A DNA stretch of 59,181 nucleotides from a virus: IMG/VR virus record IMGVR_UViG_3300035670_000237, positions 1-59,181 of that record; one strand, written 5' to 3'. Positions within the stretch are counted from its first letter, which is position 1, and each line of letters starts with the position of its first letter. Made by a program: the position numbers and the translations under genes. The notes below the pieces were generated by a model. It saw nothing but the letters and a program-made list of their open reading frames with translations. It searched no databases and was not told the origin of the DNA. Below are positions 1 to 59,181 of this stretch, piece by piece.

Positions 1-1
1 C

Positions 2-754
2 GGGCGCTGGATTGAAGGCCGCCGCGCCAGCGAGGTGCGCGAGGTGGCTGCCGCCATCGTCAGCGACCTGCAGACAGCCTATGCGCCGGCCACCATCAAC
101 CGCAGCCTGGGCGCCTTGAAGAAGGCGCTGGCCGACGCCTGGCAGCGCGGACGCACGCCGGTGGACTACAGCGGCCTGGTCAAGCGACTGCCCGAGAACA
201 ACCAGCGCACCGTCTACCTGACCATGGAGCAGGTGCACCAGCTGGCCGAGTGCGCCAGCGAGCAGGTGCGCACCGCCATCTGGGTGGCCATGCTGACCGG
301 CTGCCGTCGCGGCGAGGTGTGCAAGATCGAACGCGCCCACATCCACGGCGACGTGCTGCGCATACCGGCCGGCAACACCAAGACGCTGCGCTACCGCGAG
401 GTGCCCATCGTCCCTGCCCTGCGCCCGTGGCTGGAGCGGCTGCCGCTGGCCATCAACTTCGAGGGGGTGAAGTCAGGTTTCCGCCGCGCCCGCGAGAAAG
501 CCGGCATGCCCGAGGTGCACTTCCATGACCTGCGCCACTCATGTGCCACCGTGCTGCTGCAGCTGGGCGTGGAGTTGCACGTGGTGCGCGAGATCCTCGG
601 CCACACGTCGGTGAAAACCACCGAGCGCTACGCGCACGTGATGGTGGAACCCCAGCGCAAGGCGCTGGAAAAGCTCGGAACCCAGGCCGCGATTTACGCC
701 GCAGATTTACACCAGAAACAGAAACGGCCCCGGAGGGCCGCCGTAAGTCGTTGA
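2..754 (+). CDS. int: Tyrosine integrase, 3' part (5' truncated by window edge)
   Basis: Catalyses site-specific integration and, with an excisionase, excision of the phage. The reading frame is open from base 2; the first internal ATG is at 35. It shows the C-terminal catalytic domain of the tyrosine recombinases: the first Arg in GCRRGEVCKI, the HDLRH box, the GH of EILGHTSVKTT, and the nucleophilic Tyr in TERYAH near the C-terminus. The N-terminal arm-binding domain is missing here but is present at 58628-59181. Bases 156-282 equal 59055-59181 in the same frame, so the joined gene would encode 341 aa, a normal length. Bases 2-155 are a diverged allele (about 90% identical) of the matching right-end stretch. 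The attachment site follows directly, the usual arrangement. Confidence 0.93.
   Translation, partial: GRWIEGRRASEVREVAAAIVSDLQTAYAPATINRSLGALKKALADAWQRGRTPVDYSGLVKRLPENNQRTVYLTMEQVHQLAECASEQVRTAIWVAMLTGCRRGEVCKIERAHIHGDVLRIPAGNTKTLRYREVPIVPALRPWLERLPLAINFEGVKSGFRRAREKAGMPEVHFHDLRHSCATVLLQLGVELHVVREILGHTSVKTTERYAHVMVEPQRKALEKLGTQAAIYAADLHQKQKRPRRAAVSR
156..282 (+). repeat. 127-bp terminal direct repeat (left copy; right copy 59055-59181)
   Basis: This segment is identical to the last 127 bases of the window. The base immediately before it differs (a at 155, g at 59054), and the preceding 150 bases are only about 90% identical. An exact 127-bp end overlap is typical of a de Bruijn assembly with k of 127. 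It shows that the contig closes on itself, rather than being a natural terminal repeat. The collapsed circle is 58,899 bp. Confidence 0.85.
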
Positions 755-760
755 TTTCTT

Positions 761-804
761 TGGTGGGCGGTGCAGGGTTCGAACCTGCGACCCCTGCCGT
801 GTGA
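761..804 (-). other. attP: attP core: 3' half of a tRNA-Val(CAC) gene
   Basis: Read on the minus strand, this segment contains an anticodon loop TTCACAC (CAC anticodon), the 3' anticodon strand GGCAG, the variable region GGGTC, a perfect T arm (GCAGG-TTCGAAC-CCTGC), the 3' acceptor strand and CCA. The 5' half of a tRNA is absent: upstream bases do not complete the anticodon stem or a D arm. Phage integrases commonly recombine at such 3' tRNA segments, which restore the host tRNA after insertion. It lies 6 bp past the integrase stop. The rest of 755-1061 shows no convincing gene; a short inverted repeat (CGGCCC-CGGA-GGGCCG, 724-739) at the end of int could aid termination. Confidence 0.8.
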
Positions 805-1061
805 ACGCAGGTTTCTGACGTTGGCTACCTATAGAAAACAGCGTCTTGAAGGCCGAAAATTGATAGGCATCAGACCCTGATTTACACCGGAATTTACACC
901 GGCCCGTTGCCAGAGTGACCACAAAAGCGCGGCTTCGGCAATCCGCAAAGTTCTCCTGGCGGCACGGGTATTCCGCAGCTTTTGACCCGCGACAGCGTGC
1001 GACACTCGACATCTCCATTGAGATTGCGACAGTCATCAGCAAGCACCGGATTGCCGCAGAC

Positions 1062-1259
1062 ATGAGCAAGTTGATCTTTCGCTGGCTGGCCAACGCAGGT
1101 ACAGCGCTTCAGTGGCCAATGGACCCAGGGCGGGACTATGTTCGGCCGCGCCGTGGAGACCAAGCGCGCGACCTCGATCGCGTCGTTGGCGACATGGCCA
1201 AGATTGGCGGCGATCTGCGCAAGACTGCGACCAAGGAACTGGCGCGGCATGGCAAGTAG
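1062..1259 (+). CDS. Small hypothetical protein preceding the DUF2335 gene
   Basis: Encodes about 65 aa, basic and hydrophilic, with a C-terminal helix-rich stretch (RDLDRVVGDMAKIGGDLRK). I recognise no domain with certainty. It overlaps the start of the next gene (ATG at 1249) by 11 bases, suggesting translational coupling. The frame extends upstream to a GTG at 915, but the residues before the ATG at 1062 look like noncoding sequence, so I chose 1062. No clear ribosome binding site is visible. Position between attP and the end of the late genes, on the opposite strand to them, suggests a lysogenic cargo (moron) gene. Confidence 0.5.
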   Translation: MSKLIFRWLANAGTALQWPMDPGRDYVRPRRGDQARDLDRVVGDMAKIGGDLRKTATKELARHGK

Positions 1260-1650
1260 GCACACGCGGCTCAGCGCCAGGGGCAACGAGGTCGCGGTGT
1301 CGTCTACCACGACAGACGCACCGATCCTGCCGATCGAGCAGATCGAGAAGCTGCAGCAGATCGCGCCGCACCGCGTCGACTGGGTCTTCGACCAGACCGA
1401 GGCCGAATCCCGACACCGTCGCGACGAGATCAGGCGGGTCAATACCTTCGTCTTCGTGGAGCGTCTGCTCAGCCTCGTGTTCGCCCTTGTAATTGCAACT
1501 GGCGGCCTGGGGTGTGCGGTGTACTTGGCCTTGAGTGGCCGCGAACTGACGGCCAGCATCATCGGGGGCGGCACGCTGGCCGGCTTGGTAGCCTCTTTCC
1601 TGACCAAGACCAGGGGACGGTCAGGCGCGGAAAAGAAGCCTGAGGCCTGA
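1249..1650 (+). CDS. DUF2335-like membrane protein
   Basis: A 133-aa protein from the ATG at 1249. It has a polar N-terminal half, a segment PHRVDWVFDQTEAESRHRRDE typical of DUF2335 proteins, then two hydrophobic segments (VERLLSLVFALVIATGGLGC and ASIIGGGTLAGLVASFL) and a basic tail. This predicts a small inner-membrane protein with a cytoplasmic N-terminal helix. Its function is unknown. Similar proteins occur in prophages near the attachment site, so a role in the lysogen, such as altering the cell surface or excluding other phages, is possible but unproven. It converges on the giant late gene, with 22 bases between the stops and no obvious terminator. Confidence 0.7.
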   Translation: MASRHTRLSARGNEVAVSSTTTDAPILPIEQIEKLQQIAPHRVDWVFDQTEAESRHRRDEIRRVNTFVFVERLLSLVFALVIATGGLGCAVYLALSGRELTASIIGGGTLAGLVASFLTKTRGRSGAEKKPEA

Positions 1651-1672
1651 TGTCGGCCGGGGCGATCGGCTC

Positions 1673-4600
1673 CTACTGCGTCACCGCCTCCGACCGAATC
1701 ACTCTTTGGCGCTGAATCACCCGGACCCGTGAGTTCAGGTCGCGCATGGTCTCGGCGATCTGCTCGTCAACCTCGCGCATGCGGTCGCGGTAGCCCTCGG
1801 GCTTCTGCGTGGCAAGGTCGCGGCGCAGTTGGCGCAGCTCGCTGACACGGCGGCTGTACCGATCGGCGGCGCCGGCCAGTGCGGCCAACGGCTCGGCGCG
1901 CCGGAAGCCGTCGACGTCCTCCTGGTTGCGCGCGCGGCCCCTGAGCTCGTTCTCGACTTGGTTGATCGCCTTGACGTTCTCGTAGAACTGGTCGCTCTGC
2001 CCTGCGGTGCCGCGCGTGGTGCCCGCCAGGCGCCCGATCAGTGGCACCTTGTAGAGCGGCAGCTCGTCCCCGGTCACGGGGCTCGCAACCGTCGTCATCA
2101 ACTTGGACGTTTCACGCCAGACACCGCCCAGAAGCTGCCCGATCACATAGTCGATCTGGTCGGGCGTCGGGCTCCAGGCGCCAGGCTGGTACTTCGTGCC
2201 GCCGGTCACGGCGTTGATCGCCGTCGCCAAGCCCTTGCCCACCGGGCTGGCGGTGTCCTTGGTCAGTGCGGTGCCGGGCTGTGGATCAAGCGGACTGCGG
2301 TCCTCTCGGTAGATCGGCCGCCCCGTCCAGTCCTTGTTGTCGAGCAGCGCCACAACTGGGTCGACCACAGTTGGGGCAACCAACTGAGCCGGTGGCTGAG
2401 CTCCCCCCAGCGGGTTGAACGCATCCAGCAGCACCCCCATCAGCGCGCCCAACTGCTTGCCGGCGGTCTTGTCGCTGCCGCCCAGCGCGAACTCCACCGA
2501 CAGCCGCCCGATGTTGGGCAGGAAGTTGAAGCCCAGCGGCAGGGGCAGCGCGATGTAGTCCTTGCCGGACACCGGGATGATGAGGCTTCGCTCCTTGACG
2601 AAGTCCGGGATCTTGCTCCAGTTGTCGTCGTCCTCGTCGTCGTCATCAAAGCCACCCATGACTGCCATGCCTACCAGCGTGTTGATGGCGCCCAGCGCCA
2701 CACCGCCGGCCATAATCTTGCGGCCGGCTGGTCCCGTCAGCGTCTCGACCATGCGCGCGGTGCCCTGCACGGCCGCATTGAAGAACGCGTACCAGGCATT
2801 GATGTCGCGAGTCTTCTGGCCCTTGCGGTTGAAGTTGACCGTCAGGTTCTTGGCCAGGCTGGCCGCGCGCTCCCTGCTCATGCCCTCGTCCAGTGCGACC
2901 TTGTAGGCGGCGACGCGGACGGCGTTCTCCATCGACTCGTTGTAGTCGCTCAGCCAGTCGACGAATGCGTGCGCCACCCTCGACACCTGCCCGCGCTCCA
3001 GCGCTGCGACCTCCTTGGTCAGCGCCTTGGCGCGGTCCTCGATGTCGGCAAACAGGTCTCGGAAACCGGTGGTGCCGCCCACCTCCTCAAGGTCGCGCCA
3101 CAGCGCAACCCAGCGGGCATTGACGGGGTTCGCCGCGCCCTTGCCGCGCTCCTGGCGGTACACCGCGCGCATCGCGTGATGCACGCCGGCCAGTACCTGC
3201 CGCTCCTTGCCGGCCAGCGGCGTGGTGCTCAGGTTGAGCGCGGCGCTTCCCACGTCGCGCATGAAGTTGACGATGCCAAAGATCGGGTTGTATTGGGTGT
3301 TGACGCTGGCAAACCAGCGCGTGCCCACGGACACCGTCCGCGTCACCCAGCCCAGCTCTCCGATGTCTGCGGACTTCACCGCCGTGGCCAGCCGCACCGC
3401 CTGCGGGTTGCGCTGGTCGAAGATGATGCTGACGTCCTTGCCGCCGATGCGCAGCGTCACGACGTTGGGGTCTTTGCGGTAGGTGCCGTCCATCTCGCGC
3501 CGCACCGTGCCCGTCACCGGGTCGAGGTACTTGCGCATGGGCGGGCTGCCGATACGCCAGAAGTCGCGCAGCGGGTTCTGCCCCACCAGCAGGTACAGAC
3601 GCTGCAGCACGAGGTTCTTCTCGCCCCGCGTCAGCGCCGCCTCGCGCTGCATGGCAATGTGCGCCAGGATGTTGGTGACGCGCTGGTTGCTGCCCACGCG
3701 CTCGCGCACGCCTGAGCCGCGCACGTTGAAGCCTTGGCCAATCGGGTGGCTTTGGCTGTCCGGGTGGGCCTCGTCGCGGTGCAGCGGGATGTAGTGCTGG
3801 TACTGCGCCCGCCAGGCGTCGGCGGTCTGCCGGTTGACCAAGCCGTAGCGCTCCAGCGATTCCAGGGTCTTGGCGTTGATGCCGTCCACCTGGGCCGCCA
3901 GGGCGTCCAGGTCGGAACGCTGCGCCGGCGTCAGTGCGGCCATGACGGCCGCCGCCTCGGCGTCGCTCATGCCTGAGAGCGACAGGCGCTCGTCCTCGGT
4001 GCCAGGAAACGGCTGCATGCGCCGCACCCCGGCCAGGCGCTCCTGGTGCTGGGCGACGGCCTGCTCAAGGGCCTGTGTGGCGGTGCCTTGGGCCATGGCG
4101 CGCTGCAGCAGCACCCGTACGGCCTTCAGTTCAGCCTCGGCCTGCAGCTCCAGCGCGTCCAGCTCGGCCCGGCTGGGGTTGCGCTGCGCCATCGCGGCAT
4201 TGGCCTCGGGCGCGTGGCGGGCGTGCAGAAAGCGCTCCAGCGTCTCGAGATCCACGCCGCGCGTCTTCATGTCCTGCAACAGCGGCCGGAACTCGTTGGC
4301 CAGAAAGTCCTCGGTACGCGTGGCCAGCCGCTTGTGGAACAGCTCCTCGCCCAGGTAGGCGTCGTTCAGGTCGCTGATCGTGCCGCCCAGGGCCTGGATG
4401 CGCTCCTGAACGCGCTTCAGGTCGATGAAGCGGTCCTGCAGCTTGTAGCGCAGCGCGTCCCAGCCCTCCATGCTGGTGAGGTTCATCACCCGCTGCTTCA
4501 GGGCGTGCCAGCGGTTGCGCTGCACCGGGCCGGGCTGCGGCGGGGGGGTGGGGCCGATGGAATTGCGGCTGAACATGGGCGTGGCGTTGCCGTCATCGCC

Positions 4601-7600
4601 AGGCTCTGCCATACTGGCGGGGCTTTCCGCTCCCGCTGGGCTGCCTCTCTGCGTAGAGTCCCGGCGCGTAGCCCCGCCCAGTGATGGGGGGACGGCATCG
4701 GAGGCCAACGACCCAGCCCCCATTCCATCGCGGGAGAGCGAAGCGGCGGATTGCGTAGGCGCAGCGGCAGCATAACCGGCCGGGCGCGCATCTGGGTCGA
4801 TCTCGAATGCGGTGATGATCCAGGCATTTGACCCGGGGTTCTTCACCAGCCCGACCCGATAGCCATCGTGCTCGATCTTCACCGAGGTCGATGAATTCGA
4901 TTCGACTCGCTTGGTCTCGGCGCCGGAAGCAACCGCGCGAACCATCTCCGCCAGAACCCGCAGAGCCTCGGCCTCAGTGAGCCCGTCCTTACGCATGCGG
5001 GCCTCGATGATGTGTGACAGGCCGCGGCCTCCGACGGTTCTGCCAGACGACTTGACCTTACCCTCGTCGCCCCACACGAAGTCCACCCACCCCATGCCGC
5101 TGCGGAACATGGCGCGGTGAACGGTGGTCTTGCCGGTGACGGCCTCGGCCAGCGCGCGCAAGCCGCGGTCGATGTTGGCGGTGACGCTCTTGGTGGCCGA
5201 ACGGCTCAGCGCCACGGCCGGCGTGCGCGCGCCGTCAGCGTTCGCCCCCATCGCGCCCCGCTCCACCCACCCCCGCGCCGGCAGGATGTAGCTGCGGATG
5301 ATCTCGGCGTCCGTCAGGCGCAGGCCCTCGAGGCCGGGCACGTTCTGGCGCAGCCAGGTGCGCAAGGCGGCCACGGCGCGCTTCACGAAGCCCAGTTCGG
5401 GCTGGGCCTTGGCCATGTCGGCAAGGATTTCCTCGGCCACCTCGCGCCGCTCGCGGCGCAGCAAGGCCACAGCGGCTGACTCCAACGCGGCGCCCGACAG
5501 CGGCTCCATGCCCGCCTGCCGGCGCAGGCTGTTGACCCGCTCGCGCGAGGCGGCCAACGTCAGCACCTTGCCGTACTGCGCCGCCTTGGGTCGCATCAGG
5601 TCGGGCCGCGCCAGGCCAATCTGGTCGAGGATGCCGTTCAGGGCATCGCCAAAAACGGCGCGCAGCCCGTAATGGCCCAGCACTTCGTGGAACAACGCCT
5701 CCATCGCCTGGCGGGGCGACGCGATGCCGTCGGCCACCAGGTACACCACGCCGTCGTAAAAGAACCCATCCGGCGAGCCGGTCGCGCCAGCCTCGCGCTG
5801 CGCAGCGTCCTCGTCGCGCACGGCTTCAGGCACGCGTGGATCCTGCATCGACTGCACCACCACGATGGACGGGCGCTGCGCCCAGCGCGACACCACGGCA
5901 TCCACCACCGACTGCACCGATGCCGACGACATCAGCCGCGCGCCACCGGCACGGCTGAACGCCGGCTTGCCGGGCTTGGACTCGCCCAGGCCCAGCACCT
6001 CGCGCGCCACATCCGGGTTCGACCCCGGCATGAGCTTGATGTCCTGGCGCCCGGTGAGCAAGTGCTCCACCGCCCGCTCCAGCGCAGCCTCGCTCACCGA
6101 AACGGCGGACATCAGGTTGCCGCGCTTGTAGAAGTCCTGGCCAAGGGCTCGCGTCAGCGCCTTGTCCAGGTAGAGCTTGCCGCCTTCGCGCTTGGATGCG
6201 GGCGTGGTCAGCGTGAACTTGCCACCACTTGACACGATGCGCAGCGCGCCGGTGCCATCGACCACCACCGCACCATTGCCCGCGCGCCGCAAGAACTCCA
6301 TCACCCGCGCCGGGGTGCCCAGCGACAGACTTGACCCGCTCTTCTTGGCCTTGTCAAAGTCAAACCCACGTCGCATCAGCACGCCCTGGGCCACGCTGCC
6401 GTCGTCGCGGGTGTAGCTGACGATCTGGCCCGGATACTTGGCAAACCCCGCCAGCAGGTTGCCAGTCACCATCCAGCGCCGCTCGCGCCGCACGTTGCCG
6501 GCCGAGTACAGGTCGAACAGGTCTTGAACCGCCAGGGTGCGCGAGCCGCCGTCGTCAGTGGGCAGGCTGATGTTGGCGCTCTGATCGCGCACTGTGAAGG
6601 CCCGCCCGATCTGGCTGGCTGTCAGCGTCAGCGAGCGTGCGTCGCCGTTGGCCAGGGCAATCGTCATCTTCCATGACGAGCCGGCCGACGGGTTCTTGGT
6701 GGCGCCGGTGTTGCTGATGGCGGTGATGACGCCATAGGTGGGCACCTGCTGGGCATCCAGCACGGTGACGCTGTCGCCCACCGCGTGACTGCGCAGCATC
6801 GCCTCCACCAGGTTCTTCTGCAGGTTCGCGGTCTCCACCTCGCGCTGTGTGCGCATCGGGTCGGCACCGGCAGCCTCTCGCCTGGCCCTGAGGTCGGCCA
6901 CAAAAGCCGCATGCCTCTTGTTCAGGCCAGCGATGAGCTCGGCCGCCAGCTGCGACGCCGTCTTGTCGCCAAGCGTCTGCGCCACGGCTGCGGCCACCTC
7001 GGCGCGCGTCATGGGCTTGACGGTGCGCGCCACGTCCACCTTCTCCATGTAGGAGGGCTCGGCAAAGCGCGACGTCATGGCCCGGTTGTCGCCCTCGCGC
7101 GGGGCAGTGATGGCCTCGCTGCTGAGCGTGCGAGCGCCCAGGTCCAGCGCCCGCGCCTCCAGCTTGTTGGTGCCCATGGCGTCTTCGCGCTCGATGAGCT
7201 CGGTGTAGCGCTGCACCAGGTCGGCGTACACGGACTCCTGCTGCTCAAGCGGCAGGATGGGGATGTAGCCCGTGAGCTTGCGAATGAGCTCGTCGTCAGC
7301 CTTGGTCACATCGTCCGGTACCGGCAACCGCTCGTTGCCGCCCAGCGCTGCGTGGATCTCAGGGTTGTCCATCAACAACTCGGCGGCCACCTGCCCGCCG
7401 TAGTTGTTCATGAAGTCGACCACGCCCTCGGCCGTGACCGCGCTTTTGCGGCTGGCTGTGGTGTTGGCGTTCAGCGACGCCATCTTGTTCATCAGCACCG
7501 CTGCCGGGCGCATCTCGGCCGGGATGTCGGCCATGGCCTGGGTGTAGTCGGGCGTCACCACCTGCCCGGTGCGGTGCACACGCCCGAGCATCTGCATGTG

Positions 7601-10600
7601 GGTGTCGATGTTCTTCTCGGCCTGCACGATGATCATGCGCCGCTTGCGCTGATCCTTCACCTTGTCCGAGGCGTGAAGCGACAGGCCCGTGGATCCCGAC
7701 TGGTTGAGGATGATCGCGTCGATGTCGCCGTTGTTGAAGCCCCGGATGGCGCGCAGACGCTGGCGAATGTCAGCGTTGCGCCCGGCCAGCGTCGGCACGG
7801 TGCCGCCGCCGTAGTTGACCGTCATGCTGCGGCCGGTGATCTCGTCGCTGCTGAAACCGGCCGCACGCAGCCGGTCGTGCATGAAGTCGATCGGCGAGAT
7901 GGGCGCTGCGCCGAAGCCCGCGCGGCCGATGAAGTCGGCCGTCTGCTGGTACTGGCGCACCAGCACCTCGCCCAAATCGTTATCGGTGAGGCGGTACTCC
8001 TCGTCCGCCTGGCTGCCAGGGCGCTTGATCTTGACGATGCGCTGCTTGTCCAGGTAGCGCAGGTACAGGTCACGGAACGAAAGCGCCACCGGCTCGCCGG
8101 AGCGCAGGCCCATGTCCTCCGCGTAGTCCTTCAGGAACGAACCCATGGTGTTGGACACGGTGAGGACGACCTTCTCGCCGGCCTTCAGCCGCTCGATGGC
8201 GTACTCCACCGAGTTCTGCACCTTCAGCGCCAGCAGCATCTGGTCGATGAGGTTGTGCATGATGGCGCCGAAGTTGGCGCCGGCCACCGAGGTCTTTTCG
8301 CCGCCCACCGATCGCACCACGGCGGCCTCTTTGTCGAACGCCTTTTTCATCGAATCGACGGCCGCCTCCTTGGCGCGCGAGAACGCCAGGATCTGCCGCA
8401 TCGCGGTCGCCATGTTCTCGGCGGTGGCCTTGTCCACCGTGGTCTTGCGGGTGTCGTAGCCCACACCGGCGAATGTGCGCTCGCGCCGGATGTACTGCCC
8501 GTCTTCGGTCAGCATCGTGGCCACGATCTGCTGCATGGGCACGCCGCCCTCCTGGATGGCCGGCGCCAGGTCGATCGGCCGGTCCACCGCCAGCATCATG
8601 TTGGTGCTGGAATACAGGTCCATCACGTCCGGCCGCTTGGCATAGGTGGCCGAGCTGAAGAAGCTGCCGGCGGAGTTGCGCACCAGCTCGCGCGCAAAGC
8701 CCGCCCGGCCAAGCTTGTTCTCGCCGTCCGCCTCGGCCTCGCGCGCCTCCTTGGAGCGCGCCTGCCGGGTGGAGGTGCCGCCCGCGTTGTGGCTTTCGTC
8801 GAAGATGACGTAGCCTCCATCGGCAAAGCGCTGCAGGAAGCGCATGCGCGCGGTGGCCTTGCCGGCCACGGTCTGCGTCTGGCTGTAAGTGGTGAAGATG
8901 ACCTTGTACTCGCCCAGGTTGCCGCTGGCGGCCATGCCGTCCAGCAGCTTGGCCAAAGCTTCCTTCTGTGCCGGCGCGCGCAGCGTGCGCTCCAGCTCCA
9001 CCGCCTCGCCATCAACCTCGCGGCGCAGCGCGTAGGGAATCGACTCGCTGCCGTTGGTGATCAGGATGGCCGAGCGCTGCGCCTGCAGCCCGAGCTCGTC
9101 GGCCATGCCGATGTCGTCCAGGTCGCGCACCATGTCGGCGTACAGGTTCGGCTTTTCGGTGATGAACACCGGCACCTTGCCGCTGCGCAGCGCGTAGCGG
9201 ATCATCGCGGCCACCACGCGGCCCTTGCCGATGCCCGTCTGGTCGCCAATGACGAAGCCCGCGTCAGACTCGGCGTTGTAAATGGCCAGGGCCAGCGCAT
9301 CCACCTGCTCGGCACTGAAGTAACGGCCAAGCTCTGCAGTGTCATAGCCGAGCTTGCCGGCCACGTAGGTGTCGATGTCGCCAACGGCCTCCTGCACACG
9401 GGCCAGCGAGGCCAGCACCGCGTCGCGCATGCCGCGCGGCACCAGCGTGCCCACCGAAGCCACGCTCGAGGCGGGCGCGTACGCCACCTGGGTGGCGGTC
9501 TCCTGTTCCTGGCCCCGGCGGTCGGCCGGCCGGTTCAGCGCGGGCTCATTTCGGCCAGCGCCATCTCCACCCACGCCAGCAGGTCGGTTTCCTCCATCTC
9601 CTCGAGCAGCCCCTTCATTCGCGGCGTCATTCGCGCCGGCACCTTGGCCGGGAATGGGTTGCGGTAGCTGTTCATTGCCAGGCTCAGCACCGTTCGCAGC
9701 TCCAGGTTGTGCCCGAACAGGCTGCCCCCCGCGTGGTACGGCTGGTCGATCGCCATCAACCCCATTGCCGACAGCGCCCGGTTGGCGATCTCCAGACCGT
9801 CCGGGTCGCGCGCCGTCATTGCGTTGATCCGGTCCTCCAGGGCGAACCGCCACCGCGACTCCGTCAGCTCCTCGCCCGCCGGGACCATCACCGCGCACAG
9901 CCCCGGCTGCACGAACGGCGGGCACCACGGCACCATCGCTTGCGCCTGGTTCGTTGGCGGCGTTGGCTGGGGCGACTGCGGTGTTTGCGGCGTTGCCATC
10001 AATCTTCTCCTTCAGTGCGGCCCACGAATCGTAGCGCGCAGGCAACTCGGCGGCCGGCATCGCGCGCGTGGCCTTGCCGCGCCCGTTGATGACGATCACG
10101 TCCACCGGGTAGCTGGCACCCTGCCGCGCGTAAAGGCCACCGTCGAGCGTGAAATGGTCGGTGACGTTGTACTGCTGGTAGAGCCGGAAGTAGAACTCCC
10201 GCTTGGCCTTGGCGCGATAGCCCTCGCGCAGCGCCTCGTCGCTGGTGGCGTTGACGCCGCCGACGATCAGCACCGCGCGGCCGTCGTCCTTGAGCGCCTG
10301 CAGTGCGCGCAGCGCAATGGCGTGATCGATTTCGCGCGTGCCGTAGTTCGGCGCGGCGGCCCAGATGATCGGCTGCCCGTCGTCGTCGCGCACGACGCCG
10401 AACGGCGGGTTCATGAGCTCCACATCCAGCGTGCCGGCTGGCGCCATGTCAGACGTGGCGGCGTTGTTCTGCGTGACGGTGAAACCAAGCGCCCGGGCAT
10501 TGGCCGCACGCTCGTCGTTCAGCTCGTTGACCACGGCATCCTCGGGCGCCACCTCCAGCAGCAGCATGGTGTTGCCCGCTGTGGGCTCGCCCACCCTGTC

Positions 10601-13600
10601 ACCAGGCTTGACGCCCGCCAGGCGCGACGCCAGAAAGGCCAGCGGCACAGGCGTGCTGTACGCCTGCTCACGCACGCTGGTGGATGAGCGCATGCCCAGC
10701 GTCGGCTGCAGCCCGTACAGGTTGACCAGGCGGTCGTAGATCACACCGTCGGCGCGTCCCTGAGCACGTGCGGCCTGCACGATCTCCCGCGCAGCCAGTA
10801 CAACGGCGTTCTCCACCGTCTCGTCGGCCCGCTTGGCAGCCTGAGAACCCGGCTCGACGGCCTGCCCGGTCAGCTCGGCAATAACCTTGCGCGCCTCGAC
10901 GATGGTCTTGAAGCCGTCGCCGCCGATGAAGAGGTCAGCAATGGCCTGCGCCAGGGCCTGCCGGCCAGCAGCCGTGCCCAGGGAAGGGCTGGCCGCTGCG
11001 CCAGGCCGTGCTGGTGCGGGAGCTGGTGTGGGAGCTGGTGTGGATTCCTCGGCCTTCAGTGCGGCATCGATGTCCGCATCCTCGACATCGGCCGCACGGT
11101 CCATGTCGGCCTTCAAACCAGCCGCGCGCGGGTCGTTGCGCACAGCCAAGTACCAGGACACGAGGTAAGGCTTCACCGCGTCGCCCAGGTCGTCCACCAT
11201 TGCCCGGGCGTAGGCAGCGAATCGGCGCGCGCCGCGCTCGATGTGATACCCCGCCAGCGTGATGCCGTCCAGCATCGTCTCGGGGTCGATGCCCGACTGC
11301 AGTCGCCCGAGCTTCTTGCGCAGACGCTCGCGCGCCGCATTGGCCGCCTCTTCCGTGAAGATTGTGTTGGCGCTGCCAGGCGGGGTGGGCGCTGGCGCCT
11401 GGGCTGGTGCCTGGGCTGGTGCCTGGGCCGGTGCCTGGGCCGGTGCCTGGGCTGGTGCCTGGGCTGGTGCCTGGGCCGGTGCCTGGGCTGGTGCTTGGGC
11501 CGGTGCTTGGACTGGTTCCGCTGCAGGCGGAATAGGCGCCGGAGTCGGCGCCGGAGTCGAAATCGCCTCCGCGACAGTCGGATCGCTCGACGTGCCAATG
11601 ATGCCGCGCAGCTTCGTGCGCACCGGCTTGGGCATGTTGTTCCACAGCACGCGGTCCGGCAGGCTCTTTGCGCCGACCTGACTCAGCGCGGCGCGCTTGC
11701 CGGCGGGCGTCATGGACTGCCACCACGCCTCGGCCGCGGCGTCATCAGCCGGCGCCCCAGGCTGCTGCCCAGGCGCGCCGGCCGGCGGGTTCACCGCATC
11801 GGGGGCTTCTTGCCCCCCTTGCCCTTCTTGCCGTAGCCCATTGGCTGCTCCTTGCTGAGTTGAGGCCGCGCTTGGAGCCGGGGCGGCCGGTGCCGGCTTC
11901 TTCCTGTACCGCACCACGTCGCGGTCCATGTCCCACGAGGCACCTGGCTCTCGGGCAACCTCGTACTCGCGATCCGGGTTGGCTTGAAAGGCCGCGTTCA
12001 CCGCGATGTTGAAGGCTTTGCGGTTTTGCAGGTCAGATTCGAACGTGCCGCGCTTGAGAGTCTGGCGGTACAGCTCGGTGAGCGCGCTGTCCTCAACCCA
12101 CTTGCCCTCATCAAAACGCTGACGATCCAGCTGCTGCCGGCGCTGGCGGCGACGGTCAGCATCAAGACGCTGAATCAACTCACGGACCTCACGCTGCAGG
12201 CGCGACGTGCCCTCGAAATTCCGCTCCGCGTCGAAGTACTCCTCCTGCAGCACGCCCTCGGCCGCCTCAATGCTGGGCGCGTTGCGGATGCGATCCAGCC
12301 GATCCGCCTGGCGAGATTCGTAGGTGTCTGTTGCGGTCGTCGCGGACGGTTGCGCAGCGGCCGGTGCCGAAACGTCTACTCCGCTGCCGGTGGCTGCTGC
12401 ACCTGCGCCCTGCGCGCCAGTTCCGTCCGCGCCCTGCGGATCAGAGCCTGCCCGTTGCGAACCAGCTCCAGGTCGTTGTCCAGCTGGCCCATCTGCAGCT
12501 GCATCTGACCCAGGCGCAGGGCCTGCGCCGGGAAGTTCTCCACCGTTCGCGGCAGGCTCTTGGCCTGTCTGGGCTGGCTGGGCTGCTGGGGCTGCTGGGG
12601 CCGCTGGAGCGCCGGGTTGGGATCCTGCGACATTGAGGTCATTGGGGACATTGGCGGCTCCTTCGGCAGCGTTGTTCAGAGACTGCAGCGCTTGCAGCGG
12701 GGTGGGCGCGTCATCGAACAGGCCCATGCCCGTACCAGCGGACAGCGCCGCATTGACATACCCGTCCAGGATGGACGCCACCTTCTCGCGCCCGCGCGCC
12801 CGCGTCAGGTTCTGCCCGCCGTAGAGCACGCGCAGCGCCTCCACGGTCAGCTCGTCGGCCGGTCGGCCGGTTTCCAGGTCGACCTGGTTGGCCATGTCCA
12901 ACAGGCCCTTGCGGCCGCGTCGGGCGGTACGCACCATCTCCACGGCGCGCATCAGGTCGGCGGTGATGTCGAAGCCTGGCTCCACCACACCCGAGCGCGC
13001 CATGTCGCGCATCAGGGCCCAGCTGCCGGCCGCCTGGCGCAGCGCGCCGCCGATGGCCGAGATGTCGGTGTCGTTGCTCTCGTACAGCTCACCCACCAGA
13101 TCAGGGCGGTCGTAGGCATTGGCCAGCAGCGCAGCCTCCATGCGGCGGCGACCATCCTGCGACAGCATGCCGTCCGCCGTCATCAGCGTGGCGGTGTCCT
13201 GACCGATGCCGCGCAGCCGACCGACGAAGCCTCGCGCAAAGTCCAGGTTGGCCATGGCGTCCATGTCGCCGCCGCGGTACAGCGACAACAGCCCGGCATC
13301 AATGAGGCGGGCGTCGCCGGCGGCAAGCTCCTGCGCCGTCAGTCCCATGCCCTGGCCCTGGCTCTTGGCGGCCATGTTGGCGGTGTTGTCGCGCTCGGAG
13401 TACAGGCGCACCAGCACAGGACGCTCAAGTTGCGCCACCGCGGCCGGGTCCACGCCGTGGGTCTGCGCATCGGCCACCAGCTCGGCCTTGTAGCGCTCGG
13501 CCGTGCCGCGCTGCCAAGCCTCGCGCAGGCCGGCCGTGCGGCCATTGTTCAGCGCAATCAGGGTTCCCGGCGTCTGCTGCGCAAAGGCCGGATTGGCGCT

Positions 13601-15346
13601 TCCGTCGGCAAAGTTGGATGGCTGCAGCACAGCGGCATCCACCACGGCATAGCGAAACGGCACACGCTGACCATCGGCCATCACAGCCACGTCCTCGCGG
13701 CCCAGGGCGGATGGCTGCACGGGGGCGCCCGCATCTCCCACGGCGAACACCATTGGCGCACCCGTGTCCGGCGAGCGACTGGGGCCCAGGCGCATGTAGT
13801 CCGGATCAGCGGCAATCTGCTGCATCTGCGCCACCGACGCCGCGCGCGTTCGGTCTCGGTTCTGCAGGTTCTGGGCGGAGTCGTCCACCGATGGCGGGGC
13901 GCCACCGGTCGCCGGGGGTGTTGCAGGGGGCGGTACCGGCGCCGCGTTGGCCAGCGTGGCCGTTGGTGCAGCCGGTGACGCCGCGGGTGATGCCCCGGGC
14001 GGTGCGGGCGGTGGCGCGGACAGATCCGCATCCGAATCATCCTGCAGCCGCTGCAGCAGGCCATCGAGCTCGCTTTCCTCGGCGTCGGTAAGTGCGCGGG
14101 TCTGCGACAGCAGCATCAGCGTGTTGATGCGCTGCATGTCGTCTGGGCTGATGAATACGGCCGACAGGGGTGTGGCGGTTCCGGACGAAGCGGGCGGCGT
14201 TCCAGGGCCGGATCCCGGTGGCGTAATGGGCGGCGTTCCAGGAGTGGCCCCAGGAGCACCTGGAGCACCTGGAGCACCTGGAGCACCTGAGGCACCTGAG
14301 GCCTGCGCCGGACCACGCGGGCCCATCAGGCCGCCCTGCGTCGCCACATCGACGCCCCCGCCCAGGCCAAAGCCCAGCAAGCCGGCCACGGCCAGCTCCT
14401 TGGCGGCAGATGTGCCGCTCGGCACCTCGCCCGTGCCGACCGCTCGGCCGGTGATCTGGCCTGCCGTCTCGCCAATCTCCTGGGCTCCCTCACGCAGGCC
14501 TGCGCCCAGCGCCTGGCCCGTGCGCTGCACGATGCCCTGCGACGCCACCTGCTGGCCGGTAATGGCTCGCGTCAAGGCGCCCTCGGCACCGCCCCGCGTG
14601 ATGAGCCCAGCCACCACCGAAAACGGCACCGTGATGCCTGCGGCCACGTAGGCGCGATCCATCGGCGCGCCCTTGTCCAGCAGTTCGGCGAAAGTGTCCG
14701 CCGCGTTCTGTGCCGCCACCGTGCCGGTGCCAGCCCATTGCTGGGCACGCGCCACGCGGCTGGCCAGCTCAGCCCGGCCCAGTGCCTGCGCGCCCTGACC
14801 AACCGTGGCCAGACGACCGGCCGCCGCACCCACGCCAACCGGCAGGAACATGCTGCCGATGGTCGGCAGGAACTGGTCAGCGATGGCGCCCTTGTTGCGG
14901 CCCAAAGCCTGCAGCACGCCCACGGAGTCGTCCCGCATGTCGGCTTCGAAGTTGGTCCGCTGCGCTGCAGCACGGTCCGAGCCAACCACCTGGCGGATGG
15001 CTTTCATGCCCCGCTCCATGGCCCTGGAGGTATCGCCGCCCACGCGGTCGCCTGTGGCCAAACGCGCAATGTCGGCCACGCCCTTGACGGCGGTCGGGCC
15101 GATCTGCAGCACCCCAGCCGCCGCGTCCTGCGCAACGCTGCCAACGCTCAGTCCGGGAACGTCAACGCGCGGGTCCTGGTAGTCGTCAAACTGGTCAAAG
15201 AAGTTGCCTGCAGCGCCTTGCTGCATGACCTGGTCGCGCACTGCGGCCTGGGGTGCGGCAGCAGACGGCGAGGCTTCGGCTTGCGTGGTCGCGGCCACAC
15301 CCGAAGCGTCGTCGTCATCGTCAAAGCGGTCGAAGTAGTTGGCCAT
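1673..15346 (-). CDS. Giant polyvalent protein: ParB-like, N6-adenine methylase, strawberry-notch helicase, peptidase-like and nuclease-like domains (DarB-type)
   Basis: A single uninterrupted frame encodes 4,557 aa, 23% of the genome. Visible parts in order: two short NYFDRFDD/NFFDQFDD motifs and a glycine-rich hydrophobic stretch (to about residue 340); a ParB/DdrB-like domain (about 510-680); low-complexity linkers including nine PAQA units near 1280-1320; an adenine methylase with NPPF near 1645; a superfamily 2 helicase of strawberry-notch type with GDQTGIGKG (about 2034), FDESH (about 2180) and GRVHRTGQ (about 2585); an HEVLGH zinc-peptidase-like motif (about 3220); a PBECR-like nuclease domain with GRGLSHI (about 3440); and an LPD38-like C-terminus with a membrane segment near 4220 and an acidic patch. 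Phage P1 DarB, with methylase and helicase parts, is packaged and protects incoming DNA from restriction. I infer the same role here. It is the last gene of the late operon. Confidence 0.88.
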   Translation of the reverse strand: MANYFDRFDDDDDASGVAATTQAEASPSAAAPQAAVRDQVMQQGAAGNFFDQFDDYQDPRVDVPGLSVGSVAQDAAAGVLQIGPTAVKGVADIARLATGDRVGGDTSRAMERGMKAIRQVVGSDRAAAQRTNFEADMRDDSVGVLQALGRNKGAIADQFLPTIGSMFLPVGVGAAAGRLATVGQGAQALGRAELASRVARAQQWAGTGTVAAQNAADTFAELLDKGAPMDRAYVAAGITVPFSVVAGLITRGGAEGALTRAITGQQVASQGIVQRTGQALGAGLREGAQEIGETAGQITGRAVGTGEVPSGTSAAKELAVAGLLGFGLGGGVDVATQGGLMGPRGPAQASGASGAPGAPGAPGAPGATPGTPPITPPGSGPGTPPASSGTATPLSAVFISPDDMQRINTLMLLSQTRALTDAEESELDGLLQRLQDDSDADLSAPPPAPPGASPAASPAAPTATLANAAPVPPPATPPATGGAPPSVDDSAQNLQNRDRTRAASVAQMQQIAADPDYMRLGPSRSPDTGAPMVFAVGDAGAPVQPSALGREDVAVMADGQRVPFRYAVVDAAVLQPSNFADGSANPAFAQQTPGTLIALNNGRTAGLREAWQRGTAERYKAELVADAQTHGVDPAAVAQLERPVLVRLYSERDNTANMAAKSQGQGMGLTAQELAAGDARLIDAGLLSLYRGGDMDAMANLDFARGFVGRLRGIGQDTATLMTADGMLSQDGRRRMEAALLANAYDRPDLVGELYESNDTDISAIGGALRQAAGSWALMRDMARSGVVEPGFDITADLMRAVEMVRTARRGRKGLLDMANQVDLETGRPADELTVEALRVLYGGQNLTRARGREKVASILDGYVNAALSAGTGMGLFDDAPTPLQALQSLNNAAEGAANVPNDLNVAGSQPGAPAAPAAPAAQPAQTGQEPAANGGELPGAGPAPGSDAAADGPAGQRPGAGSQRAGSDPQGADGTGAQGAGAAATGSGVDVSAPAAAQPSATTATDTYESRQADRLDRIRNAPSIEAAEGVLQEEYFDAERNFEGTSRLQREVRELIQRLDADRRRQRRQQLDRQRFDEGKWVEDSALTELYRQTLKRGTFESDLQNRKAFNIAVNAAFQANPDREYEVAREPGASWDMDRDVVRYRKKPAPAAPAPSAASTQQGAANGLRQEGQGGQEAPDAVNPPAGAPGQQPGAPADDAAAEAWWQSMTPAGKRAALSQVGAKSLPDRVLWNNMPKPVRTKLRGIIGTSSDPTVAEAISTPAPTPAPIPPAAEPVQAPAQAPAQAPAQAPAQAPAQAPAQAPAQAPAQAPAQAPAPTPPGSANTIFTEEAANAARERLRKKLGRLQSGIDPETMLDGITLAGYHIERGARRFAAYARAMVDDLGDAVKPYLVSWYLAVRNDPRAAGLKADMDRAADVEDADIDAALKAEESTPAPTPAPAPARPGAAASPSLGTAAGRQALAQAIADLFIGGDGFKTIVEARKVIAELTGQAVEPGSQAAKRADETVENAVVLAAREIVQAARAQGRADGVIYDRLVNLYGLQPTLGMRSSTSVREQAYSTPVPLAFLASRLAGVKPGDRVGEPTAGNTMLLLEVAPEDAVVNELNDERAANARALGFTVTQNNAATSDMAPAGTLDVELMNPPFGVVRDDDGQPIIWAAAPNYGTREIDHAIALRALQALKDDGRAVLIVGGVNATSDEALREGYRAKAKREFYFRLYQQYNVTDHFTLDGGLYARQGASYPVDVIVINGRGKATRAMPAAELPARYDSWAALKEKIDGNAANTAVAPANAANEPGASDGAVVPAVRAAGAVRGDGPGGRGADGVAVAVRPGGPDQRNDGARPGRSGDRQPGAVGNGVDGDRPAVPRGGQPVRAQPGAANGAEPGNEQLPQPIPGQGAGANDAANEGAARGDGGNRPAGVGGDGAGRNEPALNRPADRRGQEQETATQVAYAPASSVASVGTLVPRGMRDAVLASLARVQEAVGDIDTYVAGKLGYDTAELGRYFSAEQVDALALAIYNAESDAGFVIGDQTGIGKGRVVAAMIRYALRSGKVPVFITEKPNLYADMVRDLDDIGMADELGLQAQRSAILITNGSESIPYALRREVDGEAVELERTLRAPAQKEALAKLLDGMAASGNLGEYKVIFTTYSQTQTVAGKATARMRFLQRFADGGYVIFDESHNAGGTSTRQARSKEAREAEADGENKLGRAGFARELVRNSAGSFFSSATYAKRPDVMDLYSSTNMMLAVDRPIDLAPAIQEGGVPMQQIVATMLTEDGQYIRRERTFAGVGYDTRKTTVDKATAENMATAMRQILAFSRAKEAAVDSMKKAFDKEAAVVRSVGGEKTSVAGANFGAIMHNLIDQMLLALKVQNSVEYAIERLKAGEKVVLTVSNTMGSFLKDYAEDMGLRSGEPVALSFRDLYLRYLDKQRIVKIKRPGSQADEEYRLTDNDLGEVLVRQYQQTADFIGRAGFGAAPISPIDFMHDRLRAAGFSSDEITGRSMTVNYGGGTVPTLAGRNADIRQRLRAIRGFNNGDIDAIILNQSGSTGLSLHASDKVKDQRKRRMIIVQAEKNIDTHMQMLGRVHRTGQVVTPDYTQAMADIPAEMRPAAVLMNKMASLNANTTASRKSAVTAEGVVDFMNNYGGQVAAELLMDNPEIHAALGGNERLPVPDDVTKADDELIRKLTGYIPILPLEQQESVYADLVQRYTELIEREDAMGTNKLEARALDLGARTLSSEAITAPREGDNRAMTSRFAEPSYMEKVDVARTVKPMTRAEVAAAVAQTLGDKTASQLAAELIAGLNKRHAAFVADLRARREAAGADPMRTQREVETANLQKNLVEAMLRSHAVGDSVTVLDAQQVPTYGVITAISNTGATKNPSAGSSWKMTIALANGDARSLTLTASQIGRAFTVRDQSANISLPTDDGGSRTLAVQDLFDLYSAGNVRRERRWMVTGNLLAGFAKYPGQIVSYTRDDGSVAQGVLMRRGFDFDKAKKSGSSLSLGTPARVMEFLRRAGNGAVVVDGTGALRIVSSGGKFTLTTPASKREGGKLYLDKALTRALGQDFYKRGNLMSAVSVSEAALERAVEHLLTGRQDIKLMPGSNPDVAREVLGLGESKPGKPAFSRAGGARLMSSASVQSVVDAVVSRWAQRPSIVVVQSMQDPRVPEAVRDEDAAQREAGATGSPDGFFYDGVVYLVADGIASPRQAMEALFHEVLGHYGLRAVFGDALNGILDQIGLARPDLMRPKAAQYGKVLTLAASRERVNSLRRQAGMEPLSGAALESAAVALLRRERREVAEEILADMAKAQPELGFVKRAVAALRTWLRQNVPGLEGLRLTDAEIIRSYILPARGWVERGAMGANADGARTPAVALSRSATKSVTANIDRGLRALAEAVTGKTTVHRAMFRSGMGWVDFVWGDEGKVKSSGRTVGGRGLSHIIEARMRKDGLTEAEALRVLAEMVRAVASGAETKRVESNSSTSVKIEHDGYRVGLVKNPGSNAWIITAFEIDPDARPAGYAAAAPTQSAASLSRDGMGAGSLASDAVPPSLGGATRRDSTQRGSPAGAESPASMAEPGDDGNATPMFSRNSIGPTPPPQPGPVQRNRWHALKQRVMNLTSMEGWDALRYKLQDRFIDLKRVQERIQALGGTISDLNDAYLGEELFHKRLATRTEDFLANEFRPLLQDMKTRGVDLETLERFLHARHAPEANAAMAQRNPSRAELDALELQAEAELKAVRVLLQRAMAQGTATQALEQAVAQHQERLAGVRRMQPFPGTEDERLSLSGMSDAEAAAVMAALTPAQRSDLDALAAQVDGINAKTLESLERYGLVNRQTADAWRAQYQHYIPLHRDEAHPDSQSHPIGQGFNVRGSGVRERVGSNQRVTNILAHIAMQREAALTRGEKNLVLQRLYLLVGQNPLRDFWRIGSPPMRKYLDPVTGTVRREMDGTYRKDPNVVTLRIGGKDVSIIFDQRNPQAVRLATAVKSADIGELGWVTRTVSVGTRWFASVNTQYNPIFGIVNFMRDVGSAALNLSTTPLAGKERQVLAGVHHAMRAVYRQERGKGAANPVNARWVALWRDLEEVGGTTGFRDLFADIEDRAKALTKEVAALERGQVSRVAHAFVDWLSDYNESMENAVRVAAYKVALDEGMSRERAASLAKNLTVNFNRKGQKTRDINAWYAFFNAAVQGTARMVETLTGPAGRKIMAGGVALGAINTLVGMAVMGGFDDDDEDDDNWSKIPDFVKERSLIIPVSGKDYIALPLPLGFNFLPNIGRLSVEFALGGSDKTAGKQLGALMGVLLDAFNPLGGAQPPAQLVAPTVVDPVVALLDNKDWTGRPIYREDRSPLDPQPGTALTKDTASPVGKGLATAINAVTGGTKYQPGAWSPTPDQIDYVIGQLLGGVWRETSKLMTTVASPVTGDELPLYKVPLIGRLAGTTRGTAGQSDQFYENVKAINQVENELRGRARNQEDVDGFRRAEPLAALAGAADRYSRRVSELRQLRRDLATQKPEGYRDRMREVDEQIAETMRDLNSRVRVIQRQRVIRSEAVTQ
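11400..11507 (-). repeat. Nine tandem 12-bp units encoding a (PAQA)n linker
   Basis: Nine back-to-back units of TGGGCYGGTGCY on the plus strand encode PAQA repeats within the giant protein, between the ParB-like and methylase parts. Differences between units are almost all silent C/T changes, so the protein repeat is kept while the DNA has drifted. Such runs are prone to slippage in whole-unit (in-frame) steps, so copy number probably varies between relatives. It is likely a flexible extended hinge. Confidence 0.85.
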
Positions 15347-15372
15347 GGCAGCAGACGTTGGCGAGGTGCCAA

Positions 15373-15393
15373 CAGGCTGCCATGCTTGCCACG
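15373..15393 (-). promoter_or_regulatory. Repeated late-gene 5' element, copy 1
   Basis: This is one of six copies of a conserved element whose minus-strand core reads CGTGGCAAGCATGGCAG. It sits in the 51-bp gap between the stop of the internal virion gene and the start of the giant gene, 26 bases from that ATG. All 21 bases are identical to the copy at 34832-34852. Its role is unknown. Confidence 0.7.
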
Positions 15394-15397
15394 CCGC

Positions 15398-17425
15398 TCA
15401 GGGCGCCGACGTCGCGGGCTGCACGCGCCCCACGTCGATGCGCTCACCCAGCACACGGCGCGCCGCGCCGGGGCCAAACTTGATGTCGAACTGTGCGGCC
15501 AGCGCCGGGTCGCTTTTCAAGGCAGCAATGTCGCGCGCGTTGGGCTGACGCGGGCCGGCTGGCCTGGCCTGAGCGCCAGCTGGCGCCGCCGTGGATGTGC
15601 CAGCGGGCACCGTCGTGGATGTGCCGGGACGGGCTGGCGCTGGCGTCGGTGCCGCATTGCCGGCGCCCCGGGCGCCGGCCGCCCCGGATGCCTGCGATGC
15701 CGCAGCAGCGTTCTGCTTGTTGAAGTCCACGAGGAACGCATCGGCCGCCTTCTTGGCCTGCTCCGCATTGCCCATGTTGGCCCGCAGGGCAGACTGGTAC
15801 ACATCGCCCCACCACTCCTGGGGCGACTTGCTGCGGTTGGTGCGCGCCCACTGCAGCGCTGCAGCCATGGAGTCAATGCCGGGGATCCTGGCCGCCAGCG
15901 CAGCCCTGGCCAGCTTGACCTCGGCCGGCGCGTTCTTGTCGCCGCCGTCCTCCAGCTTCAACCCAGCCTTTACGGCGGCAAGGCGGGCCGCGTTGACGGC
16001 CTGGGCATCACCGGCTTGGTTGGCGGCCTCCAGCTCGGCCAGAGCCTCGCGCTGGGCCTTGGTGTCCGCCTGCTCGCGCTTGTCCTTGCCCGCCGCGCGC
16101 CCCTCCTGCGCCTCGGCCCGGGCGTCCTGGTTGCGGTTGAGCGTGATGTTGCTGCTCTTGCCTGCCACGTCGTTGGCGTTGGCGGCAAGCTGCGCGGTCA
16201 GCCCGTTCTCAGCCGCCACCGCCTTGGCCAGGCTTTCGTTGACCTTGCCGATCATTTCCAGCGCGCGCGTGGGGTTCAGCGCCATCAGGGCTGAGGCCGC
16301 GTACAGCTGCGCCTGGTCGTTGCGGTTGAGCTTGGCGAAGCTGCCCTCGCCGCTGTCCGGGTCCACCACCGACAAGCGGACCATGCCGTTCTTGTCGGGC
16401 TTGCCAAGAGTCAGGCTGCGCGAGTTGCGGTTGATGCCGGCCATCGCATCGCTGATCTGCTGGGCTGACCCGTCGTACGCCTTGTAGGCCTGCGACCACA
16501 CGCCGTCCTCGGCCAGTGTGCGCATCTCCTGCTGCAGCGTGCGCGCGCTCTGCATGTCACCACTGGCCAGCGCGTACTCGAGCTGGCGATTCATCTGCGC
16601 GATGCGCTGCCCATAGTCGGCGGGATCGACCGCCTTGCGCCGAGTCAGCCGAGCTTCGTTGTCGGCGTTGGACAGCCGGACGGCGGGCTTGCCGGCCGCG
16701 GGCGCGGCGGCTGCCGCGGGCAGAGCCGGGGCAGCGGTCTGGGCTGGCGCCGCGGGTGCAGCAGCAGGCGCCGCAGGCAAGACGGGCGCGGCATTGCTCG
16801 ACATCGAGCGTACCAACGACCTGACGGGCGCAGCGGGTGCGGCGGGCGTGCTGGCGGACGCAGCCGGCGCGCCGGGGACGCCGATCGTCACCGGTGGCGT
16901 CGGATTGGCAACCTCATCGGTCAGTGAGGACACGGGAAACGACTGCGCCGCCACGGACGGCAAGCCAACCTCTGGCGGCTGACGTCGAGCGGCATCGATT
17001 GCCATCGAACGCGAGGCAACGGCCGCCGGCATGGCAATGGGCGGCGCGCCAGCGCCTGGCACACCCGCATCCGACGACATCCGAAGGGCGGCATCCACGC
17101 CGCGCCCCTGCGCCCGCGCCACCGCCTCCTGCTTGACCCGACGGTCGGATGCCGCCAGCTCGGCCTCGAAGTCAGCGTCCAGGGCGGCGTCGGTGCCGGC
17201 GCGGTCAATGCCAGCGGCCTCGTCGCGCATCGTTCGACGCAGGTCCGCCAACTCGCGCTGCTGCGCCAGCCGGCCGCGGCTTTCGTCCAGGCCCAGCCGC
17301 ACCGCCTCGAGGCGCAGCGCGCGCTCCTCAGCCTCAGCCTTGCGGCGCTCCTCACGGTCCTGGTTGTCCAAAGAGCGCTGGTAGATGGACGAACCCATCT
17401 GGAAACCCGTCTGAAAGGCACCCAT
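15398..17425 (-). CDS. Internal virion (ejection) protein, alanine-rich
   Basis: A 675-aa protein. Residues 1-110 are strongly charged and helical (coiled-coil-like, rich in E, R and A), followed by a long Ala/Pro-rich linker, a helical middle with many Asn and Lys residues, another Ala/Pro linker and a short C-terminal segment. There is no signal peptide. Position beside the large polyvalent protein and downstream of the tail genes matches the internal core or ejection proteins of short-tailed phages, which leave the head with the DNA and help it cross the envelope. No enzymatic motif is visible. The next gene upstream ends 4 bases before this start. Assignment rests on context and composition. 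Confidence 0.6.
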   Translation of the reverse strand: MGAFQTGFQMGSSIYQRSLDNQDREERRKAEAEERALRLEAVRLGLDESRGRLAQQRELADLRRTMRDEAAGIDRAGTDAALDADFEAELAASDRRVKQEAVARAQGRGVDAALRMSSDAGVPGAGAPPIAMPAAVASRSMAIDAARRQPPEVGLPSVAAQSFPVSSLTDEVANPTPPVTIGVPGAPAASASTPAAPAAPVRSLVRSMSSNAAPVLPAAPAAAPAAPAQTAAPALPAAAAAPAAGKPAVRLSNADNEARLTRRKAVDPADYGQRIAQMNRQLEYALASGDMQSARTLQQEMRTLAEDGVWSQAYKAYDGSAQQISDAMAGINRNSRSLTLGKPDKNGMVRLSVVDPDSGEGSFAKLNRNDQAQLYAASALMALNPTRALEMIGKVNESLAKAVAAENGLTAQLAANANDVAGKSSNITLNRNQDARAEAQEGRAAGKDKREQADTKAQREALAELEAANQAGDAQAVNAARLAAVKAGLKLEDGGDKNAPAEVKLARAALAARIPGIDSMAAALQWARTNRSKSPQEWWGDVYQSALRANMGNAEQAKKAADAFLVDFNKQNAAAASQASGAAGARGAGNAAPTPAPARPGTSTTVPAGTSTAAPAGAQARPAGPRQPNARDIAALKSDPALAAQFDIKFGPGAARRVLGERIDVGRVQPATSAP

Positions 17426-17428
17426 CGC

Positions 17429-18454
17429 TCAGACCTCCACCATCTCGATGCCCAGACGGGCGTAGTCCACCGAGGCGAAGCCAAGGTCGTCGTAAACCAC
17501 GGCATCCGGATCAACCCGCTCCACTTCGTCAGCCATGACGCCCCGGTACCGCTTGCCATCGGTGGCGCCGATGTAGCCGAATTCGTAGAGCGCAAGCCCG
17601 GTTCGCTCGTCGCGCCCCACGGGCACGATGTCGGTCTTCAATCGCCTGTCGCTGCCTTTGAGCGCGTAGTTCATGCCGACACCCGCGGCGGCGCCAAGAA
17701 TCGTGTTGAACGGATCGTTGGACGCGGCGATCTGGTCTTGCTGGTTCTTGTAGCTGGCCTGCGCGCCCCACATGCTGGTGGCGTTGCTTCCCATCTGGCC
17801 GGCCACGGTGGCGGCCGAGCCGAAGCCGCTGTTCATGCCGGACGCCCCGGCGTTGACAACGTTCAACCCGCCAGCCGCCAGGTTGGCACCCTGCCCGCTG
17901 GCTTGCATGCTCATGGCCGGGTAGCCGGCCAGGGCGTTGGTGGCGCGGTCGGTCAGTGCGTAACCCTCCGCGCGGGCGGCGCGGCGCGCATTGTTCTGCG
18001 CCCCCGCCAGCATGGCCGCCTCGCCGAGCACCGAGCGTGTGTCGATACCCGCGGCCCGACCCGAGCCCGGCATGATGCCCATGCGAGCCATCTGCCGCCC
18101 CGACTGCGCCCGCGCATTGGAGATTGCGGCCTGGGCATCGGCGCCGGCCTCACGCGCCAGGTCGTCGGTGCGCACCCGCTCGTCAAAGCGGTTGGCGTCA
18201 GCCACCATGCGATCCTGCGTGCCCGACAGCATGCCGCGCCGGGTCAACATCCACGAGCGGTCAGCCTGCGCATCGGCCACGCCTTGCCGGGCCGTGTCAA
18301 GCGCGAACTGGGTCTGCTCGCGCTGCAGCGGCAGCATGCTCTCGGCATTGGCCAGGATGCGCCCGATGGCGTCGTCCTGCACGCCCATCGAGCGAATCTG
18401 TGCCTCGATCAGCCGCGGGTCGGGCGGCGGCGCGTTGGAACTTTTCGAGCCCAT
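17429..18454 (-). CDS. Internal virion protein with S74-type intramolecular chaperone tail
   Basis: A 341-aa protein. Most of it is Ala/Gly/Asn/Gln-rich helical sequence. Residues 265-341 (SDRRLKTDIVPVGRD... YEFGYIG... RYRGVMADEVE... VDYARLGIEMV) closely follow the pattern of the Peptidase_S74 intramolecular chaperone, which folds trimeric fibres and endosialidases and then cuts itself off. The SDRRLK start is the usual cleavage boundary, with Ser as nucleophile. Finding it on a protein among internal virion genes rather than on a clear fibre is notable. The gene lies 3 bases from its downstream and 3 from its upstream neighbour, so it is probably cotranslated with both. Confidence 0.65.
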   Translation of the reverse strand: MGSKSSNAPPPDPRLIEAQIRSMGVQDDAIGRILANAESMLPLQREQTQFALDTARQGVADAQADRSWMLTRRGMLSGTQDRMVADANRFDERVRTDDLAREAGADAQAAISNARAQSGRQMARMGIMPGSGRAAGIDTRSVLGEAAMLAGAQNNARRAARAEGYALTDRATNALAGYPAMSMQASGQGANLAAGGLNVVNAGASGMNSGFGSAATVAGQMGSNATSMWGAQASYKNQQDQIAASNDPFNTILGAAAGVGMNYALKGSDRRLKTDIVPVGRDERTGLALYEFGYIGATDGKRYRGVMADEVERVDPDAVVYDDLGFASVDYARLGIEMVEV

Positions 18455-18457
18455 GTC

Positions 18458-18883
18458 TCAATCCCCCAGGAAGCGGCACTCTTCGCGCCACATGACCATC
18501 ACGATGACGCTGCCCCCATCGACGGCGGCGCCGCGCAGCACGGCCTCTTCACGAAAGCCCAGGTGCGTGTTGAACCGCATGGCAGCCGCATTGCTCTCGT
18601 CCACGTAGCCGCTGACGCGGCGCAGCCCGCACACCTTGAACGGGTACGCAAAGCACGCCCGCAGGTAGTCGCGCGTCAGCCACCGCGCACCCGGCTCGGC
18701 GGCGACGTGCATCCAGGCGTTGAAGCGGTTGATGCCCTCGTACAGCACGCCGGCCACCAGTTGGCCCCGGCGCTGCAGCCCGATGGCCACCATGTCCTCG
18801 GCGGGCCGCAGGCCAGGCAGGTGCGTGCGCATGAAGCCCAGCACCTGCGGCAGGTCGTAGCAGAGGGCGTCCCGAGCGTGCAT
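18458..18883 (-). CDS. GNAT-like N-acetyltransferase
   Basis: A 141-aa protein resembling the GNAT acetyltransferase fold: a central strand (MVAIGLQRRGQLVAGVLYEG), the helix region with LTRDYLRACFAYPFKV, and the C-terminal segment VSGYVDESNAAAMRFNTHLGFREEAVLR, typical of the family (Asn-x-x-Ala-x-x-Phe-x-x-x-Leu-Gly-Phe). GNAT enzymes transfer acetyl from acetyl-CoA to amines. Its substrate is unknown. Phages of this general kind often carry a GNAT gene among tail genes. A copy of the repeated late element ends 5 bases before the start codon. Confidence 0.75.
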   Translation of the reverse strand: MHARDALCYDLPQVLGFMRTHLPGLRPAEDMVAIGLQRRGQLVAGVLYEGINRFNAWMHVAAEPGARWLTRDYLRACFAYPFKVCGLRRVSGYVDESNAAAMRFNTHLGFREEAVLRGAAVDGGSVIVMVMWREECRFLGD

Positions 18884-18888
18884 CGCCG

Positions 18889-18909
18889 CAGCGTGCCATG
18901 CTTGCCACG
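18889..18909 (-). promoter_or_regulatory. Repeated late-gene 5' element, copy 2
   Basis: Copy two of the six-copy element, in the 39-bp gap between the tail-chaperone stop and the GNAT ATG. The core CGTGGCAAGCATGGCA is unchanged, with variation only at the 3' edge. It ends 5 bases before the start codon, too close for an ordinary promoter with a leader. Confidence 0.7.
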
Positions 18910-18922
18910 CCCACAGCGCAAC

Positions 18923-19450
18923 TCAGCCCGGAGGTGTCGGCCAGACGATGTTGAACGGGTCAGGCTGGTCCGTGACGTCGCGCAGCGCTTGGCGGTAGGT
19001 CTGCCAGTCGGTGGGCACGGGTTCGCCACGATCAGCGGCGCGGACGACAACCCAGTCGGACTCGGCGAGCAACTTGTTGCGTCGAGCCCTGACGCGACCC
19101 CACTCTTTGCGCAGGGCCTCGTCTTGGGTTCTTACGGGGTTCTCGCCAGGAGGCCAGTATGTCCAGCGCGCCGGCGGCGCGTCGTCGAACGTCTCAGGGT
19201 TGTGGACACGGCCAGTGTCCAGCGGGTCGTACCAGGAGTGGCCGCGAAAGTCGGCGCACTTAGTCCACGCGACATCAACCCAGCGCCACCGCTCGAATGG
19301 GCCAAGCGGATCGTCCGGCAGCGGCTCTTCAACCACGACGCCGCGATTGAGGTCACTGACCATGTCCGAGCGAATGGTCCCGCGCCAGAAACCATCAACA
19401 TCTATCGTCGAGACAAATGCCGGTGCGTCTACAGTTTGAACAGCGTCCAT
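18923..19450 (-). CDS. Tail fibre-associated chaperone-like protein
   Basis: A 175-aa protein. The C-terminal part (RARRNKLLAESDWVVVRA... PTDWQTYRQALRDVTDQPDPFNIVWPTPPG) matches the pattern of phage tail assembly chaperone domains encoded next to fibre genes: a paired WxxYRQALRD and a WPTPP end. The N-terminal half (Trp-rich, FRGHSWYDPLD) is not recognised. Its start lies inside the upstream fibre gene, a 22-base overlap that supports joint translation and partner function. It probably folds or attaches the fibre tip rather than being a virion protein. Confidence 0.65.
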   Translation of the reverse strand: MDAVQTVDAPAFVSTIDVDGFWRGTIRSDMVSDLNRGVVVEEPLPDDPLGPFERWRWVDVAWTKCADFRGHSWYDPLDTGRVHNPETFDDAPPARWTYWPPGENPVRTQDEALRKEWGRVRARRNKLLAESDWVVVRAADRGEPVPTDWQTYRQALRDVTDQPDPFNIVWPTPPG

Positions 19451-22236
19451 TTGATGACTGGTATCCGGAAAGTGTTGAAGTACCCGGAATCCAGACGAAT
19501 CTTCATTCTCAGCCGAATGGCAATACGATGGTCGTCCGCATAGTTTCCGGAATTCGAAAATGATCGAGTTACGCCAACATCACCTGTCACTGCGATCTTG
19601 AACGTCGAGCCACTGCCGCCACTCCAATTTCTAAACGCACCACTCCCTCTTGCTGCGACGTAGTACGGCTGATTATTCAAAGCGCTTTGTGTGTCTGCGT
19701 CGTATATATCCGTCAGAATCAGGGACTGTATTTCGACATTAAAGACCGATCCTACTGGATAATAAGAGCTACCGAACTCGTCGGCGTAGGAGCCAATGAC
19801 AACTTCCTGCCCGTCGTACTCACCGTTTTGTAGAACGATTCGCCTGCGAATATCTACGTTGTCCGCGACTACGGACCCGTCTATGTACGCAGCGAATTTT
19901 CCGCCGCCTATACTTAGATTGCCGTTAACCACACTAAAACCAGAGGAGTAAATATCGCCGGCGCTAGTTACCTGTAAATATTTTCTATATGTAGAAGGCG
20001 CTACACCAAAGACGGTTTCGTAATTACCAAGCAGCAACCCTTCAGAACCTAAGTAAAACCCAAACTTGGGAGCGGATGGTGTTCCCCCTGACGGCCACGC
20101 GTACCCCGTGAAAGCTCCCCCGTTGATGGAGCCGGCGAACGTGCCCGTGGCGGCGGATAAAGCGCCCGCGAAGATCGCCGCGCCTGTGCTGCCGCTGAGG
20201 GTGAAGGTGACGTCGCCACTGGAGTTGTACGCAGCAATGCCGTTGGCGGTAATGCCAACCCCGTAGCCAGACGTGCGAACACCACTGGTGTTCCAGTCGA
20301 TCGAACCTATGGCCAGACCGGCTGGGCCGCTGAGCGCGTTGCGCGCGTTGTTGGCCAGCTTCGTCGCAAGCCCTGTGCTGGCGTTGTTGACCGCGCTGTA
20401 GGCCGAGTCGCCGTTGGCGGCGTTGGACTCGACGGTTTGCGCCAGTGTGCTGCCGACGTTGGTGCCGCTAGGAGCGCCCTCCGAGGAGACGGTGACCCAC
20501 GACGACCCGCTCCAGCGCTTGAGTAGCTTGGTGGAATCGGAGTACCAAAGATCACCGACGGCCGAAGCTGTAGGTGTGGAATCACCAAAAAACGTGATGA
20601 TCTTGCCGTCGGCGGTGGCCTGCGCCGTGGCGGCGTCAGAGATGGCCTGACCAATCTTGGAGTCCTGTGCAGCAACCCACGCACTCCCGTTGTACCGGTA
20701 CAGCTTGTTGCCGTCGTCCGTGTCGAACCACAAATCCCCCAGTGACATCCCGCTCGTCGGGGCGCTGGTCTGGTAGAAGCTCTCAATCTTGCCGTCGGCT
20801 GTATCTTGAGCCGTGCTGGCAGCGGAAAGGGCGGCGTCGATGCCAGTGTCGCGCCGCAGCACCCAAGACCCCGAAGTGCGCACGTACAGACGGTTGTTGT
20901 CGTTGGTGTCGAACCAAAGGTCTCCGTCTGCAACGCCCGAAGTGGGCGCCGTGGTCTGCTGCCACACTTTGTTGCGGGTAGCGTCGGAGTCCCCCGTGTA
21001 CCCCAAGTCACTCAGCGTGTTGCTCAGTTCGTTGAAGTTGATACGCACCGTTGTGCCGGAAACCGTCAGCAGCGGAATAGCTGCAGCGCTGGTCGAAGTC
21101 TTGACCTTGAACGCATCTACCGTGAACTCCGCCGTCGGCGTGTCGCCGCCCTTGAGCGCAATGGCAGGGTTGCTGACACTGGCGATGCCCGTCTTGCGCG
21201 CCGGGTCAACGGGGTCGTTGTATTCGTAGGTGGCCGTGCCACCGATGTAGAAGTCCGACCCGAAGAAGACGCCAGACTCCAGGTCCACACTGGAGGTGTA
21301 GCCTGCAGTGATCTTGTCCGCGCGCAGGTTTCCGATCTTGGCGTCGGTGATGGTGCCGTTCTTGATGAACGCGGCGTCCATGAACACGCCGGGAGGCACG
21401 GCCACGCCGTTGATGGTCTGGGGCTGGGTGTTGACGACAAAAGGCGCTGCGGTGCTGAAAGCCACCCAGGCGGCGCCGTCCCACGCCTTGGTGACACCCG
21501 TGGAGGGCTGGTACCACAGGTCGCCTGCAACTGTCGCAGTCGGCGTAGCCTCCTGGTTGAACGTGACACGCGGGGCTACCGCGAAGGTGTCGGCCCGATA
21601 GACGACGCGTGCACTTGGATCGTCAACGTCGGGGTCCAACGCGTACTGGCTGATCGACTCCAGCAGTTTGGCGACATCCTGGCCGGTGGTGACCTCCAGG
21701 CCATTGGTGCCGCCCGCAGGATTGGTGCTGAGCACCCCGTCCACCGTCTCCCACTTGATCCACAGCCTCCAGGTGGTTGCAGGGTTGCTAGGGTGCGCGT
21801 GGGTGCGGCCGCTGAACTGGGTGACTTCCGCCGCGTCGGCAAACACCGGCAGCGCATCGCCCGCAGCCACCACCTTGCCATATACCCGCGTGCGCAGGTG
21901 CCCGTGGCCCTGCTGGTAGGCCGGCGTGTCGTGCTCGATGAAAACGTGGCTGATGGCCGAGGACACCGCAAAACCCGTGGGCGTCGGCGGCGGGGTCAGG
22001 TCGCGTTCATAGGCTTCACTGATGGCCGAACCGGGCTCGATGGGCAGGGTGCCGCTGAAACCGCTGCGCAGGGTAAAGCCCTCGCGCAGCCTGACCATGC
22101 CTGCCTCCACCAGGTCGCGCAACGTCAGGCCACGGTCCAGCGGGTCGCCCAGACGACCAAGGTAGGTCATCATCGCTTCGCGCATGCGTGCGCCGAAGTT
22201 GGTCGCGTTGGGGTTGGGCAGGTCGTTGCGGCTCAT
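19429..22236 (-). CDS. Tail tip/fibre protein with exchangeable C-terminus
   Basis: A 935-aa protein. The N-terminal 300 aa carry segments seen in central tail-tip proteins (FIKNGTITDAKIGNLRADKITAGY is typical of host-specificity J-type proteins). There follow three repeats of about 85 aa with DLWFDTDDxNxLYRxxGSWV patterns near residues 440, 500 and 555, a beta-rich GSINGGAFTGYAWP segment, and an unrelated C-terminal 200 aa. The last 600 bases (about 19440-20040) are much more AT-rich than the flanking DNA and use codons unlike the neighbours, a sign of recent exchange of the receptor-contacting tip. With the DGR target upstream, the phage appears to have two potential adhesins. Confidence 0.72.
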   Translation of the reverse strand: MSRNDLPNPNATNFGARMREAMMTYLGRLGDPLDRGLTLRDLVEAGMVRLREGFTLRSGFSGTLPIEPGSAISEAYERDLTPPPTPTGFAVSSAISHVFIEHDTPAYQQGHGHLRTRVYGKVVAAGDALPVFADAAEVTQFSGRTHAHPSNPATTWRLWIKWETVDGVLSTNPAGGTNGLEVTTGQDVAKLLESISQYALDPDVDDPSARVVYRADTFAVAPRVTFNQEATPTATVAGDLWYQPSTGVTKAWDGAAWVAFSTAAPFVVNTQPQTINGVAVPPGVFMDAAFIKNGTITDAKIGNLRADKITAGYTSSVDLESGVFFGSDFYIGGTATYEYNDPVDPARKTGIASVSNPAIALKGGDTPTAEFTVDAFKVKTSTSAAAIPLLTVSGTTVRINFNELSNTLSDLGYTGDSDATRNKVWQQTTAPTSGVADGDLWFDTNDNNRLYVRTSGSWVLRRDTGIDAALSAASTAQDTADGKIESFYQTSAPTSGMSLGDLWFDTDDGNKLYRYNGSAWVAAQDSKIGQAISDAATAQATADGKIITFFGDSTPTASAVGDLWYSDSTKLLKRWSGSSWVTVSSEGAPSGTNVGSTLAQTVESNAANGDSAYSAVNNASTGLATKLANNARNALSGPAGLAIGSIDWNTSGVRTSGYGVGITANGIAAYNSSGDVTFTLSGSTGAAIFAGALSAATGTFAGSINGGAFTGYAWPSGGTPSAPKFGFYLGSEGLLLGNYETVFGVAPSTYRKYLQVTSAGDIYSSGFSVVNGNLSIGGGKFAAYIDGSVVADNVDIRRRIVLQNGEYDGQEVVIGSYADEFGSSYYPVGSVFNVEIQSLILTDIYDADTQSALNNQPYYVAARGSGAFRNWSGGSGSTFKIAVTGDVGVTRSFSNSGNYADDHRIAIRLRMKIRLDSGYFNTFRIPVIKWTLFKL

Positions 22237-22272
22237 TGGCGTGATGCGTCGGTGGCGGTCGGGGCCTTCGCG

Positions 22273-24006
22273 TCAGGTCTGCATCAGCTCCTGCGAGCTG
22301 CTGGCCATGGCCACGGCCTGCACGGCGCCGCTGCCCTCAAGTTCAATTTGCCAATCGCTGGCCATGAAGCCACCCGGCAGGGCCACGCTGTCGGAGCCTG
22401 CCACGCTGACGGTATAGCGGAACGTGTTTGGCGTGGGCGCCGAGAACACGGCCGGGCGCCGCGCCACCAACTTGGTGACGGTGGCGGACGGCAGGTTCAG
22501 CGCATCGATGCGCACGGTGACTGGGTAGGTGTCGGCCTGCACTTCCAGCACGCCGAAGTTCACCGGTCTGGGCTCACGGAACTGCTTGCTGCGAAACCGC
22601 CAGGTCATGGCCGATGCGCCGGCATCCCACTTCTTGACGCTGTTGCCGTCCAGCACGTACAGCTGGTCCTGCAGCTCGTCGAAGTGCAGGCCCTCATAGC
22701 CGGTGTCGAGGAAGTAGACCCCCGCGTTCGGGTCGCCCGGGTTGAGCATGAAGCCCTTGCGCGTGGCCCCGCCGTCGTCCGAGTAGCTGCCGAAGTACAG
22801 CCCCTCGTAGAGCCGGCCGACGATGGTGGACGGCACCAGGGCCTGCCAGTCCTGGCGCGTCATCAGGCCGGCGGTGAGGATGCGTGCGCCGCCAGCGCCG
22901 TACCAGCACAGACCGTCATTGCTGGCCCAGGCCACGCCAGAGCCCATGCTGACGGCCGAGCGGGCCGACACGCAGCCCTGCGGAATCTCCAGCGGCGTCT
23001 GGTCAAGCCCCTCGGGTGAGGACCCCATCACCAGCAGCGGCCGCCCGGTGGTCAGCACCAGCAGGTTTTGACCGTACACACCCAGCGCCACCGGCTTGGC
23101 ATCCGGCGGCACGATGTCGTATTCGGACGGCCAGGCATACGGGGTGTAGGGCTCGCACACCCGCACCGCGTTGCCGCTGATGCCGGCCAGCATGCCGTTC
23201 CACAGCGCCGTCAAGTACGACAGGCTGGCCTCGGTGGTGCCGCCTGCACCCACAGGCACGCCAGGCGCCGGCAGCCATGTGGTGGTAGGCAGAACCTCAC
23301 CGAGGGCGCGGTTGTCGTCGCTGGTCGAGCTGGTGCCGATGGCAATCTCGCGCAGGAAGAAGAACTCGGTGGCGCCGCTCGAGCCCGTGGCCGTGCGGTA
23401 GATGCGCCGCAGGCTGACGTTGTAGTTGCCCGACGGCACGGCTGAGAAACCGCTGATCGTGGCAGTGTCGTCGCTCTTGCGAACGTTGGCTGCACTTGGC
23501 GGGCTTGGGGCGCTTTCCCAGCCCCAGTCGTTCACATAGGTGTAGACGTAGAAAACCGTCTGGTTGGTTTCGGATTCACCGCCTCCAACCGTGGTGATGG
23601 TGGGCGCTGCTGCTGGCGCCGGCAGGCCCAGCGGGCGCGTAACGGTCGGGTTGTCTTGAGGATCGGTACCGTCGAGCGCCAGGTTGTCAGTGACCTGCGG
23701 CGCACCAGAGCCGGTGAAATAGGTGCGCTCGGTGGTGTCAGCGGGATCAAACCCGCGCACGGCGTGCACCGGGCTTGCTGCCCAGCTCACCCAATAGGTG
23801 CCGTCGCCCGCAACATCGCGTCCCATGCGGTAGATGCTTTTACGCCCAGCGGGCACCGTGGCCACCGTCAGCGGCTGGCGCCAGGACCTCAAATCACCGC
23901 GTCCAGGCTTCTGGTTTCGGCTGAGGGCGCCCTGCGCCGGCGCCAGCAGCGTGGGGTGCGCGGCGCGGTTTTCGCCGGCAAAGCCAAGCAGGCGGACGAC
24001 AGCCAT
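22273..24006 (-). CDS. Tail nozzle-like beta-propeller protein (tubular B-type)
   Basis: A 577-aa protein rich in beta strands, with repeats such as GRKSIYRMGRDVAGDGTYWV, SRNAVRVCEPYTPYAWPSEYDI-type and SVKKWDAGASAMTWRFRSKQF segments. This pattern, including a Y-x-P-x-A-W-P-x-E-Y-D motif and a fibronectin-like insert near residues 130-230, is seen in the nozzle (tail tubular protein B-like) of short-tailed phages. It would form the lower tail tube below the adaptor ring. The gene lies 6 bases downstream of the 141-aa gene at 24013 and begins with ATG. Confidence 0.6.
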   Translation of the reverse strand: MAVVRLLGFAGENRAAHPTLLAPAQGALSRNQKPGRGDLRSWRQPLTVATVPAGRKSIYRMGRDVAGDGTYWVSWAASPVHAVRGFDPADTTERTYFTGSGAPQVTDNLALDGTDPQDNPTVTRPLGLPAPAAAPTITTVGGGESETNQTVFYVYTYVNDWGWESAPSPPSAANVRKSDDTATISGFSAVPSGNYNVSLRRIYRTATGSSGATEFFFLREIAIGTSSTSDDNRALGEVLPTTTWLPAPGVPVGAGGTTEASLSYLTALWNGMLAGISGNAVRVCEPYTPYAWPSEYDIVPPDAKPVALGVYGQNLLVLTTGRPLLVMGSSPEGLDQTPLEIPQGCVSARSAVSMGSGVAWASNDGLCWYGAGGARILTAGLMTRQDWQALVPSTIVGRLYEGLYFGSYSDDGGATRKGFMLNPGDPNAGVYFLDTGYEGLHFDELQDQLYVLDGNSVKKWDAGASAMTWRFRSKQFREPRPVNFGVLEVQADTYPVTVRIDALNLPSATVTKLVARRPAVFSAPTPNTFRYTVSVAGSDSVALPGGFMASDWQIELEGSGAVQAVAMASSSQELMQT

Positions 24007-24012
24007 GGGCCT

Positions 24013-24438
24013 TCACAGCCCCAGCTTGGCGCGCTCAGCACGACCCCAGGCGCGGCAAGCCTCCACGTGCGCGTTCCATGCGTCCGTCTCGTGCGACGGC
24101 GCGATGCGCAACATCTTGATCTCTTCGTCGACCGAGTAAACCTCGCGGATGCGCTGCACTACGCGCTCATCAATCAACTGCAGATGCGGGCTGCCTCGGC
24201 GAAGTTCGGCCTCGAGCTCAGGCGCCAGCGGAGTGGCCAGGGTCTCGATGCTTGCGGCGATTGGCGCAGGCTGCTCAGGCAGCGTCGCGCCGTCCGGGAG
24301 CGACACGACGGTGCGCCCGTCGGCAAGCGTCAGGAGCTCTTGGCCGACAGCCGCGCCGGGCTCGGAGGGCTCAGGCAGCCGAAGCTGGTACGTGGTGTAA
24401 GCGTCGGAAACCTTGCGGTAGGCGATCAAAGACGGCAT
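24013..24438 (-). CDS. Hypothetical tail-region protein
   Basis: A 141-aa protein with no recognised domain: a short beta-like start (MPSLIAYRKVSDAYTTYQLRLP), a middle segment listing ADGRTVVSLPDGATLPEQ, and a C-terminal helical part (ERVVQRIREVYSVDEEIKMLRI... WNAHVEACRAWGRAERAKLGL). The last segment resembles C-termini of small tail assembly proteins. Its 5' end overlaps the end of the reverse transcriptase gene by 68 bases in another frame, which ties it to the DGR transcript although it is probably a structural or assembly gene. Confidence 0.55.
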   Translation of the reverse strand: MPSLIAYRKVSDAYTTYQLRLPEPSEPGAAVGQELLTLADGRTVVSLPDGATLPEQPAPIAASIETLATPLAPELEAELRRGSPHLQLIDERVVQRIREVYSVDEEIKMLRIAPSHETDAWNAHVEACRAWGRAERAKLGL

Positions 24439-25390
24439 GGTGGTGCTCCTTCAAGTGGCGCAGGATGGGGCGCAGTGATGCGGTGCGGCAGGCGTGGCCG
24501 AGCCTGGAGACGAGGCTGGGCAGGCGATGCGCGCGCGCGTCGCGGCGGATCTGGCTGACCAAGTGCGGGCGCACGAACCGCGCCCGGGCCCAGGTGCGGT
24601 AGCCGCACCAGTTGACGCCGCGCCTGATCGGCTGCAGGCTGTGGTGGCTGATCTCCAGGTTCAGCAGTGCCAGATGCCGGCGGATGCCGTCCAGCCATTG
24701 CGCAGCCGTGGCCCGGTCGGGGGCGATCATCACGGCGTCGTCCACGTAGCGGGCGTATGCGGCGATCTTCAGCGTGCGCTTGGCGTACTGGTCCAGGCTG
24801 TTCAGGTACAGGTTGCTGAAGGTCTGGCTCAGCAGGTTGCCGATGGGCACGCCGGCCGCCTCGGGCCGGTGGGCAAACAGCATCGTCAGCTCCAGCGTGC
24901 GCGGGCACTTGACGATGCGCTCCAGCATGCCGCGCAGGATGTCGCGGTCGATGCTGTAGAAGTAGCGCCGCACGTCCACGTGCAGCGTCCAGGCGGTACG
25001 CGGCGCCCGGCGCATCTGGGCCTGCAGCCAGTCGGCCGCCTTGTGCGTGCCCAGGCCCTGCCGGCAGGCGAAGCTGGTGGCGATGTAGCGGCGCTCCAGC
25101 AGCGGCTGCAGCACGGCGTAGATGGCGTGCTGCACCACCAGATCCCTGAAGCTCGGCGCCTCGATCAGGCGGGGCTTGCGGCCGTCGCGCACCCAGAACC
25201 GGTGCAGCGGCGCGGGGCGGTAGGTGCCCGCCACCAACTCGGCGCGCAGCGTTGCAATGTGGGTGCCCAGGTTGCGGCCGAAGGCATGCACCGACCGGTG
25301 CGAGCGCTTGTTCTGGCGGGCGCGATGCCATGCCGCCAGCAGCGCCTCGGTGCTGACGATGTGATGGTACAGGTGCCCGGCGCGCTTCAT
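24371..25390 (-). CDS. brt: Diversity-generating retroelement reverse transcriptase
   Basis: A 339-aa group-II-intron-like reverse transcriptase. It copies the RNA of the template repeat with errors at adenines. Visible motifs from the ATG at 25390: RKPRLIEAPSFRDLVVQHA (motifs 1-2), DVRRYFYSID with catalytic Asp139, VPIGNLLSQTFSNLYLN (183-196), whose IGxxxSQ replaces the QGxxxSP of group II introns and is the DGR signature, and the active-site YVDD at 215-218. It lacks the X or En domains of introns. Length and N-terminus (MKRAGHLYHHIVSTEALLAAW) resemble phage BPP-1 Brt. A GTG at 25501 in frame would extend it, but the extra residues are not Brt-like. The order target-avd-TR-RT on one strand is that of BPP-1. 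Confidence 0.96.
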   Translation of the reverse strand: MKRAGHLYHHIVSTEALLAAWHRARQNKRSHRSVHAFGRNLGTHIATLRAELVAGTYRPAPLHRFWVRDGRKPRLIEAPSFRDLVVQHAIYAVLQPLLERRYIATSFACRQGLGTHKAADWLQAQMRRAPRTAWTLHVDVRRYFYSIDRDILRGMLERIVKCPRTLELTMLFAHRPEAAGVPIGNLLSQTFSNLYLNSLDQYAKRTLKIAAYARYVDDAVMIAPDRATAAQWLDGIRRHLALLNLEISHHSLQPIRRGVNWCGYRTWARARFVRPHLVSQIRRDARAHRLPSLVSRLGHACRTASLRPILRHLKEHHHAVFDRLPQGFRRLHHVPASAA

Positions 25391-25563
25391 GCTGCGGCCC
25401 GGCCTGGGGGTGTAGGGGCCACGGCGCCGGTCTTCGCCCGCGGGCTGGCAACACGGCCGGCCTGGGCTACCAAAAGACGCTGCAGCAGAACATTTCGGCA
25501 CCAGCCGCGACGGTGGCTCCCTCGTTGCCGCACGGCACTTGCCGCATGGGGCGTACCTGGCAT

Positions 25564-25680
25564 CGAGTCGGCGGCGAACCCCACGTTGTTGTTGGAGTTC
25601 GTGCGGTTGTTGTTCAAGTTGCGGTTGCGAACCCCGGCATTCGAGCCGTTGTTCCAGTTCCCGCGCGAGATCACACAGAG
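25564..25680 (-). repeat. TR: DGR template repeat (TR)
   Basis: This 117-bp segment is paired with 26234-26350 at a constant offset of 670 bp. Read on the minus strand it would encode the VR peptide with asparagine (AAC) at the variable positions. Within it all 13 Asn codons differ from the variable copy. I count 22 differences at template adenines and one at a non-adenine inside the core, plus one at the 3' edge. It lies 4 bases beyond the avd stop and 173 bases before the reverse transcriptase start, in a noncoding stretch, as expected for the RNA template. Confidence 0.96.
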
Positions 25681-25684
25681 CATG

Positions 25685-26170
25685 TCAAGCCACCACCGCA
25701 CCAAAGGCCCCGACAGTGTCGAGGCCCTCGGATTCAGGGCGCGCGGCCTCCTGCCCGCGCGCATTCTTGGGCGCGTCGCCGCGCAGTTCATGAGCCACCC
25801 AGCCGCCGATCATGCGGCCAAGCTCGTCGATCATCCGCGACAGCACCAGAAAGCGCCGCTCTCCCGGGGTCGTCGGGTCGGTCTTGCCGCCCGAGAAGTT
25901 GAACAACCCCAGCTCGTGCGCCAACACCGCCATCATGCGCAACTGCTCGTGCCGCACGTCCAGCTGGGTCAGCGCCGTCTTGCGATGGTGACGCTTCTGG
26001 CACTCGGTCACCAGGTTGTAGACGTCCAGATAGGCCTGCCGGATTTGCTGCGTCAAGGTGTACTTGTGGCAGTTCGGAAAGTGACGCAGATACCCCTCGA
26101 GCTGCACCGCGAGCAGCACCAGCTTGCGGTGCAGCGTCGCCTCAGCGTGCAGTCGGCTTCCGGTCGGCAT
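25685..26170 (-). CDS. avd: DGR accessory variability determinant (Avd)
   Basis: A 161-aa mainly helical protein. Avd of BPP-1 forms a pentameric four-helix-bundle barrel that binds template RNA and the reverse transcriptase and is needed for mutagenic retrohoming. Here the pattern is conserved: helices at HAEATLHRKLVLLAVQLEGYLRHFP, YTLTQQIRQAYLDVYNLVTECQKR, LDVRHEQLRMMAVLAHELGLF, and a last helix SRMIDELGRMIGGWVAHEL matching the I-A-E-V-G-R-I-L-G-S-W end of BPP-1 Avd. The ATG at 26170 has AAGGAG 9 bases upstream; an in-frame TTG at 26188 is less likely. It carries about 30 extra residues at the C-terminus compared with BPP-1. Confidence 0.93.
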   Translation of the reverse strand: MPTGSRLHAEATLHRKLVLLAVQLEGYLRHFPNCHKYTLTQQIRQAYLDVYNLVTECQKRHHRKTALTQLDVRHEQLRMMAVLAHELGLFNFSGGKTDPTTPGERRFLVLSRMIDELGRMIGGWVAHELRGDAPKNARGQEAARPESEGLDTVGAFGAVVA

Positions 26171-26224
26171 GATGGAGGTCTCCTTCAATCGGTCCAGGCC
26201 CTGTCGCTGTCGCTCAGGGCCACA

Positions 26225-27835
26225 TCACAAATACGAGGCGGCGGCGAACCCCACGGAGTAGCTGGCGTACGCGCGGGAGAAGTCCAAGGGGCGGAAGCGA
26301 ACCCCGGCACCCGAGCCGTAGGGCCAGCTCCCGCGCGAGACCACACAGAGCTCATTGCGCACGTACTGGTAGTAGTAGTCCTGGCCGAACAGGTTGGTGC
26401 CGCTGGTGCTGACGCCACCAGCCTCGGGCATGCCCAGCATGGCGCGGGCCCGGCTGGCGGCGTCGTCCATGTCAAACACGGCGTTGGCGCCGTTGCCGTA
26501 GCGCTGCGCGTAACCGTTGCTCGGGTAGGTTGTCGCAAACTCCAAATCTACAGCATCCATCAGCGCAGCCACGCCCGTGGCGCCCCAATGGTCAGTGGCG
26601 CCTGAGTTGCCGCCAGTCACCACGGCAATGTCCGCCGACTCTTTCAATGCGTACCACGTACCGACGGTGCAGTTGCCGCCGCTGGTGTAGGCGCCGAAGG
26701 CCGTGCTGTCCACGCCGTCCAGGCTGAAGGTGTCGGCATCGATGACAGTGACTTTGAAGAGCTTGCTGTTGAGCTGTGTCATGCCGCCCACGCTCTCGAT
26801 CATGGCCACCTGCCCCGTGGTGTAGCCGTGGCCCGCAATGGTGATGGCGCACGGGTTGGCCTGCGTCGCGCCCGTGATCGTCTTGGTTGCGGCAATGCAG
26901 GTCATGCCGATGTTGATCTTCCAGATGTTTCCGGCCACGTCGGTGATGCCGTTGGCCTGCCCGTTGTGCGTGGTCTTGGCAAACGGCACACCCGAGCCGG
27001 TGAGCGCGAAGTTGGCGTTGAACGCGGCGCCCGCCGTGGTGAACACCACGCTCGTGTCGCTGGTGTCGCGCAAGGCGTTGTTGTTGTTTCCGCGCGGCGC
27101 GCTCACGCCGCTGGCGACCCACCAGGCGCAGTTGGTGGCGTTGACTGCAGCCTGGGCGTGCGCCTCGCTGATGCGGGTCAGCGCATCAGCCATGAAGATG
27201 GACTCGGGAAAGAACCGCGATCCGCGCGACTTGGCTGCCGCGATGGCTCCGCCGTAGTTGTTGGCCGGCGTCTGACCATTGGCCGTGCACGCGGAGAACC
27301 CCGTCTGCCCCGTGCTGGGCCCGCTGACCACGGGCGCGGCCAGCGCGATGGAACTCGCCGTGCCGCTGTTGTTGGAGCAGTCGTACTTGTCGCGGAAGAA
27401 GCCCGCCTGGTTGACGCCGTTGTTCTTGAAAGCGCGGTGCAGGTAGTAGCCCTGGGCGTTGGCTGCGGCTTCGCTGGCGAAGAAGGTGAGCGGCTTGGTG
27501 TCGATGCTGTTGACGCCGAACGCCGCGTACGTCGGGTTGTCGACGTGCCCGATGCGCAGGTAGTACGCCGGGATCCACACCATGACGGATCCGTCCGAGA
27601 ACTGGTAGTTGCCGTACTGATCGGAATACGGGTTCTCGGTACCGGCCAGCTTGCTGAAGCCGCTGGGTACGCTGGGCGCAATGCCGACCCCGTAGCCGCG
27701 CAAGCCCGGCGTGCCGATGTGGTTGACCTGCGGCGCCAGCCGCGTCAGCTCCTCGTTGAGGTTGACGAAGTTGGCGTCGACCTCGGCATTGGTCAGTGGG
27801 GCGCCCTTGCCGGCGCGGGTCAGGATGTCGGCCAT
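26225..27835 (-). CDS. DGR target: variable receptor-binding protein with C-type lectin-like C-terminus
   Basis: A 536-aa protein. The start (MADILTRAGKGAPLTNAEVDANFVNLN) is a common phage tail N-terminus. The middle and end show a formylglycine-generating-enzyme/C-type-lectin-like pattern (AGTENPYSDQYGNYQFSDGS, MVWIPAYYLRIG, NNYGGAIAAAKSRG, PESIFMADALTRISEAHAQA). The last 40 aa (CVVSRGSW... VGFAAASYL) are the variable region. A beta-rich insert at about residues 320-395 (TITGATQANPCAITIAGHGY... NSKLFKVTVIDADTFSLDGV) resembles the FCCH-type domain seen in phage structural proteins and interrupts the lectin fold. It is probably displayed on the tail and binds the host receptor. Its start is 52 bases from the preceding gene. 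Confidence 0.93.
   Translation of the reverse strand: MADILTRAGKGAPLTNAEVDANFVNLNEELTRLAPQVNHIGTPGLRGYGVGIAPSVPSGFSKLAGTENPYSDQYGNYQFSDGSVMVWIPAYYLRIGHVDNPTYAAFGVNSIDTKPLTFFASEAAANAQGYYLHRAFKNNGVNQAGFFRDKYDCSNNSGTASSIALAAPVVSGPSTGQTGFSACTANGQTPANNYGGAIAAAKSRGSRFFPESIFMADALTRISEAHAQAAVNATNCAWWVASGVSAPRGNNNNALRDTSDTSVVFTTAGAAFNANFALTGSGVPFAKTTHNGQANGITDVAGNIWKINIGMTCIAATKTITGATQANPCAITIAGHGYTTGQVAMIESVGGMTQLNSKLFKVTVIDADTFSLDGVDSTAFGAYTSGGNCTVGTWYALKESADIAVVTGGNSGATDHWGATGVAALMDAVDLEFATTYPSNGYAQRYGNGANAVFDMDDAASRARAMLGMPEAGGVSTSGTNLFGQDYYYQYVRNELCVVSRGSWPYGSGAGVRFRPLDFSRAYASYSVGFAAASYL
26234..26350 (-). repeat. VR: DGR variable repeat (VR)
   Basis: This is the C-terminal coding copy of the template repeat, ending 7 bases before the end of the target gene stop codon. 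Differences from TR give Ser, Pro, Tyr, Gly, Phe, Asp and Ala in place of Asn or Thr. The 3' edge on the coding strand (GTGGGGTTCGCCGCC) is identical in both copies and GC-rich, matching the place of the initiation-of-mutagenic-homology sequence. Confidence 0.96.
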
Positions 27836-27887
27836 GTGATCGGTCCTTGGTCTGTGGGGTGGGTCTTGCGGCGCGGTGCGCGCGCGC

Positions 27888-28349
27888 TCAGACGGCCGAC
27901 AGCGTGATCGTCCAGGTGATCGTCAGCGTGTCGTTGACGTCCTTGTTGACCACGGCAAACGTGGTGCGGCACAACATGTCGCCACCCGAGGAGGCGTTGA
28001 AGATGCCGGCTTCCGTGACGGCGCCGGTGGCGTCGCCGGCCTCGAAGCCACACACGTACTGCACCTGGTTGAGGTTGGCGCCCACCAAGGTGGTGGTGTC
28101 GATGGCCTCGCGCGCGCCCAGCAGTGACACCAGATCGGTCTGGCCGGCTGCGGCGGCCGTCGTGCCAGAGCCCAGGCCCATGTGCGTCATGACCCCCTTG
28201 GCGGTGCCGGTCATGCGGCTGGCAATGTAGGCCAGGCCGGCGCTGACGACGAGGTTGTCGACCTCGCGGGCGTCCTTGAGGGCGCCATCAGGGCCATGCA
28301 GCTCGATGTTGAGGCGGCCGGACAGCTTGAGGTTTTCGGCGGTGTTCAT
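27888..28349 (-). CDS. Tail-associated hypothetical protein
   Basis: A 153-aa beta-rich protein: NLKLSGRLNIELHGPDGALKD, then NLVVSAGLAYIASRMTG, HMGLGSGTTAA, and a C-terminal series of strands ending VNKDVNDTLTITWTITLSAV. Proteins of this pattern (AAxxxTDLxxE... VTEAGIFNA... NxxDTLxIxWxI) are common between adaptor and fibre genes of phages and are thought to be minor tail or fibre-attachment proteins. Its position directly upstream of the DGR target suggests it joins that protein to the tail, but this is inference. It starts at an ATG at 28349. Confidence 0.6.
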   Translation of the reverse strand: MNTAENLKLSGRLNIELHGPDGALKDAREVDNLVVSAGLAYIASRMTGTAKGVMTHMGLGSGTTAAAAGQTDLVSLLGAREAIDTTTLVGANLNQVQYVCGFEAGDATGAVTEAGIFNASSGGDMLCRTTFAVVNKDVNDTLTITWTITLSAV

Positions 28350-28397
28350 GGTGCGGGGTCCTTTCGGGTGTTGAAGTTGATTCGTTGCGGTGCGGCA

Positions 28398-29267
28398 TTA
28401 CCACGTGCGCAGCAGCCCCGCGTAGTCGCCGGCAAAGTAGTCGCTTGCATAGGTGGTTGGCATGGCCAGGGTGCCGGTGTCCAGCGCCCTGGAGGTGTGG
28501 CTGCGGCCTTTGGTCATGACGCGCCCGCCGAGCAAGTCACCCACGAAGATTGCTTCGGCGTTGTCCGTGTAGTCCTGGGCGAAGTAGCCGTCGGCGTACG
28601 CGACGCCGACAGCCTTGCCGCTCACAAACGAGGCCGCGTCGGCCAGGCGGGCTGTGTGGGTCGGCCCCTTGCTAAAGCCAAGCGACGGCAGCTCGGCCAC
28701 ACCTGCGCCATGGGACACCGGGCGCGACAGGCTCGCCGAGAACTGCTCGCTCGCCAGCGCTTTGTCGGTGGCGGTGTAGTCCTCGGCGAAGTAGTCGAGG
28801 GCGTAGATGGCCGGCAGTTCGCGCCCAAAGCTCGCCACACGGGACAGCGTGTCCTGCGCCTGAGCGGTGTCCGCTGCGAGCTTACCGGCCTGCCGCAGGC
28901 TGCCATCGGACAGCGCCAGGCCATGCGAAAGACCTTTGCCCGCATCCAGCCCGTCAATAGCCTCCGACACGCTGGCCACGGGGCTCAGCGCCTTGGTCAA
29001 GCCGATGGTCTGGTCGTCGTCAAGGCTCAGGACGCCACCCAGGTCATCGGTCGCGCCGACGGTGTGGGCCAGCTGCTTTTCCAGGCCAAGTGCGGCGGCA
29101 TCTAGCGCCGATGCGGTGTGCAGCGGCGCGCGCCGGTACTGCACCACGCGCACCAGCACATCGGCTGCCCGACCCACATCCACCGCCACAGGGTTGCGCG
29201 CCAGCGGGTCCAGCGTGACCGTGGCCGTCGCGGTGACGACGGTGATGGTGGCGCGCACGACCGACAC
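28398..29267 (-). CDS. Hypothetical tail-region protein with three YxxDYFAxDY repeats
   Basis: A 289-aa protein of unknown function starting with GTG. Residues 1-45 are strand-forming (ATITVVTATATVTLDPLARNPV). The rest is made of imperfect repeats with a hydroxyl/alanine-rich part followed by an aromatic-acidic motif: YALDYFAEDYT (155-165), YADGYFAQDYT (224-234) and YASDYFAGDYA (273-283). The motif may be a docking peptide repeated along an extended protein. It is 2 bases downstream of the preceding gene, so the two are probably cotranslated. Confidence 0.55.
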   Translation of the reverse strand: MSVVRATITVVTATATVTLDPLARNPVAVDVGRAADVLVRVVQYRRAPLHTASALDAAALGLEKQLAHTVGATDDLGGVLSLDDDQTIGLTKALSPVASVSEAIDGLDAGKGLSHGLALSDGSLRQAGKLAADTAQAQDTLSRVASFGRELPAIYALDYFAEDYTATDKALASEQFSASLSRPVSHGAGVAELPSLGFSKGPTHTARLADAASFVSGKAVGVAYADGYFAQDYTDNAEAIFVGDLLGGRVMTKGRSHTSRALDTGTLAMPTTYASDYFAGDYAGLLRTW

Positions 29268-29269
29268 GC

Positions 29270-29620
29270 TCAGAACTCCTCGCGCACCTTGAACCTCAGC
29301 CGGTCATAGACGGTTTGCACCGTTCCGTCGGCAAAGGTGATCTCGATCTCGCCCTCAAAGCTCCCGGCGGTGTCCAGCGCACCGGCTGGCCACAAGGCCT
29401 GCACGCGCCCGGCCGCGCCTGGTGTGGCGTTGGTCGCGGTGATCAGCTTCGTGCAAGCCAGCGTGGCCTTCAGTGTCTGGCCACCCAGCTCGCGAAACTT
29501 CACGACCACGCTCGTGCCCGTGTCGCTGACATCCATGGCGTCGCCCGTAGCCTCGTCAGCCAAGTCGATGACCAGCCGCGGGCGGGTGTCGCCCTGCACA
29601 AGAAGGATCCGGTCGGTCAT
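29270..29620 (-). CDS. Small beta-sandwich tail/baseplate-like protein
   Basis: A 116-aa protein with an Ig-like strand pattern: ILLVQGDTRPRLVIDLADEATG, TSVVVKFRELGGQTLKATLACTKL, VQALWPAGALDTAGSFEGEIEITFADG, TVQTVYDRLRFKVREEF. This organisation (D-x-x-P at the start, a W-x-x-x-D-x-x-x-x-G-x-Y/F-E-x-E-I core) is found in BppU-type and similar upper-baseplate N-terminal domains that attach host-binding proteins. It is likely a structural adaptor near the tail tip. Start ATG at 29620. Confidence 0.55.
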   Translation of the reverse strand: MTDRILLVQGDTRPRLVIDLADEATGDAMDVSDTGTSVVVKFRELGGQTLKATLACTKLITATNATPGAAGRVQALWPAGALDTAGSFEGEIEITFADGTVQTVYDRLRFKVREEF

Positions 29621-29664
29621 GGGCGCTTGGCAGTGGGTGCGTGGGCGTCAGGTCAGGACAGGCC

Positions 29665-30384
29665 TCATCCAGCCGCCTGTTGACCGCTTGCAGCCATGGC
29701 TGCCTGCGGGCTGTTGGGGTTGCCCGGGCTGGTGGGCGCGACGCCGACGGTGGCCTTGATCTCCAGGCCCAGCGCGTTGGCAAAGGCGCCGTAATGCGCC
29801 GTGGCGCGGTTGGCGTTGCCGGCGTACTGGCTGTCCTTCATGTACGCGCGGTAAAGCACATAGTCCTGCAGCACGTTGCCGTAGATGTCAGGCACGCTGA
29901 TGTTGCCGCTGACACCGGTGTAGTCGGCGCCTTCGGCCGGCTCAGTGACATCGGTGGGCAGGGCGCTGTACACCAGCTCGACCGATGCGCCCGACGCCGC
30001 GGCCGGTGGGTAAACGTAAAAGGTCTTCGGATCGCGCGGGTCGAACATGTAGTGCTTGACCTCGGTGACGCCCGTGAGGTTGTGCCAACCCGGCGACTGC
30101 GCATCCAGGATCTCGCGCGAGCACAGGCGCACCGATTTCTTGTTGCCGCTGGTGTTGCGCACCACGTCAATCAGCTTGGTGCCGTTGGCCGGAATGCCTT
30201 GCTTGCTGCCAGCCACAAGCGCTTGCGAGGCATTGGTCACCATGGCATCAGGCCGATGGACGATGATCTCGCGCTGCCCATCGTTCAGATAGCGCACCAG
30301 CTCGGCAACAGGCCAGCGGATGGACGTGGTGTCCTGCAGCGTCTCGACGCAGCGGCGGATGATGCTCTGGGCGGTGATAGGCAT
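29665..30384 (-). CDS. Head-tail adaptor-like protein (DUF6682-type)
   Basis: A 239-aa protein. The N-terminal pattern (SIIRRCVETLQDTTSIRWPVAELVRYLNDGQREIIVHRPDA) and the central RLCSREILDAQSPGWHNL... HYMFDPRDPKTFYVYPPA segment match the adaptor (tail tubular A-like) proteins of short-tailed phages, which form the ring under the portal. A C-terminal helix (VLQDYVLYRAYMKDSQYAGNANRATAHYGAFANAL) is followed by a short low-complexity tail. Position between capsid and nozzle genes agrees. Start ATG at 30384. Confidence 0.72.
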   Translation of the reverse strand: MPITAQSIIRRCVETLQDTTSIRWPVAELVRYLNDGQREIIVHRPDAMVTNASQALVAGSKQGIPANGTKLIDVVRNTSGNKKSVRLCSREILDAQSPGWHNLTGVTEVKHYMFDPRDPKTFYVYPPAAASGASVELVYSALPTDVTEPAEGADYTGVSGNISVPDIYGNVLQDYVLYRAYMKDSQYAGNANRATAHYGAFANALGLEIKATVGVAPTSPGNPNSPQAAMAASGQQAAG

Positions 30385-30462
30385 GTTGTGTTCTCCGAGG
30401 ATCGTTTGCGTGCTGGAGTCAGGCTGCGCGGGGTGTACGTGGTGTGCGGGGCGCGCCGAGCA

Positions 30463-31086
30463 TCAGCACCACTTGGGCCGCGCGCGAGGCGTGCTGTTGG
30501 TGTGCCCCCGCCAGGCATCCACGCTGGCCGCTGCAACGGCGGCCTCAAACAACTGGCGCGACTCTTCGGCCGGCTTGGGCTTGTGCAGCGGCCCCGGCAC
30601 GCGCATCAGGCGATGCTTGGCACCCTCCACAATGGCCAGGCGGTGCTGGGAGGCGAGCAACGCTTCCAACCCGATGGCAGTGCGCGAAGGCGCCAGCGAT
30701 GCCTGCACCTGCAGTCGCGCTGCAGTACCAACGGTCTGGGTCAAGGTGACCACAACCCGGTCGGTGCTGCTGAGGGCAAGGCTGCCGCCATCGGCGTGCA
30801 GCGCCGTGTCTGCCGGCAGTGCGCGATGGCCCTGAACCACCACCGGACGACCGTCCAGCGTGGCCTGCTCGATGCGCACCACCTCGCTTTGCGCCGGCAG
30901 CTCGAGGTCGTACTCGCGCAGCGCGCTGCTGGTGACGGTGGGCTCAAGCCACACCATCCACACGCGCGTACGGCGCGCAAAGTCAATGGCCGCGTCGCGA
31001 AGCGCCTGATCCAGCGCGGGGTCAGGACAGCCCGGCACGTACACCAGCACGTCCGGGTAGAAGTCGCTCCAGGCGGTGATGGCCAT
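30463..31086 (-). CDS. Conserved virion-region protein, probably head completion or neck
   Basis: A 207-aa protein: MAITAWSDFYPDVLVYVPGCPDPALDQALRDAAIDFARRTRVW, then a beta-rich middle (EYDLELPAQSEVVRIEQATLDGRPV) and a helical C-terminal part (RLAIVEGAKHRLMRVPGPLHKPKPAEESRQLFEAAVAAA). The layout is like that of small neck proteins encoded after the capsid genes. No catalytic motif is visible. The preceding gene ends 19 bases upstream and the adaptor gene follows after 78 bases. Function is inferred from location. Confidence 0.6.
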   Translation of the reverse strand: MAITAWSDFYPDVLVYVPGCPDPALDQALRDAAIDFARRTRVWMVWLEPTVTSSALREYDLELPAQSEVVRIEQATLDGRPVVVQGHRALPADTALHADGGSLALSSTDRVVVTLTQTVGTAARLQVQASLAPSRTAIGLEALLASQHRLAIVEGAKHRLMRVPGPLHKPKPAEESRQLFEAAVAAASVDAWRGHTNSTPRARPKWC

Positions 31087-31105
31087 GGGCAGTCTTCAGC
31101 CTCGC

Positions 31106-31456
31106 TCAGGCGGCCGACTTGCGTGCAGTGCGCCGACGCGCCGGCGCCACAGGCGTCATCGCCTCCAGTGGCATGGCTGTTTCGATGACAGCATCGTCGT
31201 CGTCCTCGATGTCGTCGTCGTCAGCGTCGCCCCCGCCCGCTGCGCTTTGCAAAGCCATGGCCTCGTCGTAGTCGGCCACATTGGCTGGGTAGAAGTTTCC
31301 GGTGGCCAGCAGTGCAGCCACGTCGGCCGCATCGGTGACGTCGCACGACAGCTCGCCGCCGCTGTCAGGCCGGAACTCCCAGACCACCGAGGCATCGAGC
31401 CCTTGCGCCAGAACGACGCCGCTGCGGCGCGGCGCGATCGAGGTAATGAGTTTCAT
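31106..31456 (-). CDS. Small acidic hypothetical protein
   Basis: A 116-aa protein from the ATG at 31456. The N-terminal half (MKLITSIAPRRSGVVLAQGLDASVVWEFRPDSGGELSCDV... LLATGNFYPAN) is compact and beta-like. The C-terminal half has a run of Asp/Glu (GGGDADDDDIEDDDDA) and a basic Arg/Lys tail. Such small proteins between the capsid and neck genes often act as head-tail joining or minor head proteins, but I cannot assign one. A terminator-like hairpin lies 13 bases upstream of the start, so it may be transcribed less than the capsid genes or depend on read-through. Confidence 0.6.
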   Translation of the reverse strand: MKLITSIAPRRSGVVLAQGLDASVVWEFRPDSGGELSCDVTDAADVAALLATGNFYPANVADYDEAMALQSAAGGGDADDDDIEDDDDAVIETAMPLEAMTPVAPARRRTARKSAA

Positions 31457-31469
31457 GGGTCCTGGCTCC

Positions 31470-31499
31470 AAAAGACGAGGGGGAGTCGAACTCCCCCTC
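31470..31499 (-). terminator. Rho-independent terminator-like hairpin after the capsid genes
   Basis: On the minus strand a perfect 10-bp stem (GAGGGGGAGT / ACTCCCCCTC) with a TCG loop is followed by GTCTTTTGG. It lies between the decoration-protein gene and the next small gene. It could trim the capsid transcript at its 3' end while allowing partial read-through to the tail genes. The U tract is short, so termination is probably incomplete. Confidence 0.7.
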
Positions 31500-31585
31500 T
31501 CGTGTGCTGGTCGAGATGACGCGGCAGCACCAACACGTGCGCCGAGCCGGCTTCAGGGGGCTGCGCCGGGCTCAAGCACGCAGCG

Positions 31586-32035
31586 TCACACCGCGCGGTA
31601 CAGCAGCGTCAGCCCAACCTGCCCCGCCGCCTTGGTGGCGGCCGCGGCAGTGAACTTGACGCCCAGGGTCACATCGGCGGCGGGTGCTGCCATGCGCATG
31701 GCAGCCTTGGAAAGCGCCAGCGTGGCAGCCGTGCCGTCGCGGCTTGCTGTGATGCCGGACACCCAAACCTCGGACAGGTCAGTCGCGCCGGCATTGACGG
31801 GGCCGACGCTGGCGGTGATGGTCGGGCTGGCGTTGGTGTCAAGGTCGTCGCTGTCGTAGACCAGGCCCACCGGCACGCAGCCGGCCGGCAGGATGGCCAC
31901 CGCACCGGTGTCGTTGGCATCCAGGTCTGCGGCCACCAGGTCGATGGGGAAGCGCGCCGCAACCACCTCGCCGCCGGCCGGAAACGGCGCCGGCTTGCGG
32001 CCGGAGAGGTAATCGTTCGAGTTCGTGAAAGGCAT
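31586..32035 (-). CDS. Capsid decoration/head stabilisation-like protein
   Basis: A 149-aa protein, Ala/Thr/Val-rich and beta-like (MPFTNSNDYLSGRKPAPFP, RFPIDLVAADLDANDTGAVAILPAGCVPVGLVYDSDDLD, then TLALSKAAMRMAAPAADVTLGVKFTAAAA). It follows the major capsid gene by 39 bases. Small beta-rich proteins in this place commonly coat the capsid or stabilise it after expansion. The assignment is by position and composition; no specific family motif was recognised. Confidence 0.6.
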   Translation of the reverse strand: MPFTNSNDYLSGRKPAPFPAGGEVVAARFPIDLVAADLDANDTGAVAILPAGCVPVGLVYDSDDLDTNASPTITASVGPVNAGATDLSEVWVSGITASRDGTAATLALSKAAMRMAAPAADVTLGVKFTAAAATKAAGQVGLTLLYRAV

Positions 32036-32074
32036 GATCGGTACTCCTTACGGGTCGTTGCCGTGTGCTCGGGT

Positions 32075-33193
32075 TCAGCGGTTGGCCGCAGCGGTGTCCA
32101 TGCTGAACAGGCCGAAGTCCTGCGCACCCACGCCGTCATGCGTGAAGGTCACCTTCTTGATCCCGAAGATCGAGCTGGTCGTGATGACCACCTTGTCGCC
32201 GTTGTCACGGGTCTCCTCGTGCCAGTCGAAGCGCATGTTGGTGCCCGGCGAGCCGAAGGCCACTACCGCGGCCTGCGAGCCCATGAACAGGGCGCGCGCA
32301 GCCTCCACGTTGGCCCCAGAGCCTGCGTTGGCAAAGCGGATCACGTTGCGGTGCGAGTGCAGGATCACGCCGCGGTACATGCCCAGGCTGCCCTTGAACA
32401 AGGGGCTGTTGCGGCCCTCGGCGCCAGCTGCGGCTTTCTGGATGTCCAGCCACTGTCCGGTGGACGTGTCGGCGCGCAGGTCGTCCTCCTGGAACGTGTG
32501 CATGACCACGACAAACGTCTCGTTGCCGTCAATCTTGCACGGCTGCAGCACCGGGATGTTGGTGGCGCCGCCGCCCTGGCTGTCGGCGCGCGTCTTGGCG
32601 CGATCGATCAGGCGCAGGTTGAACTTGTCGTTCGCGTCCAGGTTGTTGTAGGCCGTGGCGTCACCGCCGTAAAGCGTGTGGTTCGCATCCGGCGCGACAA
32701 GGCCGTTGTTGGCGCGGCCGGTGTAGCCCAGCGGCAGCAGGAAGTTGGGGTTCACGCCGCGCGCACCCGACAGGTAGATGAACAGCAGCTCATCCATCAA
32801 GCGACCCCACCAGCTCGACTGCTGACGCTTGGCCTTCTCCCGCAGGTCGTGCAGGGTGCGCTTGCGGGTCATGCGCCCGCCGGTGTTCACGCCGCACCGG
32901 GCCTGGTCGATGTAGATCTGGTCGGTGTAGAACTTCTGACCCTCTTCCTTGCCCTCGAGGATGTCCTCGCCCTCGACAGGGGCCATCTTGAGCTCAGCCA
33001 GCAGGTCGTAGCTGATCTGCTCGCCAGCGTCGCTCTCCAGATCGGTCAGGATCTGGATGGGTACCTCGGCCTCGGCGCCGCGCGCCATGAAGCGTTGGTT
33101 GAAGTAGGACTTCTGCGACGTGTCGTACGCCAGAAGACCGGACCACTTCTTGATGGCCTTGGGATCGTTGACCCCGACGATGGTGCGAGCCAT
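32075..33193 (-). CDS. Major capsid protein, N4 gp56-like family
   Basis: A 372-aa protein matching the N4 gp56-like major capsid family (HK97 fold): VPIQILTDLESDAGEQISYDLLAELKMAPVEGEDILEGKEE, the conserved IYIDQARCGVNTGGRMTRKRTLHDLREKAK, WWGRLMDELLFIYLSGARG, and LQPCKIDGNETFVVVMHTFQEDDLR. It builds the procapsid shell with the scaffold encoded two genes upstream. AAGGAG lies 10 bases before the ATG. The unusually long 152-bp leader carries two copies of the repeated late element and two hairpins. Confidence 0.93.
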   Translation of the reverse strand: MARTIVGVNDPKAIKKWSGLLAYDTSQKSYFNQRFMARGAEAEVPIQILTDLESDAGEQISYDLLAELKMAPVEGEDILEGKEEGQKFYTDQIYIDQARCGVNTGGRMTRKRTLHDLREKAKRQQSSWWGRLMDELLFIYLSGARGVNPNFLLPLGYTGRANNGLVAPDANHTLYGGDATAYNNLDANDKFNLRLIDRAKTRADSQGGGATNIPVLQPCKIDGNETFVVVMHTFQEDDLRADTSTGQWLDIQKAAAGAEGRNSPLFKGSLGMYRGVILHSHRNVIRFANAGSGANVEAARALFMGSQAAVVAFGSPGTNMRFDWHEETRDNGDKVVITTSSIFGIKKVTFTHDGVGAQDFGLFSMDTAAANR

Positions 33194-33204
33194 GGTGGAA
33201 ACAC

Positions 33205-33235
33205 TCCTTGGGCACTGCCCAGTGGGAGCACTTCC
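33205..33235 (-). promoter_or_regulatory. Hairpin with flanking GGA sites at the capsid gene ribosome binding site
   Basis: On the minus strand, AGGAAG, a hairpin CACTG-GG-CAGTG (33213-33224) and the ribosome binding site AAGGAG follow one another just before the major capsid ATG. CsrA proteins bind GGA sites near ribosome binding sites and block translation. A CsrA-like gene lies directly upstream, so this is a candidate target. This is an inference from arrangement only. Confidence 0.4.
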
Positions 33236-33251
33236 TGCGCTCGATTGCGTT

Positions 33252-33272
33252 CAGGTTGCCATGCTTGGCACG
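33252..33272 (-). promoter_or_regulatory. Repeated late-gene 5' element, copy 3
   Basis: A variant copy (CGTGCCAAGCATGGCA on the minus strand, one change in the core) within the major capsid leader, 59 bases before the ATG. It is one of two copies in this leader. Confidence 0.65.
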
Positions 33273-33299
33273 AGGCCGGCATGTTCAACCCTTGGGATT

Positions 33300-33330
33300 G
33301 CGCCAACCGCGCGGCGATCGCCGTTGGCGC
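33300..33330 (-). promoter_or_regulatory. Long inverted repeat in the capsid gene leader
   Basis: GCGCCAAC (33300-33307) pairs perfectly with GTTGGCGC (33323-33330). The enclosed 15 bases contain the perfect palindrome GGCGATCGCC (33313-33322). The element lies between two copies of the repeated late element in the 152-bp leader of the major capsid gene. It has no U tract, so it is not a simple terminator. It could be an RNA stability or processing structure or a protein-binding site. Confidence 0.6.
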
Positions 33331-33338
33331 TGAGGAAT

Positions 33339-33359
33339 CACTTTGTCATGCTTGCCACG
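33339..33359 (-). promoter_or_regulatory. Repeated late-gene 5' element, copy 4 (overlaps the csrA-like stop)
   Basis: This copy keeps CGTGGCAAGCATG but diverges after it. The TGA within it is the stop codon of the CsrA-like gene, whose last residues SSWQA are encoded by the element. Confidence 0.6.
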
Positions 33360-33546
33360 AAGAGACCGCCTCGTCGCGGCTGTCGTCGCGGGCCCTTTCG
33401 ATGCGGATGTCCGGCGGCGCCGTCACCCGCAGGCGCACCAGCTGGCCTGACTTCTTGATGGGCTCCAGCACGGCTAGATGCTCATCGCCGTGCCGCGTCA
33501 GCGCAAGCCGATCGCCGGGTCGCAACTCGATGATCAAGGACGACAT
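33346..33546 (-). CDS. CsrA-like RNA-binding regulator
   Basis: A 66-aa protein whose residues 4-55 follow the CsrA/RsmA pattern. LIIELRPGDRLAL aligns with the LILTRRVGETLMI start, and LVRLRVTAPPDIRIERAR with VRIGVNAPKEVSVHREE, including the Arg that contacts RNA GGA sites. CsrA dimers bind GGA motifs near ribosome binding sites and regulate translation. It lies between the scaffold and the major capsid gene, an unusual place for a regulator. I infer it either tunes capsid translation or reprograms host mRNAs late in infection. The Asn-Gln before VRI in CsrA is replaced by Gly-Gln-Leu, so binding may differ. Start ATG at 33546. Confidence 0.65.
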   Translation of the reverse strand: MSSLIIELRPGDRLALTRHGDEHLAVLEPIKKSGQLVRLRVTAPPDIRIERARDDSRDEAVSSWQA

Positions 33547-33593
33547 GGAGCCTTGGCTGGTGGACTTTGATGGGTTGCTGGCTGTGCCGCGTG

Positions 33594-34559
33594 TCACGCT
33601 GCCCGGAGGAATTTTTCGCGCTGCGCTGGCGTCATGCGGGCAATGGCCGTCTCGTACTCCATGCCATCGAGTGCCAGCACATCGGCAAACTCGCCCGCCA
33701 CATCCCCAGGTCCATCTGACCCTGGAACCTGTGCCAACGTCGCAGGTACAGCGCTGACTGGTGGGCGGCGCCGCGCAGTCGCTTCCGCCACAGCGGTCGG
33801 CTGCGCAGGGGCAGCAGGGGTGCCGCTGGCCACTTGCGCCTGGGGCATGCCGTGCAGCGCCAGCACGCGCTTGTGCGCCTCGACCAGGAACCACTCCATC
33901 GGCTTGTCGGCATTGGCCTCTTGCTGACCGAGGTGACGCACAAACGCATCGAGGTCGCCGGCCTTGGCGGTGTCAGCGCGGTAGTCGATCGCGGCCTTGG
34001 CGCCGTCCATGAAGCGGTCGATGGTCGTGCGCCACTGTTGAGCGGCGGTCTGCTGCTGCATCTCCTGGCTGATCTCGGCCTTGGCGCGGGCAATAGTCAG
34101 AGCCTCACGATCGCGCAACAGTTCATCGCGCTGAGTCTCGAAATCGTCGAATTCGAGCTCGCCGGCGCGGAATGCCCGCTTGAGTTCGGCTTCGCGCTGC
34201 GTCAGCTCGCTGACCTTGGCTTCGTAGTCTGCGGGCAAAGCGGCGTCGTAGCGTGGCGCAGACGCCTGCGTGTTGCCTGGCGCGGCCGACGTGTCGTCAA
34301 CGGCGCCCGCCTGACTCTCCGCACCCGGTTTCGCGGCGACCTCGGCAGCCTTGCCTTCGATGGGCGCGGCGCTCGATTGGTCTGTCGTCGACCCTTCGTT
34401 GCCGTCGTCGTCATCGTCGGCGTCATCGTCATCGTCGGGCACGTCGGATGCCAGCTTCTGCATCGCGGCCAGCTCGTCGGCGTTGTAATCGTCACCCTTG
34501 ATGGCCTCTTGCTCTTCAGGCGTCAGGGTGGCCAGGGCGTCATCGCTCAGCGTACTCAT
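33594..34559 (-). CDS. Capsid scaffolding protein
   Basis: A 321-aa, very acidic, low-complexity N-terminus (LTPEEQEAIKGDDYNADELAAM, then a run of Asp at 42-52) followed by a long charged coiled-coil region (SELTQREAELKRAFRAGELEFDDFETQRDELLRDREALTIARAKAEISQEM) and a C-terminal domain that ends in a basic helix (ARMTPAQREKFLRAA). This composition and its position before the major capsid gene are those of phage scaffolding proteins, which direct procapsid assembly through a C-terminal helix and then leave. Start ATG at 34559. Confidence 0.82.
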   Translation of the reverse strand: MSTLSDDALATLTPEEQEAIKGDDYNADELAAMQKLASDVPDDDDDADDDDDGNEGSTTDQSSAAPIEGKAAEVAAKPGAESQAGAVDDTSAAPGNTQASAPRYDAALPADYEAKVSELTQREAELKRAFRAGELEFDDFETQRDELLRDREALTIARAKAEISQEMQQQTAAQQWRTTIDRFMDGAKAAIDYRADTAKAGDLDAFVRHLGQQEANADKPMEWFLVEAHKRVLALHGMPQAQVASGTPAAPAQPTAVAEATARRRPPVSAVPATLAQVPGSDGPGDVAGEFADVLALDGMEYETAIARMTPAQREKFLRAA

Positions 34560-34597
34560 GCGCGCTCTCCTTCGTTGGTTGGTCGCTCAAAACTCAA

Positions 34598-34801
34598 TCA
34601 GGACTCGTCGGATCCGCCTTCCGAAGCAACCTTGGCCACTTCCATCATGCGGCGCTTGGCCAGCGCTTTGGCCCTGGCGTAGCGCTTGGGGTCAGCTTCG
34701 ATCTTCTCGGCGTCAATAAGCGTTCGAAGGTCGGACTCGGCTTGCCAGTCGTCATCGGACGACGACGCAATGCCCAACGTGGGGCGCTTCTTGGTGGCCA
34801 T
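34598..34801 (-). CDS. Small charged hypothetical protein
   Basis: A 67-aa, highly charged helical protein (MATKKRPTLGIASSSDDDWQAESDLRTLIDAEKIEADPKRYARAKALAKRRM...). The EKIEADPKRYARAKALA segment is a pattern seen in small phage proteins encoded beside scaffolds. The function is unknown; it may assist head assembly or be regulatory. A copy of the repeated late element lies 30 bases upstream of the ATG, with AAGGAAC before the start as a weak ribosome binding site. Confidence 0.7.
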   Translation of the reverse strand: MATKKRPTLGIASSSDDDWQAESDLRTLIDAEKIEADPKRYARAKALAKRRMMEVAKVASEGGSDES

Positions 34802-34831
34802 GACAAGGTTCCTTGGGGTTGACGGTCTTCG

Positions 34832-34852
34832 CAGGCTGCCATGCTTGCCACG
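34832..34852 (-). promoter_or_regulatory. Repeated late-gene 5' element, copy 5
   Basis: This copy is identical over all 21 bases to copy 1 (15373-15393), about 19 kb away. It sits in the 82-bp gap between the lysozyme stop and the small gene at 34801. Confidence 0.7.
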
Positions 34853-34883
34853 ACTGCGGCGAGTGAACCGGTGTGCGCGGCGG

Positions 34884-35330
34884 CTACAGCAAGGCGGCCT
34901 CGGCGGCGCGTCGGCGCACCAGGCCTGGCAGGCGTCTGCCGCCGCCATAGACCCAGCGCGCCAGCTCCGCGTGGGCATTAGCCCAATCACGCTCGTTCAC
35001 TCGCCGCCGAAGGGTCGAAGACCGGTACCGAGGGACGCCCAAGTTGTAGGCGAAATCTGTCAACGCACCAAGGGCCTGCGGACGCGCCAGAAGCCCCGGA
35101 GACGCGCGCAACACGCCCGGCAGATAGGTCGATGCCAGTTCATGCATCAACCAAGCCTCTGCGGTTTCCTTGTCGATCGGCTCGTCGTCCATGCTGACTC
35201 GAGTGCCGTCGGGCTTGTTGACCGTGCCGTAGCCAATGGTGGGGTAACCCGCAGGGCAGATGTAAGGGCGCAGGCGCAGACCCTCAAACTTGCGGCACAG
35301 GCCGGCCGCAATGTCCAGGGCTTCGCGCAT
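34884..35330 (-). CDS. Endolysin, T4/P22-type lysozyme (GH24)
   Basis: A 148-aa muramidase that cleaves the MurNAc-GlcNAc bond of peptidoglycan at lysis. The catalytic triad E-8aa-C-5aa-T of P22-type lysozymes is visible: Glu16 (CRKFEG), Cys25 (YICPAG) and Thr31 (YPTIGYGT). The C-terminal part contains the usual ALTDFAYNLG and WVYGGGRRLPGLVRRRAAE. There is no signal peptide, so a holin is needed. The ATG shares one base with the holin stop (TGATG), giving coupled translation. No spanin gene is recognised nearby. Confidence 0.93.
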   Translation of the reverse strand: MREALDIAAGLCRKFEGLRLRPYICPAGYPTIGYGTVNKPDGTRVSMDDEPIDKETAEAWLMHELASTYLPGVLRASPGLLARPQALGALTDFAYNLGVPRYRSSTLRRRVNERDWANAHAELARWVYGGGRRLPGLVRRRAAEAALL

Positions 35331-35806
35331 CAAACCTTCCCTGCGTTGCGATCAATGGCGCGGCCAACAAACCAGAACGAGATGATCATGAACAGGATGG
35401 CCACGTCGTCTTGGTTCCACAGAGACAGCAGCACTTCCTTCCACGCCCCGCCCTGCTCTACTGCGATCAGGTACGAAGCCACTTTGACGGCAAAGTAGGC
35501 GCCGACAAAAGCGTAGGTGATAGTCGGCCGCACCAGCGCCGAGATGGCGGAGACAAACTTGCCCGCCGCCCGTGAGGTCTTGCTCTGCTCTTGGAACGCC
35601 TTGCCGATCGCACCCATCTCCTCAACGGTAATAGCCGCGTCCACTTGGCGCATGGCGATCTCGCCCTTCATGCGGGCAAACTCCATTTCCGCCTTGAGCA
35701 TCGCAAGCTCATGCGACCTCTCGTTTTTTTTGTCGAAGACCTTGAACACCTCGGGCGCCAGACGAAGCAGCCCGCCAAACACGCCGCCAAGTAACGTCTC
35801 CAGCAT
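35330..35806 (-). CDS. Holin, 3-TM-type
   Basis: A 158-aa membrane protein. The N-terminus (MLETLLGGVFGGLLRLAPEVFKVFDKK) is amphipathic. A charged helix (SHELAMLKAEMEFARMKGEIAMRQVDAAITVEE) follows, and the C-terminal part has two or three hydrophobic segments (PTITYAFVGAYFAVKVASYLI and DVAILFMIISFWFVGRAI). This layout matches phage holins of the 3-TM family that permeabilise the membrane for the lysozyme encoded next. It overlaps the lysozyme start by one base, and the small membrane gene upstream ends one base before its start. Confidence 0.8.
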   Translation of the reverse strand: MLETLLGGVFGGLLRLAPEVFKVFDKKNERSHELAMLKAEMEFARMKGEIAMRQVDAAITVEEMGAIGKAFQEQSKTSRAAGKFVSAISALVRPTITYAFVGAYFAVKVASYLIAVEQGGAWKEVLLSLWNQDDVAILFMIISFWFVGRAIDRNAGKV

Positions 35807-35807
35807 G

Positions 35808-35906
35808 TCAGCCCTTTCTGCGGCCTAACGCCATGCCGACTATGACCACAACCAGAAGCGCGATGATGACGCCCTCGCCGAGGCTGAAAGCTAAACCCTG
35901 GATCAT
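35808..35906 (-). CDS. Small single-span membrane protein
   Basis: A 32-aa peptide with one hydrophobic segment (GVIIALLVVVIVGMALG) and a basic C-terminus (RRKG). The ATG at 35906 is preceded by AAGGAG at a 9-base spacing, and its stop lies one base before the holin start, so it is a real coupled gene despite its size. It probably takes part in lysis timing or membrane disruption, by position. Confidence 0.65.
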   Translation of the reverse strand: MIQGLAFSLGEGVIIALLVVVIVGMALGRRKG

Positions 35907-35955
35907 GGCCGGCTCCTTGACGTTGCAGATTGCATGTGGAACGTGGACGGTGTGG

Positions 35956-36306
35956 CTACCTGCGCACCTCGTGCTTGAACGCCTCCCACACGGCCAGCAC
36001 CAGCCAGCCGAGGGCGACGAGAAATCCGCCGGTCAGCGCCTTGCTGATGGCGTCGGCCTTGATACGGTCCCAGGCTGAGGCGTCGCGAATCGCTCGCTCG
36101 TGCGCCAGGCGGTGGCCGTGAGCGTCACCACCCGGGAAAGCCTGCGCAAAGGTTGCCTGCAGAGCAGCAAACTGCTTGTCCATGTGCGCAGTCAAGTGCG
36201 CTTCGTGGGCCTTGAGGGCGGCCGTCACGGCCTGCTCGATCATCAGCTGCACGCGATCCTCAGTCAGCGCAGTCTGGCGTCGCTCGGGGCCAGCGTAGTC
36301 GGGCAT
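35956..36306 (-). CDS. Small C-terminally anchored membrane protein of the lysis region
   Basis: A 116-aa protein starting MPDYAGPERRQTALTEDRV, a GPERR start seen in many short phage proteins encoded near holins. A helical, possibly coiled-coil part (QLMIEQAVTAALKAHEAHLTAHMDKQFAALQATFAQAF) leads to one membrane span (ALTGGFLVALGWLVLAVWEAF) and a basic tail. It may act as an accessory holin or membrane-linked coiled coil. The exact role is unknown. It lies 25 bases downstream of the portal gene. Confidence 0.7.
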   Translation of the reverse strand: MPDYAGPERRQTALTEDRVQLMIEQAVTAALKAHEAHLTAHMDKQFAALQATFAQAFPGGDAHGHRLAHERAIRDASAWDRIKADAISKALTGGFLVALGWLVLAVWEAFKHEVRR

Positions 36307-36331
36307 CTCGGGGTTCTCCGAAGCGTCGGGT

Positions 36332-38701
36332 TCATTCAGTGCGGGCCGCTGCCGGGCCCGACCTGCCGGCCTGAACGGCCTGAGCCATGGTGTCCAGGCG
36401 GTCCTGCAACGCAGCGATCTGGCGGTTGCTGGCGGCCTGGATCTGCGCCACGCGCTCCTTGGCGTCGGCGTCGATGCGCGCCACCTGCAGCCGCGTGTCG
36501 GCCTCGCGGTCGATCTGGATGGTGCGGTTGGCGAGCTCGGCTTGCGCTTTGCGCAGCGCATCGCTCAAGCGGTCGATCTCGGCGGCGGCCTGCGACCGCA
36601 CGCCCATCAAGGCGTCCTGCATGCCGGCATCGTCAGCCTGACCGCCGGCCACCAGGGCCTGCACCTCGGCCTCCAGCTTGGCGGCGCGGGCGTTGACCTC
36701 GCGCACCTTGGCCTGCTGTTCCTCCAGCGCCGACTTTGCAGCCTCGCGCTGCATCTGCATGGCCTCGGACTGCGCCATGGCCTGTTCCTCGGCGGCAGCT
36801 TGCTCTTCGGGTGACATCGGCTTGTTCGGGTCGCGCTCGCCGGTGAGCTTGCGAATCTGCTCGGCAATCTCGTCCTTGTTGGGCAGGTCAGAGAACTCCA
36901 TGGCGATCGTCAGCACCCGCAGGCTCACCTCCGGCGGCAGCCGCGTGGCCAGCTGGTTGAGGCTCTCGAACATGACCTGGCGCAGCGTGCCGGCATAGTC
37001 CTGCTCACCGACCACGAAGTCGGCCATCGAGGATGTGATGTCGTTGATGAAGCGCACACTGCCGTCGGGCTGCTGCTCCGGCTGGTTGACACGAATCCAC
37101 TCAAGTGCGCCCTTGGCCCCGGTCAGCCGGATGACCTTCTCGGCCGTGTACCACTGCTCGATCAGTGAGAGCTGCTTCTCGCCCTGCACCTGGATGGCCA
37201 GACGCAGGTTGTCGAATGGTTCGGTGGTGACGACGCTGCCCTGCAGCTGACGCGCCTCGATGGCCACGCCACTGACAGCGTTGGTCTTGCGGCCAAGGTT
37301 CTCGTCGGTGACGCCGGCGGACTTCTGGATGGCCTTGGCCGCCAACTCCATCATCGTGATCTGGCCGGTGGCGGCGTCTGTGTCGCGCCGAACATCGAGC
37401 TTTTTGCCGGCCTTGTAGACGACCACGCCATCGGGCCGATCGGCCTCGTCGCGCAAGGCTTCCCAGTCGGTGGTGGCGCCCTCTTCCGCAAAAATCTGGT
37501 TGGTGTTGAGCATGAACAGCGCCTTGCTTGCGCGCTTGTTCAAGTCCTGCTGGATGTCGCGCACCCTGCGGATGGCGCCGTAGGGCAGGCGATCACGGCT
37601 GCGGCGGTAGCACCAGATGGGCGTCAGGCTGAAGCGGTTGTGGCGATACGGTGAAGGCTGCAGCGCCAGCAGGTGCGACTCGGTGAACACCGCGATATGG
37701 GTGCGCATCACAACCTTGTCGATGACGTGGCTTCCGGTAAGCCCGACGGCATCGGCCAGCACCTGATCACGCGGGTTGAGGACGGCACCAGCAAACGGCC
37801 CTTCAGTCACGATCTTGGTCAGCGCGGGCTTGCGGTACTGGCCCTCGATGATCTTGATGCGGCGTCGCTTGGCGTCCGCCAGCGCGCCTTGTCCGGCGGC
37901 GTAGATCACGCCGGTCTTTGTGTTGCTGAGGTCGTGGGCGGTGTACCAGACGTCCTCTTCCCAGCCATCGGTGGTGTAGTGCGTGGCCTCCTCGACGCCT
38001 TGCGCGACCTGGGCGCGCCGGCGCGGAAACATCAGCATGGCCACGTCCTCGTCCACCCAGCGCCAGCGGAACAGAAAGCGCGCATCGGAAAGGTCGGGCT
38101 CGTAGGCGGTGGAGTCCCACAGCACGTTGCGCCAGTCTTCGTACTTGGAGTACAGGATGTCCTGCGTGGGGTCGTCGCGGGCCCCATCGTCCATCCAGCC
38201 CACGCCAGCCTTGATGGCGTCAGCAAACGAGCGACTGCGGACGAAGGGCACCCGGTTGATGTCGCTGACGTACTTCAGCGTCTTGGTCTTGACGTCGGCG
38301 AGATCCACGTCGTCTTCAGTGCGCGGCAGTACGCGCCAATCCACGCGGGCGCGACGCTCGGTGCCGATGAGCCAGTCCACCATCGGTGCGACTTCGTTGT
38401 AGACCAGCGGCATCTGGCCGCGATCGCGCAGCGTGGCGGCGTCCTCCGGGTCCCACTGCAGGTTGTCGTAGAAGTCGCAGTCCATCGCCATGTCCAGGCG
38501 GTTCAGCGACTGCCGTTCGCGCTCGTAGTAGTACCACTCGAGCAGCTGGCGCAGCTCCGCGCGCGCCTCGGGGCCATCCAACGGGTCGCCCACCACCGGC
38601 GCCGGCACGCGGCCGGCGCTGTCCATGGTCTGCGCCTGGCGGGCGAAGTAATCATCGCCGGGTGCGCGGTTGCGCACGGCGCGCACGTCGAACTCAGCCA
38701 T
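36332..38701 (-). CDS. Portal protein, P22-like
   Basis: A 789-aa portal subunit, forming the ring for DNA packaging and exit. Conserved parts: MDCDFYDNLQWDPEDAATLRDRGQMPLVYNEVAPMVDWLIGTERRARVDWRV near the start, the IKAGVGWMDDGARDD and EDWRNVLWDSTAYEPDLSDARFLFRWRWV segments, and VSGVAIEARQLQGSV. All fit the P22-like portal family. Residues 640-789 are Ala/Gln/Glu-rich coiled coil, the extended barrel typical of long P22-like portals. The ATG at 38701 lies inside the end of the upstream gene (8-base overlap). Confidence 0.92.
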   Translation of the reverse strand: MAEFDVRAVRNRAPGDDYFARQAQTMDSAGRVPAPVVGDPLDGPEARAELRQLLEWYYYERERQSLNRLDMAMDCDFYDNLQWDPEDAATLRDRGQMPLVYNEVAPMVDWLIGTERRARVDWRVLPRTEDDVDLADVKTKTLKYVSDINRVPFVRSRSFADAIKAGVGWMDDGARDDPTQDILYSKYEDWRNVLWDSTAYEPDLSDARFLFRWRWVDEDVAMLMFPRRRAQVAQGVEEATHYTTDGWEEDVWYTAHDLSNTKTGVIYAAGQGALADAKRRRIKIIEGQYRKPALTKIVTEGPFAGAVLNPRDQVLADAVGLTGSHVIDKVVMRTHIAVFTESHLLALQPSPYRHNRFSLTPIWCYRRSRDRLPYGAIRRVRDIQQDLNKRASKALFMLNTNQIFAEEGATTDWEALRDEADRPDGVVVYKAGKKLDVRRDTDAATGQITMMELAAKAIQKSAGVTDENLGRKTNAVSGVAIEARQLQGSVVTTEPFDNLRLAIQVQGEKQLSLIEQWYTAEKVIRLTGAKGALEWIRVNQPEQQPDGSVRFINDITSSMADFVVGEQDYAGTLRQVMFESLNQLATRLPPEVSLRVLTIAMEFSDLPNKDEIAEQIRKLTGERDPNKPMSPEEQAAAEEQAMAQSEAMQMQREAAKSALEEQQAKVREVNARAAKLEAEVQALVAGGQADDAGMQDALMGVRSQAAAEIDRLSDALRKAQAELANRTIQIDREADTRLQVARIDADAKERVAQIQAASNRQIAALQDRLDTMAQAVQAGRSGPAAARTE

Positions 38702-39110
38702 ACGTGGCGCCCTCCCGCTCAATCCGGATGTCCTGCTGGGCCAGCACCTGACCATCGGCGCGCAGCGTCATGGCGCCGACAGCGCCACGGTGAAACTCCG
38801 GCGGCGGCGCTGACGGCATGCGGATCAGGTCCGGCAGGCCCTCGTGGATGATGCTGGCCACACGCACCCAGTTGGGCCGGCTGGGCTCGATGCCGAGCAC
38901 TTCGCACGCCTTGACGCACTGCGCGGCGAGGTAGGCCGGGTCGTCGTAGCGGTAACTGGCGCTTTCCATGACCACGTACCAGGGCGCGCCAGGCCGGTAG
39001 GCCGGCACCAGCACCATGGCGCGCTCGTCGTTGATCCAGGTCAGGATGACCACGAGGTCACCGTGGCGGCGGTGCGCGTGCGCGCGGCGCAGGTCGATGG
39101 TGGCGGGCAT
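38694..39110 (-). CDS. Conserved phage protein between terminase and portal
   Basis: A 138-aa protein starting MPATIDLRRAHAHRRHGDLVVILTWINDERAMVLVPAYRPGAPWYVVMESASYRYDDPAYLAAQCVKACEVLGIEPS, which I recognise as a pattern of small proteins encoded beside terminase genes in proteobacterial phages. There is no known function; it may assist packaging. The start at 39110 follows a copy of the repeated late element by 7 bases. Upstream in-frame sequence back to 39587 is antisense to the terminase and was not included. Confidence 0.72.
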   Translation of the reverse strand: MPATIDLRRAHAHRRHGDLVVILTWINDERAMVLVPAYRPGAPWYVVMESASYRYDDPAYLAAQCVKACEVLGIEPSRPNWVRVASIIHEGLPDLIRMPSAPPPEFHRGAVGAMTLRADGQVLAQQDIRIEREGATYG

Positions 39111-39117
39111 GGCGCGG

Positions 39118-39138
39118 CAGACTGCCATGCTTGCCACG
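39118..39138 (-). promoter_or_regulatory. Repeated late-gene 5' element, copy 6
   Basis: The first copy met by transcripts of the structural region: in the 47-bp gap between the large terminase stop and the gene at 39110. One base differs from copies 1 and 5. Similarity to copy 3 continues a few bases further (CGAGGCCG). Confidence 0.7.
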
Positions 39139-39157
39139 AGGCCGCGCGCTGGCCGGC

Positions 39158-40504
39158 TCAGGCCACCATGCCGCCGCGTCGGCGGCGCCACAGCGCAGCC
39201 GCAGGGCTGCCGGTGCCGGTGCTGCCGTGGTCCTCGGCGACGATGGCCATCAGGCCGGCAGCGTCGGCCGAGTGGGACGACCAGTCGTGCTCTGGCCCCA
39301 GGCCCACGTCGCGCGCCTCGTCGCGCTTCTCGTGGTAGTGGCCCAGGGCGTCCAGGCCGGCCGCGCATCGTTCGGCGTCCCACCACGTGGAGGGAAACAC
39401 GCGACGCAGCGCCTCGATGCGGGCAATCGCCGCGCCTGCGCCCTGGTTGGGCACCACGGTGACGCTGTAGCCGGCGCGCGTCAGGGCGCTCTCGTAGGAC
39501 ACGTCGAACACCTTGTCGTGCGTCACGCCGTCGTGTGGCAGCCAGACCTGGGCGCGGTCGGGCGTGTAGCCGCGCTTGCGGGCCCACAGCAGGTGCGTCT
39601 CCAGCGGCTGGCCCACAGCCTCATAGTGGTCGAGCACGCGCACCTCGCGGCCGATGAACTGGGCGCACCACCACACGAACGAATCTGCGCGCTTGCCGGT
39701 GCCGCCGATGTCGGTGAACAGCCGCAGCGTCAGCAGCGGGTCGGCCGCGACGCGCCCGACGCGTCCGGAGGCTCGCGCCATGGTCAGGTGCTTGGCGAAA
39801 TAGGCGCCGGCCACCACGGTGGCGTAAGCGCCCTCCCAGACGTGGTCGTAGGTGTCGGGGCGCTCGGCCAGGTCGGCCTGACGCTGGCGCTCCAGCACCT
39901 TGGGGAACCGGGGGTTGTCGCGCCAGTTGATCTCCGCGACCTTCATGCGCTGGCTCTTGGTCTGCCGGAAGCGCTTGTCGGTGGCGCTGCCCTTGCGCTT
40001 GGGGTTCCAGGTCACCCACAGCTCGGCGCTCCAGCCGGTGCCCTCCTCGCGCAGCGTCGGGCCGAGCGTGTTCCAGGCCTCGTCACTGACGCCCTCGGCC
40101 TCGTCCACCCAGGCCAGCAGCAGCCGGCCCTTGGACTTGATGCTGTCGATGTTGCGCTCGAGGCCGGCAAAGGTGTAGTCAACCCGGCCATCCTTGGTGC
40201 GCACGTAGTTCTCGCCCACCTCAAAGGCGTCTCGCAGCCAGGGATCGTCCTCGATCGCGCGCTTGATCTCCTCAAGGCTCGAGTCGGCCAGGCTGTTCTG
40301 GAACTTGCGTGCGCACAGGATCTGCCCGCTGATGCCAGCCTCGGCGAAGGCGTAGGCACGCACCGCGGTCATCTTCGCGAAGCTGCGCGTCTTGCCGCTG
40401 CCGCGCCCGCCGTAGGCCCCGCGCACGTCGGCCTCGCCGGTGAAGACCGGCACCAGCTTGGGCGGCAGCTCGATCCTGGCGGTGACGTCGTGCGACGCGC
40501 TCAT
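39158..40504 (-). CDS. terL: Terminase large subunit (PBSX/Terminase_3 type)
   Basis: A 448-aa packaging motor. Walker A is GGRGSGKTR (residues 32-40), Walker B with the catalytic Glu is LLAWVDEAE (129-137), and the ATPase coupling region includes ELWVTWNPKRKGSATDKRF. The RNase-H-like nuclease begins with LFTDIGGTGKRADSFV (Asp265) and includes WLPHDG and HSADAAGLM near the end. This arrangement fits the PBSX-like Terminase_3 family, usual for headful packaging. It overlaps the small subunit by four bases (ATGA), so the two are coupled. A headful mechanism would agree with a circularly permuted genome. Confidence 0.95.
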   Translation of the reverse strand: MSASHDVTARIELPPKLVPVFTGEADVRGAYGGRGSGKTRSFAKMTAVRAYAFAEAGISGQILCARKFQNSLADSSLEEIKRAIEDDPWLRDAFEVGENYVRTKDGRVDYTFAGLERNIDSIKSKGRLLLAWVDEAEGVSDEAWNTLGPTLREEGTGWSAELWVTWNPKRKGSATDKRFRQTKSQRMKVAEINWRDNPRFPKVLERQRQADLAERPDTYDHVWEGAYATVVAGAYFAKHLTMARASGRVGRVAADPLLTLRLFTDIGGTGKRADSFVWWCAQFIGREVRVLDHYEAVGQPLETHLLWARKRGYTPDRAQVWLPHDGVTHDKVFDVSYESALTRAGYSVTVVPNQGAGAAIARIEALRRVFPSTWWDAERCAAGLDALGHYHEKRDEARDVGLGPEHDWSSHSADAAGLMAIVAEDHGSTGTGSPAAALWRRRRGGMVA

Positions 40505-41073
40505 GCCTCAGTGTTGGCGTCGGCCTCAGCAGGCGCCATCGGCACGATCTCGACGCGTGTCACCCGCGTCGACTGCTGACGGGCACGCTCGTTGTGCTCC
40601 TTGATCGTGTCCTCGTTGGCCTTGAGCAAATTCAGGCCCACCTGCGCGGCGTCGTTGGCCAGGCGGGTGAGCGCGGACACGCCTTTGAGCGCGGTGACGC
40701 TCGCATCGCTCAGCGGATCGGCGTCGTCCAGCGCCTGCACCTGCGCATTGGCCACGGCGGCCAGCCGGTGGGCGGTGGCGCTGCCGTAGCGGGCCGCGGC
40801 GGCCAGATGCTGGCTGATCTCGCGCAGCTCGTCGGCCAGTTGGATCGCCAGGTGCTGCTGCGGCACGGGCAGCGTGGCCAGCTCGGACTGTGCGGCGGCG
40901 AGTTTTTCGGCAACGTTTCGCACCGCCTGTTGCGCTTGTTGCGGAAACCGTCGCGAAATGGCTGCGGGGTTGACCCCGAACTCGGCGGCAAGCGCACGCA
41001 CGCCCTCGCCGGCGGCGACGCGCTTTTCGATCTGGCGCCACTGGTCGGGCGTGAGCTTGGACGGTCGGCCCAT
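40501..41073 (-). CDS. terS: Terminase small subunit-like DNA-binding protein
   Basis: A 190-aa protein. The N-terminus (RPSKLTPDQWRQIEKRVAAGEGVRALAAEFGVNPAAISRRF) is a helix-turn-helix as used by small terminases to recognise the packaging site. A long helical middle (LPVPQQHLAIQLADELREISQHLAAAARYGSATAHRLAAVAN) would form the oligomerisation part, and the C-terminus contacts the large subunit. It lies directly upstream of terL with ATGA overlap and 15 bases after the nuclease gene. Confidence 0.85.
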   Translation of the reverse strand: MGRPSKLTPDQWRQIEKRVAAGEGVRALAAEFGVNPAAISRRFPQQAQQAVRNVAEKLAAAQSELATLPVPQQHLAIQLADELREISQHLAAAARYGSATAHRLAAVANAQVQALDDADPLSDASVTALKGVSALTRLANDAAQVGLNLLKANEDTIKEHNERARQQSTRVTRVEIVPMAPAEADANTEA

Positions 41074-41088
41074 GGCGGCGAAGGAGTC

Positions 41089-41457
41089 TCAGGTCTGGAC
41101 TTCGGTGACGGTGATGCCGAGCAGGCGCAGCATCAGCGCGCGCTTGAGCCGGTAGACCGGCGTGGCCACGCCCTTGACGTCCTCGACGACTTCGCGGCCT
41201 TGCGCGTCGCGGTAGCGGAAGTCGGCCACGTAGTGCACCGGGCGCACGGCCTTGCCGTCGGCGTCGCGCTGGCTGGGCACCAGCAGGTAGCGCACCTGGC
41301 GCTGCAGCTCGGTGATCTGGCCGGCGCGCTGCAGCAGCTGCAGCTCTGCGTGGCGGCGGGCTTCTGCGGCGCTGTCGAAGGGCTTGCCGCCGTCGCTGGC
41401 CGGCACCTTGCGGTTGCCGTATTTCGGCCGCGTGGTGAAGGTGCTTGGCAGCTTCAC
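41089..41457 (-). CDS. DUF1064-family PD-(D/E)XK nuclease-like protein
   Basis: A 122-aa protein with the DUF1064 pattern: KYGNRKV..., FDSAAEARRHAELQLLQRAGQI, LQRQVRYLL, then VHYVADFRYRDAQGREVVEDVKG followed by TPVYRLKRALML. The D...E-x-K array (ADFRY, VEDVKG) is that of small PD-(D/E)XK nucleases, suggesting a DNA-processing (resolvase- or nickase-like) role in replication or packaging. It starts with GTG at 41457. It is probably cotranscribed with the replication genes upstream and the terminase genes downstream. Confidence 0.82.
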   Translation of the reverse strand: MKLPSTFTTRPKYGNRKVPASDGGKPFDSAAEARRHAELQLLQRAGQITELQRQVRYLLVPSQRDADGKAVRPVHYVADFRYRDAQGREVVEDVKGVATPVYRLKRALMLRLLGITVTEVQT

Positions 41458-41500
41458 GGCAGCACGCCTTCGCGCAGGCCGAAGTGCACCTCGGGCCAGC

Positions 41501-41761
41501 TCAGCGGGGTTTCTCCAGGCAGCGGCGCACGCACGCCAAGATGTCGGCCCGGCCAGGGCTGTTGGGCACCATGGCGATGGCCTGCAGCATGGAGGCTGCC
41601 TGCTGGCGCAGCGGGTGGGTGCTCAGCAGCAGGTCGGTGCAGCACTGCAGGCAGGTCAGCCGATACAGGCCGCCGGGGCGTGGGCTGGTGTGGCCGGGAG
41701 GGGTTCGGCTGGTGCATTCCGGGCATGGTGGCGGGCATGGTGGCGGGCATGGCTGGCTCAT
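41501..41761 (-). CDS. Small cysteine-rich protein of the replication operon
   Basis: An 86-aa protein starting with ATGA overlap to the preceding gene. It holds repeats of CPPP and a possible zinc-ribbon (CPECTSRTPPG... LTCLQCC), followed by a helical end (LRQQAASMLQAIAMVPNSPGRADILACVRRCLEK). Function is unknown; zinc or nucleic acid binding is possible. Another frame over the same DNA (to 41454) couples by GTGA to the DUF1064 gene, but its sequence is less protein-like. Confidence 0.6.
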   Translation of the reverse strand: MSQPCPPPCPPPCPECTSRTPPGHTSPRPGGLYRLTCLQCCTDLLLSTHPLRQQAASMLQAIAMVPNSPGRADILACVRRCLEKPR

Positions 41762-42300
41762 GCGGCGATGGGTTGCGCGTCGTGCTGCGCGCTGCCCGGA
41801 AGGTAGGCGCTGATGGCGGGGTGGTGCCGTCGCGTGTCGTCCGCTCGCAGGGCTTTGACGGCGCGTCGCAGGGCGTCGGCCTGGGGACTGCTCAGCCGCG
41901 CGGTGCTGGCGCGCTCGATGAGGCCGTCGACGAGGATCTCGGCCGGGTTGCGGCCGCTGCGCTGGCGCTGCGGGTCGCTGGCGGTGGCTTCGCGCAGCGT
42001 GGCCACGACCTGGCGGATGCGCTCGGGGTCGGCGGGTGGCTCGGGCAGGGGTGCGGGCTCGGTGCGTGGTGCCTGGCGGCACAGGGCTTTGAAGGCGACG
42101 AGGTTGGGCGGGCGCTCGGGCAGGTTTTCCAGGGCCCAGGCGATGGCGTCCAGGCGCTCGGCGAAAGGCGCGAGCTCGAAGGCCCACAGGCCCTTGACCT
42201 CGCCGATGGGCAGGGCGGCCCACAGGCTGAGCCACTGGCTGCCGTAGGTGGCGGCCAGGCGGTCGAACAGGCGGTCGGTGACGCGGGTTGGCAGGCTCAT
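41758..42300 (-). CDS. Replication-associated protein, P-like
   Basis: A 180-aa protein beginning MSLPTRVTDRLFDRLAATYGSQWLSLWAALPIGEVKGLWAFELAPFAERLDAIAWALENLPERPPNLVAFKALCRQAP. This start is typical of phage proteins encoded just after DUF1376-type replication proteins and resembles the helicase-loader (lambda P-like) N-terminal region in layout. It has no ATPase motif. It probably recruits the host replicative helicase together with its upstream neighbour; this is inferred from gene order. The gene lies 2 bases after the preceding stop. Confidence 0.62.
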   Translation of the reverse strand: MSLPTRVTDRLFDRLAATYGSQWLSLWAALPIGEVKGLWAFELAPFAERLDAIAWALENLPERPPNLVAFKALCRQAPRTEPAPLPEPPADPERIRQVVATLREATASDPQRQRSGRNPAEILVDGLIERASTARLSSPQADALRRAVKALRADDTRRHHPAISAYLPGSAQHDAQPIAA

Positions 42301-42302
42301 GG

Positions 42303-43385
42303 TCACAGGGCTCCTCGTGCCAGCAGTGGGGTCACGGCGGGCGTGATGTCGATGACCTCGGCCATCGCTGGTGGCTGCTGGGGCAGGTTGTCGGGGTGGA
42401 TGCGGCCGGTCATCTGCTCCCACTGGCGGCGCTTGGCGGCGAGTTCGCGCTCGTAGGCCGACAGCCGCACCGGTGGGCTGTTGCCGGCTGCGATTCGGGC
42501 AGCGGGGCGAGGGGTTGCGGACACGGCAGCGCCGGTGCTGGCGGCGTCTCGTCGCCGGCCCTCAGCCACGGCCACGGCGTAGGCGAAGCCCTTGCCCTTG
42601 GCGACGGCGACGGCTGCGGCATCGGCCAGCTCGTCGGTGGTGACGCCGGCCTGCAGCAGCGCCAGCAGCGTCGGGTGGGCCGGGTTGGCGTCGGCAAGGC
42701 CTGCGGCTCGCATGGCCAGCGTGGCAGCGCCGGCAGCGGTGGGCTCGGTGGGCGGCGCCGGTGGTGGCGGGCTTGGGGGTGGGTCCGGGGGGTCGTCGTC
42801 GGGCCCGGGCGCGCGCGGAAGAGGTTTAGCGTGTGCTACTACGGTGGTATTTGTATTACTGGTGTCTGGTGTCTGGGTATGGGTAGCCGTTGCATCACGC
42901 GTGATGGGGTCCGTGATGTCACGTGCTGTCACGCGTGACAGGTGCTGTGACAGGTGGCGTGACGCGAGCGCTTGCAACTCGGACATCGGCGCGTCGTACT
43001 GCGGTACGACACCGGCCGCGCGCAGTGCGTCGAAGAGTTCCTTGCGGCGCATGCGCGTGCGCTGCTGGCGCTCACGCTCGTTGGTGCGCTTGGCCTCGCG
43101 CTCGGGCTCAGCTTCCCGGTAGCGGGCGATTTCCTCGTCGGCGCGCTTCTGGTGGTAGCAGCCATCGTCATTGCGCAGCTCGAAGAACTCAGACAGCACC
43201 TGATCCACCGCCTTGCGCTGGGTTGGCGTCGTGGCCTTGGCAAGTCGGTATTGCTGCCCTTGGGGAATTGGCTGCTCACGGTGGTAATAGGCCCGCAGCA
43301 ACCTCGTGTAGGCCATGTCCTCGTCCCAGGTCAGGTGCCCGGTGGCAGCGGCCCAGTCGCCCAGATGATGTTCGTAGTAATTCAT
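42303..43385 (-). CDS. DUF1376-containing replication initiation protein
   Basis: A 360-aa protein. Residues 1-110 (MNYYEHHLGDWAAATGHLTWDEDMAYTRLLRAYYHREQPIP... VLSEFFELRNDDGCYHQKRADEEIARY) are a clear DUF1376 domain, a winged-helix-like domain of phage replication proteins such as YdaU. A long disordered Pro/Asp-rich linker follows, then an Ala-rich domain (LADANPAHPTLLALLQAGVTTDELADAAAVAVAKGKGFAYAVAVAEGRRRDA) typical of the C-terminus of these proteins, which contacts loader or helicase. It may include or lie near the replication origin. Start ATG at 43385. Confidence 0.85.
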   Translation of the reverse strand: MNYYEHHLGDWAAATGHLTWDEDMAYTRLLRAYYHREQPIPQGQQYRLAKATTPTQRKAVDQVLSEFFELRNDDGCYHQKRADEEIARYREAEPEREAKRTNERERQQRTRMRRKELFDALRAAGVVPQYDAPMSELQALASRHLSQHLSRVTARDITDPITRDATATHTQTPDTSNTNTTVVAHAKPLPRAPGPDDDPPDPPPSPPPPAPPTEPTAAGAATLAMRAAGLADANPAHPTLLALLQAGVTTDELADAAAVAVAKGKGFAYAVAVAEGRRRDAASTGAAVSATPRPAARIAAGNSPPVRLSAYERELAAKRRQWEQMTGRIHPDNLPQQPPAMAEVIDITPAVTPLLARGAL

Positions 43386-43402
43386 CCTCGATCCCAGTCA
43401 TG

Positions 43403-43768
43403 TCATGGCCGCGGGTGGCTGTGGTTGGCTGGTGCCAGGCGGTAGCGCAGGTAGCGCGCGTTGCGCGCTTCGTCGGAGACGATCTCCACCAGTCCGCGGT
43501 TGCGCAGGTACAGGCAGGCCCAGTTCACGGCCTTGTACGGACGCCCGGTGGCGCTCACGATGTCGCAGTGCCGCCACCAGCGACGCGGCTGGGCTCGCAG
43601 CAGCGCCAGCACGGCATCGGTGGCCGAGCCGTCGCGGATGACGCCGGACGGGCGCGGGTTGTAGCGAGGCGGCGCAGTCGCCGCCTGGCGCACGGCCGCA
43701 ATGGCCAGCAGCTGTTGAGCGGTCCATCGGCTGCTGCGGCTCAACGAGTCGCTCCGCCAAGGTTGCAT
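43403..43768 (-). CDS. Winged-helix-like DNA-binding protein
   Basis: A 121-aa protein from ATG at 43768. Its core (GSATDAVLALLRAQPRRWWRHCDIVSATGRPYKAVNWACLYLRNRGLVEIVSDEARNARYLRYRLA) is a winged helix: helix, recognition helix around KAVNWACLYLRN, and a beta hairpin. It is probably a transcription regulator or replication accessory factor of the early leftward operon. An in-frame TTG at 43801 is possible but extends toward the divergent gene at 43835. Its promoter would lie in 43769-43834. Confidence 0.7.
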   Translation of the reverse strand: MQPWRSDSLSRSSRWTAQQLLAIAAVRQAATAPPRYNPRPSGVIRDGSATDAVLALLRAQPRRWWRHCDIVSATGRPYKAVNWACLYLRNRGLVEIVSDEARNARYLRYRLAPANHSHPRP

Positions 43769-43834
43769 GGCGGGCGGGCCTGCCGGCGCCCATACTCCCA
43801 ATCCCCACGATCGGAAACGCCAGGAGGCCCACCC

Positions 43835-44134
43835 ATGACCGAATCAGAGCTGCAGGCGCTGCAGGCCCTCGGCCCACAGGAAGTGCTGCGGCAGTTGTCC
43901 AGAGGCTCGTATGGCGGCGCCCCAGGCTCAGCCACGCGCGACGCCGTGGAGTGCTGGTTGCGCGCCGAACTGATCGCGCGCCAGGAGGCCTCGGACCGCT
44001 CGGCCGCGGCAATCGCTGCGCAGGTTCTGCGCCAGGCACGCAGAGCCAACACCATCAACGCGATCCAGATCGCCGCCAACGCCATCACGGCCATCTCTGC
44101 GGTGTTCATCGGCTGGCTCCTTTCGGGGCGCTGA
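43835..44134 (+). CDS. Small tail-anchored membrane protein, opposite strand to neighbours
   Basis: A 99-aa protein with a perfect AGGAGG (43822-43827) 7 bases before the ATG. MTESELQALQALGPQEVLRQLSRGSYGG... DAVECWLRAELIARQEASDRSAAAIAAQVLRQARRANTINAIQIAANAITAISAVFIGWLLSGR is a pattern of short phage proteins with a helical body and one C-terminal membrane span. It is expressed against the leftward operon, so it probably has its own promoter, as lysogenic cargo genes do. Its last 32 bases overlap the end of the minus-strand gene at 44106. Confidence 0.72.
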   Translation: MTESELQALQALGPQEVLRQLSRGSYGGAPGSATRDAVECWLRAELIARQEASDRSAAAIAAQVLRQARRANTINAIQIAANAITAISAVFIGWLLSGR

Positions 44135-44303
44135 GACGCCGCAGCCGGCCCTCGCACAGGCCGTCATACAGGCGCTGCGCAAACTGCGCCTGCTCCTGCG
44201 CCTCGTCGGCCCACACCCACAGGGCCAGCGCCCAGCCGCACAGCACGGCCAGCGCCGTCCACAGGGCCCAGGCCTCGCGCCCTTCCAGCCCGAACAGGCT
44301 CAT
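44106..44303 (-). CDS. Small membrane protein
   Basis: A 65-aa protein with one hydrophobic segment (WALWTALAVLCGWALALWVWA) and a polar, charged C-terminal tail (DEAQEQAQFAQRLYDGLCEGRLRRL). Its ATG at 44303 shares one base with the stop of the preceding gene (TGATG), so it is translated with it. Function unknown. The 32-base tail-to-tail overlap with the plus-strand gene at 43835 is unusual. Confidence 0.6.
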   Translation of the reverse strand: MSLFGLEGREAWALWTALAVLCGWALALWVWADEAQEQAQFAQRLYDGLCEGRLRRLSAPKGASR

Positions 44304-44629
44304 CACCGCGTCACTCCGCGCCAGAAGTCGGACGCCGCAGCTTGAGGGGCCTCAACAGGGCCGCTTCGGGCGGGCTCGGGCGCCCGCTCGGCCACCCTGT
44401 CATGCACCCGCCAGGGGCCCGTCGATGGACCGGGCATCGGCCCTTCCTTTGCGAGCGTGGCGCGCCGATGATGGGCCACATGCTCACCCCACGTCCTACC
44501 CCACTCCTGCAGGCAGATGATGTCGCGCAGCAGCTCGCCGGGCTGGCAGCCGGCGCGGCGCGCGCGCTGCCTGAACGCCTCGGCCGTGGCATCGTCCAGA
44601 TGCACGCGGATGCTCTCGGTCAGTTTCAT
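44303..44629 (-). CDS. Ribbon-helix-helix-like regulator
   Basis: A 108-aa protein. Residues 1-40 (MKLTESIRVHLDDATAEAFRQRARRAGCQPGELLRDIICL) have the strand-helix-helix pattern of CopG/Arc-type DNA-binding proteins; the rest is disordered and Pro/Ala-rich. It lies one gene downstream of the Cro-like regulator and so may take part in early control. Start ATG at 44629. The family call is tentative. Confidence 0.55.
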   Translation of the reverse strand: MKLTESIRVHLDDATAEAFRQRARRAGCQPGELLRDIICLQEWGRTWGEHVAHHRRATLAKEGPMPGPSTGPWRVHDRVAERAPEPARSGPVEAPQAAASDFWRGVTR

Positions 44630-44686
44630 GGCGCGGCCCTTACCAGACGCAAGGCGCCCCCAAAAGAGTCGGTCATGGTCTGTCGC

Positions 44687-44968
44687 TCACCCGGCCTGGT
44701 CGATGCTTGCCAGCTCGGCCAGGTCAGGCAGTGGGCGGCCCTGCGGGTTGGGCCATCCGTCGTCGGGCATGCGCACCCAGCGCACGTCCGGGCGCAGCTG
44801 CTCGCAGGTGGCCGCGCCTTGCAGCGCGCGCTCAACGGCCGGGCAGCGCTCGATGGGCAGCACGCGCCGCCGGGTCAGCACCTGGTACAGGTACTGCTCG
44901 TTCATGCCCAGATCGCGCGCGGCAGCGTGCCGCACCGAGGCAGCAACTCGGGGGGCTTCAGTGGTCAT
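44687..44968 (-). CDS. Cro/YdaS-type transcriptional regulator
   Basis: A 93-aa protein with the YdaS-like helix-turn-helix pattern: VRHAAARDLGMNEQYLYQVLTRRRVLPIERCPAVERALQGAATCEQLRPDVRWVRMPD. The ending (cluster of E-R-A-x-x-G... LRPDVxW) is diagnostic for this Cro-like family. It is the first leftward gene and faces the repressor, as cro faces cI. The start has no clear ribosome binding site and lies 11 bases after operator O1, so the transcript is probably short-leadered and repressed through O1. Confidence 0.85.
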   Translation of the reverse strand: MTTEAPRVAASVRHAAARDLGMNEQYLYQVLTRRRVLPIERCPAVERALQGAATCEQLRPDVRWVRMPDDGWPNPQGRPLPDLAELASIDQAG

Positions 44969-44978
44969 GGGCGGAGTC

Positions 44979-44991
44979 TAGCGTAACGCTA
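44979..44991. promoter_or_regulatory. Operator O1, perfect 13-bp palindrome
   Basis: TAGCGTAACGCTA is a perfect inverted repeat (TAGCGT-A-ACGCTA) in the 70-bp gap between the divergent cro-like and repressor genes. Two related sites (11 of 13 bases each) occur at the early rightward promoter 1.8 kb away. The shared consensus is TAGCKTNNCGCTA. It is probably the binding site of the repressor or of the Cro-like protein. Confidence 0.75.
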
Positions 44992-45038
44992 TCTTTAAAA
45001 GCAAGCGCTGGGCTACTAGCCTGCTGCTTGAATGATGT

Positions 45039-45512
45039 ATGGACCACGAATTGAGCGCCCTACTGCGCCTTTTGCGCGCCACCTCAGAGCACCCAACTGG
45101 CACACCTGAAAGGCGGCGTCACGTTGCCGAGCTCGCCGGTGTCAGCGCTGACAACCTCTATCAGGTTGCACGCGGGATCCCGCTGGCCTCAGGGCGGCCA
45201 CGACAGCTCGGCCGCGATGTCAAGGAGCGCCTGACCGCAGCCTTCCCCGGCTGGCTCGACCTGGCGGGATCGTCGAATGCGGTTGCCGCACCAGCCGACA
45301 CTCCGGCGCCCATGCCCACGCAGGCGAGCACCGTAGTCGCGCCGTTGGCCCGCTGGCCACACGAGCGCTTTCCCGCGTCATACTGGCAACAGTTGACGCT
45401 TGCCGAGCGAGCCATCATCGAGGAGTCGATGCTCGAGGCCTACGACCGCCTCATGGCCCGGCGCGAACAGCTCGCCTCCGCTGCCGGCAAAACAGGACGG
45501 TCGGCGGCGTAG
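45039..45512 (+). CDS. Phage repressor-like protein (CI-type, HTH)
   Basis: A 157-aa protein. The N-terminal helix-turn-helix (LSALLRLLRATSEHPTGTPERRRHVAELAGVSADNLYQVARGIPLASGRPRQLGRDVKERLTAAFPGWLDL) matches short phage repressors encoded opposite YdaS/Cro genes. A Pro/Ala linker and a helical C-terminal segment (ERFPASYWQQLTLAERAIIEESMLEAYDRLMARREQL), probably for dimerisation, follow. There is no S24 peptidase domain, so it would not be inactivated by RecA cleavage. That fits induction through the antirepressor and C4 system at the other end of the early region. Start ATG at 45039, 47 bases from O1. Confidence 0.8.
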   Translation: MDHELSALLRLLRATSEHPTGTPERRRHVAELAGVSADNLYQVARGIPLASGRPRQLGRDVKERLTAAFPGWLDLAGSSNAVAAPADTPAPMPTQASTVVAPLARWPHERFPASYWQQLTLAERAIIEESMLEAYDRLMARREQLASAAGKTGRSAA

Positions 45513-45646
45513 GTCACGCGTGCCGGGTGTTGGCGTTTCGAGGCCGCTGAAAGCCCGCGGTTTGGTCAAAAATTCTGGCGAATGTCAGCGCATGAAAGTC
45601 GTAGCATGCAAGACTGCCAGCCAGACATCCCCCGGAGACCCATGTC

Positions 45647-45892
45647 ATGAACACAGACTTTCTGGCACAGGAAATCGCCACGTACAACCGGCTGCTGCCC
45701 GAGTTGCTGCTGCAGGTGGGGCGCTACGCTCTCATCAAGGGTGATGCGCTCATCGACACGTTCGACTCCTATCACGATGCGACCAAGCGCGGGTACGCGC
45801 TGTTCAAGCTCGAGCCTTTCCTGGTCAAGCAGATCTGCCCTGCCATGCCGGTGGCGTACTTCAGCCGCGACCTGGTGGCATGCCCTGCCTGA
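45647..45892 (+). CDS. Small hypothetical protein paired with aspartyl protease
   Basis: An 81-aa helical protein (MNTDFLAQEIATYNRLLPELLLQVGRYALIKGDALIDTFDSYHDATKRGYALFKLEPFLVKQICPAMPVAYFSRDLVACPA). The G-x-Y-A-L-I-K-G-x-x-L-x-x-x-F-x-x-Y-x-D-A-x-K-x-G-Y pattern occurs in small proteins encoded before retropepsin-like genes in proteobacteria. Its last 13 bases overlap the next ATG. It could be a substrate, inhibitor or partner of that protease. Start ATG at 45647 with CGGAG upstream. Confidence 0.7.
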   Translation: MNTDFLAQEIATYNRLLPELLLQVGRYALIKGDALIDTFDSYHDATKRGYALFKLEPFLVKQICPAMPVAYFSRDLVACPA

Positions 45893-46323
45893 CACTTTCG
45901 TGCACTGCCGCGGGGCCCACCGTTTCGGTGGCCATCGCCCCTAGCGCCCTCTTGCGCGATGCCATGATGGCGGCGGGCGTACAGCCTCCGCAGCCGGTGA
46001 TTGGCATCTTCCTGGTGGACACCGGGGCGTCGCACACGGTGGTCGACAGCAAGTTGATTGCTCAGCTCGCCGTCAACCCCACCGGCGCCGTGATGGTGCA
46101 CACCCCGTCGACGGCTGGCAGCGCCGTGCTGATGCCGCAGTACGACCTGATGTTGTTCGTCCCCGGCGTAGCCGGCTCAGGCGGCTGGCTGCTGGACGGC
46201 CTGCAAGTGACGGCGGCCGTCTTTGACGGTCAGCCCATAGACGGGCTCATCGGCCGCGACATCCTAAATCGCGGAATGCTCGTCTACAACGGGCAGGCCA
46301 GCCACTTCACACTCGCCTACTGA
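45880..46323 (+). CDS. Retropepsin-like aspartic protease
   Basis: A 147-aa single-domain aspartyl protease-like protein. The active-site loop is FLVDTGASHTVVD (Asp47-Thr-Gly-Ala-Ser), and the flap-to-end region has QYDLMLFV and IDGLIGRDILNRGMLVYNGQASHF, the ILGxDxL-type motif of retropepsins. As in retroviral enzymes, a homodimer would form the active site. It overlaps the small gene before it, so the two act as a unit. Located next to the repressor, it is likely expressed in the lysogen; cutting of a host or phage protein, or defence against other phages, is possible. Confidence 0.82.
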   Translation: MPCLTLSCTAAGPTVSVAIAPSALLRDAMMAAGVQPPQPVIGIFLVDTGASHTVVDSKLIAQLAVNPTGAVMVHTPSTAGSAVLMPQYDLMLFVPGVAGSGGWLLDGLQVTAAVFDGQPIDGLIGRDILNRGMLVYNGQASHFTLAY

Positions 46324-46332
46324 TCGCCCCAC

Positions 46333-46641
46333 TCACGCCACGCGCTGCCCCAGCGGCGCCGCTTCCGCCTCTTGCAGGTGCTCGCGCGCGATGCGCTTGA
46401 GCTCCGAGTTCGCGAAGCGCGTCAAGGTCTGACGCACCAAAGGCTGGTATCCCAGGCCATGTAGGCGACCGATCGCCTTCAGGTCCTCGATCAGCGATCG
46501 CGGCAGACGGATCGAAATCATCTGCAGGTCCAGGCCCTCGTCCAGCAGCGCCTGCTGTTCGGACGTGACGGTCACCTTGCGCGCATGGTCTCTGTCGCGG
46601 CCAAGTTGGCCGGTGTCCCACAACAGCTCCGGTGTCGTCAT
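46333..46641 (-). CDS. Orphan CopG/BrnA-like antitoxin
   Basis: A 102-aa protein. The C-terminal part LDEGLDLQMISIRLPRSLIEDLKAIGRLHGLGYQPLVRQTLTRFANSEL has the ribbon-helix-helix pattern of CopG-type antitoxins of type II toxin systems. No toxin gene is next to it: the upstream side is a promoter and the downstream side is the protease. It may act as a decoy against a host toxin or as a transcription regulator. Its promoter has tandem 11-bp repeats likely to be its own operator. Confidence 0.72.
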   Translation of the reverse strand: MTTPELLWDTGQLGRDRDHARKVTVTSEQQALLDEGLDLQMISIRLPRSLIEDLKAIGRLHGLGYQPLVRQTLTRFANSELKRIAREHLQEAEAAPLGQRVA

Positions 46642-46670
46642 CGTCGTTTGCGCTCAATAGTTCCGCGCCG

Positions 46671-46700
46671 ATTGTATATACAGAAGCAATACAGACGCAA
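46671..46700 (-). promoter_or_regulatory. Promoter and tandem operator of the orphan antitoxin gene
   Basis: Minus strand: -35 TTGCGT (46695-46700), 18-bp spacer, -10 TACAAT (46671-46676). Between them on the plus strand are two adjacent 11-bp repeats, ATACAGAAGCA (46678-46688) and ATACAGACGCA (46689-46699), one base apart in sequence. Tandem repeats over the spacer are typical of ribbon-helix-helix autoregulation. Confidence 0.65.
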
Positions 46701-46764
46701 GCTTCCCGCGAGCGCCAGACACCGGGAGTGAGTGCGGGTTAGGGTTTGTACTGGGCCAAAAAAC

Positions 46765-46797
46765 TAGCTTGACGCTACGCTAGCTTATCGCTAGCAT
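46765..46797 (+). promoter_or_regulatory. Early rightward promoter with operators O2 and O3
   Basis: -35 TTGACG (46769-46774), 17-bp spacer, -10 TAGCAT (46792-46797), 52 bases upstream of the first rightward gene. O2 TAGCTTGACGCTA (46765-46777) covers the -35, and O3 TAGCTTATCGCTA (46781-46793) covers the spacer into the -10. Both match O1 (TAGCGTAACGCTA) at 11 of 13 positions. A repressor bound here would shut off the whole early operon. Confidence 0.78.
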
Positions 46798-46848
46798 TCG
46801 CCCTATCCCCACGACAACGGCACACGCCGGGGGTCACGGAAGGGCGCG

Positions 46849-47154
46849 ATGACCCGCAAGACTCATCTTGAGCACACCACTCACGGTGGCCCAACCTGCC
46901 AAACCGGCCGCGTCGGCGCAGCGCTGCGTGGCGAGCACATCACCGTCAAGCTCGACGAGTTCGCGCTCTGCGCAGACGCCCACCGCTGCACGCGCTGCAA
47001 GGGCAGCAAGCTTTTCGCTTTCCTCAAGCGCCAAAGCGACAAGGTGCTTGTCGATGCCTGGATTCCCGAAGCGTCCGATGCCTGGATAGCCGCTGACGCT
47101 GCGCTGATCGCCGCCAACCGCGCGCGCCGCGCTGAGCGAAGGGCCCAGCCATGA
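46849..47154 (+). CDS. Small early protein with cysteine/histidine motifs
   Basis: A 101-aa protein, the first gene of the early rightward operon. It contains HTTHGGPTCQTGRVGAALRGEHITVKLDEFALCADAHRCTRCKGSKLFAFLKRQ; the Cys/His set (TCQT, LCADAH, CTRC) may bind zinc. The C-terminal half is helical and basic. No known function. Start ATG at 46849. It overlaps the next gene by four bases (ATGA). Confidence 0.72.
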   Translation: MTRKTHLEHTTHGGPTCQTGRVGAALRGEHITVKLDEFALCADAHRCTRCKGSKLFAFLKRQSDKVLVDAWIPEASDAWIAADAALIAANRARRAERRAQP

Positions 47155-47336
47155 ACACCACCACCAAGCGGTTTGCGCGCACGCTGGACGAGGCCTTCCC
47201 GGGCTCTCGGCCCGCAAGCATCGAAGGCCCGTACCGCCGGGCGCCAGGCGTGCTGGCGGACGCAGCCGGCGTCATCGTCACACTGGCCTGCGCCGCCCTG
47301 TTCATCCACACCTTGCTTGAGTGGGCAGCAGCGTGA
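47151..47336 (+). CDS. Small membrane protein
   Basis: A 61-aa protein with a basic N-terminus and one C-terminal membrane span (GVIVTLACAALFIHTLLEW). Coupled by ATGA overlap to the preceding gene. It ends 11 bases before the stop of the convergent DUF4145 gene. Function unknown; small early membrane proteins often modify the host or exclude other phages. Confidence 0.68.
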   Translation: MNTTTKRFARTLDEAFPGSRPASIEGPYRRAPGVLADAAGVIVTLACAALFIHTLLEWAAA

Positions 47337-47347
47337 ACGCTCTGCGC

Positions 47348-48022
47348 TCAGCCCGCCGCCTCGCGCCGCAGGCGCGCTGCGCGCACCTGCTCGGGCAGCG
47401 TGTACAGGTACATCAGCAGCGCCGAGGTGAAGTCGTGCATCTGGTCGGCCAGAGCGCGCGTGCCCTCTGCGGTGCCGTGCAGCACCTGGTTGCCGTCCAG
47501 CCGGATCTCGTGCGCCCAGTCGCGCATGGCCGGCGTCAACTGGTGGGCGCGCGCCAGGCGCTCGATGCGCTGCATCAGCGTCAAACCGTTCACCCCAGGG
47601 GTGAATGCCTGCAGCGCCAGCTCAAGCGTGCGCCGGTACATGGCGCAGGCGGCCGTGGGCATCCCGTCGCGGCTGCGCCGGCACAGCGCGGCCTCGATGA
47701 AGGCGCGCGCCACCTCCGGCGGGCAGTGCAGCGGGGCATCCACCGGCAGCAGCTGGGGCCATGCGTGCTCGATGCGCACGTCCGGGTGGTCGTCCAGCCC
47801 GTGGCCCAGTGTGCGCAGGTCCAGGTTGCCGTGGTGCGGCGTGTGCGCCACGGCCAGCAGCGGCCCGCCGCAGCCGTTGCACGCGGCCGCCACGTCCCAG
47901 CGGTGCGCATCGCCGCGCCGGGGCTGCAGGCCCCACACCGTGAACGCCACGCGCTCGCGCCCGCAGTGCGGGCAGTGCCAACCCAGAACCCCACCGCCTG
48001 ACTCACCTGACTCGCCCGACAT
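47348..48022 (-). CDS. DUF4145-like protein with zinc ribbon
   Basis: A 224-aa protein on the strand opposite to its neighbours. The N-terminus has a zinc-ribbon (WHCPHCGRERVAF... VAAACNGCGGPL), and the body contains ARAFIEAALCRRSRDGMPTAACAMYRRTLELALQAF and LARAHQLTPAMRDWAHEIRLDGNQVLHG, the helical pattern of DUF4145, a domain often found in defence-related nuclease systems. Here it stands alone. Its ATG (48020-48022) directly abuts the divergent ATG at 48023, so it has almost no own leader. It is probably an inserted cargo gene. Confidence 0.75.
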   Translation of the reverse strand: MSGESGESGGGVLGWHCPHCGRERVAFTVWGLQPRRGDAHRWDVAAACNGCGGPLLAVAHTPHHGNLDLRTLGHGLDDHPDVRIEHAWPQLLPVDAPLHCPPEVARAFIEAALCRRSRDGMPTAACAMYRRTLELALQAFTPGVNGLTLMQRIERLARAHQLTPAMRDWAHEIRLDGNQVLHGTAEGTRALADQMHDFTSALLMYLYTLPEQVRAARLRREAAG

Positions 48023-48292
48023 ATGGACACCTCCAGCACCCACGACACCACCGCGGCCGACCTGGCACAGGCCGATGCCGAAATCGCAATCATTCTGCGC
48101 CAGCCCGAAGGCTGCGCAACGCGCACCGTGACCATGCTGACGCGCGCCTGGCTCAGCCACGACGTGGATGTGTTCACCGCCGCGCTGGTGGCCCGCGTGG
48201 TCACCCAGCACGACCGTCTGCAGGCCTTGAGCCACGAACTGGACAACGCCCGCAAGGCCGCCGACATCGAGGCAGCAAGGGGCGCGGCATGA
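48023..48292 (+). CDS. Small hypothetical early protein
   Basis: An 89-aa acidic helical protein (ADLAQADAEIAIILRQPEGCATRTVTMLTRAWLSHDVDVFTAALVARVVTQHDRLQALSHELDNARKAAD). Its ATG is adjacent to the divergent DUF4145 start, and its stop overlaps the next ATG (ATGA). No domain recognised. Confidence 0.65.
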   Translation: MDTSSTHDTTAADLAQADAEIAIILRQPEGCATRTVTMLTRAWLSHDVDVFTAALVARVVTQHDRLQALSHELDNARKAADIEAARGAA

Positions 48293-48528
48293 GCACAGCC
48301 GACAAGCCGCAGCTGCCGCAGTGCCTGGGCCTGTGCGACCAGGGCCGCAAGGATTGCCCGCAACCCTGGGCCTGCGACGCCACGCTTTGCGACGAGCAGA
48401 CCGACGACCGACACAGCGACGCCGGGCCCGCGTGGCCGGTGATGGAGCTGTGCCTGACCGTGCTGATGGTGGCTGCCGTCATCGGCCTGTCGCTGCTGGT
48501 GAACCAACTGTTGAGCAGTGCGCCATGA
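48289..48528 (+). CDS. Small cysteine-rich membrane protein
   Basis: A 79-aa protein with a Cys-rich N-terminal part (CLGLCDQGRKDCPQPWACDATLCDE) and one C-terminal membrane span (WPVMELCLTVLMVAAVIGLSLLVNQLL). ATGA overlaps join it to both neighbours. Probably an inner-membrane protein with a metal or redox-active head. Function unknown. Confidence 0.65.
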   Translation: MSTADKPQLPQCLGLCDQGRKDCPQPWACDATLCDEQTDDRHSDAGPAWPVMELCLTVLMVAAVIGLSLLVNQLLSSAP

Positions 48529-48686
48529 ACCCGCCCACAAGCCCTCAGCCCCGACCACGGCCCCACCCGGTGTGGCCTTTTCCCCCGCAGCCGCTGGACT
48601 ACCCCAGCCTGCCCCCGGGGCCGCGCAAGCCGCCGGCCCCTCCCCTGCGCCACCGGCACCGCGACATGCCCGACGCGCTCTTCTGA
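48525..48686 (+). CDS. Proline-rich small protein
   Basis: A 53-aa protein, about one third proline (MNPPTSPQPRPRPHPVWPFP...), ending DMPDALF. It starts with an ATGA overlap, and its end is followed by AAGGAGG and the exonuclease GTG. Real by coupling rather than by homology. Function unknown. Confidence 0.5.
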   Translation: MNPPTSPQPRPRPHPVWPFPPQPLDYPSLPPGPRKPPAPPLRHRHRDMPDALF

Positions 48687-48719
48687 CCCTTGACCCCTGA
48701 CCCCTGAAGGAGGATCCCC

Positions 48720-49739
48720 GTGAACGCACCCGACCGGGCCGTATGGCTCGCCGAACGCCGCACTGGCATAGGGGGCAGCGACATCGCCGCCCTACTGGGC
48801 CTGAGCCCCTACAAGACCCAGGTCGAGCTCTGGCTGGACAAGACGGGCCGCGCGCCCGACATCGAGCCCGACGCCGACCAGGCCGAGCGCATGCACTGGG
48901 GCAACGTCCTCGAGGACGTGGTGGCCCGCCACTACGCCGCGCTGCGCGACGTGAAGATCCAGCGCATCAACACCATGCTGCGCCACCCGGCCTACCCGGC
49001 CGCGCTGGCCAACATCGACCGCGCCATCGTCACCGAGGGCAGCCGCGCCCGCTGGGACGACGGCGCCGGCCGCGTGCTGGGCGCCGACCGCGTGCTCGAG
49101 GTCAAGACCGCGCACGCCATGGCCCAGGGCAGCGCCGAGTGGGGCGAGCCGGGCACCGACGAGGTGCCGCAGCACTACTGGATGCAGTGCCAGTGGTACT
49201 TGGCCATCACCGGCCTGCCCTTTGCCGACCTGGCCGTGCTGTTCGGCGGGCAGAAGTTCTGCGAGTACACCATCCCCGCCGACGCGGGCCTGCAGGGCGA
49301 CCTGCTGGCGCAGGCGCAGGGCTGGTGGCAGCGCCACGTCGTCGAAGACATGCCCCCCGACCCCACCACCGAAGCCGACGCCCGCACCCTGTGGCGCGCC
49401 CACAAGGCCGGCGTGGAGAAGATCGTCGACACCGACGTGGCCCAGGCCGTGGCCGAACTGCAGCGGATCAAGGCGCAGATCGGCAACGAGAAGACCGAGG
49501 GCACGCTCGAGTACCGCATGCAGCAGCTGCGCGACGTGATCTGCGCCGCCTTCGGCGAGGCCGAGGCCATCACCCACGCCGGCCGCAAGCTGGCCACCTG
49601 GAAGGCCAACAAGCCCAGCGTGCGCACCGACTGGAAGGCCGTGGCCGCAGCGCTCGAGCCCGTGCCCGAGCTTGTGGCCGAGCACACCACCGAAACCCCG
49701 GGCGCGCGCGTGCTGCGCCTGTCTGCAGCGAAGGAGTGA
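48720..49739 (+). CDS. YqaJ-type viral recombination exonuclease
   Basis: A 339-aa YqaJ/lambda-exonuclease-like protein, a 5'-3' dsDNA exonuclease that makes 3' tails for RecT. Motifs: RRTGIGGSDIAALLGLSPYKTQVELWLDKTG at the start, MHWGNVLEDVVARHYA, the Asp of LANIDRAIV, and E-x-K in VLEVKTAH, which together form the PD-(D/E)XK site. The GTG start has AAGGAGG at 8 bases. It lies 5 bases before recT, the usual pair. Confidence 0.93.
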   Translation: MNAPDRAVWLAERRTGIGGSDIAALLGLSPYKTQVELWLDKTGRAPDIEPDADQAERMHWGNVLEDVVARHYAALRDVKIQRINTMLRHPAYPAALANIDRAIVTEGSRARWDDGAGRVLGADRVLEVKTAHAMAQGSAEWGEPGTDEVPQHYWMQCQWYLAITGLPFADLAVLFGGQKFCEYTIPADAGLQGDLLAQAQGWWQRHVVEDMPPDPTTEADARTLWRAHKAGVEKIVDTDVAQAVAELQRIKAQIGNEKTEGTLEYRMQQLRDVICAAFGEAEAITHAGRKLATWKANKPSVRTDWKAVAAALEPVPELVAEHTTETPGARVLRLSAAKE

Positions 49740-49744
49740 CCCCG

Positions 49745-50719
49745 ATGAGCACCAACACCAACGTCGTCGCCATGCCCAACGGGCGCAGCGGCTTTTCCCT
49801 TGCGCCGCAGAGTCTGGACGAGGCACTGCGCTTTGCCGACATCCTCAGCAAGAGCAGCATCGTCCCCAAGGACTACCAGGGCAGCCCCGGCAACATCCTC
49901 GTGGCCGTGCAGTGGGGCGCCGAGCTTGGCCTGCCGCCGCTGCAGGCCATGCAGAACATCGCCGTCATCAACGGGCGCCCGGCCGTCTGGGGTGACGCGG
50001 TGATCGCGCTGGTGCGGGCCTCGGGCCTGCTGGAATCCATCGACGAGAAAATCGGTGAATCCGGCGCCACCTGCACCGTCAAGCGCCGCGGCGAGCCCGC
50101 CATCAGCCGCACCTTCACGGTCGAAGATGCCAAGCTCGCCGGCCTGCTGGGCAAGCAAGGCCCCTGGCAGCAGTACCCCAAGCGCATGCTTCAGATGCGC
50201 GCCCGCGCCTGGGCGCTGCGCGACCTGTTTGCCGACGTACTGCGCGGCGTGCACGTGGGCGAAGAGGCGCAGGACCTGCCGCCCGAGCCGGCCACCCGAC
50301 ACATGGGCCCGGTGGACGAGGTGGCCAAGGCGCCCGCCGCCCCGCCCCCACCCGCCACCCGCGCCGACAAGGCCCGAAGCGCCCTGGCAGCGCGCCGCGG
50401 CAACGGCAACAGCGCCGAGCCGCCCGCACTGCCCGCGCCAGCCCTGATGGACGTGCTGACCCAGATCCGCCAGGCCGCCACGCTTGACGCACTGCAGTCC
50501 ACCGCCGACCTGGCCGCGCGCCTGGAGACGCCCGTGGACAAGCAGGCCGCGCGCAACGCCTACGCCGAGCGAAAGGCCCAGCTGCAGACGGGCACCACCA
50601 TCGACGCGGAGACGGGCGAGATCGACCCGCCCGCAGCCGCGGTGTCCGGCCGCGCCGCCGCCGACCCGATGGCCGAGCACGCAGACTTCATCGCAGCACT
50701 GGAAGGCGAGCCGGTATGA
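49745..50719 (+). CDS. recT: RecT-family ssDNA annealing protein
   Basis: A 324-aa RecT family recombinase. The N-terminal core (SLDEALRFADILSKSSIVPKDYQGSPGNILVAVQWGAELGLPPLQAMQNIAVINGRPAVWGDAVIALVRASG) and GPWQQYPKRMLQMRARAWALRDLFADVLRGV near residue 140-170 are typical. It anneals the ssDNA made by the YqaJ exonuclease. Residues 190-324 form a Pro/Ala linker and a helical tail that ends in EHADFIAALEGE. Ends with ATGA overlap to the MazG gene. Confidence 0.92.
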   Translation: MSTNTNVVAMPNGRSGFSLAPQSLDEALRFADILSKSSIVPKDYQGSPGNILVAVQWGAELGLPPLQAMQNIAVINGRPAVWGDAVIALVRASGLLESIDEKIGESGATCTVKRRGEPAISRTFTVEDAKLAGLLGKQGPWQQYPKRMLQMRARAWALRDLFADVLRGVHVGEEAQDLPPEPATRHMGPVDEVAKAPAAPPPPATRADKARSALAARRGNGNSAEPPALPAPALMDVLTQIRQAATLDALQSTADLAARLETPVDKQAARNAYAERKAQLQTGTTIDAETGEIDPPAAAVSGRAAADPMAEHADFIAALEGEPV

Positions 50720-51093
50720 CCGCCCCCCAAAGCCCCGATATCGCTGAGCTTGCATCCGCCCTCGATGCGTACGCCGAGCTGGCCATGCGCACCGCCAAGA
50801 CCATGCCTGATCCGGCCGGCGAACTCGTCCACGCAGCGCTCGGCCTGGCCGGCGAGGCCGGCGAGTTCGCTGACGCCATCAAGCGCCACGTCACCTACGG
50901 GCAGCGGCTGGACGTGGCCAACAGCCTGGAGGAGCTGGGCGACCTCCTGTGGTACGTCGCCCTGGCCGCCCGCGCCATCGGCGTGCCCCTGTCCCACATC
51001 GCGCAGCACAACATCGACAAGCTGCGCCGACGCTACCCCCACCGCTACACCGACGCCCTGGCCGCCCTGCGGTTCGACAAGGAACAGGCGTGA
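50716..51093 (+). CDS. MazG-like nucleotide pyrophosphohydrolase
   Basis: A 125-aa protein with MazG-like elements: LVHAALGLAGEAGEFADAIKRHV (metal-binding E-x-x-E type helix), SLEELGDLLWYVALAA (second metal-binding helix E-E-L-G-D), and N-x-x-K-L-x-x-R-Y-P (NIDKLRRRYPHRY). It would hydrolyse nucleoside triphosphates such as dUTP or signalling nucleotides such as ppGpp, and phages use it to balance pools or blunt stress signals. ATGA and GTGA overlaps link it to both neighbours. Confidence 0.87.
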   Translation: MTAPQSPDIAELASALDAYAELAMRTAKTMPDPAGELVHAALGLAGEAGEFADAIKRHVTYGQRLDVANSLEELGDLLWYVALAARAIGVPLSHIAQHNIDKLRRRYPHRYTDALAALRFDKEQA

Positions 51094-51296
51094 CCCTCAA
51101 CCCACCCCCGGCCGCAAAGTTCGCCGTCGTGCTCCATCCGGGCACGTTGTTCGAGCAGGTCGATCAGTACTGCAGCACCTTGCGCGGCGCGCAAGACCTT
51201 GCGCACGAGCTGCGGCTTGACGACCCTGACACCGCCGTTGACGTCATGCGCGTCATCCGACCCAACGGCCGGGCTGCTCTTACTACCGACATCTGA
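51090..51296 (+). CDS. Small hypothetical early protein
   Basis: A 68-aa protein beginning with GTG, overlapping the MazG stop (GTGA). The sequence KFAVVLHPGTLFEQVDQYCSTLRGAQDLAHELRLDDPDTAVDVMRVIRPNG is compact alpha/beta-like. Family not recognised. The coupling to mazG makes it a real gene. Confidence 0.6.
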   Translation: MTLNPPPAAKFAVVLHPGTLFEQVDQYCSTLRGAQDLAHELRLDDPDTAVDVMRVIRPNGRAALTTDI

Positions 51297-51321
51297 TCAC
51301 CAGCGTCAAGGAGTTCTTTCC

Positions 51322-51615
51322 ATGCGCCCCTTCACCCAGACCCTGGACCAGTTGCGGTTCGGGACACTCACAGACGACCTGACCAAGGCCCTCAACGAAC
51401 TGACGCTCAAGTGCTCCGACACCGGCCGCGCGGGCGAACTGACCCTGAAGCTCACCCTCAAGCCCGGCAAGGCGGGCCAGATCGAGATCGTGGACGACAT
51501 GTGGTACGACCTCTACCGCCAGCACAAGGTGTTGGAGGACGCGCTGCAGTTCGTGTGGAGGGCGATTGAGGCCGAACTCGGTCGGTCCATCCTGGATGGG
51601 GAGATCGCGTCATGA
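51322..51615 (+). CDS. Hypothetical phage protein
   Basis: A 97-aa protein with AAGGAG 9 bases before the ATG. MRPFTQTLDQLRFGTLTDDLTKALNELTLKCSDTGRAGELTLKLTLKPGKAGQIEIVDD is a pattern of small conserved phage proteins; the rest is helical (HKVLEDALQFVWRAIEAELGRS). Role unknown, perhaps in DNA metabolism by context. Overlaps the Gp49 gene by four bases. Confidence 0.65.
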   Translation: MRPFTQTLDQLRFGTLTDDLTKALNELTLKCSDTGRAGELTLKLTLKPGKAGQIEIVDDMWYDLYRQHKVLEDALQFVWRAIEAELGRSILDGEIAS

Positions 51616-52001
51616 CCGACGACACCATTGAACAAGAGATCCGCGCCAAGGGCCTGACCGCGCCGCGCATCACGCCGGCCGACATCGAGGCCAACATCGC
51701 CAGCGAGCACTACTTCACGGCCCGCGATGGCCGTCGCGGTGCGCTGCACGAGGAAACCTACGTCGGACGAGAGCGCCCGGAGGCGGACAACTCCGACCTG
51801 CTGCCGCTCGAGCTGCTGACCTTCTGCGTCATCGTGCTGCGCAACGGCTTCACCGTAACAGGCGAATCTGCCTGCGCTTCGCCAGAAAACTTTGACGCCG
51901 TAATCGGCCGCAAGATTGCCCGGACCAACGCCATCGCCAAGGTCTGGCCGCTGATGGGCTACGAGCTTCGCTCCCGGCTCGCCAGGGGGGAGGCCTTCTG
52001 A
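51612..52001 (+). CDS. Gp49-family phage protein
   Basis: A 129-aa protein matching the Gp49 family pattern: DIEANIASEHYFTARDG, LLTFCVIVLRNGFTVTGESACASPENFDAVIGRKIARTNAIAKVWPLMGYELRSRLA. The family is widespread in phage early regions; function is not established. It shares one base (TGATG) with the next gene. Confidence 0.85.
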   Translation: MTDDTIEQEIRAKGLTAPRITPADIEANIASEHYFTARDGRRGALHEETYVGRERPEADNSDLLPLELLTFCVIVLRNGFTVTGESACASPENFDAVIGRKIARTNAIAKVWPLMGYELRSRLARGEAF

Positions 52002-52459
52002 TGACCCCCCTCTACATCTTCGACCTGGACGGCACGCTAGCGCTCACCGAGCACCGCCAACATCTGCTGGACGACAAGGAAGACCCAGACCGCTGGCGCA
52101 AGTTCTTTGCCGCCTGCGTGGCAGATCGGCCGAACTGGCCCGTCATCGGCACGGCCAACGCGCTGCTGAAGTCGGGCGCCGATGTCTGGATCTGGTCAGG
52201 GCGCAGCGGCGAAGTCATGAACGAGACGCTGTCCTGGCTGCACCGGTTCTTCGATGCCGACACCGACGAGATGCAGCTTTGCATGCGCCGAAAGGGGGAC
52301 TTCACCCCCGACGAGCAACTCAAGGCCGGCTGGTTCGACGCGCTCAACGACTTCGACCGGCGCCGGCTGGTGGCCATCTTCGACGACCGGCAGAAGGTCG
52401 TCGACATGTGGCGCTCCAAGGGCATCGCCTGCTTTCAGGTGGCGCCCGGCACGTTCTGA
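52001..52459 (+). CDS. HAD-superfamily phosphatase
   Basis: A 152-aa HAD enzyme: motif I DLDGTLA near the N-terminus (nucleophile and acid Asp), motif II WSGRS, and the late AIFDDRQKVVDMW with acidic residues for magnesium. Length and the EHRQHLLDDKEDPDRWRKFF segment resemble the 3'-phosphatase domain of T4 polynucleotide kinase and nucleotide phosphatases of phages. Probably acts on nucleotides or nucleic-acid 3' ends. Confidence 0.85.
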   Translation: MTPLYIFDLDGTLALTEHRQHLLDDKEDPDRWRKFFAACVADRPNWPVIGTANALLKSGADVWIWSGRSGEVMNETLSWLHRFFDADTDEMQLCMRRKGDFTPDEQLKAGWFDALNDFDRRRLVAIFDDRQKVVDMWRSKGIACFQVAPGTF

Positions 52460-52480
52460 CCCATCACCAAAAGCACCCCC

Positions 52481-52777
52481 ATGAACACCCCCAAGACCCC
52501 CACGCGCATCTACCTCGTGCGCAACACCGACACCGGCGACGAGCGCCTGGTGCGCGCGCCCAACGTGGCCCGCGCGCTGGCGCACATCACCAGCACCAGC
52601 TACAGCTGCGAAGTGGCCACCCAGGATCAGCTGGTGGCGCTGCTGACCGCAGACACGCCAGCCGAGGTGGAGGATGCCCAGCGCAGCGCTGTGAGCGCCG
52701 ACAACGCCGCCAAGAACGATGCCGAGGAGGGCCCTTTGTACTGGCCGGAACGCAAGCCATGCGCCGCCAATTCCTGA
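52481..52777 (+). CDS. Small hypothetical protein
   Basis: A 98-aa protein: MNTPKTPTRIYLVRNTDTGDERLVRAPNVARALAHITSTSYSCEVATQDQLVALLTADTPAEVEDA is a compact pattern of short phage proteins; the end is polar. It overlaps the HNH gene by 19 bases in another frame. Function unknown. Confidence 0.68.
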   Translation: MNTPKTPTRIYLVRNTDTGDERLVRAPNVARALAHITSTSYSCEVATQDQLVALLTADTPAEVEDAQRSAVSADNAAKNDAEEGPLYWPERKPCAANS

Positions 52778-53268
52778 GCACCGACCCCGACGCCATGCAA
52801 CGCATCATCCAGCGCGCAACCGAAGAGGGCGACTGTCTTCTTTGGGACGGCGTGTACAACAACGGCAGCCCGCAGGTCTACATCGACGGCCGCTACCAGA
52901 TGGTGCGCCGCGTGCTGTGGCAACTCAGCCGCGGCGACATCCCCCAGGGCCTGCATCCGCGCTGCACCTGCGGCGAGCCGCGCTGCATCAGCCTGGATCA
53001 CATCCGGCTGCGCACCGTGCGCCAGATCGGCAGGGACGCCGCCAAGACAGGCGCCTGGAACAGCCTGCTGCGCCGCGTCAAGATCGCCGCCGCCCGCCGC
53101 AAGAACGGCAAGCTCACGCAGACCGACGTCGACCGCATCCGCGCCGCCGACAACGGCGCAGCCATCGCGCGCGAGCTGGGCATCAGCAAGAGCGCAGCCC
53201 AGAAGATTCGCACCGGCAAGGCCTGGGCGCCGCTGGGCTCGGCCTACCCGGGGTGGATGGGCTCATGA
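52759..53268 (+). CDS. HNH endonuclease-like protein with HTH tail
   Basis: A 169-aa protein. The HNH region comprises DCLLWDGVYNNGSPQVYIDGRYQMVRRVLWQL followed by HPRCTCGEPRCISLDHIRL, where Cys residues bind zinc and the Asp-His forms the metal site, as in phage HNH nucleases of homing type. The C-terminus (LTQTDVDRIRAADNGAAIARELGISKSAAQKIRTGKAW) is a helix-turn-helix as in NUMOD-type tails. It could cut DNA during replication or recombination, or be a free-standing mobile nuclease. Confidence 0.8.
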   Translation: MRRQFLSTDPDAMQRIIQRATEEGDCLLWDGVYNNGSPQVYIDGRYQMVRRVLWQLSRGDIPQGLHPRCTCGEPRCISLDHIRLRTVRQIGRDAAKTGAWNSLLRRVKIAAARRKNGKLTQTDVDRIRAADNGAAIARELGISKSAAQKIRTGKAWAPLGSAYPGWMGS

Positions 53269-53537
53269 AGGCCGCCGCCACCGGAGTGCACTGCCCGCAT
53301 TGCGAGCAGCCCACCCGCAGCCGCGTGCTGGAAAGCCGACCTCACGAGGGCAGCGTCTGGCGCCGCCGCCTGTGCCTGCGCTGCCAGCGCGTCTACGTCA
53401 GCGCCGAGCATGCCCCAGCGGGCCTGCGCATGCCGACGCTGACATCCAGCAGGCACCGCAGCCCGCCCACCCAGGCCCCCACGCCACCCGAAGCCCCTCG
53501 CGGCGACGGCGCGCACCTGGTGGGGCTGTGGCGCTGA
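53265..53537 (+). CDS. NrdR-like zinc-ribbon protein
   Basis: A 90-aa protein. VHCPHCEQPTRSRVLESRPHEGSVWRRRLCLRCQRVYVSAE matches the N-terminal zinc ribbon of the NrdR repressor in spacing (C-x2-C... R-x-R-x-C-x-x-C), but the ATP-cone domain is absent and a Pro/Ser/Thr-rich tail follows. It is probably a DNA- or RNA-binding regulator; Ogr-type late activators are another option but match less well. ATGA overlap with the HNH gene. Confidence 0.72.
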   Translation: MKAAATGVHCPHCEQPTRSRVLESRPHEGSVWRRRLCLRCQRVYVSAEHAPAGLRMPTLTSSRHRSPPTQAPTPPEAPRGDGAHLVGLWR

Positions 53538-53715
53538 AAGACTGAACGATGAGCTTTGCGGCTTGGCAGGGCGCGGCGGGGCCGGGCGTGGCCTGGCAAG
53601 GCGGGGCCAGGCAAGGGCTGTTTTCAGCGGGCAGCGCGTCATGGCGCGCTACCCAGTGGCAACACCCACATACCCATCAAGGCCGGGCGCCGCTGGGCTG
53701 GGCAGAGCTGGGCGT

Positions 53716-53744
53716 GGCAGAGCCAGGCAGGGGCGCCATGCGCA
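53716..53744 (+). repeat. 29-bp direct repeat at an early-gene leader (partner 54525-54553)
   Basis: Bases GGCAGAGCCAGGCAGGGGCG and the following nine recur at 54525-54553 with one change (c/t). Both copies end in an ATG followed by CGCA; in the second, this ATG starts the gene at 54547. The region 53538-53796 is G-rich low-complexity DNA with GGCxGGGC repeats and no convincing gene; an 83-aa frame from 53549 looks like translated repeats. Confidence 0.75.
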
Positions 53745-53796
53745 CAAGTCGTGCGACGCGGCATTCATCACCTCAACAACGTCAAGGAGTGACGAC

Positions 53797-54459
53797 ATGA
53801 GACGCTACGACATCACGATCACCGGCAGCACCCCGCTGCTGATGCACCCCGACAACATCGAGTGGGCCGACCGGCTCGAAGCCTGGAAGAACGACCCAGG
53901 CAACAAGCGCGAAAGTAAAGCCGGCGACGACCGATCACCCGCGTGGCGCTGGATCGGCAACCTCTACAGCGACGGCCGCCTGGTGGCCCTGCCCAGCGAC
54001 AACCTCATGCGCGCCTTCATGGAGGGCGGCGCCATGGTGCCGGTGCCGGGCGGCAAAAGCGGCAAGACCTTCAAGGCGCAGAGTCAGTCCGGGATGATGG
54101 TCGCAGAGCCCTACTGGCCCATTGACATCAAGGGCGCCAACGTCAAGATCAGCGACATCCAGCCCCTCATGGAAGTCAAAGACTTTGCGCTGCACAAGGC
54201 GCGCGCCACCGAACTCGGCTTCCGGTTGCACGTCAAGCGGGCCAAGATCGGTGCCAGCAAACACATCCGCGTGCGCCCGATGTTCGAAACCTGGTCCGCG
54301 CACGGCACCATCAACGTCTGGGACGAGCAGATCACCGACCGCGTGCTGGCCGACATCCTCAGCTACGCCGGCCAGTACAAGGGCCTGGGCGACTGGCGCC
54401 CCGGCGGCCGCACGCCGGGCAGCTTTGGCATGTTCACGGCGCAGATTCGCGAAGGGTAA
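53797..54459 (+). CDS. Conserved phage protein of unknown function
   Basis: A 220-aa protein: RRYDITITGSTPLLMHPDNIEWADRLEAWKNDPGNKRESKAGDDRSPAWRWIGNLYSDGRLVALPSDNLMRAFMEGGAMVPVPGGKSGKTFKAQSQSGMM, ending DILSYAGQYKGLGDWRPGGRTPGSFGMF. The pattern is strongly conserved in phages but without a firm function that I know. AAGGAG lies 9 bases before the ATG. It stands between two G-rich repeat regions and downstream of recombination genes, so nucleic-acid handling is plausible. Confidence 0.78.
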   Translation: MRRYDITITGSTPLLMHPDNIEWADRLEAWKNDPGNKRESKAGDDRSPAWRWIGNLYSDGRLVALPSDNLMRAFMEGGAMVPVPGGKSGKTFKAQSQSGMMVAEPYWPIDIKGANVKISDIQPLMEVKDFALHKARATELGFRLHVKRAKIGASKHIRVRPMFETWSAHGTINVWDEQITDRVLADILSYAGQYKGLGDWRPGGRTPGSFGMFTAQIREG

Positions 54460-54503
54460 GTAGCGGCGCGGCCTGGCCTGGCAGGGCCTGGCGGGGCGAG
54501 GCA

Positions 54504-54521
54504 GGGCGGGGCGGGGCGGGG
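54504..54521 (+). repeat. G-quadruplex-capable tract
   Basis: Four G runs separated by single C bases (GGGCGGGGCGGGGCGGGG) in the 87-bp gap before the gene at 54547. This meets the standard G-quadruplex pattern with one-base loops, and on the plus strand it would also be in the mRNA leader. It may pause polymerases or affect translation of the next gene, or simply reflect slippage. Confidence 0.75.
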
Positions 54522-54524
54522 CGC

Positions 54525-54553
54525 GGCAGAGCCAGGCAGGGGCGCTATGCGCA
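54525..54553 (+). repeat. 29-bp direct repeat, second copy (partner 53716-53744)
   Basis: 28 of 29 bases match the copy at 53716-53744. This copy includes the ATG (54547) of the following gene and follows directly on the G-quadruplex tract. Confidence 0.75.
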
Positions 54554-55077
54554 TCAACTCGAAGCACGACATGAACACCACCAACACGCAGAACATTTTC
54601 CGCGGCATGCCCAGCGGACCCGATGTGCGCAAGCTGCTCGATGCATTCGGCGCGCTGCAACCCGGGCTGCAGATCACGCACGCTGAAATGGAGGACGCGC
54701 TGGTCACCGTCAGGTACGGCAGCCAGCGCTACAAGACCGTGGTTGCCGCGTGGCGCAAGACCTTGCTGGACAGGCACAACATCGACATCCAGTCAGTGCC
54801 CGGCATCGGCTATCGGGTTTTGAACGACGAAGAGCGCGTGGATGCCGGCCTGTCTGGCAGCAAGCGCGGGCTGCGCGAGATCGTGCGCTCGGCCAGACGC
54901 AGCGACCGCGTCATAACCGAAGACCCCGTGCTGGTGCACAAGCAGGCCGTGCAGCGGCGGCTGACGATGGCGATCAACGACGAATTCAAGCGCCAGACCA
55001 AGGCTTTGCTGGAGCTTCCGCCGCCCATGCAGCAGCAGCCTCGCATTCCCCAACCCACCTCGAAAGCCACCCCATGA
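54547..55077 (+). CDS. Hypothetical early phage protein
   Basis: A 176-aa protein starting MRINSKHDMNTTN; a second ATG at 54571 is possible. The central part (RKLLDAFGALQPGLQITHAEMEDALVTVRYGSQRYKTVVAAWRKTLLDRHNIDIQSVPGIGYRVLNDEERV) looks like a winged-helix domain (the GIGYRVL hairpin is typical), and the C-terminal part is basic and helical. Probably DNA-binding. Its last 92 bases overlap the end of the convergent minus-strand gene. Confidence 0.68.
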   Translation: MRINSKHDMNTTNTQNIFRGMPSGPDVRKLLDAFGALQPGLQITHAEMEDALVTVRYGSQRYKTVVAAWRKTLLDRHNIDIQSVPGIGYRVLNDEERVDAGLSGSKRGLREIVRSARRSDRVITEDPVLVHKQAVQRRLTMAINDEFKRQTKALLELPPPMQQQPRIPQPTSKATP

Positions 55078-55435
55078 TCAGCGCCATACTTTCCGTCATC
55101 GCCATGATCGCGGCCATCGCCGCGATGATCGCTGCAATCATGGCCCACCTCGCTTGGCGCTCGGCCGCCGCCGAGGCGCGCTCGGCCGCCGCGGCCGCCG
55201 ACCTGGAGGCTTCCAAGCTCGAAGCGGCGATCTCGGTCATGCGGTCGGAGCGCGATTCGCGCCGCTCCTCGAGTTCCTGCGACATCCTCAGCAGCTCGGC
55301 TTCCACCCAGGTTGCAGCCTCCACCCAGGTGCGCGAGTCGTAAGGCTGGCCATGCAGCCCCCGCGCCATCTCCAGCTTCACGCCGGCCGCGCCGATGGCC
55401 CGGAAGTGCTCGAGCTGCGCCGGCGTCAGCGGCAT
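54986..55435 (-). CDS. Small helical membrane protein
   Basis: A 149-aa protein starting MPLTPAQLEHFRAIGAAGVKLEMARGLHGQPYDSRTWVEAATWVEAELLRMSQELEERR, then Ala/Glu coiled coil and one or two membrane spans (WAMIAAIIAAMAAIMAMTESMALIMGWL). This is the same type as the protein at 43835: a short body about 40 aa long followed by AEAWL-like helix and C-terminal span. An in-frame GTG at 55462 could also start it. Last gene of the minus-strand hicAB cassette. Confidence 0.6.
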   Translation of the reverse strand: MPLTPAQLEHFRAIGAAGVKLEMARGLHGQPYDSRTWVEAATWVEAELLRMSQELEERRESRSDRMTEIAASSLEASRSAAAAAERASAAAERQARWAMIAAIIAAMAAIMAMTESMALIMGWLSRWVGECEAAAAWAAEAPAKPWSGA

Positions 55436-55489
55436 GGCCGATGCAATCTCAGCCCGCTGCACCGCCTGGCCGCCACCCTCCCGCGCGCC

Positions 55490-55804
55490 CTACGCCGCGT
55501 GCGCGTCGATGGGTTGCGCCACCAGCTTGACCCCCAGCGCCCGGCACACGCGGGCGATGGTGTCGAAACGCGGGCTGGAATCGGCGCGCAGCGCCTTGTA
55601 CAGCGCCTCGCGGCTCAGGCCCGCTGCCTGCGCCATCTGCGTCATGCCTCGGGCTCTGGCAATGTCACCCAGAGCCTGGGCCAGCAAGCCCGGGTTGTTC
55701 TCTTCCAACATGGCCAAAAGGTACTCGGCCACCGCCTCGTCGTCACCCAGGTACTCGGTGGGGTCGAACACCCGCAGATCTGTGATCTTGATCTTGTCGG
55801 TCAT
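55490..55804 (-). CDS. Addiction-module antidote-like protein (HTH)
   Basis: A 104-aa protein: MTDKIKITDLRVFDPTEYLGDDEAVAEYLLAMLEENNPGLLAQALGDIARARGMTQMAQAAGLSREALYKALRADSSPRFDTIARVCRALGVKLVAQP. This is the classic pattern of the putative addiction module antidotes that pair with RelE-like toxins. No such toxin is adjacent; instead it follows hicAB by 3 bases. It may act as an orphan antidote against a host toxin or as a regulator of the cassette. Confidence 0.85.
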   Translation of the reverse strand: MTDKIKITDLRVFDPTEYLGDDEAVAEYLLAMLEENNPGLLAQALGDIARARGMTQMAQAAGLSREALYKALRADSSPRFDTIARVCRALGVKLVAQPIDAHAA

Positions 55805-55807
55805 GGC

Positions 55808-56224
55808 TCAAGCCACCCTCACCTCCAAGTGCCGGCCAAGCACCCGCGCCGCGGCTTCGATCTGGTCCAGCCGCGAGGCGTGGCGCAGGTCAAGGAGCCG
55901 ATCCACCTGCGGCATGTGCCAGCCCAGGCGCCGGGCGAGTTCAGCCTTCTTGACGCCTTGCTCGGTCATGGCTTGGTACACCCCCAGCTTCGCGCCTTCC
56001 AAGGCCGATGGGCGCACGGTGCGCTGCCCACGCTTGGCCTTGCTGGGTACGGGCAGCGGCTTGCGCGCCTCCACGTAGAACGACAGGGCCGTCTCCAGCG
56101 CATCGACAGCCTGCAGAAGCGCTTCGTCTTCATCGGCGCCGAAGGTCAGCGCCTCGGGCACGTCGGGGAAGGTCACCAGCACGGTGTTGCCGTCCGGGGT
56201 CAGGATCACGGGGTAGTCGAACAT
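55808..56224 (-). CDS. hicB: HicB antitoxin
   Basis: A 138-aa protein. The N-terminal part (MFDYPVILTPDGNTVLVTFPDVPEALTFGADEDEALLQAVDALETALSFYVEARKPLPVPS) is the RNase-H-like HicB fold that binds HicA, and the C-terminal part (GVYQAMTEQGVKKAELARRLGWHMPQVDRLLDLRHASRLDQIEAAARVLG) is a helix-turn-helix for autoregulation. Located 9 bases downstream of hicA. Confidence 0.9.
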   Translation of the reverse strand: MFDYPVILTPDGNTVLVTFPDVPEALTFGADEDEALLQAVDALETALSFYVEARKPLPVPSKAKRGQRTVRPSALEGAKLGVYQAMTEQGVKKAELARRLGWHMPQVDRLLDLRHASRLDQIEAAARVLGRHLEVRVA

Positions 56225-56233
56225 GGGGCGGCC

Positions 56234-56413
56234 TCACTTCAGTCCGAGTTGACGCTTGATCGCGGCTTCAAGCCCCTTGCCCAGTTCGGCGGTGCCGTGC
56301 ATGGGCAGCGTGGACTGCTTGCCGTTCAGGAAAACTTTCAGATGCGAGCCCTTGCCGGGCTGAAAAGTGGCGCCTTGCTGCTCCAGCCACTTCTTCATCT
56401 GCTTCGAGTTCAT
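56234..56413 (-). CDS. hicA: HicA mRNA interferase toxin
   Basis: A 59-aa HicA: MNSKQMKKWLEQQGATFQPGKGSHLKVFLNGKQSTLPMHGTAELGKGLEAAIKRQLGL, a double-stranded-RNA-binding-like fold with the catalytic His in GSHLKV. It cuts mRNA when HicB is lost. The order toxin then antitoxin is usual. The ATG at 56413 has a possible promoter (TTGCGG, 17 bp, TAACAT) ending 11 bases before it, implying a very short leader. Confidence 0.9.
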   Translation of the reverse strand: MNSKQMKKWLEQQGATFQPGKGSHLKVFLNGKQSTLPMHGTAELGKGLEAAIKRQLGLK

Positions 56414-56556
56414 GGGCTTAATGTTAAACACTTCTGTTGTACTCCGCAAGAGCAACGCAACACGGCTGTTGCCTCGCTGCGCCCACGTGTGGCACACTCC
56501 GCCCGTCCTCGCACATCGGGGATGCGGGCTTGGCAGCCCGGTGGAATCCGCGGCTC

Positions 56557-56591
56557 AAGGCCGCACCTCACCGCAGGATCGCGGCCTTTTT
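56557..56591 (+). terminator. Terminator/attenuator upstream of the C4 RNA
   Basis: AAGGCCGC (56557-56564) pairs perfectly with GCGGCCTT (56581-56588), followed by more T residues (56589-56591). The 5' arm can instead pair as GCGGC-TCAAG-GCCGC (56550-56564), and another hairpin (CGGGCT / AGCCCG, 56525-56540) precedes it. The two structures exclude each other, so it may be an attenuator. Known c4-ant leaders of P1/P7-type phages also contain early termination sites. Confidence 0.6.
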
Positions 56592-56616
56592 CGTGCCTGA
56601 GCACGCCTGTTTCTAT

Positions 56617-56714
56617 GGCGGCCCGGGCGAGGAGGCCGCAAGGCCTGCCGGCTTCCGCTCCGCGGGTTCCCCGGTCTGCCAACCTCGCTTCGGGCTGCCG
56701 CCTTCTCTTGGCAG
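56617..56714 (+). ncRNA. c4: C4-type antisense RNA upstream of the antirepressor
   Basis: The stretch folds as a C4 RNA. GGCGGC (56617-56622) pairs with GCCGCC (56697-56702), CCCG with CGGG, and GCGAGG (56627-56632) with CCTCGC (56683-56688); inner hairpins include GGCC-GCAA-GGCC (56634-56645). The single-stranded CTGCCAA (56676-56682) is complementary to TTGGCAG (56708-56714) just before the GGGAGGG leader of the antirepressor. In phages P1 and P7, C4 RNA cut from the leader binds the ant mRNA and blocks its translation. Sequence and position agree with that family; boundaries are approximate. Confidence 0.8.
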
Positions 56715-56758
56715 GGAGGGTTGCAGCGGTTGATCCGCCTGGAACCCTGGAGGCCATC

Positions 56759-57580
56759 ATGGCTGAATCCCTTGTCCCCGTCGCGCTGCACGGCGCGACT
56801 ATCCTGGCCGTTCTCGTCGACGGCTTGCCCCATGTCTCGGTCCGTTCGCTGTGCGAAGCGCTCGGGCTCGATGTGCAAGCGCAGACTCGACGCATTCATC
56901 GCCACCCGGTCCTGTCCCAAGGGGTAGCCGTTACGGCTACGCCTTCAGCCGGCGGCGATCAGCAAACCGCCTGCCTCCCCCTGTCCATGCTCAACGGCTG
57001 GCTGTTCGGCATCCAGGCCAGCCGGGTCAGGCCCGAGCTGCGCGAGCGCCTGGTGCAGTACCAGCGCGAGTGCTTCGACGTGCTGGCCCGCCACTTCGGC
57101 GCGGCCGGCGCCGCCGCCAGCGCCGGCCAGGGCCACGGCGGCACCCCGCCGCAGGGCCCGGGCGCCGCGGGCCAGCCCGAAGAAGCCGATGCCCCCGCGC
57201 TGCCCGCCCCGCTGCCCTGCATCGACGTGCGCACCCTGCTGCTCACCGGCCAGAGCGATCCCGGCCTGCCCCTGCCCCCAGAGCTTTCCGCCCTGATCGA
57301 CGAGCGCGCCTGGGCCATGGCCCGCGAAGCCTACGACCTGGTGCGCACCCACCTGCAGCGCCGCGTCGCCCACCACGCCCAGTGCGGCCCCGCCAACGCC
57401 CCGCGCCTGCTGCTGCCCCTGGCCCTGCACGCCGTGCGCCAAGGCACCCTCGGCCACGCCCTGGCCCACCTGTACCACGCCGAACTGCAAAGCCTGCAGA
57501 TCCGCGCCGAAGCCCACGCCCAAGGCGCCCACCGCCTGGCGCGCCAACTCACCGCCGAACTCGGAGGCATCGAAGCATGA
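56759..57580 (+). CDS. ant: Phage antirepressor (P22_AR_N domain)
   Basis: A 273-aa protein. Residues 1-120 (SLVPVALHGATILAVLVDGLPHVSVRSLCEALGLDVQAQTRRIHRHPVLSQGVAVTATPSAGGDQQTACLPLSMLNGWLFGIQASRVRPELRERLVQYQRECFDVLARHF) are a P22_AR_N domain. A Pro/Ala linker and a helical C-terminal domain follow. Antirepressors bind and inactivate phage repressors to induce lytic growth. Because the repressor here lacks an autocleavage domain, this protein, controlled by C4 RNA, is the probable induction route. Start ATG at 56759. Confidence 0.9.
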   Translation: MAESLVPVALHGATILAVLVDGLPHVSVRSLCEALGLDVQAQTRRIHRHPVLSQGVAVTATPSAGGDQQTACLPLSMLNGWLFGIQASRVRPELRERLVQYQRECFDVLARHFGAAGAAASAGQGHGGTPPQGPGAAGQPEEADAPALPAPLPCIDVRTLLLTGQSDPGLPLPPELSALIDERAWAMAREAYDLVRTHLQRRVAHHAQCGPANAPRLLLPLALHAVRQGTLGHALAHLYHAELQSLQIRAEAHAQGAHRLARQLTAELGGIEA

Positions 57581-58164
57581 CAACACAGCCCAAAGCCCTG
57601 ACGCTGTCTGATTGGCTGGAACGTGGGAACTACGATCACGATGACGTCATGAAAGCAGCAGCTGAACTGCGGCGGTTTCACAGCGTGAATCAGGGGTTGC
57701 GCAGCGTGAATCAGGAACTGCTGAAATTTTGGGGCGCCCAAGCCCCGGCGGGAGACCCCGCCGGTGAATCATCTGCAGCAGTGGCCTCGGCGCCCCACCC
57801 GCGCGCTGCCCCATCCATCGACGCCGCCACCGCCCAGCAGGCGCTGGAGGCGCTGGAGATGTTCGACAGCTACGTCGAGCCACTGACTCAGAAGTTTGGC
57901 GGCCCGCAGGTGCCCGCCGAGGCCAGCACCGCGTGGTACGTGCATCGGGCGCGAGATGCCCTGCGCGCCGCATTAGAGAAGCCCGACAAGTGCGAGTGGG
58001 TGCAGACCGACGAGGATTCGGACACCTGGATGGCGTCGTGCGGCAGGCACCGTTACTTCTCGCTGAACGAGGGCACGCCCAAAGACAACCACATGAAGCA
58101 CTGCTGCTACTGCGGCAAGCCGCTGGCAGAGACGTTGTTTGAACTGGAGAAAAGCCATGGGTGA
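57577..58164 (+). CDS. Hypothetical protein with C-terminal zinc ribbon
   Basis: A 195-aa protein: N-terminal helices (LTLSDWLERGNYDHDDVMKAAAELRRFHSVNQGLRSVNQELLKFW), a Pro/Ala linker, a helical block, and a C-terminal region (KCEWVQTDEDSDTWMASCGRHRYFSLNEGTPKDNHMKHCCYCGKPL) with Cys/His residues placed as a zinc ribbon. The last pattern is common in phage proteins. Function unknown. ATGA overlap with the antirepressor, so coregulated with it. Confidence 0.72.
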   Translation: MTTQPKALTLSDWLERGNYDHDDVMKAAAELRRFHSVNQGLRSVNQELLKFWGAQAPAGDPAGESSAAVASAPHPRAAPSIDAATAQQALEALEMFDSYVEPLTQKFGGPQVPAEASTAWYVHRARDALRAALEKPDKCEWVQTDEDSDTWMASCGRHRYFSLNEGTPKDNHMKHCCYCGKPLAETLFELEKSHG

Positions 58165-58219
58165 ACCAAAACAAGCCGACCAGCAGGCCGGCACGGGCAT
58201 CTTCTGGAGGCTGTCGTGA
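58157..58219 (+). CDS. Possible 20-aa leader peptide
   Basis: MGEPKQADQQAGTGIFWRLS starts inside the end of the preceding gene and ends overlapping the GTG of the next gene (GTGA). Such overlaps suggest a coupling peptide, but at 20 aa it could be chance. Confidence 0.3.
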   Translation: MGEPKQADQQAGTGIFWRLS

Positions 58220-58467
58220 GCGGGGGCGGCAGCCGCGCCAAGCCCTCGCGCCAGGGCACCGGCGCCCCCACGTTCTGCTGGGTCTGCAACCACCAGCTCA
58301 AGCGCGCGCCCGGCCGTGGCAAGGGCCTCTTCTACTTCGAGCTCGTGCGCGACCCGAGCGGCGCCGTACACCGCGTCCACGGCCAACAGTGCCTGCGCGC
58401 AGCGATCGAGGACGGGAACAGGCTGGTCAATGATGGACACCCGTCACCCACGGAGGCCGCGCAATGA
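58216..58467 (+). CDS. Small hypothetical protein with CWVC motif
   Basis: An 83-aa protein starting with GTG: SRAKPSRQGTGAPTFCWVCNHQLKRAPGRGKGLFYFELVRDPSGAVHRVHGQQCLRAAIEDG. The Cys pair and later His/Cys may form a small zinc finger. It overlaps the excisionase-like gene by four bases (ATGA), suggesting a joint role in excision or its control. Confidence 0.65.
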   Translation: MSGGGSRAKPSRQGTGAPTFCWVCNHQLKRAPGRGKGLFYFELVRDPSGAVHRVHGQQCLRAAIEDGNRLVNDGHPSPTEAAQ

Positions 58468-58754
58468 ACGGACTGTTGACACCGGCAGAATTGGCCGCGC
58501 ACCTGCGCACCAGCGAGCGCACCGTCGCGCGCATGATCCTGGACGGCTGCCCGAGTATGCTCGTTGGCTCCCGCCGCAGGTTTGATCTGCAGGCCGTGTT
58601 GGACTGGACCAGAGAGCGCGCAGGATCATGCCCATCAGAAAAGACAACTCCGGGCGTTGGCACGCAGAGGCTTGCGTCGGCCGTCGCCGCCTACACCGAC
58701 GCTTACCGGCGGGCGCAAGTTCGGGTGATGCCAAGCTCCTCGAGGCAGAGCTGA
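58464..58754 (+). CDS. xis: Excisionase-like helix-turn-helix protein
   Basis: A 96-aa frame. Residues 1-55 (MNGLLTPAELAAHLRTSERTVARMILDGCPSMLVGSRRRFDLQAVLDWTRER) are the winged-helix/MerR-like domain of excisionases. The remaining 41 aa lie over the integrase start and have an unusual composition. The integrase ATG lies 126 bases before its stop, so the two are read in different frames over 127 bases. A role in excision is inferred from domain and position. Confidence 0.75.
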   Translation: MNGLLTPAELAAHLRTSERTVARMILDGCPSMLVGSRRRFDLQAVLDWTRERAGSCPSEKTTPGVGTQRLASAVAAYTDAYRRAQVRVMPSSSRQS

Positions 58755-59181
58755 CGCGCGCGCTGCACGCTCAAGCCAAGACGCGGCAGCCCAACATCCC
58801 TGGCGACCCGCTGCTCAGCGAGCTGCTGGCCGACTACACCGAGCGCCACGCCGGCACCCTGCGCAGCCCCGAGACGGCGCGCCACCACGCTTACCGCATA
58901 GGCCGGTGGATTGAGGGCCGCAGAGCCAGCGAAGTGCGCGAGGTGGCTGCCGCCATCGTCAGCGATCTGCAGCCAGCGTATGCGCCGGCCACCATCAACC
59001 GCAGCCTGGGCGCACTGAAGAAGGCACTGGCCGATGCCTGGCAGCGCGGACGCGCGCCGGTGGACTACAGCGGCCTGGTCAAGCGACTGCCCGAGAACAA
59101 CCAGCGCACCGTCTACCTGACCATGGAGCAGGTGCACCAGCTGGCCGAGTGCGCCAGCGAGCAGGTGCGCACCGCCATCTG
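58628..59181 (+). CDS. int: Tyrosine integrase, 5' part (runs off window)
   Basis: This frame gives MPIRKDNSGRWHAEACVGRRRLHRRLPAGASSGDAKLLEAELTRAL, an arm-type DNA-binding N-terminus, followed by the core-binding domain (LLSELLADYTERHAGTLRSPETARHHAYRIGRWI... TINRSLGALKKALADAW). It continues in frame into position 156 of the window through the 127-bp end overlap, giving a 341-aa integrase. The N-terminal start is inside the excisionase-like frame. Confidence 0.9.
   Translation, partial: MPIRKDNSGRWHAEACVGRRRLHRRLPAGASSGDAKLLEAELTRALHAQAKTRQPNIPGDPLLSELLADYTERHAGTLRSPETARHHAYRIGRWIEGRRASEVREVAAAIVSDLQPAYAPATINRSLGALKKALADAWQRGRAPVDYSGLVKRLPENNQRTVYLTMEQVHQLAECASEQVRTAI
59055..59181 (+). repeat. 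127-bp terminal direct repeat (right copy)
   Basis: Identical to 156-282. See the left copy: it marks closure of the circular map. Confidence 0.85.

Follow-up and report, generated by a model that had tools for sequence, protein, structure and literature searches.

The window is an entire virus record (59,181 bases) and very probably carries an intact diversity-generating retroelement (DGR) of a temperate, Bcep22/Lessievirus-like podophage, which diversifies the variable repeat (VR) of a tail-fibre gene and has a hairpin stem with tandem G.A pairs. A DGR in a temperate podophage is ordinary in kind; elements of such sort are already covered by metagenome surveys, e.g. Roux et al. 2021 (PMC8144416), which may include the one described here. 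The least ordinary part of the element is the hairpin that follows VR.

Organization of the DGR locus

The minus-strand order is the target gene, VR, the hairpin, avd, the template repeat (TR), and the reverse transcriptase (RT) gene (Table 1). The original prediction of a target, Avd, TR, and RT on one strand was borne out, all being found at 24371-27835, as was the agreement of the gene order with that of phage BPP-1. Every part of its four-part inventory is present, but the hairpin 3' of VR had been overlooked.

Table 1. Features of the DGR locus and the adjacent phage gene
Feature	Positions	Strand	Details and evidence
Target gene	26225..27835	-	536 aa, receptor-binding/tail-fibre-type; AlphaFold2 (AF2) model and PDB/profile matches
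E1-FCCH-like insert in target	26657..26899	-	about 80 aa (approximately aa 313-393); PF16190, alignment gap, fold
VR	26234..26351	-	final codons of target; repeat search
C of VR opposite TR A (25568)	26238	-	putative IMH/IMH* discriminator; 71/71 comparable loci
Post-VR hairpin	26197..26221	-	GGCCCT-GAGC-GACA-GCGA-c-AGGGCC; 25-nt sequence, begins 3 nt past target stop
avd	25685..26170	-	161 aa from ATG (167 aa from TTG 26188); Pfam, PHROGs
TR	25564..25681	-	29 adenines, 13 AAY codons in the frame of the target; repeat search
DGR RT	24371..25390	-	339 aa, IGNLLSQ and YVDD; Pfam, PHROGs, tree
Phage gene outside the DGR	24013..24438	-	141 aa, 68-nt overlap with the RT 3' end; context

TR and VR form an ungapped 118-nt direct repeat with 80% identity and a spacing of exactly 670, the fixed offset that had been proposed, and the repeat search detected no third copy in the whole 59,181-base record. 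They differ at 24 positions, 23 of which are among the 29 TR adenines, the remaining one being a T-to-G difference on the coding strand; the adenine bias has a hypergeometric p = 6e-18 under random placement. The earlier count of 22 adenine positions among 23 core differences holds if the terminal A-to-C difference is left out, the full recount being 23 of 24. All 13 Asn codons of TR are changed in VR, in line with the earlier count, and in AAY codons adenine changes are unable to create a stop. Pooled over 71 related loci, TR/VR differences fall at TR adenines in 1160 of 1211 cases.

The boundary base could be compared in 71 loci with the same TR motif, including the window. In all of them TR has GAC and VR has GCC at the terminal site. 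By contrast, at the other TR adenines VR retains A in 43% of cases and has G in 29%, C in 15%, and T in 13%. The terminal A/C difference did not arise by mutagenesis but is a fixed feature of the TR/VR boundary. Since it is constant in 71/71 loci while the other adenines vary, the 3' limit of cDNA transfer most likely falls short of this site, making it an IMH/IMH* discriminator; such discriminators at the 3' end of VR and TR are known for BPP-1 and archaeal DGRs (PMC4372165).

The phage and its target protein

By gene content and similarity the phage is related to the Bcep22-like podophages (Lessievirus), because it encodes a P22-type portal, an SU10-type adaptor, and a 4557-aa polyvalent protein with ParB-like, helicase, and LPD38 domains, its virion gene order is that of Burkholderia phage DC1, and its proteins resemble those of DC1/Lessievirus (48% identity for the major capsid protein, 43% for the adaptor, and 31% for the internal virion protein). 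Identities of 31-48% point to a genus of its own, though a related one. The short tail that had been predicted is borne out by the portal and adaptor types, and the predicted temperate lifestyle by a tyrosine integrase, whose gene is split across both record ends. A 282-bp direct repeat (94.7% identity) is present at these ends, so the genome is most likely complete and closed, its imperfect overlap having been left untrimmed. DC1 has four tail-fibre genes in the interval ahead of the internal virion protein, the place that the DGR and its target take in the window.

As originally predicted, the target protein is longer than that of BPP-1, Mtd (536 versus 381 aa), and of different architecture; it carries an FCCH-like insert. 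Residues 37-536 constitute a conserved module bearing the C-type-lectin fold, and residues 1-36 a replaceable N-terminus: the target relatives in 20 IMG/VR loci mostly show 53-64% identity over aa 37-536 and have quite different N-termini. The target thus looks like a receptor-binding module that can be moved between interchangeable anchors. The relatives found through the RT have aa 37-312 and 394-536 in common, and most of them lack the intervening 80 residues, which match Pfam PF16190 (E1 FCCH, E 8e-11) and the fold of UBA6/UBA1.

The AF2 model of the target has a pLDDT of 94.5 with a 57-row alignment, against 41.6 with 13 sequences. Its best PDB match is TaqVP (5vf4, E 3e-15), which is also the sole match of the target profile among PDB sequences (E 4e-7). 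TaqVP of Thermus aquaticus is a DGR variable protein with a C-terminal VR in an FGE-type C-type lectin (PMC6328139), and the VR of the window likewise lies at the end of a target with a predicted C-type-lectin fold. The two proteins are 14% identical and differ in that TaqVP is single-domain, whereas the target has the FCCH-like insert and a phage N-terminus.

The post-VR hairpin

In BPP-1, homing requires a hairpin/cruciform directly after VR, and in every phage DGR listed by Guo et al. 2011 (PMC3240598) a GC-rich stem of 7-10 bp carries a 4-nt GRNA loop. The hairpin of the window consists of an outer Watson-Crick stem, tandem G.A/A.G, two Watson-Crick pairs, and a GACA loop. The 4-nt GRNA loop shortly past VR is thus present, but the stem is not a continuous 7-10 bp Watson-Crick helix, as G.A/A.G occupy pairs 3-4 from the loop and one C is unpaired. 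DNA folding of this hairpin yields 7 bp, an internal loop, and 2 bp; nearest-neighbour folding scores tandem G.A as an internal loop, and by DNA folding energies the G.A stems are weaker than Watson-Crick stems. Sheared tandem G.A pairs are stable in DNA. No Rfam family was matched in the region.

A G.A-type hairpin follows VR in 47 of the 71 loci, compared to 0.04 expected in shuffles, and in 60 of 90 loci when the search is anchored at the VR end and redundant and named loci are counted. On the RT tree, the RT of the window falls into a 59-row clade with support 100/100, with the BPP-1 RT outside; every G.A member is inside this clade, the 11 outside rows are all Watson-Crick, and at least seven to eight switches of the hairpin type are forced within it. 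The G.A hairpins of the clade comprise 38 distinct sequences; their outer stems are of 25 kinds, and the GRNA loop is kept in 37 of the 38. An example of the G.A type is TGATCTGAGCGATAGCGAAGATCA from locus L057. Several members have an outer stem of only 2-3 bp; when all paired positions are counted, these hairpins have 6-10, the same as canonical stems. In twelve named phages (BPP-1, Bise, VP585, BalMu-1, phiWae15, ACA1, YPCBV-1, ZX4290, H. ganmani prophage, 1F273, VHML, and phiARM81mr) the stem is Watson-Crick (or G-T) and 6-9 bp long.

A chance origin of the G.A hairpin is ruled out by the shuffles and by a motif scan blind to RT, in which an exact search of IMG/VR for CTGAGCGATAGCGATG produced 76 stretches. 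An outer stem of at least 4 bp was found in 40 stretches: in 34 a DGR RT lies at most 2.5 kb downstream, in four there is Avd only, and the remaining two are within 60 nt of a contig end, so that all 38 assessable sites with such a stem adjoin Avd/RT. The other 36 stretches lack this stem, and 28 of them have neither RT nor Avd.

Is the conserved tract a hairpin?

The conserved GAGCGAYAGCGA tract might form no hairpin and instead bind a protein sequence-specifically, act as a terminator, or signal avd translation, given that conservation of its 12-mer exceeds the needs of a stem and that the 3' arm contains the start codon of avd (GCGATG), followed by an open frame, in 24 of the 60 G.A loci. 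We consider this rather unlikely, and the case for a hairpin, beyond mere sequence conservation, rests on four points. First, the flanking arms co-vary: an arm forms on average 4.18 bp with its own partner versus 2.60 bp with exchanged partners, the maximum in 2000 exchanges being 3.18. The relatedness of the loci remains in this control, and the evidence from sister pairs is independent of it; outer pairs 1-2 are not counted as evidence, since in the census they are Watson-Crick by construction. Second, double changes in the outer stem distinguish sister lineages (L010/L016 and L087/L103), and the inner pairs change as well, from GC/GC to GT/AC in L097 and L107. Third, Watson-Crick pairs replace the tandem G.A at the same register in sister lineages, for instance GCC-GAGT-GATA-ACGA-GGC with G.A in L097 versus GCC-GCAT-GATA-ATGC-GGC in L077, and further swaps of GA/GA and Watson-Crick pairs occur between sister or near lineages (L043/L030 and L060/L050). 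Fourth, as noted above, the count of paired positions matches that of canonical stems. Conservation of the GRNA loop rule also argues against a tract without a hairpin, and the terminator was rejected because no T-run follows.

The avd start codon in the 3' arm of the hairpin may account for the unpaired T that is often present in this arm, and it suggests that translation of the target and avd could be coupled through the hairpin.

Activity and decay in related phages

Relatives with identical TR and 99-100% flank identity (contigs L070-L073 and L061/L064/L065) have VRs that differ at 10-18 positions, all of them template adenines. For instance, all 10 VR differences between L070 and L071 (flanks 100% identical) and all 13 between L061 and L064 (flanks 99.8% identical) are at adenines, and both pairs carry the G.A hairpin. 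The DGRs of close relatives are thus active in nature, with the kind of variation across a population that the original prediction expected. An exact search of IMG/VR with the TR of the window had no match.

DGR decay is also common in this group, since some close relatives have lost the RT or the whole cassette. Loci L017/L018 keep avd and have lost the RT; in L004, L014, L015, and L020 there is no avd-TR-RT and the target is directly followed by the 141-aa gene; and the 55-kb record of L020, whose capsid protein is 86% identical, contains no RT anywhere. The frequency of such RT-less relatives with a target would fit a recent inactivation of the window's DGR as well, with the sequence still intact and VR no longer diversified in the population. 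This is very unlikely, as the reading frames of RT, Avd, and target, the catalytic motifs, TR, the boundary base, and the hairpin are all intact in the window and 23 of the 29 adenines differ in its heavily diversified VR, whereas the hairpins of several decayed relatives (L004, L014, and L020) are broken or missing.

Reverse transcriptase and Avd

The two RT motifs named in the original prediction, IGxxxSQ and YVDD, occur in the protein as VPIGNLLSQ and YARYVDDA, and comparison with reverse transcriptase profiles agrees with this assignment (PHROG 1423, 4e-92; Pfam RVT_1, 2e-15), as does the position within the clade on the RT tree. The gene likely starts at ATG 25390 rather than at an upstream GTG. 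Searches for relatives with this RT alone returned one locus, and those with a profile, hundreds. Avd matches Pfam bAvd with 43.3 bits, compared to the gathering score of 40, and PHROG 3206 ("Avd protein of DGR"); its score of 54.5 bits with the NCBIfam Avd model (equivalog) is under the 80-bit cut-off. A group II intron, retron, or antiviral RT next to a chance repeat, as might be read from an NCBIfam group II RT match of 109 bits and weak DRT/retron model matches, has a negligible probability and is ruled out by the TR/VR pattern with its adenine bias, all such NCBIfam matches being under curated cut-offs and Avd and the gene order being of the DGR type.

Proposed mechanism and role of the hairpin

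By analogy with BPP-1, RT and Avd would copy the TR-containing transcript into cDNA with random bases at template adenines, and this cDNA would replace VR at the end of the tail-fibre gene by retrohoming. The outcome would be particles with differing receptor-binding surfaces on the FGE-type C-type-lectin domain. The fixed C/A difference at the 3' border of VR and TR would then label sequence that always escapes overwriting. The hairpin directly past the stop codon would designate VR, not TR, as the recipient. In this clade the stem of the hairpin holds two successive G.A pairs, with a variable outer Watson-Crick stem on one side and a GC/GC-GRNA tip on the other.

We find it reasonably probable that the tandem-G.A/A.G hairpin module (GAGC-GRNA-GCGA) of this large phage DGR clade is a distinct, undescribed target-recognition element, evolutionarily interchangeable with Watson-Crick pairs. 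G.A pairs in DGR hairpins are not mentioned in the literature searched, which did not cover Wu et al. 2018 (NAR), reportedly the main later survey of DGR hairpins. In the simplest view, the G.A pairs could stand in for two base pairs and preserve the stem length needed for homing. A more interesting candidate is that an altered groove or easier extrusion is what the RT/Avd of the clade reads; sheared G.A pairs would perhaps aid extrusion of the tip or present a shape for recognition by RT/Avd. Two cis determinants for telling VR from TR are known, one of them being the hairpin, and fixed non-canonical pairs that are swapped for Watson-Crick pairs in sister lineages make it possible to test shape versus sequence, and duplex stability versus specific contact. 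The G.A module also provides a DNA signature for finding such DGR targets without the RT.

Comparison with known systems

The phage shares the virion gene order and a DarB-like giant protein with Lessievirus (DC1 and others), which differ in having 3-4 tail-fibre genes at the place of the DGR and no DGR; the report on JC1 (PMC9144972) mentions no retroelement or reverse transcriptase. Like the published DGR target hairpins (PMC3240598), the hairpin lies a few nucleotides after VR, has a GRNA loop on the sense strand and 6-10 paired positions, and has an outer stem free to vary; it differs from the GC-rich stems of the published phage hairpins by its G.A/A.G pairs, and from the archaeal DUSEL4 hairpins (PMC4372165) by a 4-nt GRNA loop in place of their GRA triloops.

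A close parallel in organization is the BPP-1 DGR (mtd-avd-TR-brt), also from a short-tailed temperate phage, with which the element shares the gene order, a tail-fibre target with VR at its 3' end, adenine-specific TR/VR differences, Avd, an RT 34% identical to Brt, and a post-VR hairpin with a GRNA loop. The BPP-1 target is shorter and lacks the FCCH-like insert, its hairpin stem is 8 bp and fully Watson-Crick where that of the window has tandem G.A, and the phage of the window is otherwise Bcep22/Lessievirus-like. The element of the window is a new member of the DGRs, and its target hairpin looks like an undescribed variant.

Cassette content among related loci

The avd/TR/RT cassette is gained or lost as one unit among close relatives. 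In four related loci (L004, L014, L015, and L020), the target gene directly adjoins the downstream gene, with avd, TR, and RT all absent between them, and the L020 capsid is 86% identical to that of the window.

Two further loci, L017 (7491-8101) and L018, retain avd, while RT is gone; L027, located on a Lautropia MAG contig, was grouped with them, its match length and position being identical. The former TR of this group carries VR-like substitutions where other TRs have adenine, and its end resembles the C-terminus of a target; it looks as though overwriting had struck the template too, with RT lost afterwards.

In the target of another related locus, L106, the FCCH-like domain appears to occupy residues 93-166 (locus protein numbering), an insertion point elsewhere in the same target fold. 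It may be mobile as a decoration domain.

Genome ends and additional genes

The imperfect direct repeat at both record ends lies within a tyrosine integrase gene, whose frame is continuous across the end-to-end junction. The genome is probably closed, with a real length of about 58.9 kb.

Additional features of the window
Feature	Positions	Strand	Remarks
Terminal repeat	1-282, 58900-59181		282 bp, 94.7%
4557-aa single ORF	1673-15346	-	ddrB-like ParB, Strawberry-notch-type helicase, PBECR1 nuclease-like, and LPD38 domains
141-aa gene	24013-24438	-	68-nt overlap with RT end
808-aa ORF	55154-57580	+	residues 540-653 match anti-repressor Ant

The 141-aa gene, for which a search for a family match found none, is kept in relatives both with and without the DGR, and perhaps encodes a tail-fibre chaperone. 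The part of the 808-aa product upstream of the Ant-like residues has no matches. The 4557-aa product is a DarB-like polyvalent protein, similar to the one found in Bcep22-like phages.

Follow-up and report, generated by a model that had tools for sequence, protein, structure and literature searches.

A retropepsin-like protease and a small overlapping partner gene as a candidate accessory module of temperate phages

Two overlapping genes in a putative temperate-phage genome are best read as a mobile accessory module of temperate phages, in which a cytoplasmic retropepsin-like protease would act together with a dedicated small partner. The genes lie in virus record IMGVR_UViG_3300035670_000237, whose 59,181 bases were analysed as one stretch, here called the window. 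Related pairs occur in other viral contigs, on a plasmid and in bacterial genomes, and the order and overlap of the genes suggest how the protease may be kept under control. The function that we tentatively propose is defence of the lysogen against superinfection.

The two genes and their products

The earlier note, made from the letters of the window, had described an 81-aa gene followed with a 13-base overlap by a protease with a DTGAS motif, and both reading frames are indeed intact. The small partner gene (45647–45892, + strand) and the 147-aa protease gene (45880–46323, + strand) each start with ATG, and in the shared 13 bases (45880–45892, + strand) the last codons of the partner (...CPA stop) hold the protease start ATG CCC. 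Of 22 loci, 17 have a 13-base overlap as called, and the rest overlap by 4, 4, 8, 25 and 64 bases, the 64 of L035 becoming 13 when the homologous GTG is taken as start; in L074 and L075 the genes are instead separated, by 6 and 7 bases. The small gene is preceded by a ribosome-binding site, GGAGA (45634–45638, + strand), recognised by sequence and by pairing with the anti-Shine–Dalgarno (anti-SD) sequence. Across 19 loci, a set that omits several (for example L027, L031, L035 and L074–L082), the mean anti-SD pairing is −7.0 kcal/mol at the partner start and −2.0 kcal/mol at the protease start, against −2.1 kcal/mol for shuffled protease starts; the p-value of 1.5e-4 is nominal because the loci are related. 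Protease starts reach −4.0 kcal/mol or better in 6 of the 19, and in L029 the protease start pairs better than the partner start. A predicted ribosome site of its own on the small gene, and on average none above chance on the protease, is the main mechanistic clue. Since the site sits on the partner, it is likely that the protease is translationally coupled to the partner, which would then be made in excess; at most loci, ribosomes coming off the end of the partner gene would probably be the ones that translate the protease. Type II toxin–antitoxin operons are built in the same way, and of that build the small gene in first place and the overlap are seen directly, the coupling being inferred.

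By motif, profile and fold the larger product is a member of the retropepsin-like family, with dimerization and activity as predictions, in agreement with the earlier assignment. In an alignment of 21 sequences, including that of the window, the catalytic DTGA (residues 47–50, 46018–46029, + strand; Asp47 within FLVDTGASHT) is invariant in all 21. A TPST segment (residues 75–78, 46102–46113, + strand), with T75, P76 and S77 conserved at 90% or more and T78 invariant, lies where the flap would be expected. The retropepsin C-terminal signature consists of two hydrophobic residues and Gly followed by R-D/N. The earlier note had announced an ILGxD-type end; such a C-terminal motif is present (IDGLIGRDIL), but the sequence really reads LIGRD (residues 123–127, 46246–46260, + strand), which agrees with the signature, with L123, G125, R126 and D127, and thus GRD, invariant in 21 of 21. 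Among Pfam profiles, Asp_protease_2 (PF13650) matches at 1e-7 with 33 bits against a cut-off of 24.3, gag-asp_proteas falls slightly below its cut-off and RVP is weak. The structure model (pLDDT 92.5) has a retropepsin fold, and a fold search with it returned 20 PDB chains at E ≤ 0.001; 17 of these have retropepsin titles, and APRc ranks first. Inspection by eye found no membrane segment or signal peptide. One distant relative, L062, has DNGA instead of DTGA.

The 81-aa partner matches no model in Pfam (E ≤ 10), NCBIfam or PADLOC (E ≤ 10), and its best PHROG match is at chance level (E 0.16). Its model (pLDDT 85) shows an alpha-beta-beta-alpha-beta arrangement that ends in a poorly ordered tail (approximately residues 64–81; 45836–45889, + strand; pLDDT 58–75 in the last blocks of the monomer model). 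This tail carries a conserved F/I-[ST]-R-[DE]-like motif, with R74 invariant and C79 conserved at 90% or more in 21 sequences, and it seems to be kept for its protein sequence, given that the Arg codons vary between loci and that it lies upstream of the gene overlap. Compared with the PDB, the partner gave no match by sequence and none by fold at E ≤ 0.001 (best VIA-align Z 4.0), and in the absence of a clear resemblance to solved structures we read no function from its structure. Among 14 partners scanned, 5 match DUF5678 (PF18929), 4 of them below the cut-off at 2e-4 to 7e-3; the retropepsin-linked partner of L045 exceeds it at 2e-7 and scores E 0.2 against a broad partner profile. The window partner, itself without a DUF5678 match, is therefore linked to that family only through intermediates, and differs from it by a long N-terminal helix and the conserved tail. 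In 299 genomes the DUF5678 profile gave 4 subthreshold matches, 2 already seen and 2 without a partner-profile match, and literature searches for the domain returned unrelated work only.

Conservation and distribution of the pair

It is very probable, judging from comparisons of sequence, that the two genes form a conserved module with an intact active site. The first relative to emerge was Methylobacterium plasmid pNYY1_5, where the same two genes overlap by 4 bases and the partner is 44% identical to that of the window over 64 residues. In the Methylobacterium locus L002 the annotated protease start at 6049 is probably too late; homology runs from an ATG at 6001, which gives a 4-base overlap with the upstream gene. 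Protease queries built from alignments recovered 29 viral contigs, and in 28 of them the partner lies directly 5' on the same strand, a result of the kind of neighbourhood comparison that the earlier note had suggested; the 28 are not fully independent, because L034 was first found by a partner query and some contigs score as duplicates (L021 with L022, and L019 with the Paraburkholderia locus L015, each couple probably being the same element). In the sole exception, L073, the partner cannot be seen because the contig begins 113 bases 5' of the protease; in L077 the contig ends within the partner. Pattern scans of bacterial genome and viral contigs with the 147-aa protease alone returned nothing, as the relatives are too diverged for a single sequence and were recovered by alignments. 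The expectation that such proteases are rare in phages holds to the extent that the 147-aa protease finds one chance-level match in a phage collection, but not in view of the 29 viral contigs reached through diverged relatives. Two candidate matches proved to be chance and were rejected: L005, where the match falls within another frame, of 186 aa, and H1 (Aeromonas phage phiA005), which has no retropepsin-like frame. A Pandoraea plasmid (L003) annotated with a longer aspartyl protease was kept out of the counts.

In bacterial genome contigs the pair is present at all three loci found (Roseateles, 65% identical, Paraburkholderia and Ruegeria). Across 399 Burkholderiales genomes the protease profile matches in 23, at 25 places; both strong matches (E below 1e-40) are paired, one being the known Roseateles, and at the 23 weaker places an 8-row partner profile found no partner within the roughly 1.5 kb examined. 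Among 318 Alphaproteobacteria genomes all five with a protease match at E ≤ 1e-8 carry the pair, one being the known Ruegeria. Searched in the reverse direction, the partner profile gave 8 matches at E ≤ 0.01 in 398 Pseudomonadota genomes, with a retropepsin after it in 4, one of these again the known Roseateles. In the other 4 (L064, L065, L066 and L068) the partner-like gene has no adjacent protease and stands after a GGDEF-type gene, and in three of these four a ppx-like gene follows (both by-eye readings). One of the 23 weaker Burkholderiales places, L045 (1116–1848), has a true DUF5678 gene that overlaps its retropepsin gene, behind a gene read by eye as XRE-like.

A more distant case is the Leptospira phage locus L088 (KF114879.1 70035–76358, reversed), in which an 80-aa gene stands just 5' of an unannotated retropepsin (2711–3504) and the pair adjoins an opposite-strand gene with a portal-like annotation. 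The 80-aa gene is weakly DUF5678-like (E 0.0065), the retropepsin matches PF13650 at 2e-10, and the tblastn link to the pair family is weak (E 0.3). We take this phage to be temperate.

Evolutionary distances of partner and protease correlate across 21 loci (r = 0.87; 0 of 2,000 permutations), a comparison of sequences that shows joint travel, not contact. Where dS could be computed, dN/dS ranges from 0.05 to 0.33 (partner 4 of 10 comparisons, protease 5 of 10, the other 6 and 5 being saturated); between the window and Roseateles it is 0.29 for the partner and 0.13 for the protease, the latter with near-saturated dS. These values indicate purifying selection on both genes in the computable comparisons, and with the invariant DTGA and GRD they place the protease far beyond chance. 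The pair is also far from being known as degraded genes only: copies are mostly intact, and two are broken, with a stop codon in the protease of L091 and a frame break in that of L075.

Genomic setting

The C-terminal part of a tyrosine integrase is encoded at 35–754 (+ strand; PF00589 over cut-off), and the frames at the right end of the record code for the N-terminal part of such a protein. Positions 1–643 and the last approximately 600 bases hold overlapping, nearly identical integrase stretches that differ in two residues, which looks like an imperfect terminal redundancy of the kind left when a circular genome is assembled with some mismatches. With integrase parts and a repeated stretch at both ends, the record looks like a circular temperate-phage genome. 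It also holds a single open reading frame of 4,557 aa (1673–15346, − strand), very large for a phage of such size.

The earlier note had placed the pair in an immunity region. A divergent YdaS-like (Cro-type) regulator gene (44687–44968, − strand; PF15943 E 3e-13, phrog_35 repressor 1e-10) and flanking operator-like repeats support that placement, short of proof. Directly 5' of the pair lies a 157-aa gene (45039–45512, + strand), for which position and operator-like repeats make the role of lysogeny repressor a weakly supported suggestion; its PHROG matches are weak (best E 0.15–0.16) and a search for phage relatives gave none that was informative. The block that contains the pair is flanked by three exact copies of the 14-base sequence CTAGCNTNNCGCTA, at 44978–44991, 46764–46777 and 46780–46793 (all + strand), in a layout that resembles lambda oR and oL. 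Allowing at most one mismatch, there are 4 matches in the record against 0.32 expected, and none of 100 shuffles reaches 4, for a pattern that was picked after the repeat had been seen and with the fourth match being the opposite strand of the first site. Two earlier guesses at an operator motif were dropped as no better than chance. The second and third copies overlap a promoter-like site at 46769–46797, identified by consensus match only. Between the 157-aa gene and the pair, no promoter-like or terminator-like site was found, nor a consensus promoter before the pair, so co-expression of the pair with the 157-aa gene may be possible. On the 3' side a convergent CopG-like ribbon-helix-helix gene (46333–46641, − strand; phrog_17810 E 1e-26, CopG_antitoxin 9e-4 and below cut-off) ends 9 bases from the protease stop, a neighbour outside the conserved pair.

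Elsewhere the setting varies. By eye, the pair follows repressor-like genes in L019, L031 and L032, and stands among late-looking genes in L017, L020, L025, L034 and L035, on the same strand as these in three of the five, and with the large neighbouring genes on the opposite strand in L034 and L035; for these five, expression in the lysogen is not assured. An integrase adjoins the pair in L018, L023, L024, L026 and L028. Of 60 flanking proteins from 20 loci, at least 5 match integrase families and at least 3 repressor families, as counted among 25 of the 116 families matched; the 60 comprise 57 of 73 listed proteins (16 likely non-coding or far off were dropped by eye) and 3 others. Of 26 carrier records, many of them fragmentary, 14 have an integrase; the 26 are the window and 25 of the 29 contigs (L022, L035, L073 and L075 left out). 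Because the insertion sites vary among repressor-like genes, integrases and other phage genes, the pair appears to be accessory cargo, and the cargo character first suggested from its position in the window is borne out by these sites and the integrases.

Known systems and possible functions

Two candidate systems in PADLOC, PDC-M08 and PDC-M52, have a component B that matches retropepsin-like proteases, as in the pair. The 147-aa protease matches PDC-M08B weakly (E 8e-5, 20.7 bits, for a model that shows no curated cut-off), as do, at E ≤ 0.1, 8 of the 10 further proteases scanned (best 5.5e-7, for L088), and that of L045 matches PDC-M52B at 1e-5; these weak matches may reflect only the common fold. 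On the partner side, 15 proteins were scanned against PADLOC, and no model matched any of them. The one model each of PDC-M08A and PDC-M52A that was looked at, with 86 positions, resembles the partner in size only, and the window partner matches no model of either system. The PDC-M08A model PDLC04400 matches none of 15 records, the window among them, and at E ≤ 0.001 none of 200 Pseudomonadota genomes, a search in which no control matched. With a partner that matches neither candidate system, the pair is not filed as PDC-M08 and at most works like one; as far as sequence goes, it is a new form of an architecture that figures among PADLOC's candidate defence systems. According to a 2026 archaeal survey, PDCs derive from guilt-by-embedding and validation is pending for most of those discussed (PMC12988326). 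The term 'PDC-M08' was not found in the literature searched. Among characterised proteases, Rickettsia APRc (RC1339; PDB 5c9b) has the same fold and is the best match (E 1e-4, TM 0.59/0.68), at about 15% identity to the 147-aa protease; it is described as a suggested modulator of surface proteins in Rickettsia. RimB and RloA are further bacterial retropepsins of this fold, RloA2 being periplasmic by PDB title. We know of no small overlapping partner for APRc, RimB or RloA. Phage lambda keeps rexAB beside its regulators, between operators. Those exclusion genes are likewise two genes on the strand of the repressor, here a candidate one, between operator or operator-like sites; the likeness is one of position only and implies neither sequence relationship nor shared mechanism.

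Superinfection defence by the protease under control of the partner is the function we favour, at a little below an even chance. The pair would be expressed in the lysogen, and the partner, made first and in excess, would bind the protease. The contact would most plausibly be made by the poorly ordered but conserved tail, as an inhibitor or pseudo-substrate, and the bound partner would either hold the protease idle or aim it. A trigger in the infected cell, most likely a superinfecting phage, would then free or redirect the protease, which would cut a host or phage protein so that the infection is stopped. This build is common to toxin–antitoxin modules and to caged immune effectors; the genomic setting would favour superinfection defence. 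The neighbouring reading, in which the partner serves as antitoxin to a protease whose cleavage of host proteins is toxic, so that prophage or plasmid is maintained and defence is at most a side effect, would fit the antitoxin-first order, the overlap of 4–25 bases in most loci, the ribosome site on the first gene and the mobile-element setting; yet no DNA-binding fold was recognised in the partner (in weak searches) and partner-like genes occur without an adjacent protease, and we consider it unlikely.

The position of the pair between operator-like repeats in the window, and after repressor-like genes in three other loci, would also suit a role in lysogeny control, with the partner as adaptor for a protease that cleaves a regulator encoded by the same phage, such as a repressor or antirepressor; but in other phages, on the plasmid and in bacterial chromosomes the module is found apart from such regulators, which makes this decidedly unlikely. 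Copies in bacterial genomes, which may themselves be prophage-borne, and the reported action of characterised bacterial retropepsins on host functions would fit a protease that processes a host protein unrelated to the phage, as RimB or RloA do. Against this stand phage carriage and a patchy, low occurrence (2 strong matches in 399 Burkholderiales), and we regard it as quite unlikely. Very improbable is a morphogenesis protease acting on virion proteins: the late-looking neighbours of the five loci named above invite the idea, but the pair sits in the immunity region here, next to integrase or repressor-like genes elsewhere, and opposite in strand to the large neighbours in two of those same five.

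Among the best-ranked matches in the literature searched, which lay outside subscription journals and preprints and were judged partly by title, no link between a retropepsin and a phage function was found, and a search for retropepsin with prophage returned plant-virus work only. To our knowledge, retropepsins are not among the protease types of prophage defence. If the pair is defensive, it would add a new protease type to prophage defence and open a first way into the function of DUF5678-like proteins and of two PADLOC candidates. As a compact two-gene module whose protease is probably made only after the partner, it is easily cloned and directly testable. A bolder version of superinfection defence, which we hold to be doubtful, is a new class of prophage immunity with a retropepsin effector, a DUF5678-like partner as both cage and sensor, a phage trigger that releases the tail-occupied protease, and PDC-M08 and PDC-M52 as further branches. 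If true, this immunity class would reach across phages of proteobacteria and spirochaetes as well as plasmids and chromosomes.
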